Source: a virus. Taken from it: a stretch of 55,067 nucleotides of DNA. The notes under the pieces were generated by a model that was not told the origin of the DNA, made no database searches, and saw nothing but the letters and a program-made list of their open reading frames with translations. The stretch lies in IMG/VR virus record IMGVR_UViG_3300027969_000130, positions 1 to 55,067 of that record; one strand, 5' to 3'. A program made the translations under genes and the position numbers. This document shows, piece after piece, positions 1 to 55,067 of the stretch (position 1 is its first letter; each line of letters starts with the position of its first letter).

Positions 1-82
1 CAATTTGCCGAACCTCGTTATTGAAAGGCCTGGCTTTTTTAGCTACTTCATTCAGCAGCTGAATAAATTCTTGATCGGTCAT
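1..82 (-). CDS. Acyl carrier protein, 5' fragment (redundant copy)
   Basis: This is the first 27 codons of the acyl carrier protein gene whose complete copy lies at 54715-55005. It starts with ATG at 82, overlapping the TAA stop of the upstream 75-codon gene. The single base difference from the right-end copy changes codon 22 from Ser (right end) to Asn (here). The reading frame runs off the contig because the molecule is circular, so this is not a truncated gene. Confidence 0.9.
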   Translation of the reverse strand, partial: MTDQEFIQLLNEVAKKARPFNNEVRQI

Positions 83-144
83 TAGTCCACCATTTGTACA
101 AATCGTTGAGCCCAACTACGCCAGTCAGGAAAGTCAAATGGATT
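1..144. repeat. Left copy of the terminal redundancy
   Basis: These 144 bases recur at the right end (54924-55067) in the same orientation. There is one difference, T at position 18 against C at position 54941. The repeat falls inside an operon that reads continuously across it, so it is best explained as the overlap left when a circular genome was assembled as a linear contig. Confidence 0.95.
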
Positions 145-309
145 AGGAACGTTTTTCTGGCTTAGTCCTGAAATAACGCAGAACTGTAGCGCCCACTCCT
201 GCCATTTGTCTTCATTGTCCAGCCTTGAAAGTGCGCCATAGTTTGAAAGGTCGAGTACGACACAATCCGCCCAGTCGCGCAATCCTATTATAACAGGTTG
301 CGTGATCAC
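82..309 (-). CDS. Small hypothetical protein between tail hub and ACP
   Basis: The protein has 75 residues, is rich in Trp and Asp, and has no membrane segment or signal peptide. It starts with GTG at 309. The GTGA overlaps the TGA stop of the tail-hub gene, and AGAGGG lies upstream. Its own stop overlaps the ACP start (TAATG), so the hub, this protein, the ACP and the ketosynthase are translationally coupled. The C-terminal part (FPDWRSWAQRFVQ) looks like a short conserved phage module. I do not recognise a function. Its position suggests a virion or tail-assembly accessory protein. Confidence 0.75.
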   Translation of the reverse strand: MITQPVIIGLRDWADCVVLDLSNYGALSRLDNEDKWQEWALQFCVISGLSQKNVPNPFDFPDWRSWAQRFVQMVD

Positions 310-1952
310 GTGGAACCCTCTGCTAATCCGCCAAGTACATCTCCATCTGCCTCACCAATATGGGCAATGACCTGGCCCATCTGATAAGTGCCGTTGATTG
401 TGTTTGAAGTAAACTTAAAGCGCAGTTCGCGGCGAGCTTCTTTAAAAGACACAACTTGCTCGTAAGGAGTAGTTGGATTAGCAAAGATGACGCGCTCAGG
501 ACCAGGAACTTCAAGGGACTTGGCATTTGCCCGACCTGTCAACTGAACGGTCATGTTTTCAGACTGCACAAAGTCCGGCTCTATGGATTCAACCCTGATC
601 CATTTATTCTTAGATCCACCTTGAGGAGTCAACATGCTCATGTCAGCTGTCTCGAAGTAGGAAGGAACAGCTGTGATGAACTGGCCGTCAATCTCGTTCA
701 CGTCGTGCTCGTGCTGCCAGACCTTAAATCCCTCTTCAGGAACCACAATGCGCTGATCGTTGTCTTGAGTGACGCGAAGATCTCCGGCTTCTGTGATCCT
801 GTTATTTGGCACAAAAGTAGATGTTTGTAGGCCGCACAGAAGTGGCGCAGCGTACAAAGGAGACCACTCCCCAGCGGTCCGTCCACTATTAGGCAACTCG
901 GTGTCATACCAAGTGTTCTCACGAACGTTGTAGATGATGGCGTGGGTGCATTCGGTGGCTGTTCCGCGTGGATAGCACCACCAGATCTCGCCGTAACGAG
1001 GAACCTTGAAAGCCCAAACTCGTTGGGCAGCTTCCCTGTTTAGACCGTCATAGAAGTAGTTGATGTTCAGGTTGTTGGGGATCTCACGAACCACGCCGTT
1101 GAACATTAGCATGCGGTCTGTTCCCAACCAGAAGTACTGGCCGTCATACTCAATCACTGAGGCGGCAGACAAGATACTGGAATATGGGCTGATCGTGTCA
1201 AACTGGAAGACCTCCTGGCCTCCCACAAAAGATCCACGGATAACAGCATCAGCACTCCAAAAGATGCCTGATGGGGCGTTTCCTGGACCACCTCGAAGAG
1301 CAACTCCACGCACGATCTTTTGACCTGCTACTCGTGCACTTCCTGAACCCAAACCGGTCAAGTCAGTAGGAGCTCCCGCAACAGACCATCCGATGACACC
1401 GTCGTTGCCAAAGTACATCAGATAAGGATGCAAGGCAACCACGCCTCCGGTGACGCTTACGCCAGCAGGAAACGTTGTGACCTCTGTCAAGGCATCAGTC
1501 CCAGTCATGGAACCAATGAACAACTGGCCGCCATCCGTGTTGCAAAGACAATTGGCATTTGGAGCCACTTGGCCAACAATCATATTTGCAGCAGGAATAG
1601 ACTGGCTGTCATAGATGACGTCAAACTGCCAAAGATTATTGTCATCGACAACGTACGTAATTGGAGTCCTGTCTGTAATCAGGCTTGAGTTTCCGCTGGC
1701 GTCAAGAGTGAATCGCTGCACAAAACCGGCACTTCCTGAATGGAAGTAAGTCTGCCCATTTTGCGTAAAAGTCTTGACCCCACGGCTGACTTCAGTCAGG
1801 TATCTGTTGACAACGGTGTAGCCTCCAACCTTACGAGGAAGGCCCCTCTGCCAACGGACCCATTGTCCATCAACATAGTAGTCGCCCTCGTACCTGGTGC
1901 CATCACGCTTGATGCCAGGCAGCGACTTAAGGACGATTGGGGTTGTGGTCAT
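306..1952 (-). CDS. P22 gp10-like tail hub / packaged-DNA stabilisation protein
   Basis: The protein has 548 residues and a beta-rich sequence of repeated blades with Gly, Trp and Tyr, such as YDGQYFWLGTDRMLMFNGV near residue 270 and EIWWCYPRG near residue 325. Proteins of this type (P22 gp10, 472 aa) form the hub that closes the portal channel below the gp4 ring and carries the tail needle and spikes. The start is ATG at 1952 with GGTGGAAC upstream, and the ATG overlaps the end of the preceding fibre-like gene. Assignment to the hub family rests on overall pattern, length and context, not on a catalytic signature. Confidence 0.75.
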   Translation of the reverse strand: MTTTPIVLKSLPGIKRDGTRYEGDYYVDGQWVRWQRGLPRKVGGYTVVNRYLTEVSRGVKTFTQNGQTYFHSGSAGFVQRFTLDASGNSSLITDRTPITYVVDDNNLWQFDVIYDSQSIPAANMIVGQVAPNANCLCNTDGGQLFIGSMTGTDALTEVTTFPAGVSVTGGVVALHPYLMYFGNDGVIGWSVAGAPTDLTGLGSGSARVAGQKIVRGVALRGGPGNAPSGIFWSADAVIRGSFVGGQEVFQFDTISPYSSILSAASVIEYDGQYFWLGTDRMLMFNGVVREIPNNLNINYFYDGLNREAAQRVWAFKVPRYGEIWWCYPRGTATECTHAIIYNVRENTWYDTELPNSGRTAGEWSPLYAAPLLCGLQTSTFVPNNRITEAGDLRVTQDNDQRIVVPEEGFKVWQHEHDVNEIDGQFITAVPSYFETADMSMLTPQGGSKNKWIRVESIEPDFVQSENMTVQLTGRANAKSLEVPGPERVIFANPTTPYEQVVSFKEARRELRFKFTSNTINGTYQMGQVIAHIGEADGDVLGGLAEGST

Positions 1953-3142
1953 TAGTAAGTTCCACCTTGGATGGGATCAAGACCGATGGCCACTTGAGCA
2001 GCAGCTTGCGAGGCAGCCGTAAACAAGGCAATACCGGTTGCTGTTCCACCTAAATTGATCAATGCGTTTCCTGCAGTTGTGGCTCCAGTACCACCATCAG
2101 AGATGCTGATAGGAACTGCAACGCCGCCGGTATCGGCAGCAACTACGTTGGTTCCGTCAGAATACAAGATGGCTCGTGAGCCTTGGTTGACGGCGTAACC
2201 GGAAGCAATCGAAGTCTTTACGGTAAGGGTGTAAGGACCAGTTGTATTGTTAGCCACCCAGTATTGCTGGACAGTTTGAGGCACAATGATCGTACGGTTG
2301 CCGGTTAGAACGCCTGTGAAGTTGTAGGCAATCCTGTTTAGCTCGCTACCAGACAAGGTGTAGTTGCCTGTTCCTGCAACGCTGATTGATGTGTAGTCAA
2401 ACGCAAAGACAGGAGATTGTCCGTAGCCAAGGGTATAAAAATTGCTGCCGTCCGTAAAGATGATAGCAGAATCGCCTGGCTGAAAGCTTAGCGTAGATGA
2501 GCCATTGATTGTCTGAGATCCTGGAGGATCTACTAAGATGGCACCAGTACCTTCATTGCGAAGCTGAATGAACCAGTTGTTTCCAAGGGTTCCAGCAGCC
2601 GTCATGGTAAGGGTGCCGGCTCCTCCATTCCAGATAAATGTTTTTGCCCGATCGTCAATACCTGCCGAGTAATTGCTTCCAAAAAACGTAACTGGCATGG
2701 CCAAGGACAAAAGAGATCCAATTGCGACTAGCCCTGTTCCAGCTAAAGAGGCAGCATTTGCAGTAGACACTGCTGCACCAAACTGGAATGCAAGCCAAGT
2801 ACCACCAGCTGTTGTGTTGTCAGTCAGGTAAATTTGCCAAACTTGACCAGCTGCAGGAGCAGCAACTTGAGTGCCACTGTTGTTCCTGATGATAAAAGAA
2901 TTTGATCCAACGTTGTTGAACAGGATTGCTTGGCCTGTCGATGCTTCAAGGGCACTTGGCAGAGTCAAGCTCCAAGGACCTGAAGTAGCAGTGACATCCA
3001 TGATGCCCGCAATCAAGTTCGTTGATGGAGCTGTCTCAAGGGCCCAATCAAAAGTTGTGTTGGCCGTCAGCGAAACTTCTGCGTAGCTGATCTCTGCAGG
3101 AGAGATATTGCTTCCGCCAAAGATATTGGTGTATGTGGTCAT
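1952..3142 (-). CDS. Tail fibre / spike-like structural protein
   Basis: The protein has 396 residues and is very rich in Gly, Thr, Ser, Asn and Ala. It contains beta-strand-like segments and a GGTGATTAGNAL stretch near the C-terminus, typical of phage fibre repeats (the same GGTG motif occurs in the two large fibre genes). It starts with ATG at 3142 after GAGGCATAAC. It lies between the adaptor and hub genes in the tail module. It probably forms part of a trimeric receptor-binding or baseplate-like fibre. No enzymatic motif is visible. Confidence 0.65.
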   Translation of the reverse strand: MTTYTNIFGGSNISPAEISYAEVSLTANTTFDWALETAPSTNLIAGIMDVTATSGPWSLTLPSALEASTGQAILFNNVGSNSFIIRNNSGTQVAAPAAGQVWQIYLTDNTTAGGTWLAFQFGAAVSTANAASLAGTGLVAIGSLLSLAMPVTFFGSNYSAGIDDRAKTFIWNGGAGTLTMTAAGTLGNNWFIQLRNEGTGAILVDPPGSQTINGSSTLSFQPGDSAIIFTDGSNFYTLGYGQSPVFAFDYTSISVAGTGNYTLSGSELNRIAYNFTGVLTGNRTIIVPQTVQQYWVANNTTGPYTLTVKTSIASGYAVNQGSRAILYSDGTNVVAADTGGVAVPISISDGGTGATTAGNALINLGGTATGIALFTAASQAAAQVAIGLDPIQGGTY

Positions 3143-3143
3143 G

Positions 3144-3797
3144 TTATGCCTCGTTTCTCACGGCGCCACGGTCTAGGATTTTGCTCATGTCTTCACCTTG
3201 CAGCGCTTGCGCAGCTGATTGGTACATGGCCTGCCAGACTGGGATTCGTTCGTCGTTTTTCAGGAAGGGAGTAGCTTCCAACAGGGTTGCATACAGCAGC
3301 AAGTTGGGCGCATATTGGGTCAGCCAGTTGGTCTGAGTGTTCTCATCTAGTAAGACAGGCAATTCGTAGTACAAGATCTCAATTGGATAAGCCGCATCAG
3401 GTGTTGGTGCAATGATCCAATTGGTGTAGTTGTAGTCGCCGTAGAACACAGGCTCATCAACTAAGGTATCATTGGGCCAGTAGCTTCTGATGTACTCATA
3501 GGCTCTAGTAAACAGCTGAACGCGCGTATTGTTACCAGTACCTGTTCCAATGTTCATGGAGATGGTGTCACGCCAGCGGTCTGGCTTAGGAAGCACTGCA
3601 ACTCCGGCTTGTAGGTTTGTCACTACGGCCACTTGGAAGCCTTGAATCTTAAGGTCGCGGCTGATGCGGCGCTCTGCAAAGTTGATCAGGCTTGGAATCT
3701 GGACATAGACCAATGGATCCGTGACAGCAGATGCCCCACGTTCTAAATAGCTGCGGACGTCGTTTTGAAGCGACGTAAAGGTCATTGCCTGTGGCAT
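3144..3797 (-). CDS. Tail adaptor / connector protein
   Basis: The protein has 217 residues. The N-terminal helical part (LQNDVRSYLERG, then PSLINFAERRISRDLKI near residues 35-51) is followed by a segment with alternating aromatic residues and a final helical part. This is the usual build of phage head-tail adaptor proteins (T7 gp11-like or Gp26-type adaptors). Its ATG at 3797 overlaps the endolysin stop and is preceded by GAGAGG. A second connector-like protein is encoded at 10718-11710, so the two may form successive rings below the portal. Confidence 0.6.
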   Translation of the reverse strand: MPQAMTFTSLQNDVRSYLERGASAVTDPLVYVQIPSLINFAERRISRDLKIQGFQVAVVTNLQAGVAVLPKPDRWRDTISMNIGTGTGNNTRVQLFTRAYEYIRSYWPNDTLVDEPVFYGDYNYTNWIIAPTPDAAYPIEILYYELPVLLDENTQTNWLTQYAPNLLLYATLLEATPFLKNDERIPVWQAMYQSAAQALQGEDMSKILDRGAVRNEA

Positions 3798-4135
3798 TAC
3801 ACATTCCTCTCAAAGTGCGGGCAATCCACCAGGCTTTTAAAGTTTCCGCCCCAACGATTCTTGGGGTATAGGCTTTCCCAGTAGGCGCCCAATGGAGCAA
3901 GGATTGCCTTGTCCCAGATGATCTGTCCATCCTTGAAGAAGTTCAGGTCGATTGCGCAACGCTTCAGATGAATTGAGTTCATGGTCATGCTGCGACCAGT
4001 CTTGACATATATGGCCTGCTGTTCAGGAGTCCGCTGCAATTCACCGCCTGTCACCATGAAACCCTGTTCTGTAGCATACTGGATCAGCTTGCAAGCATCC
4101 AACAAGAATGCTGCTTGTTCTTGACTTAGGCTCAT
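3797..4135 (-). CDS. Peptidase M15-like endolysin (L-Ala-D-Glu / D,D-peptidase fold)
   Basis: The protein has 112 residues. It carries the zinc ligands of the M15/VanY-like peptidase fold: His56 and Asp63 in SIHLKRCAIDL and a late His107 in CPHFE. Such small enzymes cut peptide cross-links or stems in peptidoglycan at the end of infection. There is no signal peptide, so export needs the holin. The ATG at 4135 overlaps the stop of the upstream holin gene and has GGAGG upstream, so holin and endolysin are coupled. The length is typical of single-domain phage M15 endolysins. Confidence 0.85.
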   Translation of the reverse strand: MSLSQEQAAFLLDACKLIQYATEQGFMVTGGELQRTPEQQAIYVKTGRSMTMNSIHLKRCAIDLNFFKDGQIIWDKAILAPLGAYWESLYPKNRWGGNFKSLVDCPHFERNV

Positions 4136-4650
4136 TCTTTGCCTCCCTTACGCATCTCCATGACCTTCTCAACGGTGCGCCCGCCAAAATAAGCCGTCAT
4201 CACTAACATGCCCCACTGACCCAGCAGGTTGACATAGGCTTCTTGAACCTGTATGCCTGCAGCGCTCAAGCCGGCAAAGATTAGGTAGGCCGTGAGGATA
4301 TAGAGCAGGGTACCAGGGCGGATGTTCTTAGACAACCAAGAATCGGAAGCCATGTCAGCTTGCCAACGTTTTGACACATTGTCTTCTTGATTGGCTTGGG
4401 CTGCCAACAAGACTTTCAATTCTTCTTGTTCAATTCTTGCTTTTTCTATGCCGAGTTCAAGCAAGCGCTCTTCATGGTCATACTGCAGCTGGCGAAGTTT
4501 GGCCACTTCGGCATCTGTAGGATTGTCGCTGATCTTCACGCCAAGCGCGTTCTCAACAACTTCTTTGCCTTTTGCTTGGATTGCAGATGACAAAAGGCCC
4601 AGACCATTTTGAGCCAGCGTACCTAATAGGGATGCAACTATTGGAATCAT
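4132..4650 (-). CDS. Three-helix holin (3TM holin family)
   Basis: The protein has 172 residues. An N-terminal hydrophobic/amphipathic segment (MIPIVASLLGTLAQNGLGLL) is followed by a charged coiled-coil stretch (about residues 50-95). Two membrane segments follow near 112-132 and 142-157, and the C-terminus is basic. This matches the 3TM phage holin family, which permeabilises the inner membrane to release the endolysin. It lies immediately upstream of the M15 endolysin and overlaps it by 4 bases. SD AAAGGA precedes the ATG at 4650. Confidence 0.75.
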   Translation of the reverse strand: MIPIVASLLGTLAQNGLGLLSSAIQAKGKEVVENALGVKISDNPTDAEVAKLRQLQYDHEERLLELGIEKARIEQEELKVLLAAQANQEDNVSKRWQADMASDSWLSKNIRPGTLLYILTAYLIFAGLSAAGIQVQEAYVNLLGQWGMLVMTAYFGGRTVEKVMEMRKGGKE

Positions 4651-4651
4651 G

Positions 4652-5005
4652 TCAATCCTTTCCGGTTAAAGTCTTGATGTGCTTAGACACAGGCACTTTT
4701 TCTTCTAAGATGGCAATGTGCATCCTGTTTTCTGCAATTTGGTCGCGGTTGCGTTGGATCTCTTTTTCAAGGTCTTGACGCAGTTTTTCACGGGCTAGTT
4801 CAGCCCCAGTATTTGAGGCTTGTTTGTTGTCCGAAGTGACAACAAGCGAAATTTTGCTGTTGAGGATGGTGACCTCATGCGCCAAGTTTGACAAGGCACT
4901 CATCAAGTAGACAACGCAGGAAAATAATAGAGGGAGAAGAGCAAAGGTAATCTTCTCGATCAACTGGCCCTTAGTCTCCATTGCATGAATCTTTTCTTCA
5001 CTCAT
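4652..5005 (-). CDS. Membrane-anchored coiled-coil protein of the lysis cassette
   Basis: The protein has 117 residues. It has one transmembrane segment near residues 18-40 (FALLPLLFSCVVYLMSAL) followed by a long charged alpha-helical region (about 68-105), with the N-terminus short and cytoplasmic. This is the topology of an inner-membrane spanin or an accessory holin. It lies directly upstream of the 3TM holin. No outer-membrane lipoprotein partner was found overlapping it, so spanin function is inferred from topology and position only. Start ATG 5005, SD AAGGAG. Confidence 0.6.
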   Translation of the reverse strand: MSEEKIHAMETKGQLIEKITFALLPLLFSCVVYLMSALSNLAHEVTILNSKISLVVTSDNKQASNTGAELAREKLRQDLEKEIQRNRDQIAENRMHIAILEEKVPVSKHIKTLTGKD

Positions 5006-5217
5006 CCCCTAACTCCTTGAAGCCAGTGAGTGATGTATCCGGTGACGGAAGAGACCGCAGACACGATCATCATGCCGGCCCAAAAGCCGCCACGTCCCTT
5101 GTTTGCAAGGGCTAAAAGTTCTTCCATTCCTGCTTCAAGTTTGTCGACCTTCTTGTCAAGGTCTTGAACTTTCTGCAGGAGTGAACCGTACTCCACTAAA
5201 TCGATGTCTGCGCTCAT
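5002..5217 (-). CDS. Small coiled-coil/membrane protein, lysis cassette
   Basis: The protein has 71 residues when started at ATG 5217. A longer reading frame starting at 5259 would overlap the upstream gene and has no ribosome site. A heptad-like helix (LLQKVQDLDKKVDKLEAGME) is followed by a C-terminal hydrophobic helix (FWAGMMIVSAVSSVTGYI). This resembles small phage holin/antiholin-like or hemolysin-XhlA-like proteins. The TGA overlaps the ATG of the next gene. Its role in lysis is inferred from neighbours. Confidence 0.6.
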   Translation of the reverse strand: MSADIDLVEYGSLLQKVQDLDKKVDKLEAGMEELLALANKGRGGFWAGMMIVSAVSSVTGYITHWLQGVRG

Positions 5218-5227
5218 ATCCACTCTT

Positions 5228-5398
5228 TTAGTTAACTGCCTCGGCTGCAACCTTTTCAACGGGTGCGGCTTTAGGCGCTTGTTCTGCAGCTGCCTGCTGA
5301 ATTGCCTGAATCAGCTGGGCAACCTCAACAAATTTTTGGTTTCCCAAGTATTGCAAAATTGCGTTCACCAAGTCGGTTTTTAGTGTGACTTCGTCCAT
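5228..5398 (-). CDS. Small Ala/Gln-rich hypothetical protein
   Basis: The protein has 56 residues. I chose ATG 5398 because GGAG lies six bases upstream; a TTG four codons earlier would bury this ribosome site. The N-terminal half is predicted helical (LKTDLVNAILQYLGNQKF) and the tail is Ala, Pro and Glu rich. It has no recognisable family. It lies between the fibre-associated gene and the lysis genes in the late operon. Confidence 0.6.
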   Translation of the reverse strand: MDEVTLKTDLVNAILQYLGNQKFVEVAQLIQAIQQAAAEQAPKAAPVEKVAAEAVN

Positions 5399-5415
5399 GT
5401 TTTTCTCCAAAAGTT

Positions 5416-5447
5416 GCCATCAAAATGGGGTGATGGCTTCCCCAAAA
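5416..5447 (-). terminator. Possible weak hairpin between late genes
   Basis: Two mutually exclusive stems can form in the transcript here. One pairs GCCATC with GATGGC, and the other pairs TGGGG with CCCCA and is followed by TTTT. The hairpin lies in the spacer after the 115-codon gene. It may attenuate readthrough into the lysis genes or simply protect mRNA ends. The support is structural only. Confidence 0.3.
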
Positions 5448-5449
5448 CA

Positions 5450-5797
5450 TTATGCCGCAGGAGTGATCCAAGGCAAAGGTGGTGTGGTAACTGGCGGATT
5501 GATTTGCTCGTCAATCTGTGACTGCACGGAAGCCTCCGTGTAATCTTTGTTTACACCGTCTGCCCAGCACCAACCCAAAACTTGAGCCTCGGTCAGTTGG
5601 TCATAAGGCGTAAACGAGCCTTCGGGCATTTTAAATATCGCTGTACCATAGTTTGAGGCGGTATAGGCAACAGCAGGCGTACCAGACGTTTCAGTACCAG
5701 TGCAGTTCCAGCTAGCAGTGACTACAACGTCAGTGTACGAACCTTCGGTGGGTTTGCACTGCATGGATAAAATTGCCCAAGTAATAGTTGCTGACAT
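5450..5797 (-). CDS. Hypothetical protein downstream of tail fibre
   Basis: The protein has 115 residues when started at ATG 5797 (SD GAAAGGAAA). A longer in-frame start at 5812 has no better signal. It has a beta-rich N-terminal part (ATITWAILSMQCKPTEG, then TDVVVTASWNC) and a C-terminal stretch with several acidic residues ending in a Pro/Thr tail. Proteins of this size and composition often follow phage fibre genes. A role as fibre accessory or chaperone is possible but unproved. Confidence 0.65.
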   Translation of the reverse strand: MSATITWAILSMQCKPTEGSYTDVVVTASWNCTGTETSGTPAVAYTASNYGTAIFKMPEGSFTPYDQLTEAQVLGWCWADGVNKDYTEASVQSQIDEQINPPVTTPPLPWITPAA

Positions 5798-5815
5798 GAT
5801 TTTTCCTTTCAATGA

Positions 5816-8227
5816 TTAGGGGTGTGATGCAACATACGCATCAAATTTGGCGTTGAGTTCTTGGATAGCCTTAGTGAGCAAGGCAGTTATCTGAGAATAT
5901 CCAACAGAGTCCGGAATATTTTCTCCGTCGTACTCAACAAACTCCGTCAAGCCAAGTGCATGAATTTCTTCGGCAATAAAACCAGCAAACACCTTGTCTT
6001 TATCGCTACCGTTTATTGAATTAAAACTTACAGCGCGAAGATTCATAACATCTTGTAGGCCCCTGCCGTAATCCACTATATTTGTTTTATAGCGCAAAGA
6101 CGATGTTGACCTAAAAAATGCTCCAGTCGAGGCTTCCCAATAACAATTTGCCGAATTAGCCGCAGTTCTATAATTTGGGTTTAAAGCCAAACCGCCCATA
6201 AAAGTATCGGCAGTAGATGTTGGAGGGTAAGCCCCAGCCGCTTGCCCCACAAGAAAAGCGCCTCCAGATGTGAATCTACCGCGAGAATCAGCAGTTGAGC
6301 CACTTGGTCGGGTAAAGAACACCAAGTCACAGCCGTAGTCGCCCGTTCCTGCGACAACCTTGCTTGCCATGATTGACGCGCCCCAAGTTGCACCTGAACC
6401 TTGAGGAGTCATGAAACTGATTGCACCACCAGCACCAACCGCAGTGCCTTGATCCATTACAGCAAGTTGGCCTTGTGGAAGACCAGTAACGCCAGCGTAG
6501 GCGGACTTAGTTCCAGAAAACCATCCAGATTGATTGCCAGCCGTAGCATCGTTCACTGTACCTACGGCAAATATTGCATTATTAAAGGTTGTAGTACCAA
6601 TGCCAACCTTGCCAGCGAAGTAGTTGCTGTCGTTACTGCCTGCCTGATACAAGGCCCATTTGTTTGTAACCGTGCATCCAGTGTAATTTCCAGCCTCTAA
6701 ATATAAGCCAAAGACGCTTGTAACAGTTGTGCCAGACGTTAAATTGGGGCCAGCGTAAATGTTGTAAATACTTGTTGTGGGGGTGGTAGGGTACGTTGGG
6801 TTTAGCACAATACCAAACTGAGTTGCGCCAGCCGTAGTCGCGCCTGAAAACGACATATCCATAAGACGGTCGCCGCTTACTCCAGTTGAGCCAAATCCAA
6901 AAAGACCGCTTGAGTTAATTGCAAACCTGTTCACCCCACCAATTTGCGTAAGAGTGCCAGCACTTCCACCCATTGTGTAGAGGTAGCCGTTGGAGTTATA
7001 TGTAAAACCTACGGTTGGAAAATTACTAGATGTTGCTATTTCAATCTTTCCAGTAACTGCAAGGCCGGTGGTGGAAAAAGAACCTATTTTGGTTTGGTTA
7101 ACCCCTATTTCTACAGGTTGCGAGTTGACTGATGTAAGTACAGTTGCGTAAGCAGTTCCGTTAGTTAAAAGAGAACCTCCACTAGAACCTTCAAGTCCAA
7201 ATAAAAGAATACCGCTAGTATTCTGAATTTGCATGTACTGATAGCCAGTAGTCGCTGATGCACTACTAAAGATTTTTGCGTTGTTTCCTATCGTGCTAGT
7301 TATCAGCCCGCTCACACCCAGCGTTCCAGTTACTGCAAGACCAGCGGAGGTGGCGGTAGCAATGTTTCCTCCAACCACAAGATTTACAGCACTTGCTCCT
7401 GCAATATCAGCATGGTTTGGCTTTGTTGAGTGTGTACTTGGGTAAAGTAAAACGTAAGCGCCTCCCGTATTGTTTTGCAAACCACCATTACCCGATGTGG
7501 TTGCATTTGAATAAGTAATACGAGCAGACGTGCTTGACTGCGTTATGTCCCCTGTTAGACTAGCCGCCCCAGTGATTGCAAGCGTTGAACCATTAAAAGT
7601 AAGCGCAGAGCCAGTAGCCAATGCACTAGAACTAGATGCGTAAACCACACCGCCTGATGTAAATGATGTTAAGCCAGTGCCGCCGTTGGTTGTTGCTAAC
7701 GTACCAGCCAAAGTAACGGCTCCAGCGGTTGCGCTAGAAGGTGTAAAACCAGTCGTGCCAGCAGAGAAAGTTGTTACTGCAACACCAGACAACGTAGACC
7801 ACTGGGGGGCAGTTGCTCCTGAATTGACAGTCAAAATCTGTCCTGCAGTACCAATTGCTAGGGTGCTAAATGCGCTTGTGCCTGCGCCATAAGACAAAGA
7901 ACCCGTGGCAAGAGTTGTAAGACCCGTGCCGCCGTTTGGAACCGTCAGGGCTGTTCCTAGAGTTGCAGCTCCAGATAAAAACAGGTTACGAGGACGCGTG
8001 GCTCCAGAGGCTCCTATGTCGTAAGTTGCGTCCGGACTAAATAGCAAGTTAGTTGTCAAGGCGCTTGGGTTTGTGCCAACCTCAACAACCGTTCCGCCGC
8101 TGTCTTTTGTGTAGATGCGCTTGGTAGCCGTGTTGACGGCAATTTCAGCACCGCCGGCTGCGTTGGTCAGGTCACCAGGAGCTGGTGCTCCAGCCGTGTC
8201 CTTTTTCTTGATCAGGATCGTGGTCAT
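5816..8227 (-). CDS. Tail fibre with C-terminal intramolecular chaperone (peptidase S74)
   Basis: The protein has 803 residues. The N-terminus carries a conserved fibre segment ([20 protein letters not shown]) and then repeated GGTGLT fibre motifs. A long Gly/Ser/Thr-rich beta region follows. The last ~100 residues form an S74 intramolecular chaperone ([16 protein letters not shown], then FAGFIAEEI), in which a Ser/Lys pair normally drives self-cleavage after trimer folding. The mature protein is expected to be a receptor-binding fibre with its C-terminal domain removed. ATG 8227 overlaps the end of the upstream fibre gene, so the two are coupled. Confidence 0.85.
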
Positions 8228-10425
8228 GCGTAAGTTCCTCCAGGGATTGTGTCAGTCCAGGTGGGCGAACCGGTACCCCCTGAGATTAAAAATTGGCCAG
8301 ATGTTCCAGCTGCGCTGAAGCCATAAGCCGTTCCAGTACCGTAGGCCACTGCTCCAGATGTTGGAGTGGTTGTGGCATTTGTACCGCCGTTTGCAATTGG
8401 CAAGGTTCCTGTCACGCCAGTCGTCAAGGGCAAGCCAGTTGCGTTGGTCAAGACACCGCTTGATGGAGTTCCCAAAGCTGGCGTGACCAACGTCGGAGAT
8501 GTTGCAAACACTAAGGCTCCGCTGCCAGTCTCGTCGGTTACTGCAGCAGCTAAATTTGCGCTTGTTGGCGTGGCCAACCAAGTAGCAACTCCTGTACCCA
8601 AGCCGGTGATTGAGCCAACCGCTGGGGTGACCGTTGTGTTGCCAGCTAAGGTCAACTGGCCTTGGGCATTTACTGTAAACGTGCCAACCTGCGTTGCTGA
8701 GCCGTAGGCTCCTGCAGCGACTGCCGTATTGGTGATGCTAAACTGCGTTCCCGTAAGGGTCAGTCCAGTACCTGCTGTGTAAGAGCCTACGCCAGCAAAT
8801 TGAACCCAAGTGATGGGGGTTGTGCCTAAAGTGCCGCCTGCATTGGAAGTACAAACCCAACCGGTGTCGGCGTATACGGTTCCTTGCTCGATGAAGGTGA
8901 ACGCACCTGGAACTTCAGCCCATGTGTCCATATCAGTTGCACGAGTCCAAGCACCTGCCGCAACCAAATAAATTCCGTTGTTTTGACTCAATGTCTGATC
9001 TTTAACCAAACACCTGTCTCCAGCAATCAGTGCTACACCATCAATGGTTTGGGTTCCAGACAACGTAATGTTCGCCGTTGTTGCCGCCACACAAGATGCC
9101 TTGGGGTCTAACCCTTGAGCCACAGAATCCACATACTGCTTAGTGGCTAATTGCAGGGCCGACGTTGGATCTTGCGTCACAGCAACTGAAGTCAGGCCAC
9201 CTAAAGTAAGGCTTGCTGCGCCTAGGGCAATTGCTGTAGTGCCCACCGTGACCGAGCTATTCGTCAACGAGGCATTTGCAATATTGCTTAGCGTGTTGCT
9301 GCTGCCGCTGATGGTCTTGTTTGTTAGGGTTTGAGATCCAGTTAGCGTAGCAACAGTCGAATCAATCGCAATGGTCACTGCAGCAGAGCCGTTGTAGCTT
9401 GTGCCAGACAAGCCTGTTCCAATTGTCAAGGCATTAGTTGCCGTAGCCGTAATCGTTCCTGAAGCTCCTAAAGCAACATTGACACCGTTAAAAGTAACGG
9501 AATAATTATCTAAAGCTACGTTTGGAATATTGCTAAACGTGTTGGCCGCACCACTCATGGCCTTGCCAGTCAGGGTACCAGGAATGTCGGCGTTTACAAG
9601 CAAGCGAAAAGCCGTTGTAGCATTTGGTCCTGATGCTGGGCCAGCATATACATAATTTGCAGGTTGGGCAGCTACGACCAGAGCAGAGCCCCAAGTTGGA
9701 GCAGAAGCTCCACCTGAAACCAAAACTTGGCCGCTGGAACCCTGAACAGATTGCAAAAAACCGCTGCTGCCGTCGGTGTACCAAACTGCACCAGCAGTCA
9801 GGCTGTTGATCTGCTTTCCTGTACCACCATTTGTTAGCGGCAGCAAGCCGGTATATTCTGTCGAGTTGGCAAAATTAAGGGCTGGGTGAACGTGGTCACC
9901 TTGCGCTGCATTGTTTTGGGTGCCAACCGCGGCAGTCCCCAGGGCAGTTGGCGTAGTTGTCGAAAAGACCATCGATATGGTCCGATTGGCCTGCAAGTTA
10001 CCGCCCCCGGTCAAACCGGTTCCCGCAATGATCTGGCGGGTATCAGGAACATATCCAGAGATGACTAGGGCTGTCGTAGAGACACTCGTGACCAGGCCCT
10101 TAGCATCTACTGTGACTACTGGAATCAATGAGCCAGAACCATACGATCCTGCCGTGACGCCATTATCGGCAAGCTTGCTGTTGGTCACGCCGCCTGTGGC
10201 AATGCTCAAGGTGCGGTTTTGGGAAAGATCGCCGCCTCCTTGGAGTCCGCCGCCTGTGTTAATCTCGCGAGATGCTGGTACAGAGACCGTCGATTGCAGA
10301 TCCAAGAATGGAATCTGGTAGGTGACGCCCTGAATAACGCAGATCATTGTCGCCGACGAAGTCGGATACGGAGCGACAGGCAGCTGCGTTATCGAGGTAG
10401 GTACAAGGTTTGATGGTGCGCTCAT
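8224..10425 (-). CDS. Tail fibre protein
   Basis: The protein has 733 residues. Near residues 170-185 it has a collar-like GDHVHP motif. Near 420-540 it has a fibre module with [34 protein letters not shown] and NNGIYLV, found in many phage fibres. Repeated GGTG motifs occur through the protein. It probably forms the proximal part of the same appendage as the S74 fibre encoded just downstream. The ATG at 10425 overlaps the TGA of the upstream CxxC gene. Confidence 0.8.
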
Positions 10426-10721
10426 GGTATCATGTACTCGTCATTTTGGCCAAGAATGAAGCTGTTGTCATCTTCAGTAACGATACCCGCTGGGCTGGTA
10501 CTGAGTGGCAAATCAGGCCTCACAAATGGCAAGGTGATAGTGTCAGGCTGACGAGGAGGCAAGCGGTAAGGATCTAGTTGATCTAAGTCTTCGCGGCATA
10601 CTCTCAGCCCGGGTGAGTTTGGATCGGAGAACAGCTCATCGAGGCTCATCTTGCGGCTGCAACGGGCACACAGGCCAATGCCTAATGTGCTGCGTCCGCG
10701 AGTATCAAGCCAGATGCTCAT
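10422..10721 (-). CDS. Small Cys-containing protein linked to the connector gene
   Basis: The protein has 99 residues. It has a CARC pair at residues 18-21 and a further Cys in RVCREDLD near residue 42, which might bind a metal, followed by a Pro-rich acidic C-terminus. It overlaps both neighbours by 4 bases, so it is translated together with the connector and the fibre. Small proteins of this build commonly accompany the gp4-like gene in podoviruses. Function unknown; a tail assembly or fibre-attachment adaptor role is inferred from position. Confidence 0.65.
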
Positions 10722-11710
10722 CGTGTGTACACCGCAATGTTTGGAGTCAGGTAGATTGGAGAATCATCGCGTTCTTCGTTTTCTGCCTCAAGCAATGAAC
10801 GTTGAGCCTTCTGATCCAAGATAGCAATCATCTGAGGATCCACGCTTGGAGTCTCTTCAGCCAATCTTGAAGCAAGCACATAGACGATGGCGTCATACCA
10901 GCGCTGCGGAATCTCAATCTCTTGAGTCATCGTGCCCACGTCCATGATGTAGCGCTTGACCCATACGACCACTTGGGCAGTGACAAATTGCGCTGATGGA
11001 ACCGGCCATAAGTACAGTACAGGAGCATTGAGCAAACGATCAACCCAGAACTGCAGCGGACGGCCTTCAAATGCCTTATTGGGCAAGTTGACGTAATCGT
11101 CGCGGTTCAAGCGAGCCATAGGGATCTCGTTTGGCGTGTTTGCCAGTATCACCTGTGTTTGATTCAACGTTCCTGATGTAGCTCTCACTCTAAAATAGGA
11201 GGTCGCTAGGGAACCTTGAATGTCTACCCATGTTACCACATTGGCTGTGGCATTTGGGTTGTCCTCGGTTGCAACGGTGAGCCAGGTGGTACCATTTGTA
11301 GATGTTTCCAACGCATAGCTTGTTGAGGCACCAGACCACTCAATTCCAACGGTCGTGACTTGCGTGTCGGTTGGAAAGACGGTTGTGTAAGTGGTTGAGC
11401 TTGTTGTGTTGTTCGTATTCTCATTCACAACTCCAATCGTGCGCAAGTTGGTGTTGAGGATGTCAACAACTCCATTAGGCAGCGTGATCAGCCCTTGCGC
11501 TTGATAGAGAGGCATCAAATAACTCTCAATGCACCAAAGCTGCAAGCCGCGATTGGCTAGCATGCTCAAGATAAGATAAAGAGTGTCTAGAGCAAAGCTG
11601 ATTTGCTCAGACGAGATGCCTTCGGCAGGAATACGGCAACGACGATACGCGTGGTCGATGACCTTACGCGTATTGAAAACTGTCGTGCTGACTGTACCTG
11701 AAACTGCCAC
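10718..11710 (-). CDS. P22 gp4-like tail connector with inserted beta domain
   Basis: The protein has 330 residues. The N-terminal helical part (TRKVIDHAYRRCRIP, LDTLYLILSMLANRG) and the C-terminal part (WYDAIVYVLASRLAEE) match gp4-like connector proteins that bind under the portal. Between about residues 95 and 190 lies an extra beta-rich domain (TTVGIEWSGASTSYALETS, FRVRATSGTLNQTQ) resembling a discoidin/F5-8C-type module that standard gp4 lacks. The start is GTG at 11710, with TAGGAG placed well upstream. This extra domain may decorate the neck. Confidence 0.75.
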   Translation of the reverse strand: MAVSGTVSTTVFNTRKVIDHAYRRCRIPAEGISSEQISFALDTLYLILSMLANRGLQLWCIESYLMPLYQAQGLITLPNGVVDILNTNLRTIGVVNENTNNTTSSTTYTTVFPTDTQVTTVGIEWSGASTSYALETSTNGTTWLTVATEDNPNATANVVTWVDIQGSLATSYFRVRATSGTLNQTQVILANTPNEIPMARLNRDDYVNLPNKAFEGRPLQFWVDRLLNAPVLYLWPVPSAQFVTAQVVVWVKRYIMDVGTMTQEIEIPQRWYDAIVYVLASRLAEETPSVDPQMIAILDQKAQRSLLEAENEERDDSPIYLTPNIAVYTR

Positions 11711-11777
11711 CGGGTCTGCTCCTATTTGTTAAGTTTCGGCTTGCCGTCAGTGGCAAACCCGGGGGATTGCTTTTATT

Positions 11778-12437
11778 TTACTTCATTTGTCCAAATTTTG
11801 GAACTTTTGAGAACGTTGGCACGCCGCCTTTTGCCAGCTTGTTGCCTGCTCCTGGACCGTGAGCCTTGGCAGCAGGCATATTGGCATGTTTTTCCAACTT
11901 TGCCTCAACGCCGCCGCCTTTTGCGTACTTTTGGGTCTCAGTACCAAACTTCTTGGACATCTTGTTCAAGGCTTTGCCCTCGGCTGCCATCTTTGGACGG
12001 GCTTCTGCTGCAAATTGGCCGCCTTCAGCATAACAACCTGCTTTTCCGCCCCTTTTCATGCCAGTTGGCTCCATCATCTCTTCTTTGATCATGGTCAAAG
12101 GTGCTTTTGCCTTGCGCATCATGCCCACTTCAGCCCGTTTTGTGGCCGGAGTGTCCATTTCACCAGACATTTCACGCACTTCGTGACTTATCAGGGCTTT
12201 TGGGGCACCAGACTTGCGCAAAAGAGCTACTTCCTTGCGGACCATGGCTTCTGGTTCGCGTTTTGCAGTCATTTTCTGACCGCCTTTGGCGTATCCACCA
12301 TCTTTCATGGCATGCGGTGCATCATACATGGCCTTCGGGATGCCCTTTGTTGACCTTGCAGTCGATACTGGACGAGCAGATGGCCTAGCTGTTGAAGCCG
12401 GGAACGTAAATTCCCCGTATTGAATATTTTTTCCCAT
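11778..12437 (-). CDS. KGG-motif virion-module protein
   Basis: The protein has 219 residues when started at ATG 12437. That start lies one base after the previous stop; an upstream in-frame start at 12476 would overlap. The protein is basic and rich in Lys, Ala, Met and Gly. It contains repeated aromatic/Ala-Lys-Gly-Gly units (YAKGGQ, MKRGGK, YAEGGQ, YAKGGG, LAKGGV) and repeats of EVALLRKSGAP-like segments (EVALLRKSGAP, EVGMMRKAKAP). Function unknown. The motif recurs in neighbours and in the ejection proteins, suggesting a shared virion role. A short spacer (11711-11777) follows, with a weak hairpin. Confidence 0.7.
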   Translation of the reverse strand: MGKNIQYGEFTFPASTARPSARPVSTARSTKGIPKAMYDAPHAMKDGGYAKGGQKMTAKREPEAMVRKEVALLRKSGAPKALISHEVREMSGEMDTPATKRAEVGMMRKAKAPLTMIKEEMMEPTGMKRGGKAGCYAEGGQFAAEARPKMAAEGKALNKMSKKFGTETQKYAKGGGVEAKLEKHANMPAAKAHGPGAGNKLAKGGVPTFSKVPKFGQMK

Positions 12438-12438
12438 A

Positions 12439-12636
12439 TTATTTCCTTTTCGCGGCTGCCCGCATATTGTCGACAAGGTTGGGATAGGGGCGTCCGGCTG
12501 CTTCCGCTGCTGCCTTGGCGCCGGCTTTTGCAGCAGACGATAGTTTTTTTGGCTTTGGCAGATCCTTTGGCCTTGGCTTATCCCAAGGTGCTTTTACTTT
12601 GCCTCCTTTTGCGAAGGCCATTTTCTTTCCCATCAT
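12439..12636 (-). CDS. Small basic KGG-motif protein
   Basis: The protein has 65 residues from ATG 12636, which begins one base after the previous stop. It starts MMGKKMAFAKGGKVKAP and ends in a basic Ala-rich helix (SSAAKAGAKAAAEAAGRPY). It shares the FAKGG motif with its neighbours. Its high charge suggests nucleic-acid or capsid-interior contact. Family unknown. Confidence 0.65.
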   Translation of the reverse strand: MMGKKMAFAKGGKVKAPWDKPRPKDLPKPKKLSSAAKAGAKAAAEAAGRPYPNLVDNMRAAAKRK

Positions 12637-12637
12637 A

Positions 12638-12949
12638 CTAGCAGTCCCATTTGTTGAGGGCAAGGGCTTTCCTGGTAGGTCTGCCTTTGTCGTCTTTCAT
12701 CGGACCCGGCATGCCAGACATTCGCGCGCAAAAACTGTCACGACGTCCAGCTGCTGTGGGGCTCTTTGCTGCCTGCTTTGCAGAGACCGGAGGCTTTAGA
12801 TCACCGCCGGTTTGTCTGTTGTAAGCATCTCGACCTTTTTGGTTCAAGCCGCCTTTAGGATTTTGTCCCTCTTTGCGCGCCCAGACAGCTCCGCCCTTTG
12901 CTACAAACAAAGTGCCTCCGCCTTTTCCAAATTTGTGATCGTTTACCAT
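12638..12949 (-). CDS. DUF6321-like KGG-motif protein
   Basis: The protein has 103 residues from ATG 12949, which overlaps the previous stop; an upstream start at 13018 would overlap 76 bases. It begins with FGKGGG and VAKGGA repeats. It then carries a conserved-looking core (KEGQNPKGGLNQKGRDAYNR, RRDSFCARMSGMPGPMKD, GRPTRKALALNKWDC) that I recognise from uncharacterised proteins of aquatic phages (DUF6321 type). The single-domain, Cys- and Arg-rich core might bind nucleic acid or metal. Function unknown. Confidence 0.7.
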   Translation of the reverse strand: MVNDHKFGKGGGTLFVAKGGAVWARKEGQNPKGGLNQKGRDAYNRQTGGDLKPPVSAKQAAKSPTAAGRRDSFCARMSGMPGPMKDDKGRPTRKALALNKWDC

Positions 12950-13503
12950 GTTGTGATCGCCGTACGTTTCCACGTATTTGTTGCAATGCAGACGTAGATG
13001 TAGCTTGTGTCCCAGCAAATATCACCCTTGGTACCAGAATCAGCTGCAGTAGCAGGAGTCTTGATCGTGGGAATATTGATGGCATTGCCAGTGATACTGA
13101 AATTTCCGGCACTGCTAAACTTTGCAACCATAGTTGCAGCAGCTCCTGCAGCCATCAACAAGACTTGAAGATCAAAAGCTTCTGTTCCTGAACCTACGTT
13201 TGTGGTCACTGCAGAAAGCAAGGCCCCAATCTCAACGTTACTGGCTGAAGTCTCGCACTGAAAAGCAAGACGGGTTCCAATACCAGCAGCAGCTGTTGCT
13301 GAAGTCTGATGTGAAAGAGTTGCCGCAGTGGCCGGTGTATTGGTGTTTGCCGTCTCAACCAACAAGGTCGGTGCAGAGTTAGCAAAAGCCTTAATCAGGT
13401 CTGAGGTGAGCTTAACGGAGGAGGCCGATTGGACCGACTCAAAAAGCTCGGTGCCAACAAGCGTAGTGCCTGAGGGTAAGTCCGTGATCTTTAAGTTTGC
13501 CAT
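12943..13503 (-). CDS. Hypothetical structural protein
   Basis: The protein has 186 residues. It is Ala/Thr rich with a fibre-like N-terminus (MANLKITDLPSGTTLVGTEL) and a C-terminal beta segment containing WDTSYIYVCIATNTWKRT, a pattern often seen at the ends of phage tail or fibre-associated proteins. It begins two bases after the stop of the upstream structural gene without a clear ribosome site, implying coupling. It is probably a minor virion or fibre-attachment protein. Confidence 0.6.
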   Translation of the reverse strand: MANLKITDLPSGTTLVGTELFESVQSASSVKLTSDLIKAFANSAPTLLVETANTNTPATAATLSHQTSATAAAGIGTRLAFQCETSASNVEIGALLSAVTTNVGSGTEAFDLQVLLMAAGAAATMVAKFSSAGNFSITGNAINIPTIKTPATAADSGTKGDICWDTSYIYVCIATNTWKRTAITTW

Positions 13504-13505
13504 GA

Positions 13506-13928
13506 TCAGAGCGTATCAAAAGGGTTAGCGTAGTGCTTGACCATCTCAAGGACCACTGTATAAGTATCACCATTCGATGCATCAGACGTAGTAAAAAGGA
13601 TGTTGCCGTTTTTGCCAGCGCCTGAGTTGTTTGTAATGCCACCAATACTAGAAAAATCATTTTGATAGTTGGTGTTGACAGCTGCTAAGAAAAACGGAAC
13701 GTCAGTCGTTGCATCCCAAAGCATACGCACTTCCATGCCATGACAGACAGAAGTGATCTTGGTCACTGTAACGCCATTGCAGGCGATGCCAAGGTTGTTG
13801 GGATTGAGTGAAGCCACGTTGACTTTGGTCACCGCGCTTTCACCAGTGCCATCACTGATGTTTGTAAATTTCATAATGGCCAAGCGCTCACCATCCATAA
13901 GCGTTTGACTCGTAACTGCGTCAGCCAT
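13506..13928 (-). CDS. Hypothetical structural protein
   Basis: The protein has 140 residues and a beta-rich sequence without transmembrane segments (GERLAIMKFTNISDGTGES, then ACNGVTVTKITSVCHGMEV). It starts at ATG 13928 with SD AGGAGA, downstream of a GC-rich hairpin. It lies between a 325-residue structural gene and the 186-residue gene. Composition and position fit a minor head or neck protein. Family not recognised. Confidence 0.6.
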   Translation of the reverse strand: MADAVTSQTLMDGERLAIMKFTNISDGTGESAVTKVNVASLNPNNLGIACNGVTVTKITSVCHGMEVRMLWDATTDVPFFLAAVNTNYQNDFSSIGGITNNSGAGKNGNILFTTSDASNGDTYTVVLEMVKHYANPFDTL

Positions 13929-13948
13929 ATCAATCTCCTATTAAGAGT

Positions 13949-13964
13949 GGGGGCCTAAGCCCCC
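13949..13964 (-). terminator. GC-rich hairpin, terminator-like
   Basis: A 6-bp stem of GGGGGC with GCCCCC and a 4-base loop lies between two structural genes. In the transcript it is followed by ACTCTTAATAG, without a real U-tract. It may act as partial terminator or mRNA stabiliser rather than a full stop. Confidence 0.45.
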
Positions 13965-13971
13965 TGGTTAA

Positions 13972-14949
13972 TTAGGCCTGAGTTACGCCAAGAGCGCCAA
14001 CGCGGGTTGAGTTAGGACCAACGGCTATGCCTGGCAGCAAGATGCCCATGACCGTACGAACGATGCCGTTCGAAGCAGTTGCAGGGGTATAAGTGCCGCG
14101 AACATCACCAGTAGCGTTTGTTGCAGTTGCTGTATCAGCGGCCACAAAAGTGCCTGCGTCTTGAGCTAATGTGCTGTTGCTCTTCACACTCGCAACGTAA
14201 GCTACGTTGGTCACGCGAACAGGGATACCAAGCACATCGCTTGTACCAACAACAACGGCAGTTGCAGAACCTGAAATTGTCACGCCAGACACTTGGTAGA
14301 ACGCTTTCAAGCCTGTTACGGCGGTGGCAGCTGTTACTACAGTGATTACTTCAGTCATGGCTTGGCCGTAGTAGTCATAGCCAGACACTGTAAACGCACG
14401 TGCAGTTGTGGAGCTGTTCACTTTAATGGCACGAGGCACATCAAGTTGAATCACAGATACGCCGCCAGCAGTTGTGGTTGACTTGGCTGAAGTGCCAGCA
14501 GTCAAAGTCACTGCTTGGCCAGCAGTTGTGGTTGTCTGCGAGGCAGCAATGTTGTTAGTCACAGCAGCCTGAGGAACAACGTCCCATACATAGATGCGGC
14601 CAAGAGGACCAACACCCAAGTCCATGGGAGCTGGGTTGCCGTAAGCTACGTTGCCGTGCAAAGTCAAGGCTACGGTGTTGGCAATGTTGATTGCTTGGTT
14701 GAGGGTGTAAGTACCTGCGCCACCGTTACCGGAGACAAAGGCAGTGATGTATGTACCATCGGTCACACCCGTACCGTCGACATACATACCAACAACAATC
14801 GGTGAGCCAAAGCCAACACTTGTAATTGTTAGGGTTGTGGATGAAGTGCTGCCTGTACCGCCAATTGCGGTAGTAGAGTAAGCACGAAGGCCGGTACCCA
14901 TGAATGTTTGGGCGCCGCCGAGGAATAGGTCGTCAGAATATTGAGGCAT
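13972..14949 (-). CDS. Probable head decoration or structural protein
   Basis: The protein has 325 residues, rich in Thr, Ala, Gly and Val. It is beta-rich, with Ig-like segments (TTLTITSVGFGSPIVVGMYV, GTYTLNQAINIANTV) and an unbroken C-terminal beta part. It lies directly downstream of the coat gene behind a strong terminator hairpin, so it is probably made in smaller amounts. It starts at ATG 14949 with AAGGAG. Decoration, spike or head-fibre function is inferred; no specific family is recognised. Confidence 0.6.
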   Translation of the reverse strand: MPQYSDDLFLGGAQTFMGTGLRAYSTTAIGGTGSTSSTTLTITSVGFGSPIVVGMYVDGTGVTDGTYITAFVSGNGGAGTYTLNQAINIANTVALTLHGNVAYGNPAPMDLGVGPLGRIYVWDVVPQAAVTNNIAASQTTTTAGQAVTLTAGTSAKSTTTAGGVSVIQLDVPRAIKVNSSTTARAFTVSGYDYYGQAMTEVITVVTAATAVTGLKAFYQVSGVTISGSATAVVVGTSDVLGIPVRVTNVAYVASVKSNSTLAQDAGTFVAADTATATNATGDVRGTYTPATASNGIVRTVMGILLPGIAVGPNSTRVGALGVTQA

Positions 14950-14978
14950 GGTGTCTTCTCCTTGAAAAGCTAGACAAA

Positions 14979-15016
14979 TTAAAAAAATGAAAAGAAGGGG
15001 ACCAAAGGCCCCCTTC
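14979..15016 (-). terminator. Intrinsic terminator after the coat gene
   Basis: In the leftward transcript a 10-bp stem (GAAGGGGGCC with GGTCCCCTTC, one G-U pair, 3-base loop) is followed by TTTTCATTTTTTT. It sits in the spacer immediately after the coat stop codon. It is well placed to reduce expression of downstream genes relative to coat protein. Confidence 0.75.
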
Positions 15017-15021
15017 CTTGA

Positions 15022-15936
15022 TTACAGACCTGCTGTACCGTAAACAGTACGCCAGTCAGTCCAACCTGGAATGTAACGCTCGGTTGCTTTATAGCGCATA
15101 GAGTCGGTTTCGAAATCACCTTCCATGCTCTTTTCAAGCTTACGACGCATCATCAACTGCAAGCCGACTTTAGCGTCTGTCTGCACCCACCAAGCGGTAG
15201 TTGAAGTCAAACGTGACAAGTTAGCTTGGCCGCCGTCGATCATGCCCATCGAGTTGATCGGGTTGATGTCGTTGTTACCAGTACCTGCACGCAGGACAGA
15301 TTTCAACAGCACTTCACCTTGGAACACGTTGCTAGGGCTCAACACCAACTTGGTAGGAGTCAAACGGATACGCTTACCATTGTTGTCAATGGCGTTGCGG
15401 ATCTGGACGAGCATCTGCTCAAGAGATGTTTGCGACAAGTTGGCTGCAGTAGTCAACACGTTGCTTGCGTTACCAGAAGCGATAGGGTGTGCGGAGTTAA
15501 CCAACGACACGCCATCACCACCCGTGTACGAGCTATTGAAAGCGCGGTTCAGGATGTTGGCACACAAGGTTTCTTTTGTTTCGATCAAGGACTGTGCCAA
15601 GTGTTTGGCGTAAGTCTGGCCGATCGAAATGTGGTCGCCGTCTTCTACGAGGACCTTGGTCAAGGCAAAAGCCAAACCATAGACCTTGTAGACGTAACGA
15701 GCATTGAACAGGACACCACCAGATTGGTAGGTCACTGGCATGCCGTCAGGCAACTCAGGAGCCGCTCCGAAACCGTACAAGACGGGTTCTTCGTGGTAGT
15801 TACGGGGAATACCGTTGCGCTCAGTGAAAACTTGTTTCCACTCATCGGCGCGCTGGTTATACAAGCCATCGAACTCTTCGTTCAGAATTGGCTCAACGAT
15901 GGACCTAAAGTCCGTACTGCGCATTGGGACAGCCAT
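15022..15936 (-). CDS. Major capsid protein (HK97-fold, Mu gpT-like)
   Basis: The protein has 304 residues. The N-terminal arm (STDFRSIVEPILNEEFDGLY) and the core segments (GQTYAKHLAQSLIETKETL, ANILNRAFNSSYTGGDGVSL, RRKLEKSMEGDFETDSMRY) match the Mu-type HK97-fold coat family. It is preceded by a scaffold-like gene and followed by a strong terminator, as expected for the most abundant virion protein. SD AAGGAG lies upstream of ATG 15936. Confidence 0.85.
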   Translation of the reverse strand: MAVPMRSTDFRSIVEPILNEEFDGLYNQRADEWKQVFTERNGIPRNYHEEPVLYGFGAAPELPDGMPVTYQSGGVLFNARYVYKVYGLAFALTKVLVEDGDHISIGQTYAKHLAQSLIETKETLCANILNRAFNSSYTGGDGVSLVNSAHPIASGNASNVLTTAANLSQTSLEQMLVQIRNAIDNNGKRIRLTPTKLVLSPSNVFQGEVLLKSVLRAGTGNNDINPINSMGMIDGGQANLSRLTSTTAWWVQTDAKVGLQLMMRRKLEKSMEGDFETDSMRYKATERYIPGWTDWRTVYGTAGL

Positions 15937-15947
15937 TTTTTAGCTCC

Positions 15948-16514
15948 TTAGTAAGCGTTGATGGTTGCAACGTCCTGATGCTCAGAGATCTGAACTTGGA
16001 CAATCGTATAAGCATCACCCCATGCATTATCGGGACCGGGTGTGATACCGATCACGCGCATTTGGGCAGTGCCACCTGAAGCTACAACTGAAGCGGTATC
16101 CAATGTAGCAGTGCTAAGACCAACCACGGTAGAACCGGAGGTGATCGAACCAAAGTCATATTGGTTGCCGATGTTGCTAATGTTCACAGAGCCATTTGCT
16201 TGGATCTGATAAACGATAGCAGGATCACGCGTGATGTACGCGGTCACATCAGTTGCAGGGGTGTTCGCAATGAACTTGTTGGATACACGACGACGGCCAT
16301 CGCTGTCGGTGAATTCAACACCCATGAAAGTGCCGACGAAAGCATCGCCAGCAGCGGCCGGAGTCACAACACCAGTGGAAGTATTTATCTTCACAGGCTG
16401 ATATTGCAACAAGGTCACTGCCGCGTTGTTCGCCAACGTAAAGGCTGCCGGACGCACGAAACCACTTGCGTGGTAAACGGGCTGGAAGCCAAACGGTGTG
16501 CTAGAAGTAGACAT
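15948..16514 (-). CDS. Probable capsid decoration protein
   Basis: The protein has 188 residues. It is beta-rich with a Ser/Thr/Pro N-terminus (STSSTPFGFQPVYHASGFVR) and segments such as GDAFVGTFMGVEF. Proteins of this length and type are often encoded immediately before the coat gene and decorate or stabilise the shell. SD GAGGAA precedes ATG 16514. Assignment rests on position and composition. Confidence 0.6.
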   Translation of the reverse strand: MSTSSTPFGFQPVYHASGFVRPAAFTLANNAAVTLLQYQPVKINTSTGVVTPAAAGDAFVGTFMGVEFTDSDGRRRVSNKFIANTPATDVTAYITRDPAIVYQIQANGSVNISNIGNQYDFGSITSGSTVVGLSTATLDTASVVASGGTAQMRVIGITPGPDNAWGDAYTIVQVQISEHQDVATINAY

Positions 16515-16545
16515 GTTTGCTTTTCCTCATTGAGAAAGTTATGGA

Positions 16546-17082
16546 CTAGTCGATCTCTTCAAATTTAGATCGACCAGGATTTTCGCGCAATGCCGCAATA
16601 CCATCACCTTCAATCACACGCCCGCCTGCAGCTGCTGCAGCTTCCTTGATGCCGTCCAAAACTGCTGTCAGTTTCTCATCTTCGCGTGCTGGAGCATCGT
16701 GGTGTGCTTCGTGCATGAATCGCTTGTAGAGAGATAACGGCAACTTGAAGGCGAGCATCTCGTTGACACCAATAAACCCTTGCCATTCGCCTGTCTTAAT
16801 GGTTACATATTCCCAGCCAGGCACGTCTTCGGCTTTAATCGGTTCATAACCCAGCCGGATCCGCTGTTGAATGGAATCTCGGGGGTTAGTAGTGGTCAAC
16901 CAGCATGTGTGAAAGCCAGGAATCTTTGGTAGATCTGGCAATGCGTCTTGGAAAAATTGAGATCTAAACATCTCAACACGATCATCGTCGCTAATAGCAC
17001 GTTCTTCAGTCACATTGCGGTCTGTGGCTCCACGTGATTGGCGGACAAGATCAGGGGATTTTTTTAATCGTTCATCAGTCAT
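16546..17082 (-). CDS. Hypothetical head-module protein
   Basis: The protein has 178 residues. I chose ATG 17082 because GGAG lies eight bases upstream; GTG at 17091 sits inside the ribosome site. It contains a central segment (FHTCWLTTTNPRDSIQQRI, then GYEPIKAEDVPGWEYVTIK) and a helical C-terminus rich in Ala and Glu. It lies between scaffold and decoration genes in the head module. Function unknown. Confidence 0.65.
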   Translation of the reverse strand: MTDERLKKSPDLVRQSRGATDRNVTEERAISDDDRVEMFRSQFFQDALPDLPKIPGFHTCWLTTTNPRDSIQQRIRLGYEPIKAEDVPGWEYVTIKTGEWQGFIGVNEMLAFKLPLSLYKRFMHEAHHDAPAREDEKLTAVLDGIKEAAAAAGGRVIEGDGIAALRENPGRSKFEEID

Positions 17083-17096
17083 TTTTCTCACTCCTT

Positions 17097-18086
17097 TCAG
17101 CGAGTTGAATTGTGTTCACGGTCCCACTTAGCGTACTGTTTCAAGTAGCGTTGGCGTAGGACGGGGTCATCCCAAACTCCAGCATCAGTCATAGCTTGCT
17201 TTCGTTCGGGGGAGATGTATACTTCACGGCGAGAAGACTGGGGAGCCTGGTCCCTGCTGGAACCAACGGGCGGACCTCTACGCTGTCCGCGGCGATCGTC
17301 GTCTTGACTGTCGTCATAGTTACCGCCTCCTTTGATGTCTGGCAATCGTTTGGCCACTCGCTTGTCTAGCTCGCGCCAATATGCCTCTGTCTTTGGATTA
17401 TAACCTGATTCTACAAGAGATTGATCTATCGCTAGAACTATCTTCGATGCCTCGTCACCAGCGTTCGGATCGTACCAGCTGTTCTTGGACACCCATTCTT
17501 GGGCAAAGCCCGCGACTTCGGGGTCTGGACCAGGCTGGGGAGCCGGCACCTGAGACTGCTGGTGCAGGTTCTGGGCGACTTGGTTCTGCTGGTGCTTGTG
17601 AACCTGTAGCTGCTGGACCTTCTGCATGGCCTGGTCGCGGATGCGCATGGCTTTGGCAGCATCTTCACCGTTACCGGCTTCGATGGCCTGGGCCATGATT
17701 CTTTCTGCGGCCTTAACTTCTGCAAAGGTGTCAGCAATACGGTCATCGATGGTTGAGATCGTATTCCCTACAACAGACTTCTCGACTTGGAACATGCGCT
17801 TTTCAAGCGACTCGTTCCGTTGCCTCAGGAAGTTGAGCTCGGTTTTATCCCGCTCAATTGCCTGCTTTCTACGCGCTGCGCGATCTGCTTTCTCCTCGCG
17901 ACGTTTGCGACGTATCTCTTCGCGGTCCTCATTGTCTTCTGAGAGACGCGAATCCTCGGGGTGGTCATCGTCTTCGTCATCATGTTCCTCACCTTGTTTG
18001 GTGGTTACAGGGACAAACTCGACTTCCTGAGACTTACCGCCTTTTTGGTCCTCATCTTCTTCGATGAGCATTGTTTCTCCGGCCAT
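17097..18086 (-). CDS. Scaffold-like head assembly protein
   Basis: The protein has 329 residues and is extremely charged and helical. The N-terminus is acidic (EEDEDQKGGK, HDDEDDDHPEDSRLSEDNED). Arg/Lys/Glu-rich coiled coil follows (KRREEKADRAARRKQAIER, ~80-130), then a Gln-rich stretch near residues 155-185. It lies two genes upstream of the coat gene, the normal position of a scaffolding protein that directs coat assembly and leaves the head. SD AAGGAG precedes ATG 18086. Confidence 0.75.
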   Translation of the reverse strand: MAGETMLIEEDEDQKGGKSQEVEFVPVTTKQGEEHDDEDDDHPEDSRLSEDNEDREEIRRKRREEKADRAARRKQAIERDKTELNFLRQRNESLEKRMFQVEKSVVGNTISTIDDRIADTFAEVKAAERIMAQAIEAGNGEDAAKAMRIRDQAMQKVQQLQVHKHQQNQVAQNLHQQSQVPAPQPGPDPEVAGFAQEWVSKNSWYDPNAGDEASKIVLAIDQSLVESGYNPKTEAYWRELDKRVAKRLPDIKGGGNYDDSQDDDRRGQRRGPPVGSSRDQAPQSSRREVYISPERKQAMTDAGVWDDPVLRQRYLKQYAKWDREHNSTR

Positions 18087-18105
18087 TTCCCGCTCCTTTC
18101 AGCAG

Positions 18106-18525
18106 TTAGATAAAAGCTCTGATCGCTGTCGGATCTCCAGTAACCTTGGCAAGAATGTCTAGGTCATTGAACATCACAAATTCGATCTCATCGTCACCGG
18201 ACCTTACGGTCCAACGATCACCGCCGTATTTAGGTGCACGGACGTAGGCACCAACTTCACACCAGGAACCTTCAGGCCACGGTTCCATAGTGTTTCGATT
18301 CTTGTAAGCCAATGAGCCGATTGCCACTACTTTGGCGATCTGGGTATTGCTGGCTTCTGTCTTTCTTGCTTCTTCCGGGATGTAGATACCGCCAGCCGTT
18401 TGATTCTTGGCTTTGCGGACCTGGACGATCACTCGTGAACCCAAGGGCTCGTGGCAGCAATCGACGGTTGGGAAGGCCTCGTCCAATGAGGCGTAGTTGA
18501 AGGACATGGGGGTTTCAAGTAGCAT
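18106..18525 (-). CDS. GroES-like co-chaperonin
   Basis: The protein has 139 residues. It shows the Cpn10 pattern: an N-terminal LGSRVIVQVRK strand, a mobile-loop region with GGIYIPEEAR, a central AKVVAIGS and a C-terminal FVMFNDLDILAKV. It is longer than E. coli GroES (97 aa) at both ends, as in phage co-chaperonins such as T4 gp31. It probably caps the host GroEL to fold the coat protein, since the gene lies in the head module between portal and scaffold. I chose ATG 18525 for its CGGAGA ribosome site. No GroEL gene is present. Confidence 0.85.
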   Translation of the reverse strand: MLLETPMSFNYASLDEAFPTVDCCHEPLGSRVIVQVRKAKNQTAGGIYIPEEARKTEASNTQIAKVVAIGSLAYKNRNTMEPWPEGSWCEVGAYVRAPKYGGDRWTVRSGDDEIEFVMFNDLDILAKVTGDPTAIRAFI

Positions 18526-18546
18526 TCGCTTCTCCGTATGCTGGGG

Positions 18547-18747
18547 TTAAAGATCTCGACTATCATTCTCAATATCACGATGAATCCGTTCAATCAGCTG
18601 GATGGCACGGTCAAGGCCAGCGTAGACGCCCTGACGTTTCCCATATTCAAAGCTGATGTCCTTGCCTTCTGCTGTTTGCACCTTGATGGCTTCAATAGCC
18701 AGTGCGTGCTGCTCGGCTCGGATGGTCGTGATGATTTTTGCTAACAC
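18547..18747 (-). CDS. Small helical hypothetical protein
   Basis: The protein has 66 residues and is largely helical (MLAKIITTIRAEQHALAIEA, GLDRAIQLIERIHRDIEND). It starts with GTG at 18747, next to the stop of the preceding small gene, so translation is probably coupled. No membrane segment. Function unknown. Confidence 0.6.
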   Translation of the reverse strand: MLAKIITTIRAEQHALAIEAIKVQTAEGKDISFEYGKRQGVYAGLDRAIQLIERIHRDIENDSRDL

Positions 18748-18981
18748 TTAACGGCGTCCACCCATAACGGTAGAGATCTGGTTAGGACCTTTGCCGCGTT
18801 GGCTGTTTGTGCCGCCATTGCCGCCGCCTTCGCCTGTGACCTTCTCAGTCATCATCTTGGGCACGGTCTTGTAATTAGCATCTGGCATGCCAGGTGTTGG
18901 TGAAGGATCGCTAGCGATCTTCTTGGCTTTTGGGTAACCTTTACCCATGGCCATCTGTTTGTGTAAACTGATTGCTACCAT
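18748..18981 (-). CDS. Small Gly-rich hypothetical protein
   Basis: The protein has 77 residues, basic and Gly/Pro/Asn rich (GEGGGNGGTNSQRGKGPN), and apparently disordered. It is encoded immediately downstream of the portal gene, starting at ATG 18981 with AAGGAG. The composition resembles the KGG-motif proteins elsewhere in the late operon, without the exact motif. Probably a minor head protein. Confidence 0.6.
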   Translation of the reverse strand: MVAISLHKQMAMGKGYPKAKKIASDPSPTPGMPDANYKTVPKMMTEKVTGEGGGNGGTNSQRGKGPNQISTVMGGRR

Positions 18982-18990
18982 GATTGCTCC

Positions 18991-21522
18991 TTATCTGCGT
19001 GGTGAGGGGTTTATTCCGGTGCCTGTTGACACCGAAAACTTTTCGCCTGTTGCTACCTCTAAGGCAGCAAGCTGCTTGGCTGTTTGGTTGTCTGACTCGT
19101 TCATCTCCAAGCGAGCCTCGATCTGGGCGCGAGTACGTTCGTCTTCTGCTTGTTGGCGCAGCTGCTCGATTTGAAGCTGGTTCTGCAACTCTTGGATGCG
19201 AGCTTGAATCTGAGCCTGTGTGTCTTGGCTGCGAGCCTGGATCTCGGCTTGTTTGAGCTGAGCATCTTGGGCAAGCTTGGCCTGCTGAGTTTGTGCCGTT
19301 GCCTGATCCTTGGCCTGCTGGTTCTGAAGTTGCTGCTGAGCAATCTGAACAGAAGGATCTTGTGGGGGCGGCGGCTGCATCTGCTGCAAGGTCTGAATAG
19401 CTTGCTCGATGATCTGCGGGATCTGACCAAAGGCTTCCTGGCTTTGCTTGGTCACGACCTGGCTGGTTGTTGCAAGCAGCTTGTCAAGCGATTGCTTCTC
19501 TTCCATCGTTGCATCTTTTTGGATCTCGCCAATGTCAACTTGAGCTGCGTCTGAAGCTTCTAGGTAGATCTGAGTTGCATACCACAGGACCATGTGCTCC
19601 TTGATGTGATCAAGCATGGCTGGAATGAATGCAGGACCGATGGCCTTGTTGTTGCCGAACATCGGATTGGTCAGGAAGTCAAGGTGAACCTGCAAGTGGG
19701 CCAGGTGATCTTGCTCAGGGAACGCGACGATTGGTCTGCGCATTGTTGCAGCGATGTTCTCGTTGACAGCATTCAGTTCCAATGGCTTAGGTGCTGGCAG
19801 CAGCAGGTCCTTACCTTGAGGAACCTTCAAGCGCTCAAGGAACATGATCTCAACCTTGCGGAGATCGTACAGCTGAGGCATCTCTTTGGCCCGCTGCATG
19901 ACGGCTTGTACTTGAGCAAACCGTTGCGCTTCACTAAAGATGTTGGGGTCACTGACTGGCACGACATTCATCGGGCCATCGAAGTCGCTGCGCTTGACCA
20001 GCAACTCGCCTGTCTCGTCGTAGACTTCGGCTTCGGTCAAATAGGTCTTGTTCAGGCGGAACAGCAGCTTCAGCACACGGCCCATGGAGTCATGCAAGCG
20101 AGCATGAATCGCCGAGAACACAACCATGCCTTGTTCCATACGAGCCAGGGTTGTGCCGACTGGTGTGTTGGCATTGCTGTCAGCCAAGTCTTCAAACGTT
20201 GTGCGGACCACGTTCTGGCTAGCATCAACCAAGAAGCCAAGCAACTGGAACAGGACTGCGCTTGGTGGGTTGTAAGGCATTGGCATGAGCATCTTGCGGA
20301 TGTCATCTTGGCCAAACGAACCTTCAATCTCTTTCACTTCTGTTGGATCAACACGGTCTGTCTGACCGCCTGTTCCTGACTTAAGCTTCAGCAAGCCTGG
20401 GAAGTTGTTGATGTGGGCAGAGTCAAGCAAAGCTCTCAATGCACCTGTTGCAGCGGCACTTAGACCGCCAATCATGTGTGTCAGGCCAATCGGATAAGCA
20501 CCACGCCAGGGCACAAATGGGAATTCAACCATCCACTGCATCTCTTGCTTGGTGTCGTCGTCTTCTTCCCAGTTGCGATAGATGGACAGCACGTTCTGAG
20601 TTGCCTTGTCCAAGCTGATGATGTATGGAGCCAAGCCGTATTCGTCACCGAAGTCATGAATGATGTAGCACTCGTAAGTTGTGCGCAGACCATCGATGTT
20701 GTAGCTGTCTGTCGTTCGGCCTTCAATCTTGTTGTTGGCCGTCTCGGCCTTTGACTCTGTTGGTGGCAGCGGACTGGCCATCAGGTCGACGTCCATGTAC
20801 ATGCCAGACTCAACACGCTTCTGATATTCGATGCGCGTCAAGTACTGCACATGAGTCTTGCGCTCGGCTGAATAGAAGTTAGTCGCTGCAAACGGCAGGT
20901 AGACATCGTCGATGGCGACGAACTGCGGCATTGGCCGCTTCTTGTTTGCATCCCAAGTGATCTTGAGATATTGACCGCCGCCCAATGGCAACTGTGTGGA
21001 CAGCTGCTCAAGCTCAGACCTAAACTCAGGCATCTGTTCCGTCATTTGCCAGTTCATGAACTTGACAAGACGTTCTGCTTTTTCTTGCTTCTCGAGGGTT
21101 TGCTCACCGATGATCTTGTCTTTGGCTGGACCATCAGGTGGGAAGAGTTCCTTCATGACGCGGGCTGAGAAGTCCACGCATCCTTGAGTCAGCATTGGGT
21201 GCACGACCTTGCTGGCTCCGGTAAACGATGCGCCGCCTGGGGCATCATCACCAAGGCCTGTACGACGCAGACCTTCTTCATACTGTTCATCCCGCTTCTT
21301 GCGGGCTTCTTTGTCTTTTTCTAAGATGTCGCAGAGTTCTGAGCCAAGGTTCGATAGTTCCCAACTGGGCATTGTCTCAGCAAGGTTGGCATAAAACTCT
21401 GAGTCGGCTGGTGTTGGTGAGTCATCAAGCGTAACCATTGCACCACCGTCATCGGTGTCACGGACCTTGGAGTCGTCCTCAACCTCGTACATCTCGCCGT
21501 ATTCTTGTTCGTTTTCAGCCAT
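18991..21522 (-). CDS. Portal protein
   Basis: The protein has 843 residues, long for a portal. The middle part carries portal-type segments (FVPWRGAYPIGLTHMIGGLS, ALRALLDSAHINNFPG, VRTTFEDLADSNANTPVGT). From about residue 690 to 815 the sequence is a Gln/Ala-rich coiled coil (IAQQQLQNQQAKDQATAQTQ), which could form an extended barrel as in P22 gp1 (725 aa). It lies directly after the large terminase and before head genes. GGAG precedes ATG 21522. Confidence 0.85.
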   Translation of the reverse strand: MAENEQEYGEMYEVEDDSKVRDTDDGGAMVTLDDSPTPADSEFYANLAETMPSWELSNLGSELCDILEKDKEARKKRDEQYEEGLRRTGLGDDAPGGASFTGASKVVHPMLTQGCVDFSARVMKELFPPDGPAKDKIIGEQTLEKQEKAERLVKFMNWQMTEQMPEFRSELEQLSTQLPLGGGQYLKITWDANKKRPMPQFVAIDDVYLPFAATNFYSAERKTHVQYLTRIEYQKRVESGMYMDVDLMASPLPPTESKAETANNKIEGRTTDSYNIDGLRTTYECYIIHDFGDEYGLAPYIISLDKATQNVLSIYRNWEEDDDTKQEMQWMVEFPFVPWRGAYPIGLTHMIGGLSAAATGALRALLDSAHINNFPGLLKLKSGTGGQTDRVDPTEVKEIEGSFGQDDIRKMLMPMPYNPPSAVLFQLLGFLVDASQNVVRTTFEDLADSNANTPVGTTLARMEQGMVVFSAIHARLHDSMGRVLKLLFRLNKTYLTEAEVYDETGELLVKRSDFDGPMNVVPVSDPNIFSEAQRFAQVQAVMQRAKEMPQLYDLRKVEIMFLERLKVPQGKDLLLPAPKPLELNAVNENIAATMRRPIVAFPEQDHLAHLQVHLDFLTNPMFGNNKAIGPAFIPAMLDHIKEHMVLWYATQIYLEASDAAQVDIGEIQKDATMEEKQSLDKLLATTSQVVTKQSQEAFGQIPQIIEQAIQTLQQMQPPPPQDPSVQIAQQQLQNQQAKDQATAQTQQAKLAQDAQLKQAEIQARSQDTQAQIQARIQELQNQLQIEQLRQQAEDERTRAQIEARLEMNESDNQTAKQLAALEVATGEKFSVSTGTGINPSPRR

Positions 21523-21534
21523 TCAATACTCCGG

Positions 21535-23010
21535 TTAGATCGCGTATGGGTTCACAGGCTTCGGCCTATGTTCCCGTTCAACTCTGTCTTCAGCTTTCCT
21601 GGTGACTGAGAGACTGTTGCGATCGGCAAGCAATCGGAGTGCTTGAGTCGTTGAGTCCACAAAGTCGTCATGCTTTATTGATCCTTCACCATGAAAGCTG
21701 CACAGCTGCGAGATTAAAGGGTCAGCCCAGGAACGAGGATTCCCAGGCCGTTTATCAGATTCTACCACCCAAATGAATCCGTGTGCAAATAAATGCGAGA
21801 CCGCGTGCAGCCGTTGGAGCTTATCCGCGCGGCCAGGATTGTAGGGGTATGCCAGGATGTCTTCGCGGGCCAGCATCTGACGCAGACTGATTCCTGATCC
21901 TTTGTCCTCGATGATCATCAGGTCTGGTGACTTGCCACCGAACATCGATTGCTTTGGGCCAATCAGCGGCTTGATCATGGGCCTAAAGTCCTCATCGCCG
22001 TACCTGACAACCCATTCTTTCTTGACCCGTTCGATCAAGGCCGGCAGCCCAAGATGGTCCTGCCAGCAGTCAAGTAGAAGGAACGCGGGCTTTTTCTCGT
22101 GCCGGAATACGCCCCAGACTGAGCAGGCAGTGGGGTCGGGATCGTGGCTCTTGCGGTCAATCGACTTCTCGGTGAACGCCGTATCAAGGCTCATGACTAT
22201 GTAGTCAAGAGGCGGCAAAGCTTTTTCTGCGGGCCAAAGTTTGAACCAGCTTCGCTTGATGATGCCGGTCTCTTCGGGGTCAATAACTTCGGCGTGGATC
22301 TCTTGTCGTCCGAGTTGCGTGCCTTCGTACTGTGTGATCTCAGCAAGGAAGGACTTGGCAAGGTTTGCAGCGTTGTCATAGGTGGATCCCCTGGTGATGT
22401 GAATTCGGCTGGACTTCTTTTCCGCGTCTTTGATAAGCTTGCGGACCAAGTCAATAGGCTTTGGGGTTGTCGTGATGATGACCCGTGGATCATCGCCCAA
22501 GCGCAAACCGAATTTCATCATGTCCCATGTCTCGTCGACGTACTGCCAAGCAGCCAGCTCATCGCACCAGACTCGATGAAACTGTGGACCGCGCAAACGA
22601 CTTGGCTCCTCAGCCGAGAAGCCTCGGATCGATGACCCGTTCTTCAGGGTGATCTCGCCAATGGATCTGTTGTAGTTGTCAATCAGGTAGTGAGGGACCA
22701 CGTTCATGATACCAGACTCACCCTCAAAGCAAACGCCTCTGATGTCACCTGATGTTGGTGCAATGACCCCACAGCGAACGCCAGGGTTGTCGGCAGCATA
22801 GTTGCCAATGTCCTCGGCTCCTGTCCTGGTCTTACCAAAACCACGTCCTGCGAGGATTAGCCAAACGCCCCAATCACCATCAGGCGTCATCTGCTGCTCA
22901 CGAGCAGTGGCTTTCCATTTGAGCTTCCAAGCAAGATGAGCTAAGTCCTCCAGGTCCAGCACCGCAAGGTTAGACTGGATGGTGGTTAGCTCGGCCTTGG
23001 ATAGGATCAT
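21535..23010 (-). CDS. Terminase large subunit
   Basis: The protein has 491 residues. The ATPase half has Walker A GRGFGKT (55-61), Walker B VWCDEL (Asp150/Glu151) and the coupling motif TTTPKP (~180-185). The nuclease half has Asp276 in SLDTAF, Asp369 in IIEDK and a KHDDFVDS segment (447-453). It pumps DNA into the head and cuts concatemers. The ATG overlaps the small-subunit stop (ATGA). No cohesive-end signal is recognisable; headful packaging would fit the circular assembly. Confidence 0.95.
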   Translation of the reverse strand: MILSKAELTTIQSNLAVLDLEDLAHLAWKLKWKATAREQQMTPDGDWGVWLILAGRGFGKTRTGAEDIGNYAADNPGVRCGVIAPTSGDIRGVCFEGESGIMNVVPHYLIDNYNRSIGEITLKNGSSIRGFSAEEPSRLRGPQFHRVWCDELAAWQYVDETWDMMKFGLRLGDDPRVIITTTPKPIDLVRKLIKDAEKKSSRIHITRGSTYDNAANLAKSFLAEITQYEGTQLGRQEIHAEVIDPEETGIIKRSWFKLWPAEKALPPLDYIVMSLDTAFTEKSIDRKSHDPDPTACSVWGVFRHEKKPAFLLLDCWQDHLGLPALIERVKKEWVVRYGDEDFRPMIKPLIGPKQSMFGGKSPDLMIIEDKGSGISLRQMLAREDILAYPYNPGRADKLQRLHAVSHLFAHGFIWVVESDKRPGNPRSWADPLISQLCSFHGEGSIKHDDFVDSTTQALRLLADRNSLSVTRKAEDRVEREHRPKPVNPYAI

Positions 23011-23333
23011 TTGCCGCCGGCGTTCAGTCGACCAATGAGGTCGGTGATCTGACCAACAAGCTCGAGCCTTGCTTCAATGGGACCTCCATCAGGTCCAGTG
23101 ATCTCAACGGACTTCTTCTTGGCGTGACCATACTGAACCAATTCCTTCAAGCAATCCTTACGGACCAAGAGGTCGTGATTTGGGTTGAAAGCCATCTCTG
23201 CCAATGCCTCGAGAGGATCTCCGTGCTTCTCGACGATGCGGTCGAAGATCTCTTGACGCTCAACGTTGCGCTTATTGGGCGTTCCAGCCTTGCGGCCGGA
23301 TCCAGTAGGTTTCTCACCTTTCTTGAATGCCAT
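23007..23333 (-). CDS. Terminase small subunit
   Basis: The protein has 108 residues from ATG 23333, chosen for AAGGAG eight bases upstream; longer frames start inside the promoter region. A basic, probably DNA-binding N-terminus (KKGEKPTGSGRKAGTPNKR) is followed by a helical core (IFDRIVEKHGDPLEALAEMA). This is a common build for small phage terminase subunits that mark the packaging site. It is the first gene of the late operon and overlaps the large subunit. Confidence 0.75.
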   Translation of the reverse strand: MAFKKGEKPTGSGRKAGTPNKRNVERQEIFDRIVEKHGDPLEALAEMAFNPNHDLLVRKDCLKELVQYGHAKKKSVEITGPDGGPIEARLELVGQITDLIGRLNAGGK

Positions 23334-23363
23334 TGCAGTGCTCCTTGATTCTATGTTCCTTCT

Positions 23364-23393
23364 ATTGTAGACCGAACTGCGGGATCGCGTAAA
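23364..23393 (-). promoter_or_regulatory. Possible late-operon promoter
   Basis: On the leftward strand TTTACG is separated by 18 bases from TACAAT, giving a start site about 20 bases before the ribosome site of the small terminase gene. The match to the -35 consensus is weak, so an activator acting from the adjacent repeat element (23404-23568) is possible. Confidence 0.4.
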
Positions 23394-23403
23394 CAAGGGC
23401 CTC

Positions 23404-23568
23404 AAAAACGCTATAGAGTGTTTTCTAGTCGTTAACAGAGTGTATTGATACATTTAAAAACTATTTATACTATCGTTCGTTCGTCTTCAAAAGAGGAGAT
23501 CCCCGTGTCTGCTAAAAGGTTGTATTGATACACTCTGTTATGGGTAAAAATATCATCTATAGCTTTTT
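23404..23568. repeat. Operon-boundary inverted-repeat element, copy 1
   Basis: Two copies of one motif face each other. The right-facing copy has CTATAG at 23411-23416 and AACAGAG at 23434-23440, continuing TGTATTGATAC. The left-facing copy has CTATAG at 23557-23562 and AACAGAG read from 23539 down to 23533, continuing TGTATCAATAC. The distance from CTATAG to AACAGAG is 23 bases in both. The inner 80 bases are AT-rich and include CGTTCGTTCG. The same arrangement occurs at 40904-41066. It lies between the start of the late operon and the rightward regulator gene. Confidence 0.85.
23445..23473 (+). promoter_or_regulatory. Sigma70-like promoter inside boundary element
   Basis: TTGATA (23445-23450), a 17-base spacer and TACTAT (23468-23473) form a good rightward promoter. 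The -35 hexamer overlaps the conserved AACAGAGTGTAT-GATAC part of the repeat, so a protein bound there would control it. It would transcribe the 28-codon ORF and the regulator gene. Confidence 0.55.
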
Positions 23569-23591
23569 TGGTCTCCCTGACTCCCGAACAT

Positions 23592-23620
23592 AGCATAACT
23601 TGCACAGAATGCTGTATAAT
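23592..23620 (+). promoter_or_regulatory. Possible second rightward promoter
   Basis: A perfect TATAAT (23615-23620) lies 34 bases before the 28-codon ORF. The -35 region at 17 bases (AGCATA) matches poorly, so this is a -10-based call. Confidence 0.4.
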
Positions 23621-23653
23621 CTAACTTCAACCACTTAGAAAGGAGAAAGCGCC

Positions 23654-23740
23654 ATGTTTGACCACTTAACAGAGTACCAAAAGAGGTTTTACAACCTCAT
23701 AAAATCGATCCAGTCCTTTTTCAACAGATTTAAAAAGTAA
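23654..23740 (+). CDS. 28-residue small ORF ahead of the regulator
   Basis: The ORF starts with ATG 23654 behind AAAGGAG, an excellent ribosome site, and ends at TAA 23738-23740, thirteen bases before the next gene. The peptide (MFDHLTEYQKRFYNLIKSIQ, then SFFNRFKK) would form a basic amphipathic helix. Its coding sequence contains TTAACAGAGT, ten bases of the boundary motif. It may be a small regulatory peptide, a membrane-active peptide or a leader. No known family. Confidence 0.55.
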   Translation: MFDHLTEYQKRFYNLIKSIQSFFNRFKK

Positions 23741-23753
23741 AGGAAACTCAATC

Positions 23754-24194
23754 ATGAGCAGACCAATCGAAGCAACATCGCCCTTAGACCTTGATACGGT
23801 CAAGATCATCGTATGGGCCAGCGAGTATGGAACAGGGCAGCCGAACATCAGTCGGTTGTACGACAAGGAAGCCGACGATGGTTTAGACCTTAGTCGCGGT
23901 ACCTTCTTCAATGCCGTCAAGGGACGTAAGGTCACGCAGCAAGTCATTGACAAGATCGATGAGTTGATTGCTATCAGGGGCTGGAGGTCCAAGTGGCTTG
24001 AGCATTGCCGTGAAGAGCACAAGAAGCGCGTCATCCGGGCATTTGAAAGTCCACCGGCTTTTTGCTCGGTGTGCGGACACGGCTGTCCCAACTGCGGCTC
24101 GTCTAAGTCCGAGCAACGTCGGAAGGCCGTCTTCAACTACCTCAGGATGGACCCAACAGACCTTGGATGCAAGGTGCGTGATCACGAGGAATAA
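23754..24194 (+). CDS. Putative HTH/zinc regulator
   Basis: The protein has 146 residues. The first half has a helix-turn-helix-like stretch (LSRGTFFNAVKGRKVTQQVI, about residues 46-65). The second half has a CSVCGHGCPNCG cluster (CxxCx3CxxC) that should bind zinc. It is one of only three rightward genes, with AAAGGA before ATG 23754. It is transcribed away from the boundary element at 23404-23568. A role in binding that element and switching between operons is attractive but inferred; it could also be a small zinc protein of other function. Confidence 0.65.
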   Translation: MSRPIEATSPLDLDTVKIIVWASEYGTGQPNISRLYDKEADDGLDLSRGTFFNAVKGRKVTQQVIDKIDELIAIRGWRSKWLEHCREEHKKRVIRAFESPPAFCSVCGHGCPNCGSSKSEQRRKAVFNYLRMDPTDLGCKVRDHEE

Positions 24195-24219
24195 AAAAAG
24201 AGGGCTCAAAGGCCCTCTT
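24192..24219 (-). terminator. Terminator of the early/replication operon
   Basis: Read leftward, AAGAGGGC pairs with GCCCTCTT across a 6-base loop, followed by a T-run (TTTTTTTATT). It lies 22 bases beyond the last early gene (24242) and directly at the end of the convergent regulator gene. On the rightward strand the same hairpin lacks a U-tract. Confidence 0.8.
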
Positions 24220-24241
24220 AAACTATGGCAACCGGCAACTG

Positions 24242-24517
24242 CTATTGTCGGCTGTTCATTGTAGCGTCTCTGAGAGCAGATGTCAAGACTTCTACATCCA
24301 TCTTGAGCTTTCTGTTCTCAACTTCCATATTACCTAGTAGAAGATCTAGCTCCCTGGCGTCAGTGGATAGCTTCCTGCTGCGCAGTTCGTGGAGTTCATC
24401 CATTATGGCGTTGAGATCCTTCTTGTTCACAATGACATAGTCATCAGTCGCGTTAATCTCCGTGCTGCTAACCTCCTCAGGCTTATGGCCTAGGATTTTC
24501 TTGATCCAAGTCTTCAT
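24242..24517 (-). CDS. Small coiled-coil hypothetical protein
   Basis: The protein has 91 residues from ATG 24517 (SD GAGGAGG); the longer frame overlaps the upstream gene without signals. It starts with a short basic amphipathic segment (MKTWIKKILGHKP), and most of the remainder is helical with heptad character (LLLGNMEVENRKLKMDVEVL). It is the last gene of the early operon and overlaps the upstream gene by 35 bases. Function unknown. Confidence 0.6.
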   Translation of the reverse strand: MKTWIKKILGHKPEEVSSTEINATDDYVIVNKKDLNAIMDELHELRSRKLSTDARELDLLLGNMEVENRKLKMDVEVLTSALRDATMNSRQ

Positions 24518-24713
24518 CGTCTTCCTCCTCAGGTAGTTCGTCAAGCAGTTCTTCTTCGCAGCAATCACTAACCTCCACAAGCTGGATGTCCACGCCAGTG
24601 GCTCCCCAATACTCGTAGCTGCCGATTCCTTCGTCAATTGTAATGGTCCCGCATTCCTGCAGGCAATGTGCGCAGTACTTTTCCATGATCTGTCGTTTCC
24701 TCCAGCCGCTCAT
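24483..24713 (-). CDS. Small Cys-rich acidic protein
   Basis: The protein has 76 residues. CAHCLQEC and a later CCEEE suggest a zinc ribbon, and the C-terminus is strongly acidic (ELLDELPEEEDDEDLDQEN). ATG 24713 overlaps the upstream stop (ATGA); an internal ATG at 24686 behind GGAGG would begin exactly at the Cys-rich part (MEKYCAHC) and is an alternative start. The acidic tail might mimic DNA. Function unknown. Confidence 0.6.
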   Translation of the reverse strand: MSGWRKRQIMEKYCAHCLQECGTITIDEGIGSYEYWGATGVDIQLVEVSDCCEEELLDELPEEEDDEDLDQENPRP

Positions 24714-25021
24714 AGTTCTTCTTCGAAGTGGCGCTCCAGTCCGTGCGCCCTGACGAAGCCCATGTAGTCATACGAAGTGAAGCCAACTCTATTAAAGCCA
24801 CCGACCACGGCCGTTGTGAATAGCATCATGATCCAGCCAGCTTCTTGCCCCGTCATATCTTCTTTCGGGGCAAACTTAAAGTACCGCGTGCCTTCATACA
24901 CTTTTAGATCTCCAACTGGCAGCTTGGTTTCTGTAAAGGTATAAGTCTTGCTGCTTTGTGCAGTCATCTTGACCAAGTCATCTGCTGACAGTCCGTTGAA
25001 TCCATCTTCTATGCTCATCAT
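24710..25021 (-). CDS. Hypothetical early protein
   Basis: The protein has 103 residues from ATG 25021 (SD AAGGAC); a longer frame to 25186 is rejected because two small genes fill that stretch. It has a helical N-terminus, a beta-like middle (TYTFTETKLPVGDLKVYEG) and a hydrophobic stretch near residue 66 (AGWIMMLFTTAVVGGF) that might be a membrane segment. It overlaps its neighbours at ATGA on both sides. Function unknown. Confidence 0.6.
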   Translation of the reverse strand: MMSIEDGFNGLSADDLVKMTAQSSKTYTFTETKLPVGDLKVYEGTRYFKFAPKEDMTGQEAGWIMMLFTTAVVGGFNRVGFTSYDYMGFVRAHGLERHFEEEL

Positions 25022-25164
25022 AAGTCCTTGTAAATAGCCCAAATGCTCCAAAGGAGCAAACAAATACCGACTGCTGCCAGCCAGTGCGTATGGAGGATCC
25101 AGCCATCTGCTAAGACAGCGACCCATCCAAGTCCGTTCAAGACACCGTGCTGGAAGACATTCAT
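25018..25164 (-). CDS. 48-residue small membrane protein
   Basis: The reading frame runs ATG 25164 to TGA 25018 and overlaps the upstream and downstream genes by ATGA, so it is held in a chain of coupled starts. The peptide has two hydrophobic helices (LNGLGWVAVLADGWIL and WLAAVGICLLLWSIWAIY) separated by HTH, ending KDL. It has the look of a helical hairpin in the inner membrane. Function unknown. Confidence 0.6.
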   Translation of the reverse strand: MNVFQHGVLNGLGWVAVLADGWILHTHWLAAVGICLLLWSIWAIYKDL

Positions 25165-25331
25165 CGGTTGATGAACAGGCATTCATGCTGGTGCCTGATC
25201 CCCTTAGAGTCTACATAAGTCTCGCCGCAGCCAGCCGACCATTCAAGCATCATGAAGACCATGAAGCCAATAAAGATCAGGCCAATGATGGCTTGCAGCA
25301 GCCATGCCCCAAACATTTTCAAGTATTTCAT
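25161..25331 (-). CDS. 56-residue small membrane protein
   Basis: The frame runs ATG 25331 to TGA 25161. AAGGAGACAGC precedes the start, which overlaps the upstream stop. The peptide starts MKYLKMFGAW and has one transmembrane helix (LLQAIIGLIFIGFMVFMMLE). The C-terminal tail is outside or periplasmic, with two Cys (AGCGETYVDSKGIRHQHECL). A membrane-anchored early factor such as a superinfection-exclusion peptide is possible, not shown. Confidence 0.65.
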   Translation of the reverse strand: MKYLKMFGAWLLQAIIGLIFIGFMVFMMLEWSAGCGETYVDSKGIRHQHECLFINR

Positions 25332-26098
25332 GCTGTCTCCTTGTGAAAAACTACTTTCAACAGATGCTTCAACTCGCTGACACCGCCATTGCAGTAATGC
25401 AGGTTGGGATGCTTGCGGTACTTACCTTGCACAGAATGGTTGATGAACTTAGTCATAAGGAACGTATGGTCCTTGTTGAATGTATAGTGGCTCAGGGCTT
25501 GTTCTGCCGTGACAAATGTGTAGTCAAGGTCAGGCTTGAAGGTCTTGATGGCCTCCATTTGGCAGCCATTCAATCCAACGACCAGAACAGTCGGACGCTT
25601 CTTGACCGGTGGCTTACGGATCGTGAGCTTCTCAAGATGAGCATCTAGCCAACCTCTTTCAAGTATTGGCTGCGTTTGCTCAACCTTGGGCTCTGGCTGC
25701 TCAACCTTGGGCTCTGGCTGCTCAACCTGCTGCTTAGCTGCTATCATCTTGTCCATGATCCGGTCAGCCAGTGCATCAATGAACAGTTCAAATACATCTC
25801 CAAGCGTGTCTATTTTACGGACTGGCTCCGGCGTAGGCTCAGGCAGCGGTGCAGCAACCGGCTTTGGCTTGCTTGTCTTGGCGCGATGCTCTTCAGCCTT
25901 GGCACGAGCCGACTCGATCAAGGTCTTGTAGTTGAAGACACGTTGGTCGGTAATCTTTGACCGCCGCTCGTAAGGTATGACCTCCTCTTGTGCGTTAAGC
26001 AGCAAGCCTTTGCTGGTCATCATTGGCGTCACGTAGCAGATGTCGATCATGCAGTCGTGAAGCGCGCGCTTTTCTTCTTTTGTCCAAACGATTCTCAT
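25328..26098 (-). CDS. Hypothetical early protein with Pro/Glu repeat linker
   Basis: The protein has 256 residues. An N-terminal helical part (MRIVWTKEEKRALHDCMIDI) is joined through a Lys/Pro/Glu-rich linker with a 7-residue repeat (VEQPEPK twice, about residues 125-140). The C-terminal alpha/beta part (RPTVLVVGLNGCQMEAIK, then DHTFLMTKFINHSVQGKYRK) resembles a small Rossmann-like or receiver-like fold. The overlaps at both ends put it in the coupled small-gene run. Function unknown. Confidence 0.6.
   Translation of the reverse strand: MRIVWTKEEKRALHDCMIDICYVTPMMTSKGLLLNAQEEVIPYERRSKITDQRVFNYKTLIESARAKAEEHRAKTSKPKPVAAPLPEPTPEPVRKIDTLGDVFELFIDALADRIMDKMIAAKQQVEQPEPKVEQPEPKVEQTQPILERGWLDAHLEKLTIRKPPVKKRPTVLVVGLNGCQMEAIKTFKPDLDYTFVTAEQALSHYTFNKDHTFLMTKFINHSVQGKYRKHPNLHYCNGGVSELKHLLKVVFHKETA
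25679..25726. repeat. 21-bp tandem repeat in the coding linker
   Basis: CTCAACCTTGGGCTCTGGCTG is present twice and begins a third time. In frame it codes the VEQPEPK linker repeat of the 256-residue protein, so copy number could vary without frameshift. Confidence 0.8.
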
Positions 26099-26475
26099 GC
26101 TGTCTCCAATTTTCTAAAGTAACCATAGGGAAGGCCAAGGCAATAGCAAAGATATTCATCGTCGCCATTGGTTTTTTCAGCCTCGTGGAACCAACGGATC
26201 GCTGCCTCGCGATCATTAGCTCCCATCGTGATGAAAGACTTGACTTGCTCTTCGAAGCGAGCGACTGCGGCAGCTTCTGCCTGCTTGCGCTGCTGGTACT
26301 CTTCTTCGATGATCTTGCCAAGGCGATCAAACTCTGCATCAAAGGCAGCCAGTGTCCAGCTGCTTGTGTCAATACCGCGTGGACGGTGGCCATAGGCGTC
26401 CTTGTACATGTCCCAATAGGTGCACTGCGCTTGCTCCAAGGGAGACATGTCCTCCCAGCTTGTTAGTTCGGTCAT
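26095..26475 (-). CDS. Hypothetical phage protein with YWDMYKDAYGHRPR motif
   Basis: The protein has 126 residues. The YWDMYKDAYGHRPRG motif near residues 20-34 is one I recognise from many uncharacterised phage proteins. A charged helix with an Ala/Glu-rich stretch (EEYQQRKQAEAAAVARFEE) and a C-terminal aromatic segment follow. Encoded in the early small-gene run, with AAGGA before ATG 26475. Function unknown. Confidence 0.7.
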   Translation of the reverse strand: MTELTSWEDMSPLEQAQCTYWDMYKDAYGHRPRGIDTSSWTLAAFDAEFDRLGKIIEEEYQQRKQAEAAAVARFEEQVKSFITMGANDREAAIRWFHEAEKTNGDDEYLCYCLGLPYGYFRKLETA

Positions 26476-26477
26476 GA

Positions 26478-26687
26478 TTATCCTTTCAGGTAGAAGCCGT
26501 TGAGTTGGTCTGCAGAGTCGTAGAACGCCTCCTTTGATTCGTAGAGGCCGGCGTACTCGTCGCTGATGACAAGGACGTTGCCGTTACGCAACTGAATGAA
26601 GTCAAGCATGTTTCCACCGCCAGAATTCTCAGTCTCGATAGACACGACGTTGGTGCCGTCAATGATGTTGCTTAGTTCTAGTTTCAT
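26478..26687 (-). CDS. Small hypothetical protein
   Basis: The protein has 69 residues, apparently beta-rich (NVVSIETENSGGGNMLDFIQ, NGNVLVISDEYAGLYES). GAGGAAA precedes ATG 26687, which is two bases after the previous stop. No family recognised. Confidence 0.6.
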   Translation of the reverse strand: MKLELSNIIDGTNVVSIETENSGGGNMLDFIQLRNGNVLVISDEYAGLYESKEAFYDSADQLNGFYLKG

Positions 26688-26689
26688 GA

Positions 26690-26863
26690 TTAGATTTCCT
26701 CTTGCTGCACGACGATCTTGTAGCCAAGAGCTTTGATCGAGTTGATGGTAGTTGGCTTGAGAGTCTTGGCGCCAGCGATGTCGGCGAAGATCTGAGCAGT
26801 CTCGCAGACTGGATAGACGGTCTTTGCGCCGTAGACGGATGTGATGCGGACGATGATTTCCAT
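26690..26863 (-). CDS. 57-residue conserved-looking small protein
   Basis: The frame runs ATG 26863 (SD AAGGAG, nine bases away) to TAA 26690. The peptide (MEIIVRITSVYGAKTVYPVC, ETAQIFADIAGAKTL) has a beta-alpha pattern and the YPVCETA motif familiar from small proteins of unknown function in phages of aquatic proteobacteria. It fills what would otherwise look like an empty 190-base gap. Confidence 0.7.
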   Translation of the reverse strand: MEIIVRITSVYGAKTVYPVCETAQIFADIAGAKTLKPTTINSIKALGYKIVVQQEEI

Positions 26864-26873
26864 GATCATCTCC

Positions 26874-27056
26874 TTAAGCAGCAGCTTTTTGTTGTTGCAC
26901 GACGAGCTTGAAGCACTCTTTCATGCAAGCGTTGAATGCACGTTGCGAGCATTCGCTGTAGTCGAGACCGGAGCAATCCATCTCGTATTGAATCTTGAGT
27001 GCGGTGTCTGCATCGACCTTGCACTTTTCCATAATTTCACGAGTAACGTAGTTCAT
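26874..27056 (-). CDS. Small Cys-rich helical protein, first gene behind an early promoter
   Basis: The protein has 60 residues from ATG 27056 (SD AGAAAGG). An in-frame ATG at 27101 (MHGNLAALRKKKGY) would add 15 residues and lies exactly seven bases after the promoter -10, so a leaderless longer form cannot be excluded. Four Cys (EKCKVDADT, MDCSGLDYSEC, ACMKEC) and helices suggest a compact metal- or disulfide-stabilised protein. Function unknown. Confidence 0.6.
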   Translation of the reverse strand: MNYVTREIMEKCKVDADTALKIQYEMDCSGLDYSECSQRAFNACMKECFKLVVQQQKAAA

Positions 27057-27108
27057 GATGTAACCTTTCTTCTTTCTTAGCGCGGCGAGATTGCCGTGCA
27101 TGATTAGT

Positions 27109-27137
27109 ATTCTAGTGCGAAACTACGCACTGCGCGC
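27109..27137 (-). promoter_or_regulatory. Phage early promoter, GCGCGC-17-TAGAAT
   Basis: Read leftward: GCGCGC (27137-27132), 17 bases, TAGAAT (27114-27109). Within the spacer and -35 there is a hyphenated inverted repeat AGTGCG/CGCACT. The same block with the same spacing occurs upstream of the DUF932 gene and, facing the other way, at 27312-27340. It drives the small early genes 26874 to 24242. Confidence 0.7.
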
Positions 27138-27311
27138 ATTCCTCTAAAAATATTTACTGGGACATGTACTAGCATCTAGAAGCTCATGTGTCGTTGGCCT
27201 AAGTGTTTCTATTAGGAACCAATTCTATGAGCCCAGAGGATCACCTGGTGAGCTTGTGGCATGTTCTTGTGTCCTACCATAAACTTAAAAATGGATGTTG
27301 TAAACTTATTT
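27138..27311. other. Intergenic region between divergent early promoters
   Basis: No coding frame with a ribosome site is seen in these 174 bases. The sequence is AT-rich near 27145-27160 and contains a CTAG-rich stretch at 27168-27180 (TACTAGCATCTAGA). It separates two divergent promoters of one class, so it may hold a shared regulator site or part of an origin; nothing decisive is visible. Confidence 0.5.
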
Positions 27312-27340
27312 GCGCGCACTGCTGCACTACGAAGTAGAAT
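27312..27340 (+). promoter_or_regulatory. Phage early promoter, rightward copy
   Basis: GCGCGC (27312-27317), a 17-base spacer and TAGAAT (27335-27340), matching the two leftward copies in hexamers and spacing. It faces the 63-codon gene, whose ribosome site begins about a dozen bases downstream. Confidence 0.7.
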
Positions 27341-27363
27341 ACTCCATTGAAAGGAGCTTCCCC

Positions 27364-27555
27364 ATGCGAGTAACTGTAGCTAAAAAGATTGCCCAAGAGA
27401 ACGGAATGTCCTTGGAGTACAACAACGACATGCGTCTATACATCCTAAAGGACCAAGAACAAGGATGGCCCGACCAGTTCTTCCCTGGCAGTGCGCTGCG
27501 TACGATGGACAACGACATCTTCATGTCCTTCTTCCTTCGGATCAAGGCCGACTAA
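27364..27555 (+). CDS. 63-residue rightward early protein
   Basis: The protein is translated from ATG 27364 behind GAAAGGAG. The frame is open upstream, but earlier starts lie inside the promoter. The sequence (MRVTVAKKIAQENGMSLEYN, then FPGSALRTMDNDIFMSFF) has a short N-terminal helix and no membrane segment. Its stop codon shares bases with the stop of the convergent SNF2-like helicase gene. It stands alone under its own early promoter, which hints at a host-takeover protein. Function unknown. Confidence 0.65.
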   Translation: MRVTVAKKIAQENGMSLEYNNDMRLYILKDQEQGWPDQFFPGSALRTMDNDIFMSFFLRIKAD

Positions 27556-28988
27556 TTCAGCCATTCCTTCCACTCATCGCCCAACACCTGGGATGAGAGC
27601 ATCTTCTTTTCCCTAAGAGCCTTGACGATCTTCTCGTCGACGCTCTTTCGGCAGATCAAGTCCACGTAGGTCACGGTGTTCTTCTGGCCAATCCGGTGGG
27701 CTCTATCTTCAGACTGCAGCCGATGTTCTAGGTTGTAGCTGTTGGAGTAGTAGACCACGTTGGTTGCAGCGGTGAGCGTGATACCAAAGCCGCCGGTCTG
27801 AGGGTTTCCCACGAAGTACGTGCATTCAGGGTCTGTCTGGAAGCGGCGGACTGCCTCCTGTCTATCCTCATTGGAGGTGTCGCCAAAGTAAGACACGATC
27901 GACTGCTTGCCGTACTCTTCTTGCAGCTTGGCAGTGATGTCCTTGATGTCTGATCTGTAGTTGGCCCAGATGATGACCTTGCCAGAGGCTTCGTCAAGGA
28001 CTTCCATCAATGCCTTCATCCGATTGTTCTCGATGGGAATAACCTCTCCATCGTCCGTTGTGAGGTGGCCGCACACCAGCTGGTGGAGCCGAAGCAGCTT
28101 TGTAAGAACGATCGGTGCCGAGACCAGTTGGCCATCCAGTTCAGCCATAGCCTTCTCGCGAAGTGACTTGTAGTGCTTCTTCTGCTCGTCCGTAAGCTCC
28201 ACCTCGTAGTATTGGTAGATCTTCTCAGGTAGATCGAGACACTCAAGCTTGGTTCGCCTTGACGACCACCTCTTAATCGAATAGGTAAGTTCATCGAGGT
28301 TCTTGAAGCCTTTGACCTTAGTGAACGCTCTGTTGCCTGCCGTGATCTTGACCATCTCTGCATACTTTGCCCTAAATGTGTAAAAGCTGGTGAAGCCCAG
28401 CAAATGTGGATTGAGGAACCAGGCCTGACTGAACAGGTCTAGCGGATTATTGGTTACCGGAGACCCCGTCAGGATCCGTCGGTAGTCGGCCTTGCGGCCA
28501 ATCTTCACTGCTGCCTTGGTTCGCTTGGCGTCCCTGTTCTTGATGGTCGTAGATTCGTCGATCACCATCAGCGTATTGTGGCAGTTAACAAATGACTCGG
28601 CAATCTTGTAGCTGCGGTCAAAGGCCAAAGCTTCAATGTTCATGACAAAGATCTTAAGCGGCTCCATTGGAGTCAGCAGCAGGTCATAGCTTTTCTTAAG
28701 TTCGGTATTCGCTGCGCTGTCCCAATAGGTGCCGACCCATTGAACGTAGTCTGGCATGTGCTCAGGAAGTTCTTTGGTCACCCAGTTTCTGTAGGATCCC
28801 TTGTTGCCCAAGATGAACATGGCGTTGATCTTGCCTGTCGCATATAGCCAAGCAGCAGTATCGACCGTGGTCTTAGACTTGCCAAGGCCCATCTCCCAAA
28901 ACAAGGCGTATTCATCCATGTCCCTGCTGAGTTTGAAATCCTCGTCTTGATGCTCGAACGGCTTGGTCTTGTATTTGTAGTCAATCAT
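27552..28988 (-). CDS. SNF2-like superfamily 2 helicase
   Basis: The protein has 478 residues. It has Walker A GLGKSKT (34-40), Walker B DEST (144-147), motif III LTGSPVTNNPLDLFSQ, motif V-like GGFGITLTAATNVVYY and motif VI SEDRAHRIGQ. This is the compact phage form of SNF2 DNA translocases, which may remodel protein-DNA complexes during replication, repair or packaging. ATG 28988 overlaps the upstream small gene (SD AAGGAA). It is near-minimal in length and has no accessory domain. Confidence 0.9.
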   Translation of the reverse strand: MIDYKYKTKPFEHQDEDFKLSRDMDEYALFWEMGLGKSKTTVDTAAWLYATGKINAMFILGNKGSYRNWVTKELPEHMPDYVQWVGTYWDSAANTELKKSYDLLLTPMEPLKIFVMNIEALAFDRSYKIAESFVNCHNTLMVIDESTTIKNRDAKRTKAAVKIGRKADYRRILTGSPVTNNPLDLFSQAWFLNPHLLGFTSFYTFRAKYAEMVKITAGNRAFTKVKGFKNLDELTYSIKRWSSRRTKLECLDLPEKIYQYYEVELTDEQKKHYKSLREKAMAELDGQLVSAPIVLTKLLRLHQLVCGHLTTDDGEVIPIENNRMKALMEVLDEASGKVIIWANYRSDIKDITAKLQEEYGKQSIVSYFGDTSNEDRQEAVRRFQTDPECTYFVGNPQTGGFGITLTAATNVVYYSNSYNLEHRLQSEDRAHRIGQKNTVTYVDLICRKSVDEKIVKALREKKMLSSQVLGDEWKEWLN

Positions 28989-29179
28989 GACTGTTCCTTG
29001 GTTGGCGGCTCAATGATGTCTTGCATGATGTGAGCCCTACCCGTTGGCGTTATAACGATGCCGACGACGAGAATCTTTCCGTCATCAGTCCAGTGAGCCC
29101 TCATCCCGTAGGTTGGAAACTCAAATGGAGGTTCTCCAACCTCATTGGCCTTAAGTTGAAGCGTGATCTCTTGTTTCAT
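28985..29179 (-). CDS. Small hypothetical protein between helicases
   Basis: The protein has 64 residues with a predicted beta-rich centre (RAHWTDDGKILVVGIVITP). It overlaps the helicase genes by ATGA on both sides, so all three are translated in register. ATG 29179, SD AAAGGT. Possibly a helicase accessory factor; no family recognised. Confidence 0.6.
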   Translation of the reverse strand: MKQEITLQLKANEVGEPPFEFPTYGMRAHWTDDGKILVVGIVITPTGRAHIMQDIIEPPTKEQS

Positions 29180-30684
29180 AGGTCAAAGTACCTTTGCGTG
29201 CGTGGTGTGATGATGTGTAAGTTCTTCTTGGTTCTGGTGGCTGCAACATAAAACACTCGAAGCTCGTCGTCTTGATTCTCTTGATAGCCGATGTAGGTCT
29301 TGGGGCTCATGTCAGTGATGAGCAGCACGTTGTCTGCCTCACCGCCCTTGGATCCGTGGATCGTGCTGATGGTAATGCGGGGGTCGCCACTCAAAGATTC
29401 GCCCTGTCTTAACGCTGCGAGAAAATATTCCTTTTCCTCATCGCTGATGCGGTCCAAAGCCTGATGCCAGATCGCCTTGGTCTGCAGCCCGTACTTCATG
29501 TGCAGCAGGTCCATGTTGACCATGTCTTCTGTCAGCGTCTTCAAGGACAGGTGACCGTGATCGACCATCCGCTTTGACATGTGTGAGTAGACCAGCTTCA
29601 ACTGATCGGCTTGAATGAATTCTCCCTTGCGAAGCTTCTCCCAAGACCTGATGGCAAGCAAAGCCTCAGACTTACGAGGACTCATTCCTTGACACTCGTA
29701 TGCGTAGCCCTCACGATGACATAAGTCAACCAATTCCTTGAGCATGTAGACATTCCTAGCAAGCAGCAGCCATGTTCCTTGGCTCATATCAACGTGCTCG
29801 ATGTCGTTGTGGTACGTTATTGATCCTTGATGCGCAGCAGGTTTGAAAGTCTTCTCACGCCGCCGAGTGACAGATCTAATGATGTCAAAGCTGAGGTTGT
29901 GCACAACCGCCGGTATTCGGTACGACTGGTCAAGAACGCGCACATCCCCATCCAAGGATATGAAATGATCGACGTCAGCTCCTGCCCAGCGAAAGATTGC
30001 TTGGTCATCATCTCCAGCAATATAAGTTTCATCAGCCTTCTCCATCATTCGTTCTACTACCATCCACTGCAGCTTGGATAGATCTTGTGCTTCATCCACT
30101 AGCAGGGCTTTTAACTTAGGCACGAAGCCTTCTGACCGCATCAACTCAAGCATGTCGGTGTAATCGATCAGACCTTGATTGTCTTTGTACTCCTTCAGCG
30201 ACTTTCCAAACTGTTCTAATTCAAACCATCCTAAGTCGTCGTCATTCAAGTCTTCCCACTGCTGCTTGAGAGGTACGCAGCGGATCCTAGCCATTCCTTC
30301 TGCAAAGCGTAGCTTGTCGCCTTGCGCCATACCAACCAAGGTACCATCCTCACCAGTCTGGCGTCCAGTGATCTCAACGCCAAGTTCATCACACAACTCT
30401 TGATAGTGGTTGTGCTGCATGACCTGCTGGCGGCTAAGACCCAGCTGCCTGAACGCTAGGCTGTGGATCGTTCTGAAGAATGGCATCTGCTCAACAGAGA
30501 ATCCAAAGCGGGCCCGCGCCTTGTCTCTGGCTTCTGTCGTAGCCTTCTTGGTAAAGCTGATGAAACCAATCTCATCAGGCTTCACACCCTTCTCCAGCAA
30601 AGACTCGACGATGTTCATGAGTGTCGTAGTCTTGCCGGTTCCTGGCGGACCAAGGATAATCTGCGGCTTAGATGAGGCTGCCAT
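29176..30684 (-). CDS. UvrD/Rep-like superfamily 1 DNA helicase
   Basis: The protein has 502 residues when started at ATG 30684, just before the P-loop; an upstream in-frame start at 30753 would overlap the primase by 86 bases. Motifs: GPPGTGKT (12-19), FISFTKKA, Walker B VDEAQD (196-201), GDDDQAIFRW (motif III), LDQSYRIP (IV), TISTIHGSKGGE (V) and FYVAATRTKK (VI). It is a 3'-5' type DNA helicase, likely working with the primase and family A polymerase. It overlaps the primase gene by 17 bases. Confidence 0.9.
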   Translation of the reverse strand: MAASSKPQIILGPPGTGKTTTLMNIVESLLEKGVKPDEIGFISFTKKATTEARDKARARFGFSVEQMPFFRTIHSLAFRQLGLSRQQVMQHNHYQELCDELGVEITGRQTGEDGTLVGMAQGDKLRFAEGMARIRCVPLKQQWEDLNDDDLGWFELEQFGKSLKEYKDNQGLIDYTDMLELMRSEGFVPKLKALLVDEAQDLSKLQWMVVERMMEKADETYIAGDDDQAIFRWAGADVDHFISLDGDVRVLDQSYRIPAVVHNLSFDIIRSVTRRREKTFKPAAHQGSITYHNDIEHVDMSQGTWLLLARNVYMLKELVDLCHREGYAYECQGMSPRKSEALLAIRSWEKLRKGEFIQADQLKLVYSHMSKRMVDHGHLSLKTLTEDMVNMDLLHMKYGLQTKAIWHQALDRISDEEKEYFLAALRQGESLSGDPRITISTIHGSKGGEADNVLLITDMSPKTYIGYQENQDDELRVFYVAATRTKKNLHIITPRTQRYFDL

Positions 30685-32191
30685 TGCTGAAGTCCGGAGT
30701 CTGATGGCCTTTATCCTGGAAGGAGAAGGCTGGCACAGACCAGACAGTGGCACGTTTCCCGTTCAGCTTATAGGTATGCGTTTCACCGCCGTAGTCACGA
30801 ATAGCAGAACTGATCTGATTGAGCTTGAATTCCTTAAACTTCTGCTTGTCAAGGAAGTTGATGAAGTCTGCCAGCCTAAACAGGTGGCGGTTGTCATCAC
30901 GGTCATGGAATGGTTTGCCAAGAAGGATCTCGTCAAGATGCTTGGCCTGCGCCTTGCCTGTGCAATAACGTTCTAACAGGTCGATGAACTGGCCCTTAGG
31001 ACTAGCATCCTCAGGAGCCTCAATGATCACTACGTCTTGCAGCAGCGCCTGTATCATTTGATTCCATTGCATCAGGTTCATCTTTGGCGGCATGTAATTC
31101 ATTGCCTCCATACATCTCTTTTGGAAGCCCGCCTGATTCTGCAGATCTTCTGTAGACAGTGACAAGCGCATTCCGTTGTCCATGTCAAGGAACCAGATGG
31201 GAGGTTCCGTGTTGTACTTGCTCAGTGATGATAGTCGTGGCGTTCCTGATTGCTGGCCCACGCCAAACTTACGCATGCGGCACATTCCAGCGTTGCAGTT
31301 GGGTCGTAGTGGCGGCCTGCTGCATGTGTACTGGTAGTCACTGTTCTGCATCGATTGAATGACCCCCATTGCTTCTGACTCAGGCAGCGGAGGATCCATG
31401 ATGTCTATATTCATCTGCATGACTAATGGCTGCCAATCATCTGGTTTCATCTTTCTTGCTAAGACGCATAGGTTGAACAGACCATTGTTTCGTGTACCTT
31501 CAGGGAAGCCTGTTTGAGCTAACTTCTCGATGCATGGAGGAGCGTCCTTATATGCTCTCTTCTTGCTCTTAGATTCTGCAAACTTAAGACGTACAAAGTT
31601 GGCTCTTGTAAGTTTAAGACCTTCAGCAAATGCTAGGAAATCATCTATCTGCATCGGGCCGCCGTTCTCAGCAACCCCGTATCTGGATGTTTGGTCGCCT
31701 TCAAAGTAAGGCATGTTGATCCAGTTGCCGACGTCACCGCGTTCAGACAACACTTGATCTTGTTTGGGAAAGATCTCGCAACTTGGATGGCCAATCACGC
31801 TGGCCAACTCACCGAGCTTTCGTTTGACATCAGCCGCCGGTATAGGCTCGCTGAAAAACATGTAAATGTGAGCGCCTCCCGACTTGCTGCGGCAGACCGC
31901 TACCGGAGCCTTGGCTTTGGCGCAAGCTTCAACGGCATCCTTAAGGTCAAAGTTCTTATATTCATCAATGTCAATCGCACCAAAGAGGCATGTGTTGTCC
32001 TCTCTGATTGGCACAATACCGATTCCTTTTGTCCCTGCTAGGTGCGCATCCCATAGCTGCTCCGTTACCGGCGCCCTCTTTGTGATTGCTGTCCCCTGAA
32101 CCTTTAGGCCAGTATTCTTGCCATCGATGTCATAGGTCCCGTAAGCACCTGTGTGCCCGGAAAATAGCGCCATGAATCTTTGTGCAAGCAT
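30668..32191 (-). CDS. Archaeo-eukaryotic-type primase (AEP), TOTE-like
   Basis: The protein has 507 residues. The catalytic AEP core is visible as AIDIDEY (Asp74/Asp76), SGGAHIY (His108) and EIFPKQD (139-145). A helical middle part and a Cys cluster (CSRPPLRPNCNAGMCRMRKF) in the region of residues 285-310 may bind metal or an Fe-S cluster. The C-terminus is helical and winged-helix-like. No bacterial DnaG-type or T7-like primase is present, so this enzyme probably starts DNA synthesis, followed by the coupled UvrD-type helicase. Confidence 0.85.
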   Translation of the reverse strand: MLAQRFMALFSGHTGAYGTYDIDGKNTGLKVQGTAITKRAPVTEQLWDAHLAGTKGIGIVPIREDNTCLFGAIDIDEYKNFDLKDAVEACAKAKAPVAVCRSKSGGAHIYMFFSEPIPAADVKRKLGELASVIGHPSCEIFPKQDQVLSERGDVGNWINMPYFEGDQTSRYGVAENGGPMQIDDFLAFAEGLKLTRANFVRLKFAESKSKKRAYKDAPPCIEKLAQTGFPEGTRNNGLFNLCVLARKMKPDDWQPLVMQMNIDIMDPPLPESEAMGVIQSMQNSDYQYTCSRPPLRPNCNAGMCRMRKFGVGQQSGTPRLSSLSKYNTEPPIWFLDMDNGMRLSLSTEDLQNQAGFQKRCMEAMNYMPPKMNLMQWNQMIQALLQDVVIIEAPEDASPKGQFIDLLERYCTGKAQAKHLDEILLGKPFHDRDDNRHLFRLADFINFLDKQKFKEFKLNQISSAIRDYGGETHTYKLNGKRATVWSVPAFSFQDKGHQTPDFSNGSLI

Positions 32192-32218
32192 AATTCTTTC
32201 TCGTTTTAGTTGATAGGC

Positions 32219-32238
32219 GGAGTGGCCGAAGCCACCCC
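32219..32238 (-). terminator. Hairpin with TTCG loop between early genes
   Basis: The leftward transcript can form GTGGC-TTCG-GCCAC in the spacer before the primase gene. It has no good U-tract, so partial termination or mRNA stabilisation is more likely than full termination. Confidence 0.4.
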
Positions 32239-32243
32239 TTGAC

Positions 32244-32429
32244 TTAACCGCCTCGCGCGGCAGCTTTCAACGGACTATTCGTCACGTGATCTGTCTGCTT
32301 TGCGACCTTGACCTTGGTATTCACCGCAGCGCGTTTAAAGGTAGACTTTGAAGCCTTGCCTTTAGACACGCCTTCTTTATGGTAACGACCAGGGCCTTTT
32401 TTAGTTGCCGATGGGTTCTTGTTACTCAT
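32244..32429 (-). CDS. Small basic protein
   Basis: The protein has 61 residues with about 30 percent Lys/Arg (MSNKNPSATKKGPGRYHKEG, KAAARGG at the end), and is probably disordered and nucleic-acid binding. It lies between the SSB-like and primase genes. ATG 32429, SD CAGGGA. Function unknown. Confidence 0.6.
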   Translation of the reverse strand: MSNKNPSATKKGPGRYHKEGVSKGKASKSTFKRAAVNTKVKVAKQTDHVTNSPLKAAARGG

Positions 32430-32440
32430 GACCGTCCCTG

Positions 32441-33208
32441 TTAGTAAGGAACATCGTCATCAGCAGCTGCAACACCTTCTTGCGGAGGCTCAGCAACTTT
32501 CACAAGTCCAGCGGTTACGTCTGAACCAAACTTTTTAGCTGCGTCGTAAACGCCACGATCTTGAACCATGCTTGGATCGTTGATCAACCAACCATACCAG
32601 CTGTTGGCATCCTTAGTCTCCATGCCTGTTCCCAAGTGGTAGCTATGGCTAAACGGTGGAGGCGTGAATGACTTGTCGCCAACCTTGACTTGCAAGGCCA
32701 TCATCTGACCAAGCCAGCGGCGTGACTTCTTAAGCTGTGTCGAAGACATTGCAATCAGGGCACGTTCAAAGCCGCCTTCAGACAACACCAACACGTAGTG
32801 ATACGCAGTAGTGACGATCAGGTTGCCGTTGGCCAAGACATCTTGGTTGCGTTCGTTCTTCTTGGTCTTTTCGAGGATCTTCTCGTCAGTCCATTCTTTG
32901 ACCAAACCGCCGCCAGCTTCACGAGGAGTCCATTCAACATAGCTCTTCTTAAAGGCGCAAGGGATGACGCGGACTTCTTTCATCAGCACACCAGTGACGG
33001 TGTTGATGATCAAGCCCTCTTCAGCACCAGCAACTTTGGTGACTCCACGAAGTTCAGGCGATAAAGCCTGCAGCACCTTGAGGTACGGGATAGCGACATC
33101 GTTTGCTGACACGTTCTCGAAACCGAGACCTGCGTCTGCCATCATGTCGTCTGCAAATGCCACTAGGGCGGTCGGCTGCTGTACAGCCACTTCAGTTTTC
33201 TTAACCAT
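32441..33208 (-). CDS. SSB-like protein with acidic tail
   Basis: The protein has 255 residues. I chose ATG 33208 because AAAAGGAG is six bases upstream; the GTG one codon earlier is less likely. The C-terminus ends in DDDVPY, like the acidic tip through which bacterial and phage SSBs recruit partners. The core (YLKVLQALSPELRGVTK, YVEWTPREAGGGLVKEWTD, KSRRWLGQMM) is beta/alpha and lacks catalytic motifs. Encoded in the replication cluster. SSB function is inferred from tail and context. Confidence 0.65.
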   Translation of the reverse strand: MVKKTEVAVQQPTALVAFADDMMADAGLGFENVSANDVAIPYLKVLQALSPELRGVTKVAGAEEGLIINTVTGVLMKEVRVIPCAFKKSYVEWTPREAGGGLVKEWTDEKILEKTKKNERNQDVLANGNLIVTTAYHYVLVLSEGGFERALIAMSSTQLKKSRRWLGQMMALQVKVGDKSFTPPPFSHSYHLGTGMETKDANSWYGWLINDPSMVQDRGVYDAAKKFGSDVTAGLVKVAEPPQEGVAAADDDVPY

Positions 33209-33756
33209 CACTTACTCCTTTTGATTTTGGCAATTTGGCCGATATAAACGTTGAAAAGTTCAAGAGGAAATTCGGCTCCGCTTTCCACTTGCTCTTTGAC
33301 GAATGCTGTCAAAGTCTGAGGATGAACACCCATCTTGCCAGAATAATCCATGCCTTGCTCTAACAGCTGGGCTTTGAATTCTTCGGCCTTCTCGTGCTCA
33401 CCGCGATTGAATGTCAGGACGACTTCGTCTTTGATTAGCGCCTCGTGGCCGTGGTCTTCCAACCAGCCAAAGCACTCTTCACGTTTCTCGTCACTGATCT
33501 TGGCGCTGTAATACGGTTTGACGGTCACTTCACTACCATCTGTAAGCGTAAACTTAGCCACACCAACTTCTGCCATAGCATCAGGCAACTGCTTCTCAGC
33601 AATCTCCCTAGCCTGTTCTTTCAAGAGCTTCAGACGCGTTTCCGTGTCCTTAATCTCTTCATCAAGATCTGTGTATCGCTCTGCAAGCGTACTGATCTTG
33701 CCCAAGCCTTGATCAGATGGCATCTGACTATCGGCCAACATCTCTTGTTCAAGCAT
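33208..33756 (-). CDS. Coiled-coil protein coupled to the SSB-like gene
   Basis: The protein has 182 residues. A strong coiled coil (ISTLAERYTDLDEEIKDTET, then RLKLLKEQAREIAEKQLPDA, ~20-60) precedes a beta-rich segment (VAKFTLTDGSEVTVKPYYSA) and a helical C-terminus. The stop overlaps the SSB-like start (TGATG). ATG 33756, SD CAGGAG. It is common in phage replication modules beside SSB-like genes, and may be a recombination or SSB-loading partner. Function unknown. Confidence 0.6.
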   Translation of the reverse strand: MLEQEMLADSQMPSDQGLGKISTLAERYTDLDEEIKDTETRLKLLKEQAREIAEKQLPDAMAEVGVAKFTLTDGSEVTVKPYYSAKISDEKREECFGWLEDHGHEALIKDEVVLTFNRGEHEKAEEFKAQLLEQGMDYSGKMGVHPQTLTAFVKEQVESGAEFPLELFNVYIGQIAKIKRSK

Positions 33757-34066
33757 TTCTAGCTCCTGTAAGGTCTGCCTCTAAGGCGTAGTAACGATGC
33801 TCTTGGCGATCCCATTTCAGCATCTTGATCTTGCCGCTATTGAAGCCAGCAGCAATTGCGACGGACATACCGATGGCGATGGGGTCTCCAATAGCCAGCA
33901 GAAAATCGCTGTCCGAAAAACTCCTAAGCTTGTCACGCAAGACGCGGATGGTTGGCGCAGTGGCCATCATCACTTGTCCTGGTGGCAGCAATGTTTGAAG
34001 GTCTCCATACTCCGCAGCGGGCAGCAGGTTAAACTTCGGCGATTCTTGTACGACATAGACTGTCAT
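33749..34066 (-). CDS. Conserved phage hypothetical protein
   Basis: The protein has 105 residues with an alpha/beta pattern (MTVYVVQESPKFNLLPAAEY, then FSDSDFLLAIGDPIAIGMSV) and a LKWDRQEHRYYAL C-terminal strand. I recognise this type as a frequent but unexplained neighbour of phage polymerases. It overlaps genes on both sides. ATG 34066, SD GGAGGA. Function unknown. Confidence 0.65.
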   Translation of the reverse strand: MTVYVVQESPKFNLLPAAEYGDLQTLLPPGQVMMATAPTIRVLRDKLRSFSDSDFLLAIGDPIAIGMSVAIAAGFNSGKIKMLKWDRQEHRYYALEADLTGARNA

Positions 34067-34470
34067 TGTTGTCCTCCAACTTGTGCATGACGCACGATAT
34101 ACTCAGTGCAAAAAGGTGGCACGTTAAAAAGCAGGTTGTTCATGTTCTCCCAATCGAATGGCTTGGTGCAAGTCCATATCTCATAGAGATCCATCTCTCG
34201 CTGAATCTGGAGTACCTTTAGGACATTTTCGTTGCGAGCGAGTACAAATACACGTCCTCCACTTTCCTGACGCTTACGGTGCCATAGGACCTGTTCAGGA
34301 CGCAACTCACATTTGCCTTTGGCATCCAAGACTTTTAACTCTAGCCAAAGCTCGCTGCCTTCATGGCACATGTTCACGTCTGGAGTTCCTCTTGTCAAGG
34401 CGTTCTCAACGCGTTCCACGTGGCCTGGCAGCTTGCCTTTGACCAGAGCCCAAAACTGGCTTTCCTTCAT
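34063..34470 (-). CDS. PD-(D/E)xK (VRR-NUC-like) nuclease
   Basis: The protein has 135 residues from ATG 34470, which overlaps the polymerase stop with GGAGG before it; a longer frame to 34548 lies wholly inside the polymerase gene. The nuclease core shows Asp31 in RGTPDVN and the ELWLELK motif (Glu44, Lys46), i.e. D-x12-ExK, as in VRR-NUC and Holliday-junction resolvase-like enzymes. It probably processes branched replication intermediates before packaging. Confidence 0.75.
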   Translation of the reverse strand: MKESQFWALVKGKLPGHVERVENALTRGTPDVNMCHEGSELWLELKVLDAKGKCELRPEQVLWHRKRQESGGRVFVLARNENVLKVLQIQREMDLYEIWTCTKPFDWENMNNLLFNVPPFCTEYIVRHAQVGGQQ

Positions 34471-36329
34471 AGCTTCACCTCCACCGCTTCTCCCCAATTG
34501 GGTCCAAGCTCGCAATCTACTTTCAATGGCACGACCAAGTCCACGCATGTCAACATCTCCTGACGAATCATTCGGGCATGATCCAAGTCCCGTACACTGA
34601 AGTCCAATTCATCGTGAATAGTCAGATGAGGAACTTCGCCTTTTTTGAACAAGTTGATCATCGCCATCTTGATCATGTCTGCCGACGAACCCTGGATCAC
34701 CGCGTTCATTGCCTTGTGGACAAAGTAACGCTTTAAGGGCAAGCCGTACTTCTCTTCAGCCAAGTCTTTCTTCAATGGAATAAGACCTGGGCTGTACTTT
34801 GGTGGACCAAACAACTGGAACCTACGGCGCCGTCCAAGGAATGTCTTGACATAGCCGCGATTGGTTGCAATCCGCGTGCATTCCTCACCAAGCGCCTTAA
34901 TGAATGGCACGTTGGCATGGTATTGCTCGTAGACGCGTTTGGCTTCTGCTGGCGGCAAGCCAAGCTGAGTGGCTGCCTTGGCTGCTCCCATACCGTAGGC
35001 CAATCCAAGGTTTAGCGTCTTCGCATTCTTTCGACTGATTCCAGCCATGTCTGCAACAAGCTGATGGTAGTCAGTATCAGGGTCATCAAGGTAACGGTTA
35101 CGCGCCGTCTCAGCTCCAGGAAAATTCCGTAGGTAGCTGTAGTGAACCGTGACACGAGGCTCTTGCTGCGAGTAGTCAAAGACGCCCCATTGGCAACCTT
35201 CTTCTGGTACAAAGATGCTTCGAATAAGAGGCGCGAGCACCGGATCTCGAGCTGGTACCTGTTGCATGTTCGGATTAGACGACGCAAAACGCCCCGACTT
35301 TGTGCCACCTCGATCGTCTCTGACCTGTCTGAATGTTGGGTAAATCTTGCCATCTTTTTCCATCTGAATGATCTTGCTGTCGATAAATACTCCACCGGCC
35401 CGGTCAAGCTTCCGGACCTTCGAAATCAAGGAGAAAAATTCATGTTCACTAGCTTCAAGAAACTCACTGGGAAAACTAGCATTCCCCTTTTCAGTCTTTG
35501 GGTAATCCAGCTTCAATGCGTCACTGGCTGCCTGTATATCGTCACCAGACCAGATGTCTACATCCCGCTCTGCAACCTTCTTCAATTGCTCCGTGAGCTT
35601 GCCTTGCTCATCAAGTAACTGAGCCTTGACTTTTTGGGCGCGGTCTAGATCGACAGGAACCCCACGTTGACGCATTGCTACCAGTACATCGACAAGCTGC
35701 GTCTCAATGTCAAAGACTTCCCAGAGCTTTTCGTCGTGCAGCAAGACTTCTTGTTGTGCAAAGATACGGATCGGCAGGTCTGCGTCTTTGCGTCCGTAAG
35801 GAGCCACTTCAGAAGCATGAAACTGCCAGAGGTTTTCTTTGACCTTACTAGGATGAATACCGCGTCTGACTGCTGCTGCAATCAAAGCCGTCTCGTCTTT
35901 TGTCTCGCCAAGGTAAGACTGCGCCAAGGCATCAAGCTTGTATGTGATGCGATCCTCATCAAGCAAAGGTTCTGCAATCTGCACGTCGTACTTAGGACCA
36001 CCGACCTTGACATTCTCTGTCAGCAACCATTCCAAGTCGTAAGGTAAATTCGCGCCCACCTTTGGAATGTCTGTTTTCAGCATGTCACGAAGCCAAGCAA
36101 ACGCATTGTCGGGGTTGAGGTTCCCACCTGCTGCATGACGGACAGGATAGTATTCAGCAAATCCATCGTCTGTAGCCACAGAGAATCCAACAATATAGCC
36201 GTCTTTTCGTACACCGCCAGGTCCTTTAGTCATTAAGTTCGGGTCGCGCGTCTCGCAATCGATAGCTATTCGCTTTGCTAGCAGCAGATTGGGAAAGTGC
36301 TTCGGCGGTTGATATGATGATTCGTCCAT
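34467..36329 (-). CDS. Family A DNA polymerase with 3'-5' exonuclease
   Basis: The protein has 620 residues. The exonuclease domain starts with Asp24/Glu26 in IDCETRDP and continues to about residue 205. Polymerase motif A is DYSQQEPR (385-392; usual DYSQIELR), motif B is RKNAKTLNLGLAYG (433-446) with Leu441 at the position equivalent to E. coli 762, and motif C is HDE (572-574). There is no 5'-3' exonuclease domain. The gene overlaps the upstream dCMP deaminase by 104 bases. It is the replicative polymerase of the phage. Confidence 0.95.
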   Translation of the reverse strand: MDESSYQPPKHFPNLLLAKRIAIDCETRDPNLMTKGPGGVRKDGYIVGFSVATDDGFAEYYPVRHAAGGNLNPDNAFAWLRDMLKTDIPKVGANLPYDLEWLLTENVKVGGPKYDVQIAEPLLDEDRITYKLDALAQSYLGETKDETALIAAAVRRGIHPSKVKENLWQFHASEVAPYGRKDADLPIRIFAQQEVLLHDEKLWEVFDIETQLVDVLVAMRQRGVPVDLDRAQKVKAQLLDEQGKLTEQLKKVAERDVDIWSGDDIQAASDALKLDYPKTEKGNASFPSEFLEASEHEFFSLISKVRKLDRAGGVFIDSKIIQMEKDGKIYPTFRQVRDDRGGTKSGRFASSNPNMQQVPARDPVLAPLIRSIFVPEEGCQWGVFDYSQQEPRVTVHYSYLRNFPGAETARNRYLDDPDTDYHQLVADMAGISRKNAKTLNLGLAYGMGAAKAATQLGLPPAEAKRVYEQYHANVPFIKALGEECTRIATNRGYVKTFLGRRRRFQLFGPPKYSPGLIPLKKDLAEEKYGLPLKRYFVHKAMNAVIQGSSADMIKMAMINLFKKGEVPHLTIHDELDFSVRDLDHARMIRQEMLTCVDLVVPLKVDCELGPNWGEAVEVKL

Positions 36330-36732
36330 TTTTTATCCAAAGTTGTTTTGCTTCTTGGTGAGGGTAATCAGACACATACACGATGCGCCTGCAGCTTGTG
36401 TTCAAGAGCAATTTCATACAGGTCATGCATGGCATAGCCGTGACATACGCCGTATCTATTTGATCCACGTCTTTGCATTGGAGGAGGGCGTTCTGTTCCG
36501 CATGAATAGCTTCACATACATCCAAGCCAGTCCCCGAAGGCAAAGAAGCACCGGGACAGCGAACGTCAGTGCAATGAGTATGACCACGAGGCACCCCGTT
36601 ATAACCAGTACTGAGAACATGCCCACGAGAAGATATGAGAACGCAGCCCACACTCCGCCTAGCGCAAGTGGCTCTTCGAGCAACGAGTAAAGCCAATTCC
36701 GAAAAGTATTCATCTCTGTTCATCCTTTCCAT
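36226..36732 (-). CDS. dCMP deaminase
   Basis: The protein has 168 residues. Zinc/catalytic motifs HAEQNA (His77, Glu79) and PCMTC (102-105) are intact, and the STGYNGVPRG segment binds dCMP as in T4-type deaminases. It converts dCMP to dUMP. ATG 36732 (SD AAGGA) overlaps the upstream thymidylate synthase-family gene; an ATG at 36723 is an alternative. The last 34 codons also overlap the polymerase gene in another frame. Confidence 0.95.
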   Translation of the reverse strand: MERMNRDEYFSELALLVARRATCARRSVGCVLISSRGHVLSTGYNGVPRGHTHCTDVRCPGASLPSGTGLDVCEAIHAEQNALLQCKDVDQIDTAYVTAMPCMTCMKLLLNTSCRRIVYVSDYPHQEAKQLWIKNGRIIISTAEALSQSAASKANSYRLRDARPELND

Positions 36733-37514
36733 GTTGATAATTCCTTGAGAAAACCGTTCTTAGATGTTCCATAAGCCACGGCCCACAAGTGATTGACCAA
36801 GTGGTCGTAGTCATTAAAGTCATTCAGATTGATTGGCTCATAGTCGCCAAGAATCTCACCTGACAAGCAAGGTTCTACCTTGTCCCAATTCTCTTCATAC
36901 AAGTGTTGGCTTGCAGCATAGAAGTGCAAGGCACCAAGCTTGACAGTCATGCCCTTCTCACGCAGCATCAATGCAACGCCGGCTGACAGCATACTGAAGT
37001 TGAACCAGTCGTAAGGCACGCCAAGCCAAGCATCAGAGGAACGCATGTTCATGAAGCAATGGATCATGCCCATCCGGATAACGAACTGGCAGCTGATGGT
37101 ACATGGGATGTCTCTTGATGCACGAGGGTTTGGCCGCCAAATGGTGATGACAGCTTGACGCGTGTCTGGATCACCGAGTAACGACTGAACCACGTGAGAC
37201 AGTTGATCGCGTATTCTTGGTCCATAGGCGCCAAAGAAAAGGATACCGTCGTCAGAGAAGTTGCTGATCTGTTTGCTAAACGGGGCAATTGTGCTGACGC
37301 GGTTATCGCCAGCCATGATCCATGCTGCTTCAGCTGCCATAAACTTGTAGCCAAGATTGCGCTCCTTGATAGTGATGACAGGCTGGTTCATGTCAATCAT
37401 TGACTTGAAGCCCATTAGTTCCTTTGTACGTTTTCCACGTGGGCTGGTATCGATGCCACTGTTCATGATGACATCTAACAAGCCTTGCCAGTTCATGTTG
37501 GTTGTGTTAACCAT
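36720..37514 (-). CDS. Thymidylate synthase / dCMP hydroxymethylase family enzyme
   Basis: The protein has 264 residues from ATG 37514 (SD GAGGAGG). The fold markers are the phosphate-binding QAVITIWRPNP region, the nucleophile Cys138 in IPCTIS, RSSDAW (158-163) and LGALHFYAASQH. The residue that reads uracil in TS (Asn in LGLPFN) is Asp169 here (LGVPYD), as in dCMP hydroxymethylases and TS mutants that accept dCMP. The Cys is followed by Thr rather than His. It may hydroxymethylate dCMP or act as an altered TS. Confidence 0.85.
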   Translation of the reverse strand: MVNTTNMNWQGLLDVIMNSGIDTSPRGKRTKELMGFKSMIDMNQPVITIKERNLGYKFMAAEAAWIMAGDNRVSTIAPFSKQISNFSDDGILFFGAYGPRIRDQLSHVVQSLLGDPDTRQAVITIWRPNPRASRDIPCTISCQFVIRMGMIHCFMNMRSSDAWLGVPYDWFNFSMLSAGVALMLREKGMTVKLGALHFYAASQHLYEENWDKVEPCLSGEILGDYEPINLNDFNDYDHLVNHLWAVAYGTSKNGFLKELSTWKG

Positions 37515-38499
37515 TGATGACCTCCTCAAGTTGTAGTAAAAACTCTTGACGCTTGTTGAAGCGCTTTGCATAAGATGGATGCATGACCTTATGAATCTTG
37601 CGAGTGAAATCGCTCATAGTGTCGTAAGCCTGATTGCCAAAGCAGATGACCTTCATGTAAGGCTTTGCACGTAAACAATCATTGACGTACAAAGGACCAT
37701 TGCCATCATGCGCATTGATGTAGATTGCTCTAGTCTCATCAAAGGACAATGAATGCAAAGCATCAGCAAAGAATTCGCTGCAATTGGCAAAGTCGTAAAA
37801 GGGCCAGCTGACTGCCCGCATCTTGCTGTTGGCTTTGTCACCTACAAAGATGATGTTGGCTTCATGCAAGTGACCTGCAAAGTTCTTGGTGTGCAAGTGC
37901 AAAGCAGGCTCATATTGCTTCATCAGTCGTGATTGAAGGACAGACATCACCATGTCAATGTAGACATCAAGATTGGTACCTTCAACGTCATAGCGATATG
38001 GCAGCACATCATCACGCATGCGCATACCAAACACAGACAGCTGTTGTGCGTAGTCATAGTCATGGCCAGACAAACCACCTTCAAACAACTCATCAAAGCG
38101 CTTGCGAACATGATCGACGTTGTCATACATCTCTTCGCGTTCACCTTTAAGCTGCTCAAACTTTTCAGCATGGTTAGCAGGTGATTGAGTCAAGATGTAG
38201 ACGCCACCAACCTTGCGGATGATGCGATCAATCATGCGACCCATGTGAGGCCAAGGGCTGCCATTACGATACACCTCTGCATAGATGGCTTCGCTCATCC
38301 AAAGGCGATCGATCACAACCAAACGTGAACGCGACAACTTCAATGCACGATGCAAGGCGGCTGTGTGATACAGCGGCATCTTTGAAGGCCAGCGATATGT
38401 GTTGTGAATGTAGACGCCATCGTGGCGTTTGCAAATAGCTTCAGCAAGCGTAGTCTTGCCTGTTCCATCACAACCGTCAATGACAATAATGCCTTTCAT
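37507..38499 (-). CDS. Deoxynucleotide kinase fused to UDG-like domain
   Basis: The protein has 330 residues. The N-terminal part is a thymidylate-kinase-like P-loop enzyme (GCDGTGKTT, 9-17; VIDRLWMSEAIY with the DR-x-x-S motif, 63-74). The C-terminal ~115 residues (213-330) resemble the uracil-DNA glycosylase superfamily core (FVGDKANSK, INAHDGN, VICFGNQAY, MHPSYAKRF). The kinase could phosphorylate dTMP or a modified dNMP. The second domain may bind or excise bases, or be catalytically degenerate. ATG 38499 overlaps the MazG-like gene, SD AAGGAG. Confidence 0.8.
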   Translation of the reverse strand: MKGIIVIDGCDGTGKTTLAEAICKRHDGVYIHNTYRWPSKMPLYHTAALHRALKLSRSRLVVIDRLWMSEAIYAEVYRNGSPWPHMGRMIDRIIRKVGGVYILTQSPANHAEKFEQLKGEREEMYDNVDHVRKRFDELFEGGLSGHDYDYAQQLSVFGMRMRDDVLPYRYDVEGTNLDVYIDMVMSVLQSRLMKQYEPALHLHTKNFAGHLHEANIIFVGDKANSKMRAVSWPFYDFANCSEFFADALHSLSFDETRAIYINAHDGNGPLYVNDCLRAKPYMKVICFGNQAYDTMSDFTRKIHKVMHPSYAKRFNKRQEFLLQLEEVING

Positions 38500-38885
38500 T
38501 CTTTCTCCTTTCTGATGAGGTCCGTAAGCGTTGGAGCCACGAATCCTGCAGGTTTCACTATATCATAGGTAGACCCGCGTTTGCTATCTTCTTGCCTTAA
38601 AGCGCGCACTTTTTTCATGTTTGCTTCATGCACCCTTTTGAAGCCCTCGTCAAAGGGCAAGCCTGATAAGTAGGCCGCCCCAAGAGCTACGTAGACCAAG
38701 TCAATCAGGCCGTCAAAATACTCTTCCAAGTTGCCATTGATTGCTGCTGCTCTGATCTCGTTCAACTCTTCTTGCAGATGAGCGTTCTTGAGCTCCCAGA
38801 TCTCCCTCACCGGAAAGTCAGGCTGGGCAGTCGGTTCCAGACCAAACTTCTGATGAAACTCTGCTACCATCTTTGACAGATCCAT
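38496..38885 (-). CDS. MazG-like nucleotide pyrophosphohydrolase
   Basis: The protein has 129 residues. It is an all-alpha NTP-pyrophosphatase with the acidic metal site EELNEI (40-45) and EYFDGLIDLVYVALG (54-68), followed by a VHEANMKKVR helix. The family hydrolyses (d)NTP to (d)NMP and PPi, and T4 dCTPase belongs to the same superfamily. Its place beside the TS/hydroxymethylase and kinase suggests it supplies monophosphate or removes an unwanted dNTP. SD TTGGAG, ATG 38885. Confidence 0.85.
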   Translation of the reverse strand: MDLSKMVAEFHQKFGLEPTAQPDFPVREIWELKNAHLQEELNEIRAAAINGNLEEYFDGLIDLVYVALGAAYLSGLPFDEGFKRVHEANMKKVRALRQEDSKRGSTYDIVKPAGFVAPTLTDLIRKEKE

Positions 38886-38887
38886 GG

Positions 38888-39742
38888 TTACTCTCCAAGG
38901 TAGTCAAAGAGTGGCTGCCAGGCTTCGCTGCTTGACAGGGGCTTTGTGAGGTCTGCAAATTTGCCTGCGCTAAACATCTCAGTATTTTTCGGCAGTTTGA
39001 CCCGCCAGAGCACGTTCCGAGAACGGTGAGGATATAAGGGGGCAAATATAGTTGCCAAGTAATTGCTGTCGTAGTAATCACGCAGGCGGCTGAACACTGA
39101 ATCGAGATCATCTTTGGCGATCATTTCCTTGTAGTCTTTGATTGAGGCAAAAGTGCCGAAGTGGTCGTCAACTTCCAAACCAACCTTGTGAAGCATCAAC
39201 TGCATCACTTCGTAGGTCATCTCGTTGACGTGGTTGTCTGCTGCACCGACTTGTGGGTCGTAGACAGGGGTGGACAAGAAGGCGACGCCGTCATCAGTCA
39301 AGCGATCACGGATACCTTCCAGCATCTTGTAAGCATGCAAAGGCTCAACGTGCTCAAGGACTTCAAAGCTTGTGATGACGTCAAACTTCTCATGAGGCAG
39401 CTTGCAGTCTGGGAAGGCCACGTTGCCAATCAGAGTGGGCTTGAACTTGGTGTTCTCAAAAGCCTTAGGCATTTCCAGCTTGTTGTAGTCAATGCCGATG
39501 TAGTCAAGACCATCTGACGCCATACGACTGGTCATCAGCATCTTTGCCAACGGTACGTCTTTGCCGCAGCCAATGTCAAGCAGCTTGCAATCCTTGCGGT
39601 GTTTAGGGTTGCCCATCCACTTTGCTACATGCGTCCAACGTAGACAGTGGGCGATGTAGTCTCTATGAATGAAACCACGTTCCTCAGCCTGATCAATGCT
39701 CAGGTGAGTGTTGTCGATAGACTTTCCTCTGGCGTTTGCCAT
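38888..39742 (-). CDS. SAM-dependent methyltransferase (class I)
   Basis: The protein has 284 residues. Motif I LLDIGCGKD (54-62), an acidic residue at the end of strand 2 (YIGIDYN) and FDVITSFEVLEHV (~138-150) define a Rossmann methyltransferase. No target-recognition motif such as DPPY or NPPY for adenine or PC for cytosine is seen, so the substrate could be a small molecule, RNA or protein rather than DNA. It is the second gene of the early operon, after a hairpin. SD TAGGAG, ATG 39742. Confidence 0.85.
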   Translation of the reverse strand: MANARGKSIDNTHLSIDQAEERGFIHRDYIAHCLRWTHVAKWMGNPKHRKDCKLLDIGCGKDVPLAKMLMTSRMASDGLDYIGIDYNKLEMPKAFENTKFKPTLIGNVAFPDCKLPHEKFDVITSFEVLEHVEPLHAYKMLEGIRDRLTDDGVAFLSTPVYDPQVGAADNHVNEMTYEVMQLMLHKVGLEVDDHFGTFASIKDYKEMIAKDDLDSVFSRLRDYYDSNYLATIFAPLYPHRSRNVLWRVKLPKNTEMFSAGKFADLTKPLSSSEAWQPLFDYLGE

Positions 39743-39767
39743 AATTTTCTCCTAGAGTGGGAATGAA

Positions 39768-39783
39768 GGGGGCCGAAGCCCCC
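39768..39783 (-). terminator. Strong GGGGGC-TTCG-GCCCCC hairpin
   Basis: A perfect 6-bp GC stem capped by a stable TTCG loop, between the DUF932 and methyltransferase genes, in the leftward transcript. It is followed by TTCATTCCC, so it may cause partial termination, leaving the first gene more abundant than the rest. Confidence 0.5.
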
Positions 39784-39788
39784 AGGTT

Positions 39789-40775
39789 TTAGGCTGCTTC
39801 AGCGAACTCGACGGCTAAGTCAAGTGCTTGGCGTTTACGAGTAGCAGCTGAACCAAACCACGCGCTTGTCAGACGCTTGTCTTGATCAGTTCCAGCGACG
39901 TGATCGTAGTAGTACGTCACGGCGTTGAATGCGCCCCACCAAGTACCTGCTGAAGTCTTCAGATCAGCGCCTGGTTGGGTGTGCACGATGTCAATCAAAC
40001 GGTTGACCGTACGGCCAAGATCTGAACGATTGACTTGACCATCTTCAGAAGCAATCAATGCTGCTTGATATTGGTCTGGATTGACAAGCTTGGAAAAGAA
40101 TTCCATGACTTGTTGATCTTTAGCGCGTTTCTTAGACAGAAACTCTGCTTGCTGCTTGAACACGTCGAGCGATTTCATTGCAAGGCCAACTTTTTCCGCA
40201 GCAGTTTGCTTGATCTCGTCGTCAAATGCGCGATCGTGTGACATGCGGAATGTGTTCTCCTTGTTTTTATTATCGCGAAGAGCGGCCGTCAGCGTGTTAT
40301 TACAAACAACGCGGATTGGCGTGAACATGATCTGCAGGCTGCGACCCCAGATGTGTGGATTGTCGAGCAAGATGTAGCCTTCGACTTCGTCTTTGCCGCC
40401 CAACATAAAGCCGCCGTTGATCTTTGCAAGGCCCCAAACACGCTTGCCACCATGAAGAGAACCTGCAGTCTCCATCTTCATATCGCCGGCTTTGCAGAAC
40501 TTGTCAAAGAACTCAAAGACTTCTTGGTTTTGTGTGGGGTTGTAGTCGCTGCCGCAGACGCCAAGGATCTTGCTGTCTGTGTCGCGCACCAAAGCGTAGT
40601 GGCTGCTCAACACGTGGTCGAGTTCGTCGACGACCAAAGCTTTCTTCTTGACTTGCCAGTTGAGTCCAGCTGCTTCGAGCATCTGGGCAGGAGTCAAGTT
40701 GTCAGCGACAGGGGTACCAAGGCCGTGCCAAGGGGTCTCATTGGCGTAAGCCATCGTTTCAACTTCATGTGACAT
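39789..40775 (-). CDS. DUF932 protein
   Basis: The protein has 328 residues. It has the family's N-terminal PWHGLGTPV motif, the central FTPIRVVCNNTLTAAL segment and an alpha-helical C-terminus. DUF932 proteins are widespread in phages and plasmids; their function is not settled, and roles in replication or against host defence have been considered. It is the first gene of the early operon, directly behind an early promoter with an AAGAAAGG ribosome site before ATG 40775. Confidence 0.85.
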   Translation of the reverse strand: MSHEVETMAYANETPWHGLGTPVADNLTPAQMLEAAGLNWQVKKKALVVDELDHVLSSHYALVRDTDSKILGVCGSDYNPTQNQEVFEFFDKFCKAGDMKMETAGSLHGGKRVWGLAKINGGFMLGGKDEVEGYILLDNPHIWGRSLQIMFTPIRVVCNNTLTAALRDNKNKENTFRMSHDRAFDDEIKQTAAEKVGLAMKSLDVFKQQAEFLSKKRAKDQQVMEFFSKLVNPDQYQAALIASEDGQVNRSDLGRTVNRLIDIVHTQPGADLKTSAGTWWGAFNAVTYYYDHVAGTDQDKRLTSAWFGSAATRKRQALDLAVEFAEAA

Positions 40776-40831
40776 GATAAATACCTTTCTTCTTTCTGTT
40801 TATGCTAGCAGGATTGCTGTGCATGGGATTG

Positions 40832-40860
40832 ATTCTAGTGCGTAAAACCACGCAGCGCGC
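40832..40860 (-). promoter_or_regulatory. Phage early promoter of the replication operon
   Basis: Read leftward: GCGCGC (40860-40855), 17 bases, TAGAAT (40837-40832). The same hexamers and spacing occur at 27109-27137 and 27312-27340. The following leader also resembles that before 27056, including AGAAAGAAGAAAGGT before the start codon. Confidence 0.75.
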
Positions 40861-40903
40861 ACTTTTTTTAAAATAAATGCTATCACTTATACCAGCTGGG
40901 CTC

Positions 40904-41066
40904 AAATTCCCTATAGAGTGATTCTAGAGCCATAACAGAGTGTATCAGTTCAATTAAAAACTATTCTAACACTCGTTCGCTCGATAGCATAAGGCTGCGC
41001 GAAGCCAAAACAGAGAATACTAGTACACTCTGTTTTGGTCTAGAAAATCATCTATAGCGTTTTTGG
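40904..41066. repeat. Operon-boundary inverted-repeat element, copy 2
   Basis: Right-facing motif: CTATAG 40911-40916, AACAGAG 40934-40940, then TGTATCAG. Left-facing motif: CTATAG 41052-41057 and AACAGAG read from 41034 down to 41028, then TGTACTAG. The CTATAG-to-AACAGAG phase is 23 bases in both, as in copy 1. Between them lie TTAAAAACTATT and CTCGTTCGCTCG, again as in copy 1. The left-facing arm runs into the last codons of the late operon (KRYR stop). It separates the end of the late operon from the start of the early operon. Confidence 0.85.
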
Positions 41067-44000
41067 AGTTCTGCCAGACCGCCCCTGGCCTTGCGGGTCA
41101 AGGCTTCTTGGTCTGTTACGCGGAACCAGTTACCTACGCCGCCAGAACCACCGGCTGGTCTTTCATAGCCAGAGAATCCACCTGCCTTAGCAACACCTTC
41201 CATCACGAAGTCCTTGCCTTGCGCGGTATCGTAGATCTCCTCGCCTGTCATTGCCTTGCCTTCTGGCAGCTTGTTGAAGAACCTGCGCATCAGTTTTACA
41301 TCTTCAGGGCTGTAGGTCTCTTCAAAGCGAAGCAACTTGGCTGCAGGCACGTCAAACTTGTTGATCATAGGAGGGCCTTCTTGCCCCATCTGAGTCATCT
41401 TGTCTTGAGCCCGCTTGATTGCATAGCCTTGGTCAGTAGTTACGTCTAGATTCTTCTCCCTGTCTAAACGGATACGGCTAGGACCTCCATGGAGGACCCG
41501 TAGCAGGCCTTCTGCTGCATCCTTCATGTTGCCTACACGTCCACCACTCTGGAAGCCCTGGGGAGCCGTAGGAGGTTCCTTGGGTTGTTCTTCCTCAACT
41601 ACTGGTTCCTTCTCCATCATTCGCTTGCCTGTTTCCAGGGCAGCAGCGCCACCAGCCATAGGCGGAAGTAACGGAGGAGCCACAAAGCCGTACAGTTTTT
41701 GACCTTCCTTGTTGATCTTTTCCTTCATCTGAGGAGTGATGTCAACTGAGAATGCCTTGATTTTTTCTGCTTTTGGTTGCTCAAGTCGTTTTATTGCTAG
41801 TTCACGAGCAGCTGCTTCTACCCCGCGATCCTGGAATTCATCCATGACATTCCACCAAGCATCTTCCCATTCTGGGCTGTTTGGGTGAAGGCCTTGTTCA
41901 CGAAGCGCCTGATCAGTCAAAGCGTGGGTGCGCTCCATTGCCATTTCCATAAGCTCATCGTCATCTCCGTTAGCAATATCGTCCATCATTCTTTGGATTT
42001 GGCGCTCTGAGACTTTACTTTTGGTGCAGGGGTTCTCAAACTCCATATAACCGGTTGGTGCCTTGAATTCCTTGCCCGCGTAATTCTTGACATAGGAAGG
42101 CAAGCGCTGGTCATAGAATGACTTCATGCCTTCGCCGCCAATGGTCAAGTCTGGTCCGGTGATTTTGGCAAACGAGGCAAGGGGCGGATAAGTTCCTGAT
42201 TCTGGATTTCCTGCCTTGTCACGAACTACGTGGAATTCTTGCCATTGTTCAGGGGTGCGCTCTCCTTCAGGGATAGCCTCAAGCTCTTTCAGTCTTACTT
42301 CTTCAGGAGACAAGTTGCGAAGCTTGTTTGACTTGAGCCAGTTTGTATATTCGTCGACCATTTCGCTTGCAATACTTTCACCAGCAGGTGTTCCATCAAC
42401 ATCAAGTTCCCAACGTTCTTGGTAGTCACGCAGCCACTTCTTTTGGTCGGTGGTCATACGGTCGCCGTACTCCCACAGCAAGTCACTAACGTCCTTGTCG
42501 TCAGGCATAGCATCCGTGCGCTTAACTGGGCTCTTCAGAAGATCGTGAAGCTCAGGAGCCTTGTCTTCGATTTGCTTAGCAATCCCAGCTCCAAACACCT
42601 CTGTAAGAGTCTTGCCTTCGCCAGGGCCTGAGACAAATGTGTCGCCAACAAGCTTGCCATCAAAAACAGTACGGTCGCCTTTTTTGCCCTGAATCATCAA
42701 TGAGCCATCTTCTGCTGGGTTGTAGTTGATCGAGTCAACGGCCTGACGCAAGCCGCTTTCATATCGCTTGACTTGCTCAACACCAGGAGAGAACGCGACC
42801 TTGTCATAGCCTTCTTTAGCAGCCAGGTCTAAGATGTCCTTGGTAGCAAGCTCATGCCAGTTCTTCTTGAATGGGGCATCAGGAACTTTACTCTCAATTC
42901 CAGAGGCTTCTTTTCTTAGTTCATCAACGATATACTTTTCAGGAGAAGTTGTGTGAGTACGAGTATCCGCCCCCTTACGAGGTTGACCTGTCTTAGGATC
43001 AACTTCAATAACAGTCACAGACCAGTCGTACTTGGTTTCATCCGTTGCTTTTTTAGTTGCCCAACGCTCAGCGGCCTCACCTTCAATGCCGGCACTCTTT
43101 GCACGCTGAATGGCGTAGTCATAGGCCTTTTTATAAGCTGGGCTTCCTTCGCCTGAATTAAAAGACAACACCTTGTCCATACCGCCGTATCCAGGAACAA
43201 TCTTTCCTGGTGTGAAGTATTCCTTCAATTCTTCTTGGTTCATCCCAGTGTTCCGGAGACGCTCCATCTTAGAGTTCAGCTGATAGAGCTTTTCGTCGTC
43301 CTCAGCAGACCGATAGCCAAAATTCTCGTCAACCTGTTTTTCAATTTCGGCTTTGCGTTCTTTGTTTAAGCGATTAAAGACCGACCTAATCTTGTTCTCA
43401 TTTTCGTTAGTCACATCAGTCGAGCCAACCTCAGCAAGAGCCTTTTGACGAATGTCCGTGCGCTCAGACTCAAGGATCCTCTTGACTTCACGCTTGCGAG
43501 CATCACGAGCCTTTTGGTGCCAGTCTGATTGGATCTCGTCAACGTACAAGACTTTCTCACCATTAGGGCCAGTCATGTCAGAGACGCGGTAATGAGCCAA
43601 GACATCTGGATCGTCCCAGTGGCTGGCAGTAAACATCTGACGCTCGGTGGTGACCTTGTCAATCAGGGAATTAAGTTCCTTGTTGACTGCTGCCGCCTCT
43701 TCTTCAGTTGCTGGATTGCTTTTTAAAAGCTCATCGATGCGCTGGCTTATGGCAGCAGCTCCTGGAGCAGACCTGTCTTCATGCTGAAGCAAGATCTCAC
43801 GATAGTTGTTTTGGCCTTTGCTCTTGCTGTATTGACTAAACTTGGTATTTGTAGCACCCAAAGCCAAGTCAAACTGTTCTTCTGCTTCTACAACAGCCCG
43901 CCTTACGTTTTGAAGAAGATAAGCTGATTCAGAATCAAGCTTCCCTGTTGCAGGATCAACTGGAATTCCAAGCTCTTCTGGATCCATATTCCTGACTTGT

Positions 44001-45070
44001 TTTGCGTCAAGGATCTCACCTGTTTCGGGATGAAAAAAACCTAAGTTTCGTCCGGTTGCAGGATCAACAACAGGCTGAATGTTTAATTCTTCAAGCGCAT
44101 TTTCAAACCTTTTTTCAAGACGGGGTTGCCATTCCGGATCCAAGCCTTGTCCAAGCTTGATTCGCTTAGGGATTGGTGGCTTGTTTGCAGCAATAGTCTT
44201 TTGCAATTCTTCCTGAGTGATCTTAGGAGATGCTTGTAGCTTTTGCTTAATGGCTCTAGATTCAAGTTCTTCTGGCTTAATGCCTGGAGTGGTCTCAAGC
44301 TGCTTAAGGATCTGCTCGCCAGTTCCTTTTTTCTGCTTTAGCGTATTGATCGCCTTGTCAACAGCAGAGAAGAACGTAGCGACCTTGCCAACCTTGCCGC
44401 CTTCTTCGTACTTTTGAATCAGGCCGCCCAAGGCTTTTTTGTCTGGCTCGCTAAAAGCTTCAACAGCCGTGCCTATTGATCCGCCAAAAGCCGTTCCAAT
44501 ACCGTAGTTGATGGCTCTTGGATCGACTGTAGGAGACAGATATTCGATAGGAGCAGCAGCAACCTTGCCGGCCATTCCCATCTTCTTTGCTCCGCCAAGG
44601 ATCTTGTTCATCAAGGCGCCAGGAACCGGCAACTGACCGAGCATCTCGCCGCCAGCATAAGAAAAGTGCTCAAGAGCCCCTTTAGGCTCATTGATACCCA
44701 TGTCCTTACGGACGGCTTCCTTGATCTTGCCTGCCTTTTTATCAGCTGCAACCGCAAAGTCTGGAGCGTACTTTTCATCTACAATACCAGCAACTGCTGG
44801 AATAGCCACGGTGTTGTAGTAGATGCCAGGAGTTCCCTTGCCCACGCCAACTTCGCCTTTGTCGTCAAGGCCAGACCACTGGCTTCTAAAACCAGCAGTC
44901 GCTTGCTTGGCTGCCCTGACTACGGAGTCAAGAGTTTCCTTGCGGCTTTCAAAAGCTCTTTTGGTGTCTGGGTTAGAAGGAGTTTCCTTGAGCTTTGAGA
45001 TGGAGTCTCTAATCTCCTGAGCCTTGTTCCCTTTTTCGTACTTCTTTTCGAGTTTGTCGAGGTCACTCAT
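41048..45070 (-). CDS. Large ejection-type virion protein with polyvalent-protein and ART-like domains
   Basis: The protein has 1340 residues. The N-terminal 250 residues are helical with a Gly/Ala-rich stretch (~155-215). The middle contains conserved segments HWDDPDVLAHYRVSD and LYVDEIQSDWHQKARD, then KNWHELATKDILDLAAKEGY and TIGGEGMKSFYD, found in very large phage polyvalent proteins. The C-terminal ~125 residues (VLHGGPSRI, TTDQGYAI) resemble ADP-ribosyltransferase-like DUF3990 folds. It is the last gene of the late operon, which fits an internal protein injected with DNA. Start ATG 45070, SD GGAG. Confidence 0.65.
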   Translation of the reverse strand: MSDLDKLEKKYEKGNKAQEIRDSISKLKETPSNPDTKRAFESRKETLDSVVRAAKQATAGFRSQWSGLDDKGEVGVGKGTPGIYYNTVAIPAVAGIVDEKYAPDFAVAADKKAGKIKEAVRKDMGINEPKGALEHFSYAGGEMLGQLPVPGALMNKILGGAKKMGMAGKVAAAPIEYLSPTVDPRAINYGIGTAFGGSIGTAVEAFSEPDKKALGGLIQKYEEGGKVGKVATFFSAVDKAINTLKQKKGTGEQILKQLETTPGIKPEELESRAIKQKLQASPKITQEELQKTIAANKPPIPKRIKLGQGLDPEWQPRLEKRFENALEELNIQPVVDPATGRNLGFFHPETGEILDAKQVRNMDPEELGIPVDPATGKLDSESAYLLQNVRRAVVEAEEQFDLALGATNTKFSQYSKSKGQNNYREILLQHEDRSAPGAAAISQRIDELLKSNPATEEEAAAVNKELNSLIDKVTTERQMFTASHWDDPDVLAHYRVSDMTGPNGEKVLYVDEIQSDWHQKARDARKREVKRILESERTDIRQKALAEVGSTDVTNENENKIRSVFNRLNKERKAEIEKQVDENFGYRSAEDDEKLYQLNSKMERLRNTGMNQEELKEYFTPGKIVPGYGGMDKVLSFNSGEGSPAYKKAYDYAIQRAKSAGIEGEAAERWATKKATDETKYDWSVTVIEVDPKTGQPRKGADTRTHTTSPEKYIVDELRKEASGIESKVPDAPFKKNWHELATKDILDLAAKEGYDKVAFSPGVEQVKRYESGLRQAVDSINYNPAEDGSLMIQGKKGDRTVFDGKLVGDTFVSGPGEGKTLTEVFGAGIAKQIEDKAPELHDLLKSPVKRTDAMPDDKDVSDLLWEYGDRMTTDQKKWLRDYQERWELDVDGTPAGESIASEMVDEYTNWLKSNKLRNLSPEEVRLKELEAIPEGERTPEQWQEFHVVRDKAGNPESGTYPPLASFAKITGPDLTIGGEGMKSFYDQRLPSYVKNYAGKEFKAPTGYMEFENPCTKSKVSERQIQRMMDDIANGDDDELMEMAMERTHALTDQALREQGLHPNSPEWEDAWWNVMDEFQDRGVEAAARELAIKRLEQPKAEKIKAFSVDITPQMKEKINKEGQKLYGFVAPPLLPPMAGGAAALETGKRMMEKEPVVEEEQPKEPPTAPQGFQSGGRVGNMKDAAEGLLRVLHGGPSRIRLDREKNLDVTTDQGYAIKRAQDKMTQMGQEGPPMINKFDVPAAKLLRFEETYSPEDVKLMRRFFNKLPEGKAMTGEEIYDTAQGKDFVMEGVAKAGGFSGYERPAGGSGGVGNWFRVTDQEALTRKARGGLAELQKRYR

Positions 45071-48000
45071 TTTCTAGGCTCCGGACGATGCGTTGGACTT
45101 TGGCTTCATCGTCCTCTTCCTCATCAGCCGGAACGTCGGATTCAGGAGCCGCTTTGCGTGTTGTAGGAGCCGCTGCTCCGATGGTACCTGAGGTCGTCTT
45201 GAGGCGTCTGGCAGAGTTGTTCTTGTCTTCAATGAACTTGGCGCTGCTTGCTTCAAGGCGTTTCAAGGTATCATCAACCTCTTGGGTTGTTCCTGACTTC
45301 AGCATCTTGGCCACTTCGCCGGCTGTCTTCTCGTCAAGAGAGGTACGAGCCTGCAAGTATTTCAAGACGCGCCCAACCACCGAGCCAGGTGATCCTGCTG
45401 CTACGTCCACTGCTTCACCAGCAATGTCGAAGATGCCGTTGCCGGCTTTCAGGTCTTTCAAGGCTTCTGTCTTATTTGCTGTGCGGCTGCCGCGGACAAT
45501 GTCTTGGGCATTACGGAACAATTCAGACTCACGTTGGAGAGCTGCCTCAAACACAGTGTATTCGTTAGGATCCTTGAACAAAGCTTCTAGACGTTTACGT
45601 GTTGCAGGGGCTCCTATGATCCTCTGGGCCGCATTGATTTGCTGCGGAGAGTCCATAACCTTAGTCAGGAGTGACTGTGCAACGCCAGCACGCAAAGCAT
45701 CACGCTCGGCTTCTGACATACCGTCAACCAGTTTCTTGGCTTCGTTTGGCAGCATCTTAGGTGACAAGTAATCTGTACGGCCCATACGGAGAGCGTCTAA
45801 GACTTCCATGTCGCCAGCATACTTAGCCCTGGCTGCTGCATACTCAGGCACGTTTTCATCGATGACGCCAATGTAGGCCTTGCGAAGATCTTTGAGTGCA
45901 TTGGCTTCCGCCTTGCCCATACCTTCGCCTTTGTAGCCCTTGTCAATCAGAGCATCAATGCCCCGCTTGATGTAGTCAAGGGTTCTGACGTCAGGAATCT
46001 TGCCGACGCTGATCAGGTTGCCGTCTTTGTCTTGGCTGTAGATGTCATTCAGCTTGAACTTGCTAGCATCTTCGCCTCGAAGTTCTGCGGCTCTTGCTTC
46101 TTTGCTGGAGATAGCTTGAGCTTCCTTGAATGCCTTCTTGAAGGTATCATCCTCCAAAACCTTCAGGATGCGGGTATCATCAACCGATCCATGCGCGTAG
46201 GCGGTATCGTAGAGATTGTTGGCATTGGAACGCAAGGTTCCCATCAACTTGTCTTCTTGTGCCGTGTAATCAACACCCTTGCCGATGTCTTTCAGGGCAC
46301 GAGAGGCCGCTGCTTCCCGACCGCCTTCTAAGCGATCATTCAGGCCTTGACCAAGGATCTTGCGACCAGGTCCTGGGCGAGTCACTACTGCTTCGCCAAG
46401 GGTTGACAGAGATGGGGTTGCATCCATGATTGTGGATTGAACACCAAGCTTCTTGTCGGCTGCCATCCTTGCCTTAAGGGTTGTAGGGTCCATTTCGTCC
46501 CTGCCCATAGCTTCCAATACCTTATTGGTTGCGCGTTGCTCTACGGCCCCAGGAGATGGTCGGATTGCATTCTTAACAGCCTTGGCTGCCTGACCAGTGA
46601 GCTGGATGCCTTTGGCTACAGTTGGGCCAAGGACGGCTCCTGTTGCACCGCCTTCCAAGGCTCCCATACCGCGTTCGCCTTCGGTTGCAGAACCTGCTCC
46701 TGCAATAGAGCCCGTTGCCGCAGCGGAACCTGCCGCCTTGCCCATAGTGCCTGTCATAAACTTGGGCATGTATTGGGCCAGCTTGCTTGCAGCCATTCCC
46801 ATGCGGCCGGCTCCCATCACAGATCCGGCTGTTCCGGCTCCTGGGATCATTGCCATACCAATGGTTGGAATTGCGCCTGAGACTAGCTCAGTGCCCAAGG
46901 CAGCAAAGGGATGCTTCTCTTGGAACTGCTGATAGGCTTCACGTTCTTCACGGACAACGTCTTCATAAGGGCGACCTTCCATCTTGGCTCGAACACGGGC
47001 AACAGCCTCGTCGCCAAAGCCAAGACCTAAGCCCTGACCGACAGCGCGGCCAAAGTTGGCCATTGAATAATCGCCGCCATCGGCCATGTGGACCATTCCA
47101 CCGCCTGCTTTCTTGACAAGCTCATGGTCAAAAAACTTATGCTCTGCCGCAGACTTAGAGCCATATTGGCCGTAAGTTGTAAGCGCGTCAGGACCACCTA
47201 AGTATTTGCGCATCATCTCTATCATTTCAGGAGAGTATGTCTGCTTGGTTGGAGTGACCGGAGTCGTTGTTGTCTTAGTTACTGGAGTTGTCGTCTTAGT
47301 GACTGGTGTTGTTGTGGTTGGCTTGGTCGTCACAGTTGTTGGCTGAGACTGAGTACCGCCAGCGGCAGTATATCGCGTGCTGACATCTTGCCAAGGCAGG
47401 CCAGTTGTCTTAGACATCTGAAGCGTGCCAACACCAAACGTACCCATGGCTGCAGCTATGTCTTTGTCAGAGGCTCCAGGATGCTCTTGCAACCAAGCAT
47501 ATACGTCATGATTGGAATACTTAGGAGCCGCAGCGTCATAACGCTTTTGAACGTCTTCTAACTTAAGACCTGTTGCCCTAGCCATTTGAGTAGGATCAAC
47601 TCCGTACTCGTTCATCGCGTAAGCAATATCTTGGTCTGCCATTCCAGAACGCTCGCCCAACCAATCCTGGACCTGCTTGTCTGAGATCGGCTGAATTGCT
47701 GCATCATAACGACCTTGAACATTTCCAAGATCAAGGCCTGTTGCCCTAGCCATTTGAGAAGTGTCAACGCCGTACGTCTGCATGGCCTTAGCAATCTCTT
47801 GATCGGTCAAGCCAGGATTAGAGTTTAAATAGTCAAGAACCTGCTGGTCGGTGTATCCGCCATCAGCATAATGAGCAACCATGCCGCCGTCGGCGTAACG
47901 GCCAACAAAGCCACCGTCTGCATTAGCTTCGGGAGTGATCTTGCCGTAAGCACCCTTGCGGATGTTCTCCATCTTGGTTTGGCTAGTCTTTAAGCGACGA

Positions 48001-49214
48001 GCCGCTGCCTTGATGGCGCGATCGTAAATAGCCTGACGTTCGGTGTCACTCATGCTGAGCGAGCCCTGAATGTCTATCAGGATCTTACGTTCGCCTTCAG
48101 TTGGGTTACCACCAAAGATGGCTTTCAACTGGTCAAGTCCGTTTGACAAGACCAAGGTCTCAAGGTCAGTAGTTGCAGTCACGCCTTGCGAGTCGCCGAC
48201 TCCTGGAATGTTGCGGGCAATCGTGCGGCGGGCTCCTGCACCAAAACCAGAATAAGCTTGAGGGCTGATCTGTTTGGCCTTGGTCAAGTTTAAGATTGCC
48301 GTCTTGCTAGCGTTGACAACGTCTTCAGCTTCAAACAGCTCACTTTGTTCTTTTGCACTTAGGTTCAAGCCCTTGCCCTCACCAGCCAAAGCTTTCACTC
48401 GAGCGGTAAATTCAGGGGTCCCTGGAGTCAGGCCTTCATCCTTGGCAAGCTTACCGGCCGGAGATGACGGCTTATCAGCATCTCGCTCGGCTTTGGCTTC
48501 AGAAGGAATATAGTTGAGCTTGTTCAAGCGCTGCTTGTAAACAGACTTGTTGGCAGGTGACACATTAGGATCGTTGATCTTCTCAAGCAACTGATCGATC
48601 TCATTGGTCTTAACAGCCGATGGACGAGTGGTCAAGTAAGTGATGCGCGATTGCGCATTCTTCTTGGCATTTTCATTGGCTTTTGGATCGTCAATGATCT
48701 CCTGCATCTTCTCGATCTCAGTCAAGCGATCGCGAGGAGTTGAACGAGCCAGAGCAGAAAGGGCTCCAATCTGAGCTTTTTGACCTTCGCCTTTTACATC
48801 AGCTGCTGCCAACTGATACTTGAGGTTCAGGTCTTCTAGTTCTTGGCTGGCTTTACGGCGCTGCGAAAGAGCCTCGCCAGTCGTCTCGGCAAGATTACCA
48901 AGTGTTTCACCAAAGCCCCCAGTCCGAGTAGGCTTACCGAGAGCAGCCGCAATACGGAACGCCATCTCTGCCTGGTCCGGACCAGCGGACCTAGCCATGA
49001 TCCGTTCACGCGCCTTATCCAGCAGGGCCTGTTTATCAGTCGCCGATTTTTCAGTGTTTTCAAGATATTTTGTCAGTAAGGTTTGAAGTTGTCCAGTATA
49101 AGGATTGGAAGCGCCTCTTGACGAGGAGTAGCCAAATGTTTGCGCCCCGCTGGTTGCATCTTGTGAACCCGCTTCCAGGGAACCGGTTTCTTCGTCGTCT
49201 TCAAGCAATGGCAT
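45063..49214 (-). CDS. Large ejection-type virion protein with three 56-residue repeats
   Basis: The protein has 1383 residues. The N-terminal 300 residues are coiled-coil rich. YADGG motifs precede three tandem 56-residue repeats (about 452-617) ending YGVDTSQMARATG and similar, then a Thr-rich linker and YGQYGSKSAAEHKFF. A Gly/Ala-rich, membrane-seeking part follows (about 755-860), and the C-terminal third is helical and charged. No lytic transglycosylase motif is evident. It lies in the ejection-protein block before the 1340-residue protein, overlapping it by 8 bases. Confidence 0.65.
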   Translation of the reverse strand: MPLLEDDEETGSLEAGSQDATSGAQTFGYSSSRGASNPYTGQLQTLLTKYLENTEKSATDKQALLDKARERIMARSAGPDQAEMAFRIAAALGKPTRTGGFGETLGNLAETTGEALSQRRKASQELEDLNLKYQLAAADVKGEGQKAQIGALSALARSTPRDRLTEIEKMQEIIDDPKANENAKKNAQSRITYLTTRPSAVKTNEIDQLLEKINDPNVSPANKSVYKQRLNKLNYIPSEAKAERDADKPSSPAGKLAKDEGLTPGTPEFTARVKALAGEGKGLNLSAKEQSELFEAEDVVNASKTAILNLTKAKQISPQAYSGFGAGARRTIARNIPGVGDSQGVTATTDLETLVLSNGLDQLKAIFGGNPTEGERKILIDIQGSLSMSDTERQAIYDRAIKAAARRLKTSQTKMENIRKGAYGKITPEANADGGFVGRYADGGMVAHYADGGYTDQQVLDYLNSNPGLTDQEIAKAMQTYGVDTSQMARATGLDLGNVQGRYDAAIQPISDKQVQDWLGERSGMADQDIAYAMNEYGVDPTQMARATGLKLEDVQKRYDAAAPKYSNHDVYAWLQEHPGASDKDIAAAMGTFGVGTLQMSKTTGLPWQDVSTRYTAAGGTQSQPTTVTTKPTTTTPVTKTTTPVTKTTTTPVTPTKQTYSPEMIEMMRKYLGGPDALTTYGQYGSKSAAEHKFFDHELVKKAGGGMVHMADGGDYSMANFGRAVGQGLGLGFGDEAVARVRAKMEGRPYEDVVREEREAYQQFQEKHPFAALGTELVSGAIPTIGMAMIPGAGTAGSVMGAGRMGMAASKLAQYMPKFMTGTMGKAAGSAAATGSIAGAGSATEGERGMGALEGGATGAVLGPTVAKGIQLTGQAAKAVKNAIRPSPGAVEQRATNKVLEAMGRDEMDPTTLKARMAADKKLGVQSTIMDATPSLSTLGEAVVTRPGPGRKILGQGLNDRLEGGREAAASRALKDIGKGVDYTAQEDKLMGTLRSNANNLYDTAYAHGSVDDTRILKVLEDDTFKKAFKEAQAISSKEARAAELRGEDASKFKLNDIYSQDKDGNLISVGKIPDVRTLDYIKRGIDALIDKGYKGEGMGKAEANALKDLRKAYIGVIDENVPEYAAARAKYAGDMEVLDALRMGRTDYLSPKMLPNEAKKLVDGMSEAERDALRAGVAQSLLTKVMDSPQQINAAQRIIGAPATRKRLEALFKDPNEYTVFEAALQRESELFRNAQDIVRGSRTANKTEALKDLKAGNGIFDIAGEAVDVAAGSPGSVVGRVLKYLQARTSLDEKTAGEVAKMLKSGTTQEVDDTLKRLEASSAKFIEDKNNSARRLKTTSGTIGAAAPTTRKAAPESDVPADEEEDDEAKVQRIVRSLENE
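47358..47862 (-). repeat. Three 168-bp coding repeats
   Basis: The repeats encode 56-residue units with D-x-x-V-x-x-(Y/W)-L at the start, IA-x-AM-x-x-(Y/F)GV in the middle and ATGL-x-x-x-x-V-x-x-RY-x-AA (third copy TTGL) at the end. The units diverge to roughly 50 percent identity, so they are old and selected at the protein level. Confidence 0.8.
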
Positions 49215-49223
49215 TTTTTATCC

Positions 49224-51071
49224 TTATTTTCCAAACATCTTGCTGAGGCCGTATCCAGAAGCCAATGCAGAGCCGAATTGCGACAATGGAGATGGCTGGT
49301 AGACGCTTGCAGGTCCGTTTGAAGTAGAGGTTGTAGAAGTAGGCACAGTCAGGCCACGAACAGATGCATTCAAGAAGGCAATGTTGTTGCGGTCGTACTC
49401 GCGTTGGTTGAGGAAGTCTTGATAAGCCTGATCCATCGAGCGCTGCGCTTGCTGCTGCTGAGTTGCTCCAGCTGCATCCAAAGCGCTGATATTCTGCATG
49501 CCCATCTGCTGGGTTTGTTGGCCAAGGGCACCCATTGCCTGGCCAGATTGCAACATGCGAGCAAAGTCCTGATTGGACAATGTTCCCATTTGCTGAGCAG
49601 CCTGAAGATTTTGGGTACCAGCTGCTCCTGCCAAGTTTCCTTGCATTTGACCAAGGGCACCCATTTGAGCACCTGCTTGACCGTATCTTGCAAGGTCTGC
49701 ACCTTCTAAGCCTGCAGCTGATTGGCCCATGGCCGCTTGCTGTTGAGCACCAGCCAACATGCGCTGATAGTCTGCAGCAGTTAAACCGGCCGCTGATTGA
49801 CCCATGGCTGCAGACTGCTGACCAGCCGCCAACATACGTTGCTGGTCTGCTGAAGAAAGCCCAGCCAGACTCTGACCAATTTGAGCTTGTTGACCAGAAG
49901 CAGAAAGTAAACGTTGTTGGTCTGCTGCAGACATACCCGCCAGACTCTGACCGATTTGAGCTTGTTGACCAGAAGCAGACAACATACGTTGGTAATCTGC
50001 CGCGGACATACCGGCTGCTTGTTGACCAAAACCAGCTTGCTGTTGAGCCGCTTGCAACTGACGAGCTTTGTCGGCCTGAAGTTGTTGACCGGCTTGTGAG
50101 TAGCCTGCTTGCAAGGCTTGAGACTGTTGAGCCAGAGTGGATTCTTGAGTATCACGCAAAGCGCGTCCAATAGCCTCACCGCTGCGACTACCACCAAACG
50201 TACCAGATTGAATGGCACGGTCGTTGATACTCGGCAGCAAGTTTTCTTTCAGGTTGCGGCCTGCTAATTCACCAATACGGTTGACCACTTGGTCTTGGTA
50301 TGGGTTCATGTAGTCCTGGATTCCACCCAAACCTGTTTGAGCACCTTGGCTAGACAGTTGAGAAGCTTGCTGCATATATGGACTTGCCATGCCTGCAGTG
50401 TCTGCTCCGCCTGCAATTGCGGTTCCCATGGCCGCTTGGTTTAGATAAGGCATTGCCAAGCCTGCTGTATTAGCAGATCCGGCAGCTGCTGTTCCCAAAG
50501 AGGCTTGATTCAGGTATGGCTGTGCAAGACTAGCAGTTCCACCAGCACCTTGCTGCGTATACCTATTTGCCTGATCAAAATATGGCTGTGCAAGTCCAGC
50601 AGTTCCCTGCATGGCTTGTCCGGTCAGCTGGTTGGCCTGGTTGAAGTACGGTTGTGCCAAGGCGCTTGTGTCGCCGTAGCTTTGACCAATCAGATTGCTT
50701 GCTTGTCCAATAGAACCAGAGGCAGCATTGTACGGGTTGTATTTAAGGGCCTCTGAGATGTACGGAGATGCCGCATTGACAGAGCTGCCAGCACCGGCGT
50801 TGTATATCGCATTTTGCGACATTTCCATCTGGGGTTGATAGGTACTTGCTAGATTTGCCGTGTTAGTGTATGCTTGATTTTGAAGCGGGTCAAAACCAGC
50901 AATCCTAGCCTGACTATACGGCTGATAAGGCTCTGCTGCAATCGAGTTAGCTCGACTGATCAAGCCCTGCGTATAGTCAGAATACCAGGCAGGAACGTTA
51001 GAGGTTGTCTCACCATACGTCGTGACCGACGCAGGTGGAGACCCCTGGAACAGAAAGTCCAGAACTCCCAT
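49224..51071 (-). CDS. Repeat-rich virion protein of the ejection block
   Basis: The protein has 615 residues. It has an N-terminal conserved part (MGVLDFLFQGSPPASVTTYG), then ~24-residue repeats with LAQPYFNQAN cores (~130-235), a connecting segment (QDQVVNRIGELAGRNLKENL) and ~23-residue repeats with AAGMSAADYQRML cores (~340-460). It is Gln/Ala rich, helical and poor in charge, so it may form long bundles or a trans-envelope tube. It lies beside the other ejection-type proteins. SD GAGGAG, ATG 51071. Confidence 0.65.
   Translation of the reverse strand: MGVLDFLFQGSPPASVTTYGETTSNVPAWYSDYTQGLISRANSIAAEPYQPYSQARIAGFDPLQNQAYTNTANLASTYQPQMEMSQNAIYNAGAGSSVNAASPYISEALKYNPYNAASGSIGQASNLIGQSYGDTSALAQPYFNQANQLTGQAMQGTAGLAQPYFDQANRYTQQGAGGTASLAQPYLNQASLGTAAAGSANTAGLAMPYLNQAAMGTAIAGGADTAGMASPYMQQASQLSSQGAQTGLGGIQDYMNPYQDQVVNRIGELAGRNLKENLLPSINDRAIQSGTFGGSRSGEAIGRALRDTQESTLAQQSQALQAGYSQAGQQLQADKARQLQAAQQQAGFGQQAAGMSAADYQRMLSASGQQAQIGQSLAGMSAADQQRLLSASGQQAQIGQSLAGLSSADQQRMLAAGQQSAAMGQSAAGLTAADYQRMLAGAQQQAAMGQSAAGLEGADLARYGQAGAQMGALGQMQGNLAGAAGTQNLQAAQQMGTLSNQDFARMLQSGQAMGALGQQTQQMGMQNISALDAAGATQQQQAQRSMDQAYQDFLNQREYDRNNIAFLNASVRGLTVPTSTTSTSNGPASVYQPSPLSQFGSALASGYGLSKMFGK
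49690..50040 (-). repeat. 69-bp coding repeats
   Basis: At least five tandem units of about 69 bp encode the AAGMSAADYQRML repeats. Two neighbouring units near 49870-50010 are nearly identical at the DNA level (TTTGAGCTTGTTGACCAGAA in both), so recent duplication or conversion is likely. Confidence 0.75.
50370..50690 (-). repeat. 72-bp coding repeats
   Basis: Several units of roughly 72 bp encode (L/M)A(Q/M)PY(F/L)(N/D)QA repeats in the same gene. They are more diverged than the 69-bp set. Confidence 0.65.
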
Positions 51072-51072
51072 A

Positions 51073-53139
51073 TTAAGCTCCTCTCAAATAGGACAGTGGG
51101 CTCTTGGCATTTGGGCTAATCTTGCCACCCGCAAGAGCTTTCCCTTTGTGTTGACGTAATTTTGATCTCATCTGGTCAAGCTTAGCTGCTCCTGCCTTTG
51201 AGGATCCATTGCCAAGCATTGCTACTGACTCTGCATCCATCACGTATTCGCCATCAGACAAGACAGCATTTACGTCATCAGAACGACCGTCCGCGCCACC
51301 ACCAATTCTCATGCTGTGCACTTGGCTAAGTCCGCCCATTGCTTTTGCTTGCATAGGAGGATTGCCATATTGATAGTAAGCCATCTTAGGATCACGAGGA
51401 CGTTGGGGCATCTGAGGACGTCCTTGCTGAGGCATTCCTTGAGGACCACCTTGAGGAGGCATTCCCTGTGGCATTCCTTGAGGACCACCTTGCATCATTG
51501 GAGGACGACCTTGAGCCATGCCTTGAGGACCACCTTGACCGGCAGCATGCTGCTGTGCCATGGCTTGCATCATTTGAGCACGACGAGGATCCTGCATTCC
51601 TTGAGCTTGACCACCCTGAGCAAAATGCTTCATTTGAATCAAGCCACCCATCTTGGCAGGTGTGGCAGGAGTCTGACCAGGGATTGGAACAGGCACAAAC
51701 TTAGTGTTCTGGAAGAATTGATGTTCTCCAGAATTTTGTTGACCTGCTTGACCATACTTAGAGATGTCTCCAGCATAGTTAGTCTTGTCGCGCATGTAGT
51801 TGTACAAGTCAAGGGACTTGGTGAAGTTCTTGTCTTGCGTGGAGCCTGGTTTTGGAGGAGTCTGATTAGGAGGACCGCCTCCGCCCCCAAGCAAGGTTGT
51901 TGCGCCAAGAGCTGCTGCTCCAAGAGTCCAAGGACTGGCTTCTTTAACCCAGTCAACCGCGCTTGTACCAACTTGCTTTGCCGCGTCAGTAAGGTTTCCG
52001 CTAGTGATGTTATCCCATACGCTAGGAATAGGAGGAGTTGTTGCTGGGTAATTTATTGGTTGCGGTGTTGGAGTGATACCACTTTGGCTCACTGTTACAT
52101 CTGGCGTTGGGCTGCCGTATGTGTTTCCATTTGCACCTTGGAAAGTGGTAGGAACACCATTCTCCATGTACTGAGGCAAACCAGGCATATCAACTGTTAA
52201 GCCTTGGCCACCACCCATACTAGCTAAGTTAGGAGCACTTGGAGGTTGCAGACCAGGGCCACCAGATGTACCTGGAGGAGTAAGGCTGAAGTCAGTCTGA
52301 CCCGTCAAATAGTTAGTGGTAGGAGCATCAATTCTAAATTCAGGAACCTTGAGACCAGGAGCACCATTACCACTTGACAAGCTGTAGTCAGGATTAAATG
52401 AGGTATCTAGGCCTGACTTAAACGTTGGCAATTCAGGTGCAGCTGGAGCATTAACCGTCTGCAAAGGACTAGGAGCTGGCGGCGGAATGTCAACAGTTGA
52501 CTGAGTTTGAAGCGGGGATGGAGGCGCAACTTCAGTAGTAACTGGAGGTAGTTCGTTTGCAGTAATTTGCGGACTTGGATTGGGTGGTCCAACTTCAGGC
52601 TGAATTGCCGGCAGATCAGTTGCAGTAATTTGCGGATTTGGAATTGGCGCGCCAACCTCAACACCAGGAGGGGGAATGTCAACACCAGGTGTTCCAATAT
52701 CCACATTTGAGAAGTTGTTATTCTGCGCAAGGAAGTCTCCAAGAACGTCTGTCTCAGGAGCAGGAATATCGCCTCCACCTGGGCCAAAGAATTCTGCACC
52801 AATGCCGGCTCCTGCGCCTGCCATCAAACCTCCCTTGATAGCCTCATCAAAGCTTTCACCTTGAACTAGGCCAGCTGCCGTGTTTGCCGCACCTGCAGCA
52901 ATACCAACACCAACAGCTGCAGACGTGCCAAAATAAGCTGCAGCCGCCGGTCCTAGGAACGTGGCAGCCGCTACCGTTGCAATTGCAGAAAGGGGATCAT
53001 CAAGAATAGGCTGGATGACATAATCATCAATTGCCTTACCAACGTCTTTGACAACGTCAATGACGCTTTCAACGACGCTACCAACGGCTTCAACTACGCC
53101 GCCAACAACGTCTTCAACAAAACTGGCTACTGCACCCAT
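51073..53139 (-). CDS. Membrane-active virion protein, Pro-rich, with SDGEYVMDAE motif
   Basis: The protein has 688 residues. The first 120 residues are strongly hydrophobic/amphipathic (VEDVVGGVVEAVGSVVES; AAATFLGPAAAAYFGTSAAV), suited to insertion in a membrane. A Pro-rich repeat region follows (~155-240), then a Gly-rich part with YGQAGQQNSGEHQFF and AQGGQ, and Met/Gln/Gly/Pro repeats. The C-terminal module LSDGEYVMDAESVAMLGNG and KLDQMRSKLRQHK is familiar from aquatic phage virion proteins. It begins by TAATG overlap with the GNAT-like gene. Probable ejection-channel component. Confidence 0.7.
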   Translation of the reverse strand: MGAVASFVEDVVGGVVEAVGSVVESVIDVVKDVGKAIDDYVIQPILDDPLSAIATVAAATFLGPAAAAYFGTSAAVGVGIAAGAANTAAGLVQGESFDEAIKGGLMAGAGAGIGAEFFGPGGGDIPAPETDVLGDFLAQNNNFSNVDIGTPGVDIPPPGVEVGAPIPNPQITATDLPAIQPEVGPPNPSPQITANELPPVTTEVAPPSPLQTQSTVDIPPPAPSPLQTVNAPAAPELPTFKSGLDTSFNPDYSLSSGNGAPGLKVPEFRIDAPTTNYLTGQTDFSLTPPGTSGGPGLQPPSAPNLASMGGGQGLTVDMPGLPQYMENGVPTTFQGANGNTYGSPTPDVTVSQSGITPTPQPINYPATTPPIPSVWDNITSGNLTDAAKQVGTSAVDWVKEASPWTLGAAALGATTLLGGGGGPPNQTPPKPGSTQDKNFTKSLDLYNYMRDKTNYAGDISKYGQAGQQNSGEHQFFQNTKFVPVPIPGQTPATPAKMGGLIQMKHFAQGGQAQGMQDPRRAQMMQAMAQQHAAGQGGPQGMAQGRPPMMQGGPQGMPQGMPPQGGPQGMPQQGRPQMPQRPRDPKMAYYQYGNPPMQAKAMGGLSQVHSMRIGGGADGRSDDVNAVLSDGEYVMDAESVAMLGNGSSKAGAAKLDQMRSKLRQHKGKALAGGKISPNAKSPLSYLRGA

Positions 53140-53594
53140 TATTGTGCTCCTTCACGTTTGTTTCCCAATTGCAAAGCAACTTGGTACTGCCCGTCTTTTA
53201 GCATTGTGACGTTATAGCCCATGCCGGGGTTAGGTGGTTGTTTAGCAACATTGCGGAAAATATTTATGAGGCTTTGGTCGCTGAACTGGGTGACCAGTGT
53301 GTCGAATCCTGCTTTATAAGCATCAACAACAAAAGCAAAACCAGAAGCTACAAAATTTGGGGCTGTATCTGCGTTTAATGCCCTGAACATGCCTTTGCGA
53401 GGTTCTGTTTTTGAACCATGCACAATGTAGACAGTATTGCCGTAGCGATAAAACTTGCTGTCAGGCATCTGCACCTCCTTTACAAAGGAAGCATACACGA
53501 ATTCCATCGGGTATTCAGATTTTGTATTCTCAGCGGCTACTTTAAGCACCTCGCCAAGATCTAGCATTTGTTGTCGGCTGTCTACGAGCGGCAT
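53139..53594 (-). CDS. GNAT-like small protein downstream of the ketosynthase
   Basis: The protein has 151 residues. The alpha/beta pattern (EYPMEFVYASFVKEVQMPD, YGNTVYIVHGSK, RALNADTAPNFVASGFAFVV, AYKAGFDTLVTQF) resembles GNAT-fold proteins found in phage virion modules (T7 gp13-like), but a clear acyl-CoA binding R/Q-x-x-G-x-G/A loop is not visible. It could be an acyltransferase using the phage ACP, or a structural relic. It lies three bases after the ketosynthase gene. SD GAGGATC, ATG 53594. Confidence 0.5.
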   Translation of the reverse strand: MPLVDSRQQMLDLGEVLKVAAENTKSEYPMEFVYASFVKEVQMPDSKFYRYGNTVYIVHGSKTEPRKGMFRALNADTAPNFVASGFAFVVDAYKAGFDTLVTQFSDQSLINIFRNVAKQPPNPGMGYNVTMLKDGQYQVALQLGNKREGAQ

Positions 53595-53596
53595 AA

Positions 53597-54718
53597 TTAG
53601 ATCCTCATGTTGAAAAGCGCAGCACTGAACACGTTGCCCATGCCAGCACTCAAGCTTAACACTGCCCCTTCAGGTGCTTCAATCGCCTCTGAGAGGAATA
53701 CATGATCCTCCTCACTACGATTCAAGATCCCAGGGACAGTTCCCTTTTCTAAATCATTGAACAGCAAGAGGGTCTCTAACAATCCGCTCGCTCCCATCGT
53801 ATGGCCGATTCGTTGCTTGTACGATGTTGCTACAAAATCACTCAAGAACCCTTCCAGCGCAGCTTTTTCAGCTTCGTTGTTAGATCTGGTACCGGTACCA
53901 TGAGTTTTTACGATTTTAATTTGTTCTGAGGAAATTTGACAAAGTTTGAGCGCGCCCTCGATAGCTCGTCTAAAACCTTGTCCATCTTCTCTTTGTCCAA
54001 TGGCGTTTTTTGCAACTTCAGTTGCTGTCCAGGCTGACAAAAGCTCTGCTCTTGCCCGCAATTTTGACCGCTTTAAAGCGTCTTCTGACTCAAATACGGC
54101 AAACGCGGCACCTTGACCTATATAGAACCCAAAGTTCTTGGAATCGAAGGCACTGGGGACCACCTGGTGAGTCTCGGCCATGCTTTCTGTCAGGGTTGCT
54201 TTAGCTTCTCCAAAGAATTGGAGGGTCATGTTGTTGACCTGGTCCTCAATAGCTAGTACAACTACCCGATCAAAGCCATAAAACTTGATCAGGGTCTGTA
54301 CGTCCATTAAGGCCTTGAGGCTAGATGTACAAGCGGTGGCATCCGTTGCTGTGTGATCAATCTCTCCGCACTGCGCAGCAACCCGACCAGCATAGATCTG
54401 GGTCAGGGACAATGGAAGGACCTTGTAGTTGTAGGTCCATTCATTTTCTCGATTGAGTTTGGCGCCTTCGTTGGCAAAATTGCTGTTGCCGGCGGCCAGA
54501 ATGAAGGCCGTTCGGCCTGGTTGTGTGTCTCGGAGGAGCTTTAAAAGCTCGGGGTCCAAGACCTTTTCAGCTACCTGATGGGCTGGATTGATCAAGCCTG
54601 TTTTGACCCTGTTGTAGGTCTCAGGAAACAGGTGAACCCTTTGGGGAAAGGTGTGATTCTCAAAAAGAGTCGTGTCCTCAGTGCACGCAGTGCGGCTTTC
54701 GGTGAGGAAGATTCTCAT
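53597..54718 (-). CDS. Beta-ketoacyl-ACP synthase-like enzyme (thiolase fold)
   Basis: The protein has 373 residues from ATG 54718, which overlaps the ACP stop (ATGA) behind AAGGGAG; a GTG nine bases earlier is less suitable. The whole condensing-enzyme triad is present: Cys130 in TACTSSLKAL, His273 in KTHGTGTRSNNEAE and His306 in RIGHTMGASG. The enzyme should take an acyl chain on Cys and condense it with a malonyl-ACP. It is slightly shorter than FabF (413 aa). Being inside the virion operon and coupled to an ACP is highly unusual. Confidence 0.9.
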   Translation of the reverse strand: MRIFLTESRTACTEDTTLFENHTFPQRVHLFPETYNRVKTGLINPAHQVAEKVLDPELLKLLRDTQPGRTAFILAAGNSNFANEGAKLNRENEWTYNYKVLPLSLTQIYAGRVAAQCGEIDHTATDATACTSSLKALMDVQTLIKFYGFDRVVVLAIEDQVNNMTLQFFGEAKATLTESMAETHQVVPSAFDSKNFGFYIGQGAAFAVFESEDALKRSKLRARAELLSAWTATEVAKNAIGQREDGQGFRRAIEGALKLCQISSEQIKIVKTHGTGTRSNNEAEKAALEGFLSDFVATSYKQRIGHTMGASGLLETLLLFNDLEKGTVPGILNRSEEDHVFLSEAIEAPEGAVLSLSAGMGNVFSAALFNMRI

Positions 54719-55005
54719 ACGAACCACTCCCTTGCTTGGTCTAGGTCAGCCGGTTGTCGGCGTCCCCATTCCTTCAGGAAGTTGAAAAGATCTTGCGGGG
54801 TCTCGCCCAGCATCTCTTTGCTTTTTTCGTCTTCTACGTCATAGATCTCGCAAAGGTAGACTGTGCACATCAGCATGTCAAGGCTGTCTAAGCCAGTTTC
54901 CTTAAGGATCATGTCCATCGAGTCAATTTGCCGAACCTCGCTATTGAAAGGCCTGGCTTTTTTAGCTACTTCATTCAGCAGCTGAATAAATTCTTGATCG
55001 GTCAT
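54715..55005 (-). CDS. Acyl carrier protein
   Basis: The protein has 96 residues, predicted as four helices. Ser41 in GLDSLDM is the phosphopantetheine attachment site of carrier proteins; an acidic helix II (MLMCTVYLCEIYDVEDE) follows, which normally docks partner enzymes. A short basic/aromatic C-terminal extension (KEWGRRQPADLDQAREWFV) is longer than in E. coli AcpP (78 aa). ATG 55005 overlaps the stop of the upstream gene (TAATG), and its own stop overlaps the ketosynthase start. Activation needs a host phosphopantetheinyl transferase, since none is encoded. Confidence 0.9.
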   Translation of the reverse strand: MTDQEFIQLLNEVAKKARPFNSEVRQIDSMDMILKETGLDSLDMLMCTVYLCEIYDVEDEKSKEMLGETPQDLFNFLKEWGRRQPADLDQAREWFV

Positions 55006-55067
55006 TAGTCCACCATTTGTACAAATCGTTGAGCCCAACTACGCCAGTCAGGAAAGTCAAATGGATT
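54924..55067. repeat. Right copy of the terminal redundancy
   Basis: Direct repeat of 1-144 (one mismatch). See the left copy. The true circular length is therefore about 54,923 bp. Confidence 0.95.
55005..55067 (-). CDS. 3' end of the 75-codon protein (redundant copy)
   Basis: The last 20 codons and stop of the small protein whose complete copy lies at 82-309. Sequence identical over this stretch. Confidence 0.9.
   Translation of the reverse strand, partial: NPFDFPDWRSWAQRFVQMVD

Follow-up and report, generated by a model that had tools for sequence, protein, structure and literature searches.

In a large group of uncultured phages, a phage-borne cassette of three fatty-acyl genes lies directly before the gene of an ejection-type protein and encodes an acyl carrier protein (ACP), a ketosynthase (KS) and a small third protein that I call gpC. 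I interpret this cassette as serving virion maturation rather than metabolism, with the first ejection protein as its most likely target. That the three proteins form an acylation cassette dedicated to this one protein has, in my estimation, slightly less than an even chance of being correct.

Results

Gene order in the window

The window is the whole of IMG/VR virus record IMGVR_UViG_3300027969_000130, a single strand of 55,067 bases. Positions 1-144 and 54924-55067, at the record ends, form a 144 bp repeat with one mismatch, which makes it probable that the genome is closed or terminally redundant. Because the ends overlap, the minus-strand operon runs on past window position 1 into the window end (Table 1), and in transcription order it encodes a tail-hub-like protein, a 75-aa protein, the ACP, the KS, gpC, a 688-aa protein, a DNA-ejection-like protein and two very large proteins. 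The initial annotation of this DNA had placed an ACP, a KS and a GNAT-like gene between tail hub and ejection genes in a virion operon, and this arrangement is confirmed on the minus strand: neighbouring genes match virion structural, tail, DNA-ejection (weakly, E 0.0012), SU10-type adaptor and portal families. The coupling of genes by overlaps from hub through KS also holds, with GTGA at the hub/75-aa junction, TAATG at the 75-aa/ACP junction and ATGA at the ACP/KS junction. TAATG recurs between gpC and the next gene, and all operon junctions here either overlap or lie at most 2 bases apart. gpC does directly follow the KS, but its start is 2 bases past the KS stop (TAA TT ATG) and not the three bases first given. 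The recurrence of the arrangement in many relatives, purifying selection and invariant catalytic residues indicate that it is more than chance.

The gene of the tryptophan-rich 75-aa protein (82-309) stands after the hub gene whether the cassette is present or absent. Elsewhere in the record, a GroES-like co-chaperonin is encoded in the head operon (18106-18525), and an annotated GroES also lies near the capsid gene in Caulobacter RW, Roseobacter CRP-902, Pelagibacter HTVC023P, Alcaligenes QDWS535 and Planktothrix Pag-Yong1. A primase-like protein (30668-32191) matches the archaeo-eukaryotic primase domain of TOTE conflict systems (PF22548, 1.1e-20), and in a 1383-aa protein (45063-49214) about three stretches resemble one another (YTDQQVLDYLNSNPGLTDQEIAKAMQTYGV...) and match winged-helix domains weakly (PF13412, 0.0028).

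Table 1. Cassette genes and flanking landmarks in the window
Feature	Position	Strand	Remarks
Tail-hub-like virion structural protein	306..1952	-	phrog_3287; 52% to Caulobacter phage RW gp068c; flanking landmark
75-aa tryptophan-rich protein	82..309	-	Homologue RW_067c, 39%; flanking landmark upstream of cassette
ACP, 96 aa	54715..55005	-	Ser41 in GLDSLDM; family profile vs PDB ACPs 3e-4
FabF-type KS, 373 aa	53597..54718	-	ATG at 54718; Pfam matches; PDB FabF 1.5e-28
gpC, 151 aa	53139..53594	-	Predicted GNAT fold; candidate acyltransferase
First ejection-type protein, 688 aa	51073..53139	-	Candidate acyl acceptor; N-terminus MGAVASFVEDVVGGVVEAVG
Codons 1-20 of the 688-aa protein	53080..53139	-	M[SGAT]-A-V-[VA] opening of amphipathic segment
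DNA-ejection-like protein, downstream	49224..51071	-	phrog_4287, weak, E 0.0012

The acyl carrier protein and the ketosynthase

The phosphopantetheine serine of the ACP, reported as intact by the initial annotation, lies in a DS[LM]D site that is kept in 171/171 homologues. The single ACP sequence gave no significant Pfam match (PP-binding was not detected); the family profile recovers ACP structures from the PDB. A search for a phage phosphopantetheinyl transferase of the ACPS family gave no match.

The KS matches PF02801 (1.4e-16) and PF00109 (6.8e-8), and its profile recovers FabF in the PDB. The Cys-His-His triad previously described as complete is invariant and is joined by a lysine: Cys130, His273, Lys301 and His306 do not vary in 18 diverged rows, nor in the 150/150 rows examined afterwards. 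The phage proteins are thus like FabF-type KSs and bacterial ACP in fold, in the Cys-His-His plus Lys residues and in the DSLD site. However, the KS scores 114.7 bits against the FabF equivalog, far under the cut-off of 493.75, and it is therefore a KS but no FabF ortholog. It also differs in having Met at the FabF gate position, as judged by a sequence rather than structural alignment to the FabF GFGG motif. The KS phylogeny that had been suggested as a check separates all phage KSs, by a 100/100 branch, from ten rows of cellular KSs and PKSs, a small cellular sample, with the row from a phage contig of a Sulfurospirillum bin on a very long branch. The phage KSs thus appear to be one long-branched clade separate from the sampled cellular KSs, which suggests no recent host copy. 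No reductase or other partner enzyme of the KS and ACP was found among the genes scanned. KS matches in unannotated Listeria, Enterococcus and Staphylococcus 'phage' records (22-29% identity) look like ordinary FabF of host DNA and were set aside.

All three genes are under similar constraint, with dN/dS of about 0.08 alike (medians inside the near clade: ACP 0.083, KS 0.077, gpC 0.084).

gpC has a predicted GNAT fold

The gpC sequence has no significant match in Pfam, PHROGs, NCBIfam or the PDB, and its fold was therefore assigned by structure prediction. The AlphaFold2 model, built from 47 relatives with rows from viral contigs, has a pLDDT of 92.6 and the element order of a GNAT. In a Foldseek search of the PDB, the best matches listed are GNAT-fold enzymes (best E 1.1e-5), with a probability near 1 and a moderate TM of about 0.5-0.6. 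The first listed is the lysine acetyltransferase Rv0998, and the acyl-homoserine lactone synthase TofI is also among them. A further structural match is named internal virion protein A. The earlier label 'GNAT-like' therefore stands as a predicted fold and finds no support in sequence searches. The acetyl-CoA pyrophosphate loop (Q/RxxGxG/A) after strand 4 is absent, and LNADTAxNF stands in its place. The model supports a predicted GNAT fold with high confidence and makes gpC a candidate acyltransferase only; the usual acetyl-CoA loop is missing, and gpC could be a non-enzymatic fold.

Distribution among phages

Scanning viral contigs with the single KS gave 50 loci, and scanning with a KS alignment gave 584 matching stretches, the best 80 of which were kept. 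The order hub, 75-aa gene, ACP, KS, gpC, ejection gene is almost universal among 182 loci, many of which are duplicates of the same contigs and hence not independent. The same gene order, which the initial annotation had suggested looking for in relatives, thus recurs across diverse phages.

MW202545, a Manatee Spring metagenome phage, is the only public phage record in which the trio was found; there the cassette is in identical order and the KS is annotated as 3-oxoacyl-ACP synthase. This KS (L053:22437-23381) has its annotated start at 23381, about 156 bases short of the full frame, and extending the frame to 23537 restores the conserved N-terminus. The record is titled Siphoviridae; its virion genes match the present podovirus-like set. 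PHROG families 35856 and 28189 are the KS and ACP families. These families and MW202545 carry single-gene or function-less annotation and do not describe the cassette or its link to the ejection protein.

A genome-collection scan with a follow-up revealed a second KS lineage in SU10-like contigs, where genes for the ACP, the KS and another protein, about 115 aa long, are followed directly by a SU10-type portal gene (16 loci, as far as the contigs extend). The predicted model of this third protein (pLDDT 73, 12 sequences) shares the core element order of gpC, and most of the PDB matches listed for it are GNATs, although weak ones (best E 0.013). The Sulfurospirillum-bin phage contig encodes a diverged KS with intact motifs; about 8 kb away, ACP-like, GNAT-like and MGGTAKIIGG... 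genes stand in a row, the first two identified by inspection only. A scan of viral contigs with this KS gave no match.

The ejection-protein N-terminus is tied to the cassette

In 158 loci the ejection gene starts -4 to +4 nt from the gpC stop. The protein after gpC opens with M-[SGAT]-A-V-[VA] and continues with an amphipathic stretch. A slightly more permissive M[SGAT]AVV-type pattern, post hoc in its exact form as it was written after viewing these sequences, is present in 61/62 non-redundant proteins with the cassette and in 0/29 without it (Fisher's p 6e-23, ignoring shared ancestry). Within the first 41 residues, the hydrophobic moment peaks at 0.54 with the cassette and at 0.30 without. 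The other end of the protein does not follow the cassette: the cassette-less homologue RW_066c shares the C-terminus with the window protein (54% over 97 aa), and in the examples inspected the same C-terminal motif occurs with and without the cassette. Since the N-terminal motif is conserved among proteins with bodies less than 70% identical, the motif itself must be selected.

The first 250 residues of the ejection protein contain no conserved lysine, the best column reaching 27/62 (44%). The N-terminal amine is thus the more natural candidate acceptor in this region, and the HlyC-type lysine acylation raised by the initial annotation becomes less likely there.

Natural variants lacking cassette genes

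Seven near-clade loci have lost the KS and kept ACP and gpC. A KS remnant of about 30-50 codons is left in 5/7 of the KS-less records searched, and in these records, which are possibly fragments, I found no relocated KS, only remnants in place or nothing. The ACP of these loci is under purifying selection (dN/dS 0.04-0.16), and the gpC of those checked retains 23/24 conserved residues. ACP and gpC, being still selected after loss of the KS, are therefore useful without it. Another locus (L159) has ACP and gpC but no KS, and its ejection protein opens with a weaker version of the motif, MTKAVKS. As it lies elsewhere on the hub tree than the seven near-clade loci, the KS was lost more than once. 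By comparison, in two loci where both ACP and KS are missing (L289 and L290), gpC retains only 13 and 15 of the 24 conserved residues, against a minimum of 19/24 among the alignment rows.

Other relatives lack all three genes. Caulobacter phage RW shares a capsid (82% identical), terminase (57%) and hub (52%) with the window, but RW and most relatives found via its hub protein are without ACP, KS and gpC, and their gene order runs from the hub to the 75-aa gene and at once to the ejection gene. In six cultured or reference relatives (L215-L220), none of the three was found by profile, even with filters off. The closest cultured relatives, themselves without the cassette, have Caulobacter CB15 as host. 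On the hub tree, which has long branches and quick support values, the cassette-less state occurs in at least two places (the RW-type clade and L292), and the N-terminal motif is missing at both.

Discussion

What could an ACP, a KS and a predicted GNAT be doing beside an ejection gene? I propose that a host phosphopantetheinyl transferase would convert the phage ACP to its holo form, and that the phage KS would elongate or tailor the ACP-bound acyl chain while host enzymes do the other steps. gpC, placed like T7 gp13, would then transfer the acyl group from ACP to the ejection protein. The acceptor would most plausibly be the N-terminal amine of the residue exposed once Met is removed (Ser, Gly, Ala or Thr), or a site close to it, and the lipidated amphipathic tip would insert into the membrane when the protein is ejected. 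The transferase role of gpC is suggested by its fold, the co-loss pattern and the N-terminal link. A role of the KS in chain extension or tailoring is suggested by its intact residues, and because it can be lost the KS would be an accessory. The amphipathic tip could also act without lipid.

RTX toxin-activating acyltransferases usually use host ACP. HlyC and CyaC acylate proteins from acyl-ACP, and CdiC, their homologue in class IV CDI systems, places 3-hydroxydecanoate onto a Lys of CdiA (PMC8510554). Acyl-ACP is likewise the donor with which N-acyl amino acid synthases acylate amino acids (PMC8762209). Transfer from acyl-ACP to a protein or an alpha-amine thus has precedents. As with gpC, the genes of HlyC, CyaC and CdiC adjoin the gene of a membrane-acting protein, and their donor is acyl-ACP (PMC8510554). 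However, these enzymes modify internal lysines whereas the phage candidate acceptor region is without a conserved Lys, and the phage system, unlike theirs, brings its own ACP and KS. gpC has no Pfam, NCBIfam or PDB match to the HlyC/TAAT acyltransferases. The presence of TofI among its structural matches recalls the FeeM-type N-acyl amino acid synthases and LuxI/TofI-type synthases, but these have small-molecule acceptors, lie outside virion operons and show no sequence similarity to gpC that I could find.

The position of gpC is closer to that of the podovirus GNATs. A cobavirus GNAT adjoining internal virion proteins has been likened to T7 gp13, for which a role in morphogenesis was suggested (PMC6775973). 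Like T7 gp13 and the GNAT-annotated genes of cobaviruses, CRP-902 and QDWS535, which adjoin internal virion or ejection genes, gpC is a predicted GNAT-fold gene beside ejection genes, here in 158 loci. It shows no sequence similarity to T7 gp13 (Pfam, PHROG) and none detectable to the GNATs of cobaviruses, CRP-902 and QDWS535, and unlike the gp13-type GNATs it is missing the acetyl-CoA loop. In Roseobacter phage CRP-902 (L216:20522-20956) and Alcaligenes phage QDWS535 (L219:12778-13206), the GNAT-annotated gene lies directly before ejection-type genes, and neither ACP nor KS was found beside it by profile. In the literature searched, I found no description of the ACP-KS-gpC cassette and no paper on a Bcep22-type precedent.

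Since the cassette adjoins the 5' end of the ejection gene without interruption, the two may occur together through linkage, being exchanged as one segment. The cassette might then make another acylated product, such as an N-acyl small molecule or an acylated protein of the hub, the capsid or the host, with the ejection gene's 5' end travelling along as a neighbour. Phage modules do swap as blocks, and N-acyl amino acid synthases build small molecules from acyl-ACP (PMC8762209). The SU10-like trio, moreover, stands before a portal gene and not an ejection gene, so the target there would need to be another one or be reached in trans. I nevertheless consider such a separate product unlikely, because the N-terminal motif persists while the protein bodies diverge, which points to selection on the motif itself, and because it is missing at both cassette-less places.

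The invariant Cys/His/Lys/His of the KS and the invariant ACP serine in diverged phages would be hard to explain without chemistry. For this reason it is quite improbable that ACP, KS and gpC are non-catalytic assembly factors, structural or chaperone-like, for the ejection protein, even though the acetyl-CoA loop usual in GNATs is missing from gpC, some phages have lost the KS, and T7 gp13, placed like gpC, has been tied to morphogenesis (PMC6775973). More improbable still is that KS and ACP are auxiliary metabolic genes that redirect host fatty acid synthesis, or increase it, at a late stage of infection, although fabG-acpP-fabF of Rhodobacteraceae prophages has been interpreted in this way (PMC8224337) and fabF is among listed viral metabolic genes (PMC10653327). 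The KS lies within a virion operon and on a long branch, phage-only among the rows sampled, that suggests no recent host copy, no reductase or phosphopantetheinyl transferase partner was found among the genes scanned, ACP and gpC remain under selection after KS loss, and the cassette tracks the N-terminus of a virion protein. Diversion of host synthesis, one of two roles offered by the initial annotation, thus comes out as the weaker. The other, an acyl chain on a virion component that aids ejection, is indirectly supported by the N-terminal motif and by the decay of gpC where ACP and KS are gone, with a lysine in the first 250 residues now the less likely place for it.

The most specific form of the acylation proposal, that tailed phages lipidate the ejection-protein N-terminus with a phage-tailored acyl chain by means of their own ACP, condensing enzyme and gp13-like GNAT, is tentative, and I regard it as somewhat unlikely. 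If true, it would be, to my knowledge, the first phage-encoded protein-acylation system of this kind. I know of no chemistry assigned to the GNATs beside ejection genes (T7 gp13 and its analogues), and the way in which ejection proteins pass through bacterial membranes and seal them is, as far as I know, poorly understood. Virion-protein acylation would, if true, supply a concrete and testable chemistry for ACP, KS and GNAT genes beside ejection genes, and some phage fatty-acid genes now filed as metabolic would instead be virion-maturation genes. By extension, in many podoviruses the GNATs encoded next to ejection genes may likewise act as transferases on ejection proteins.
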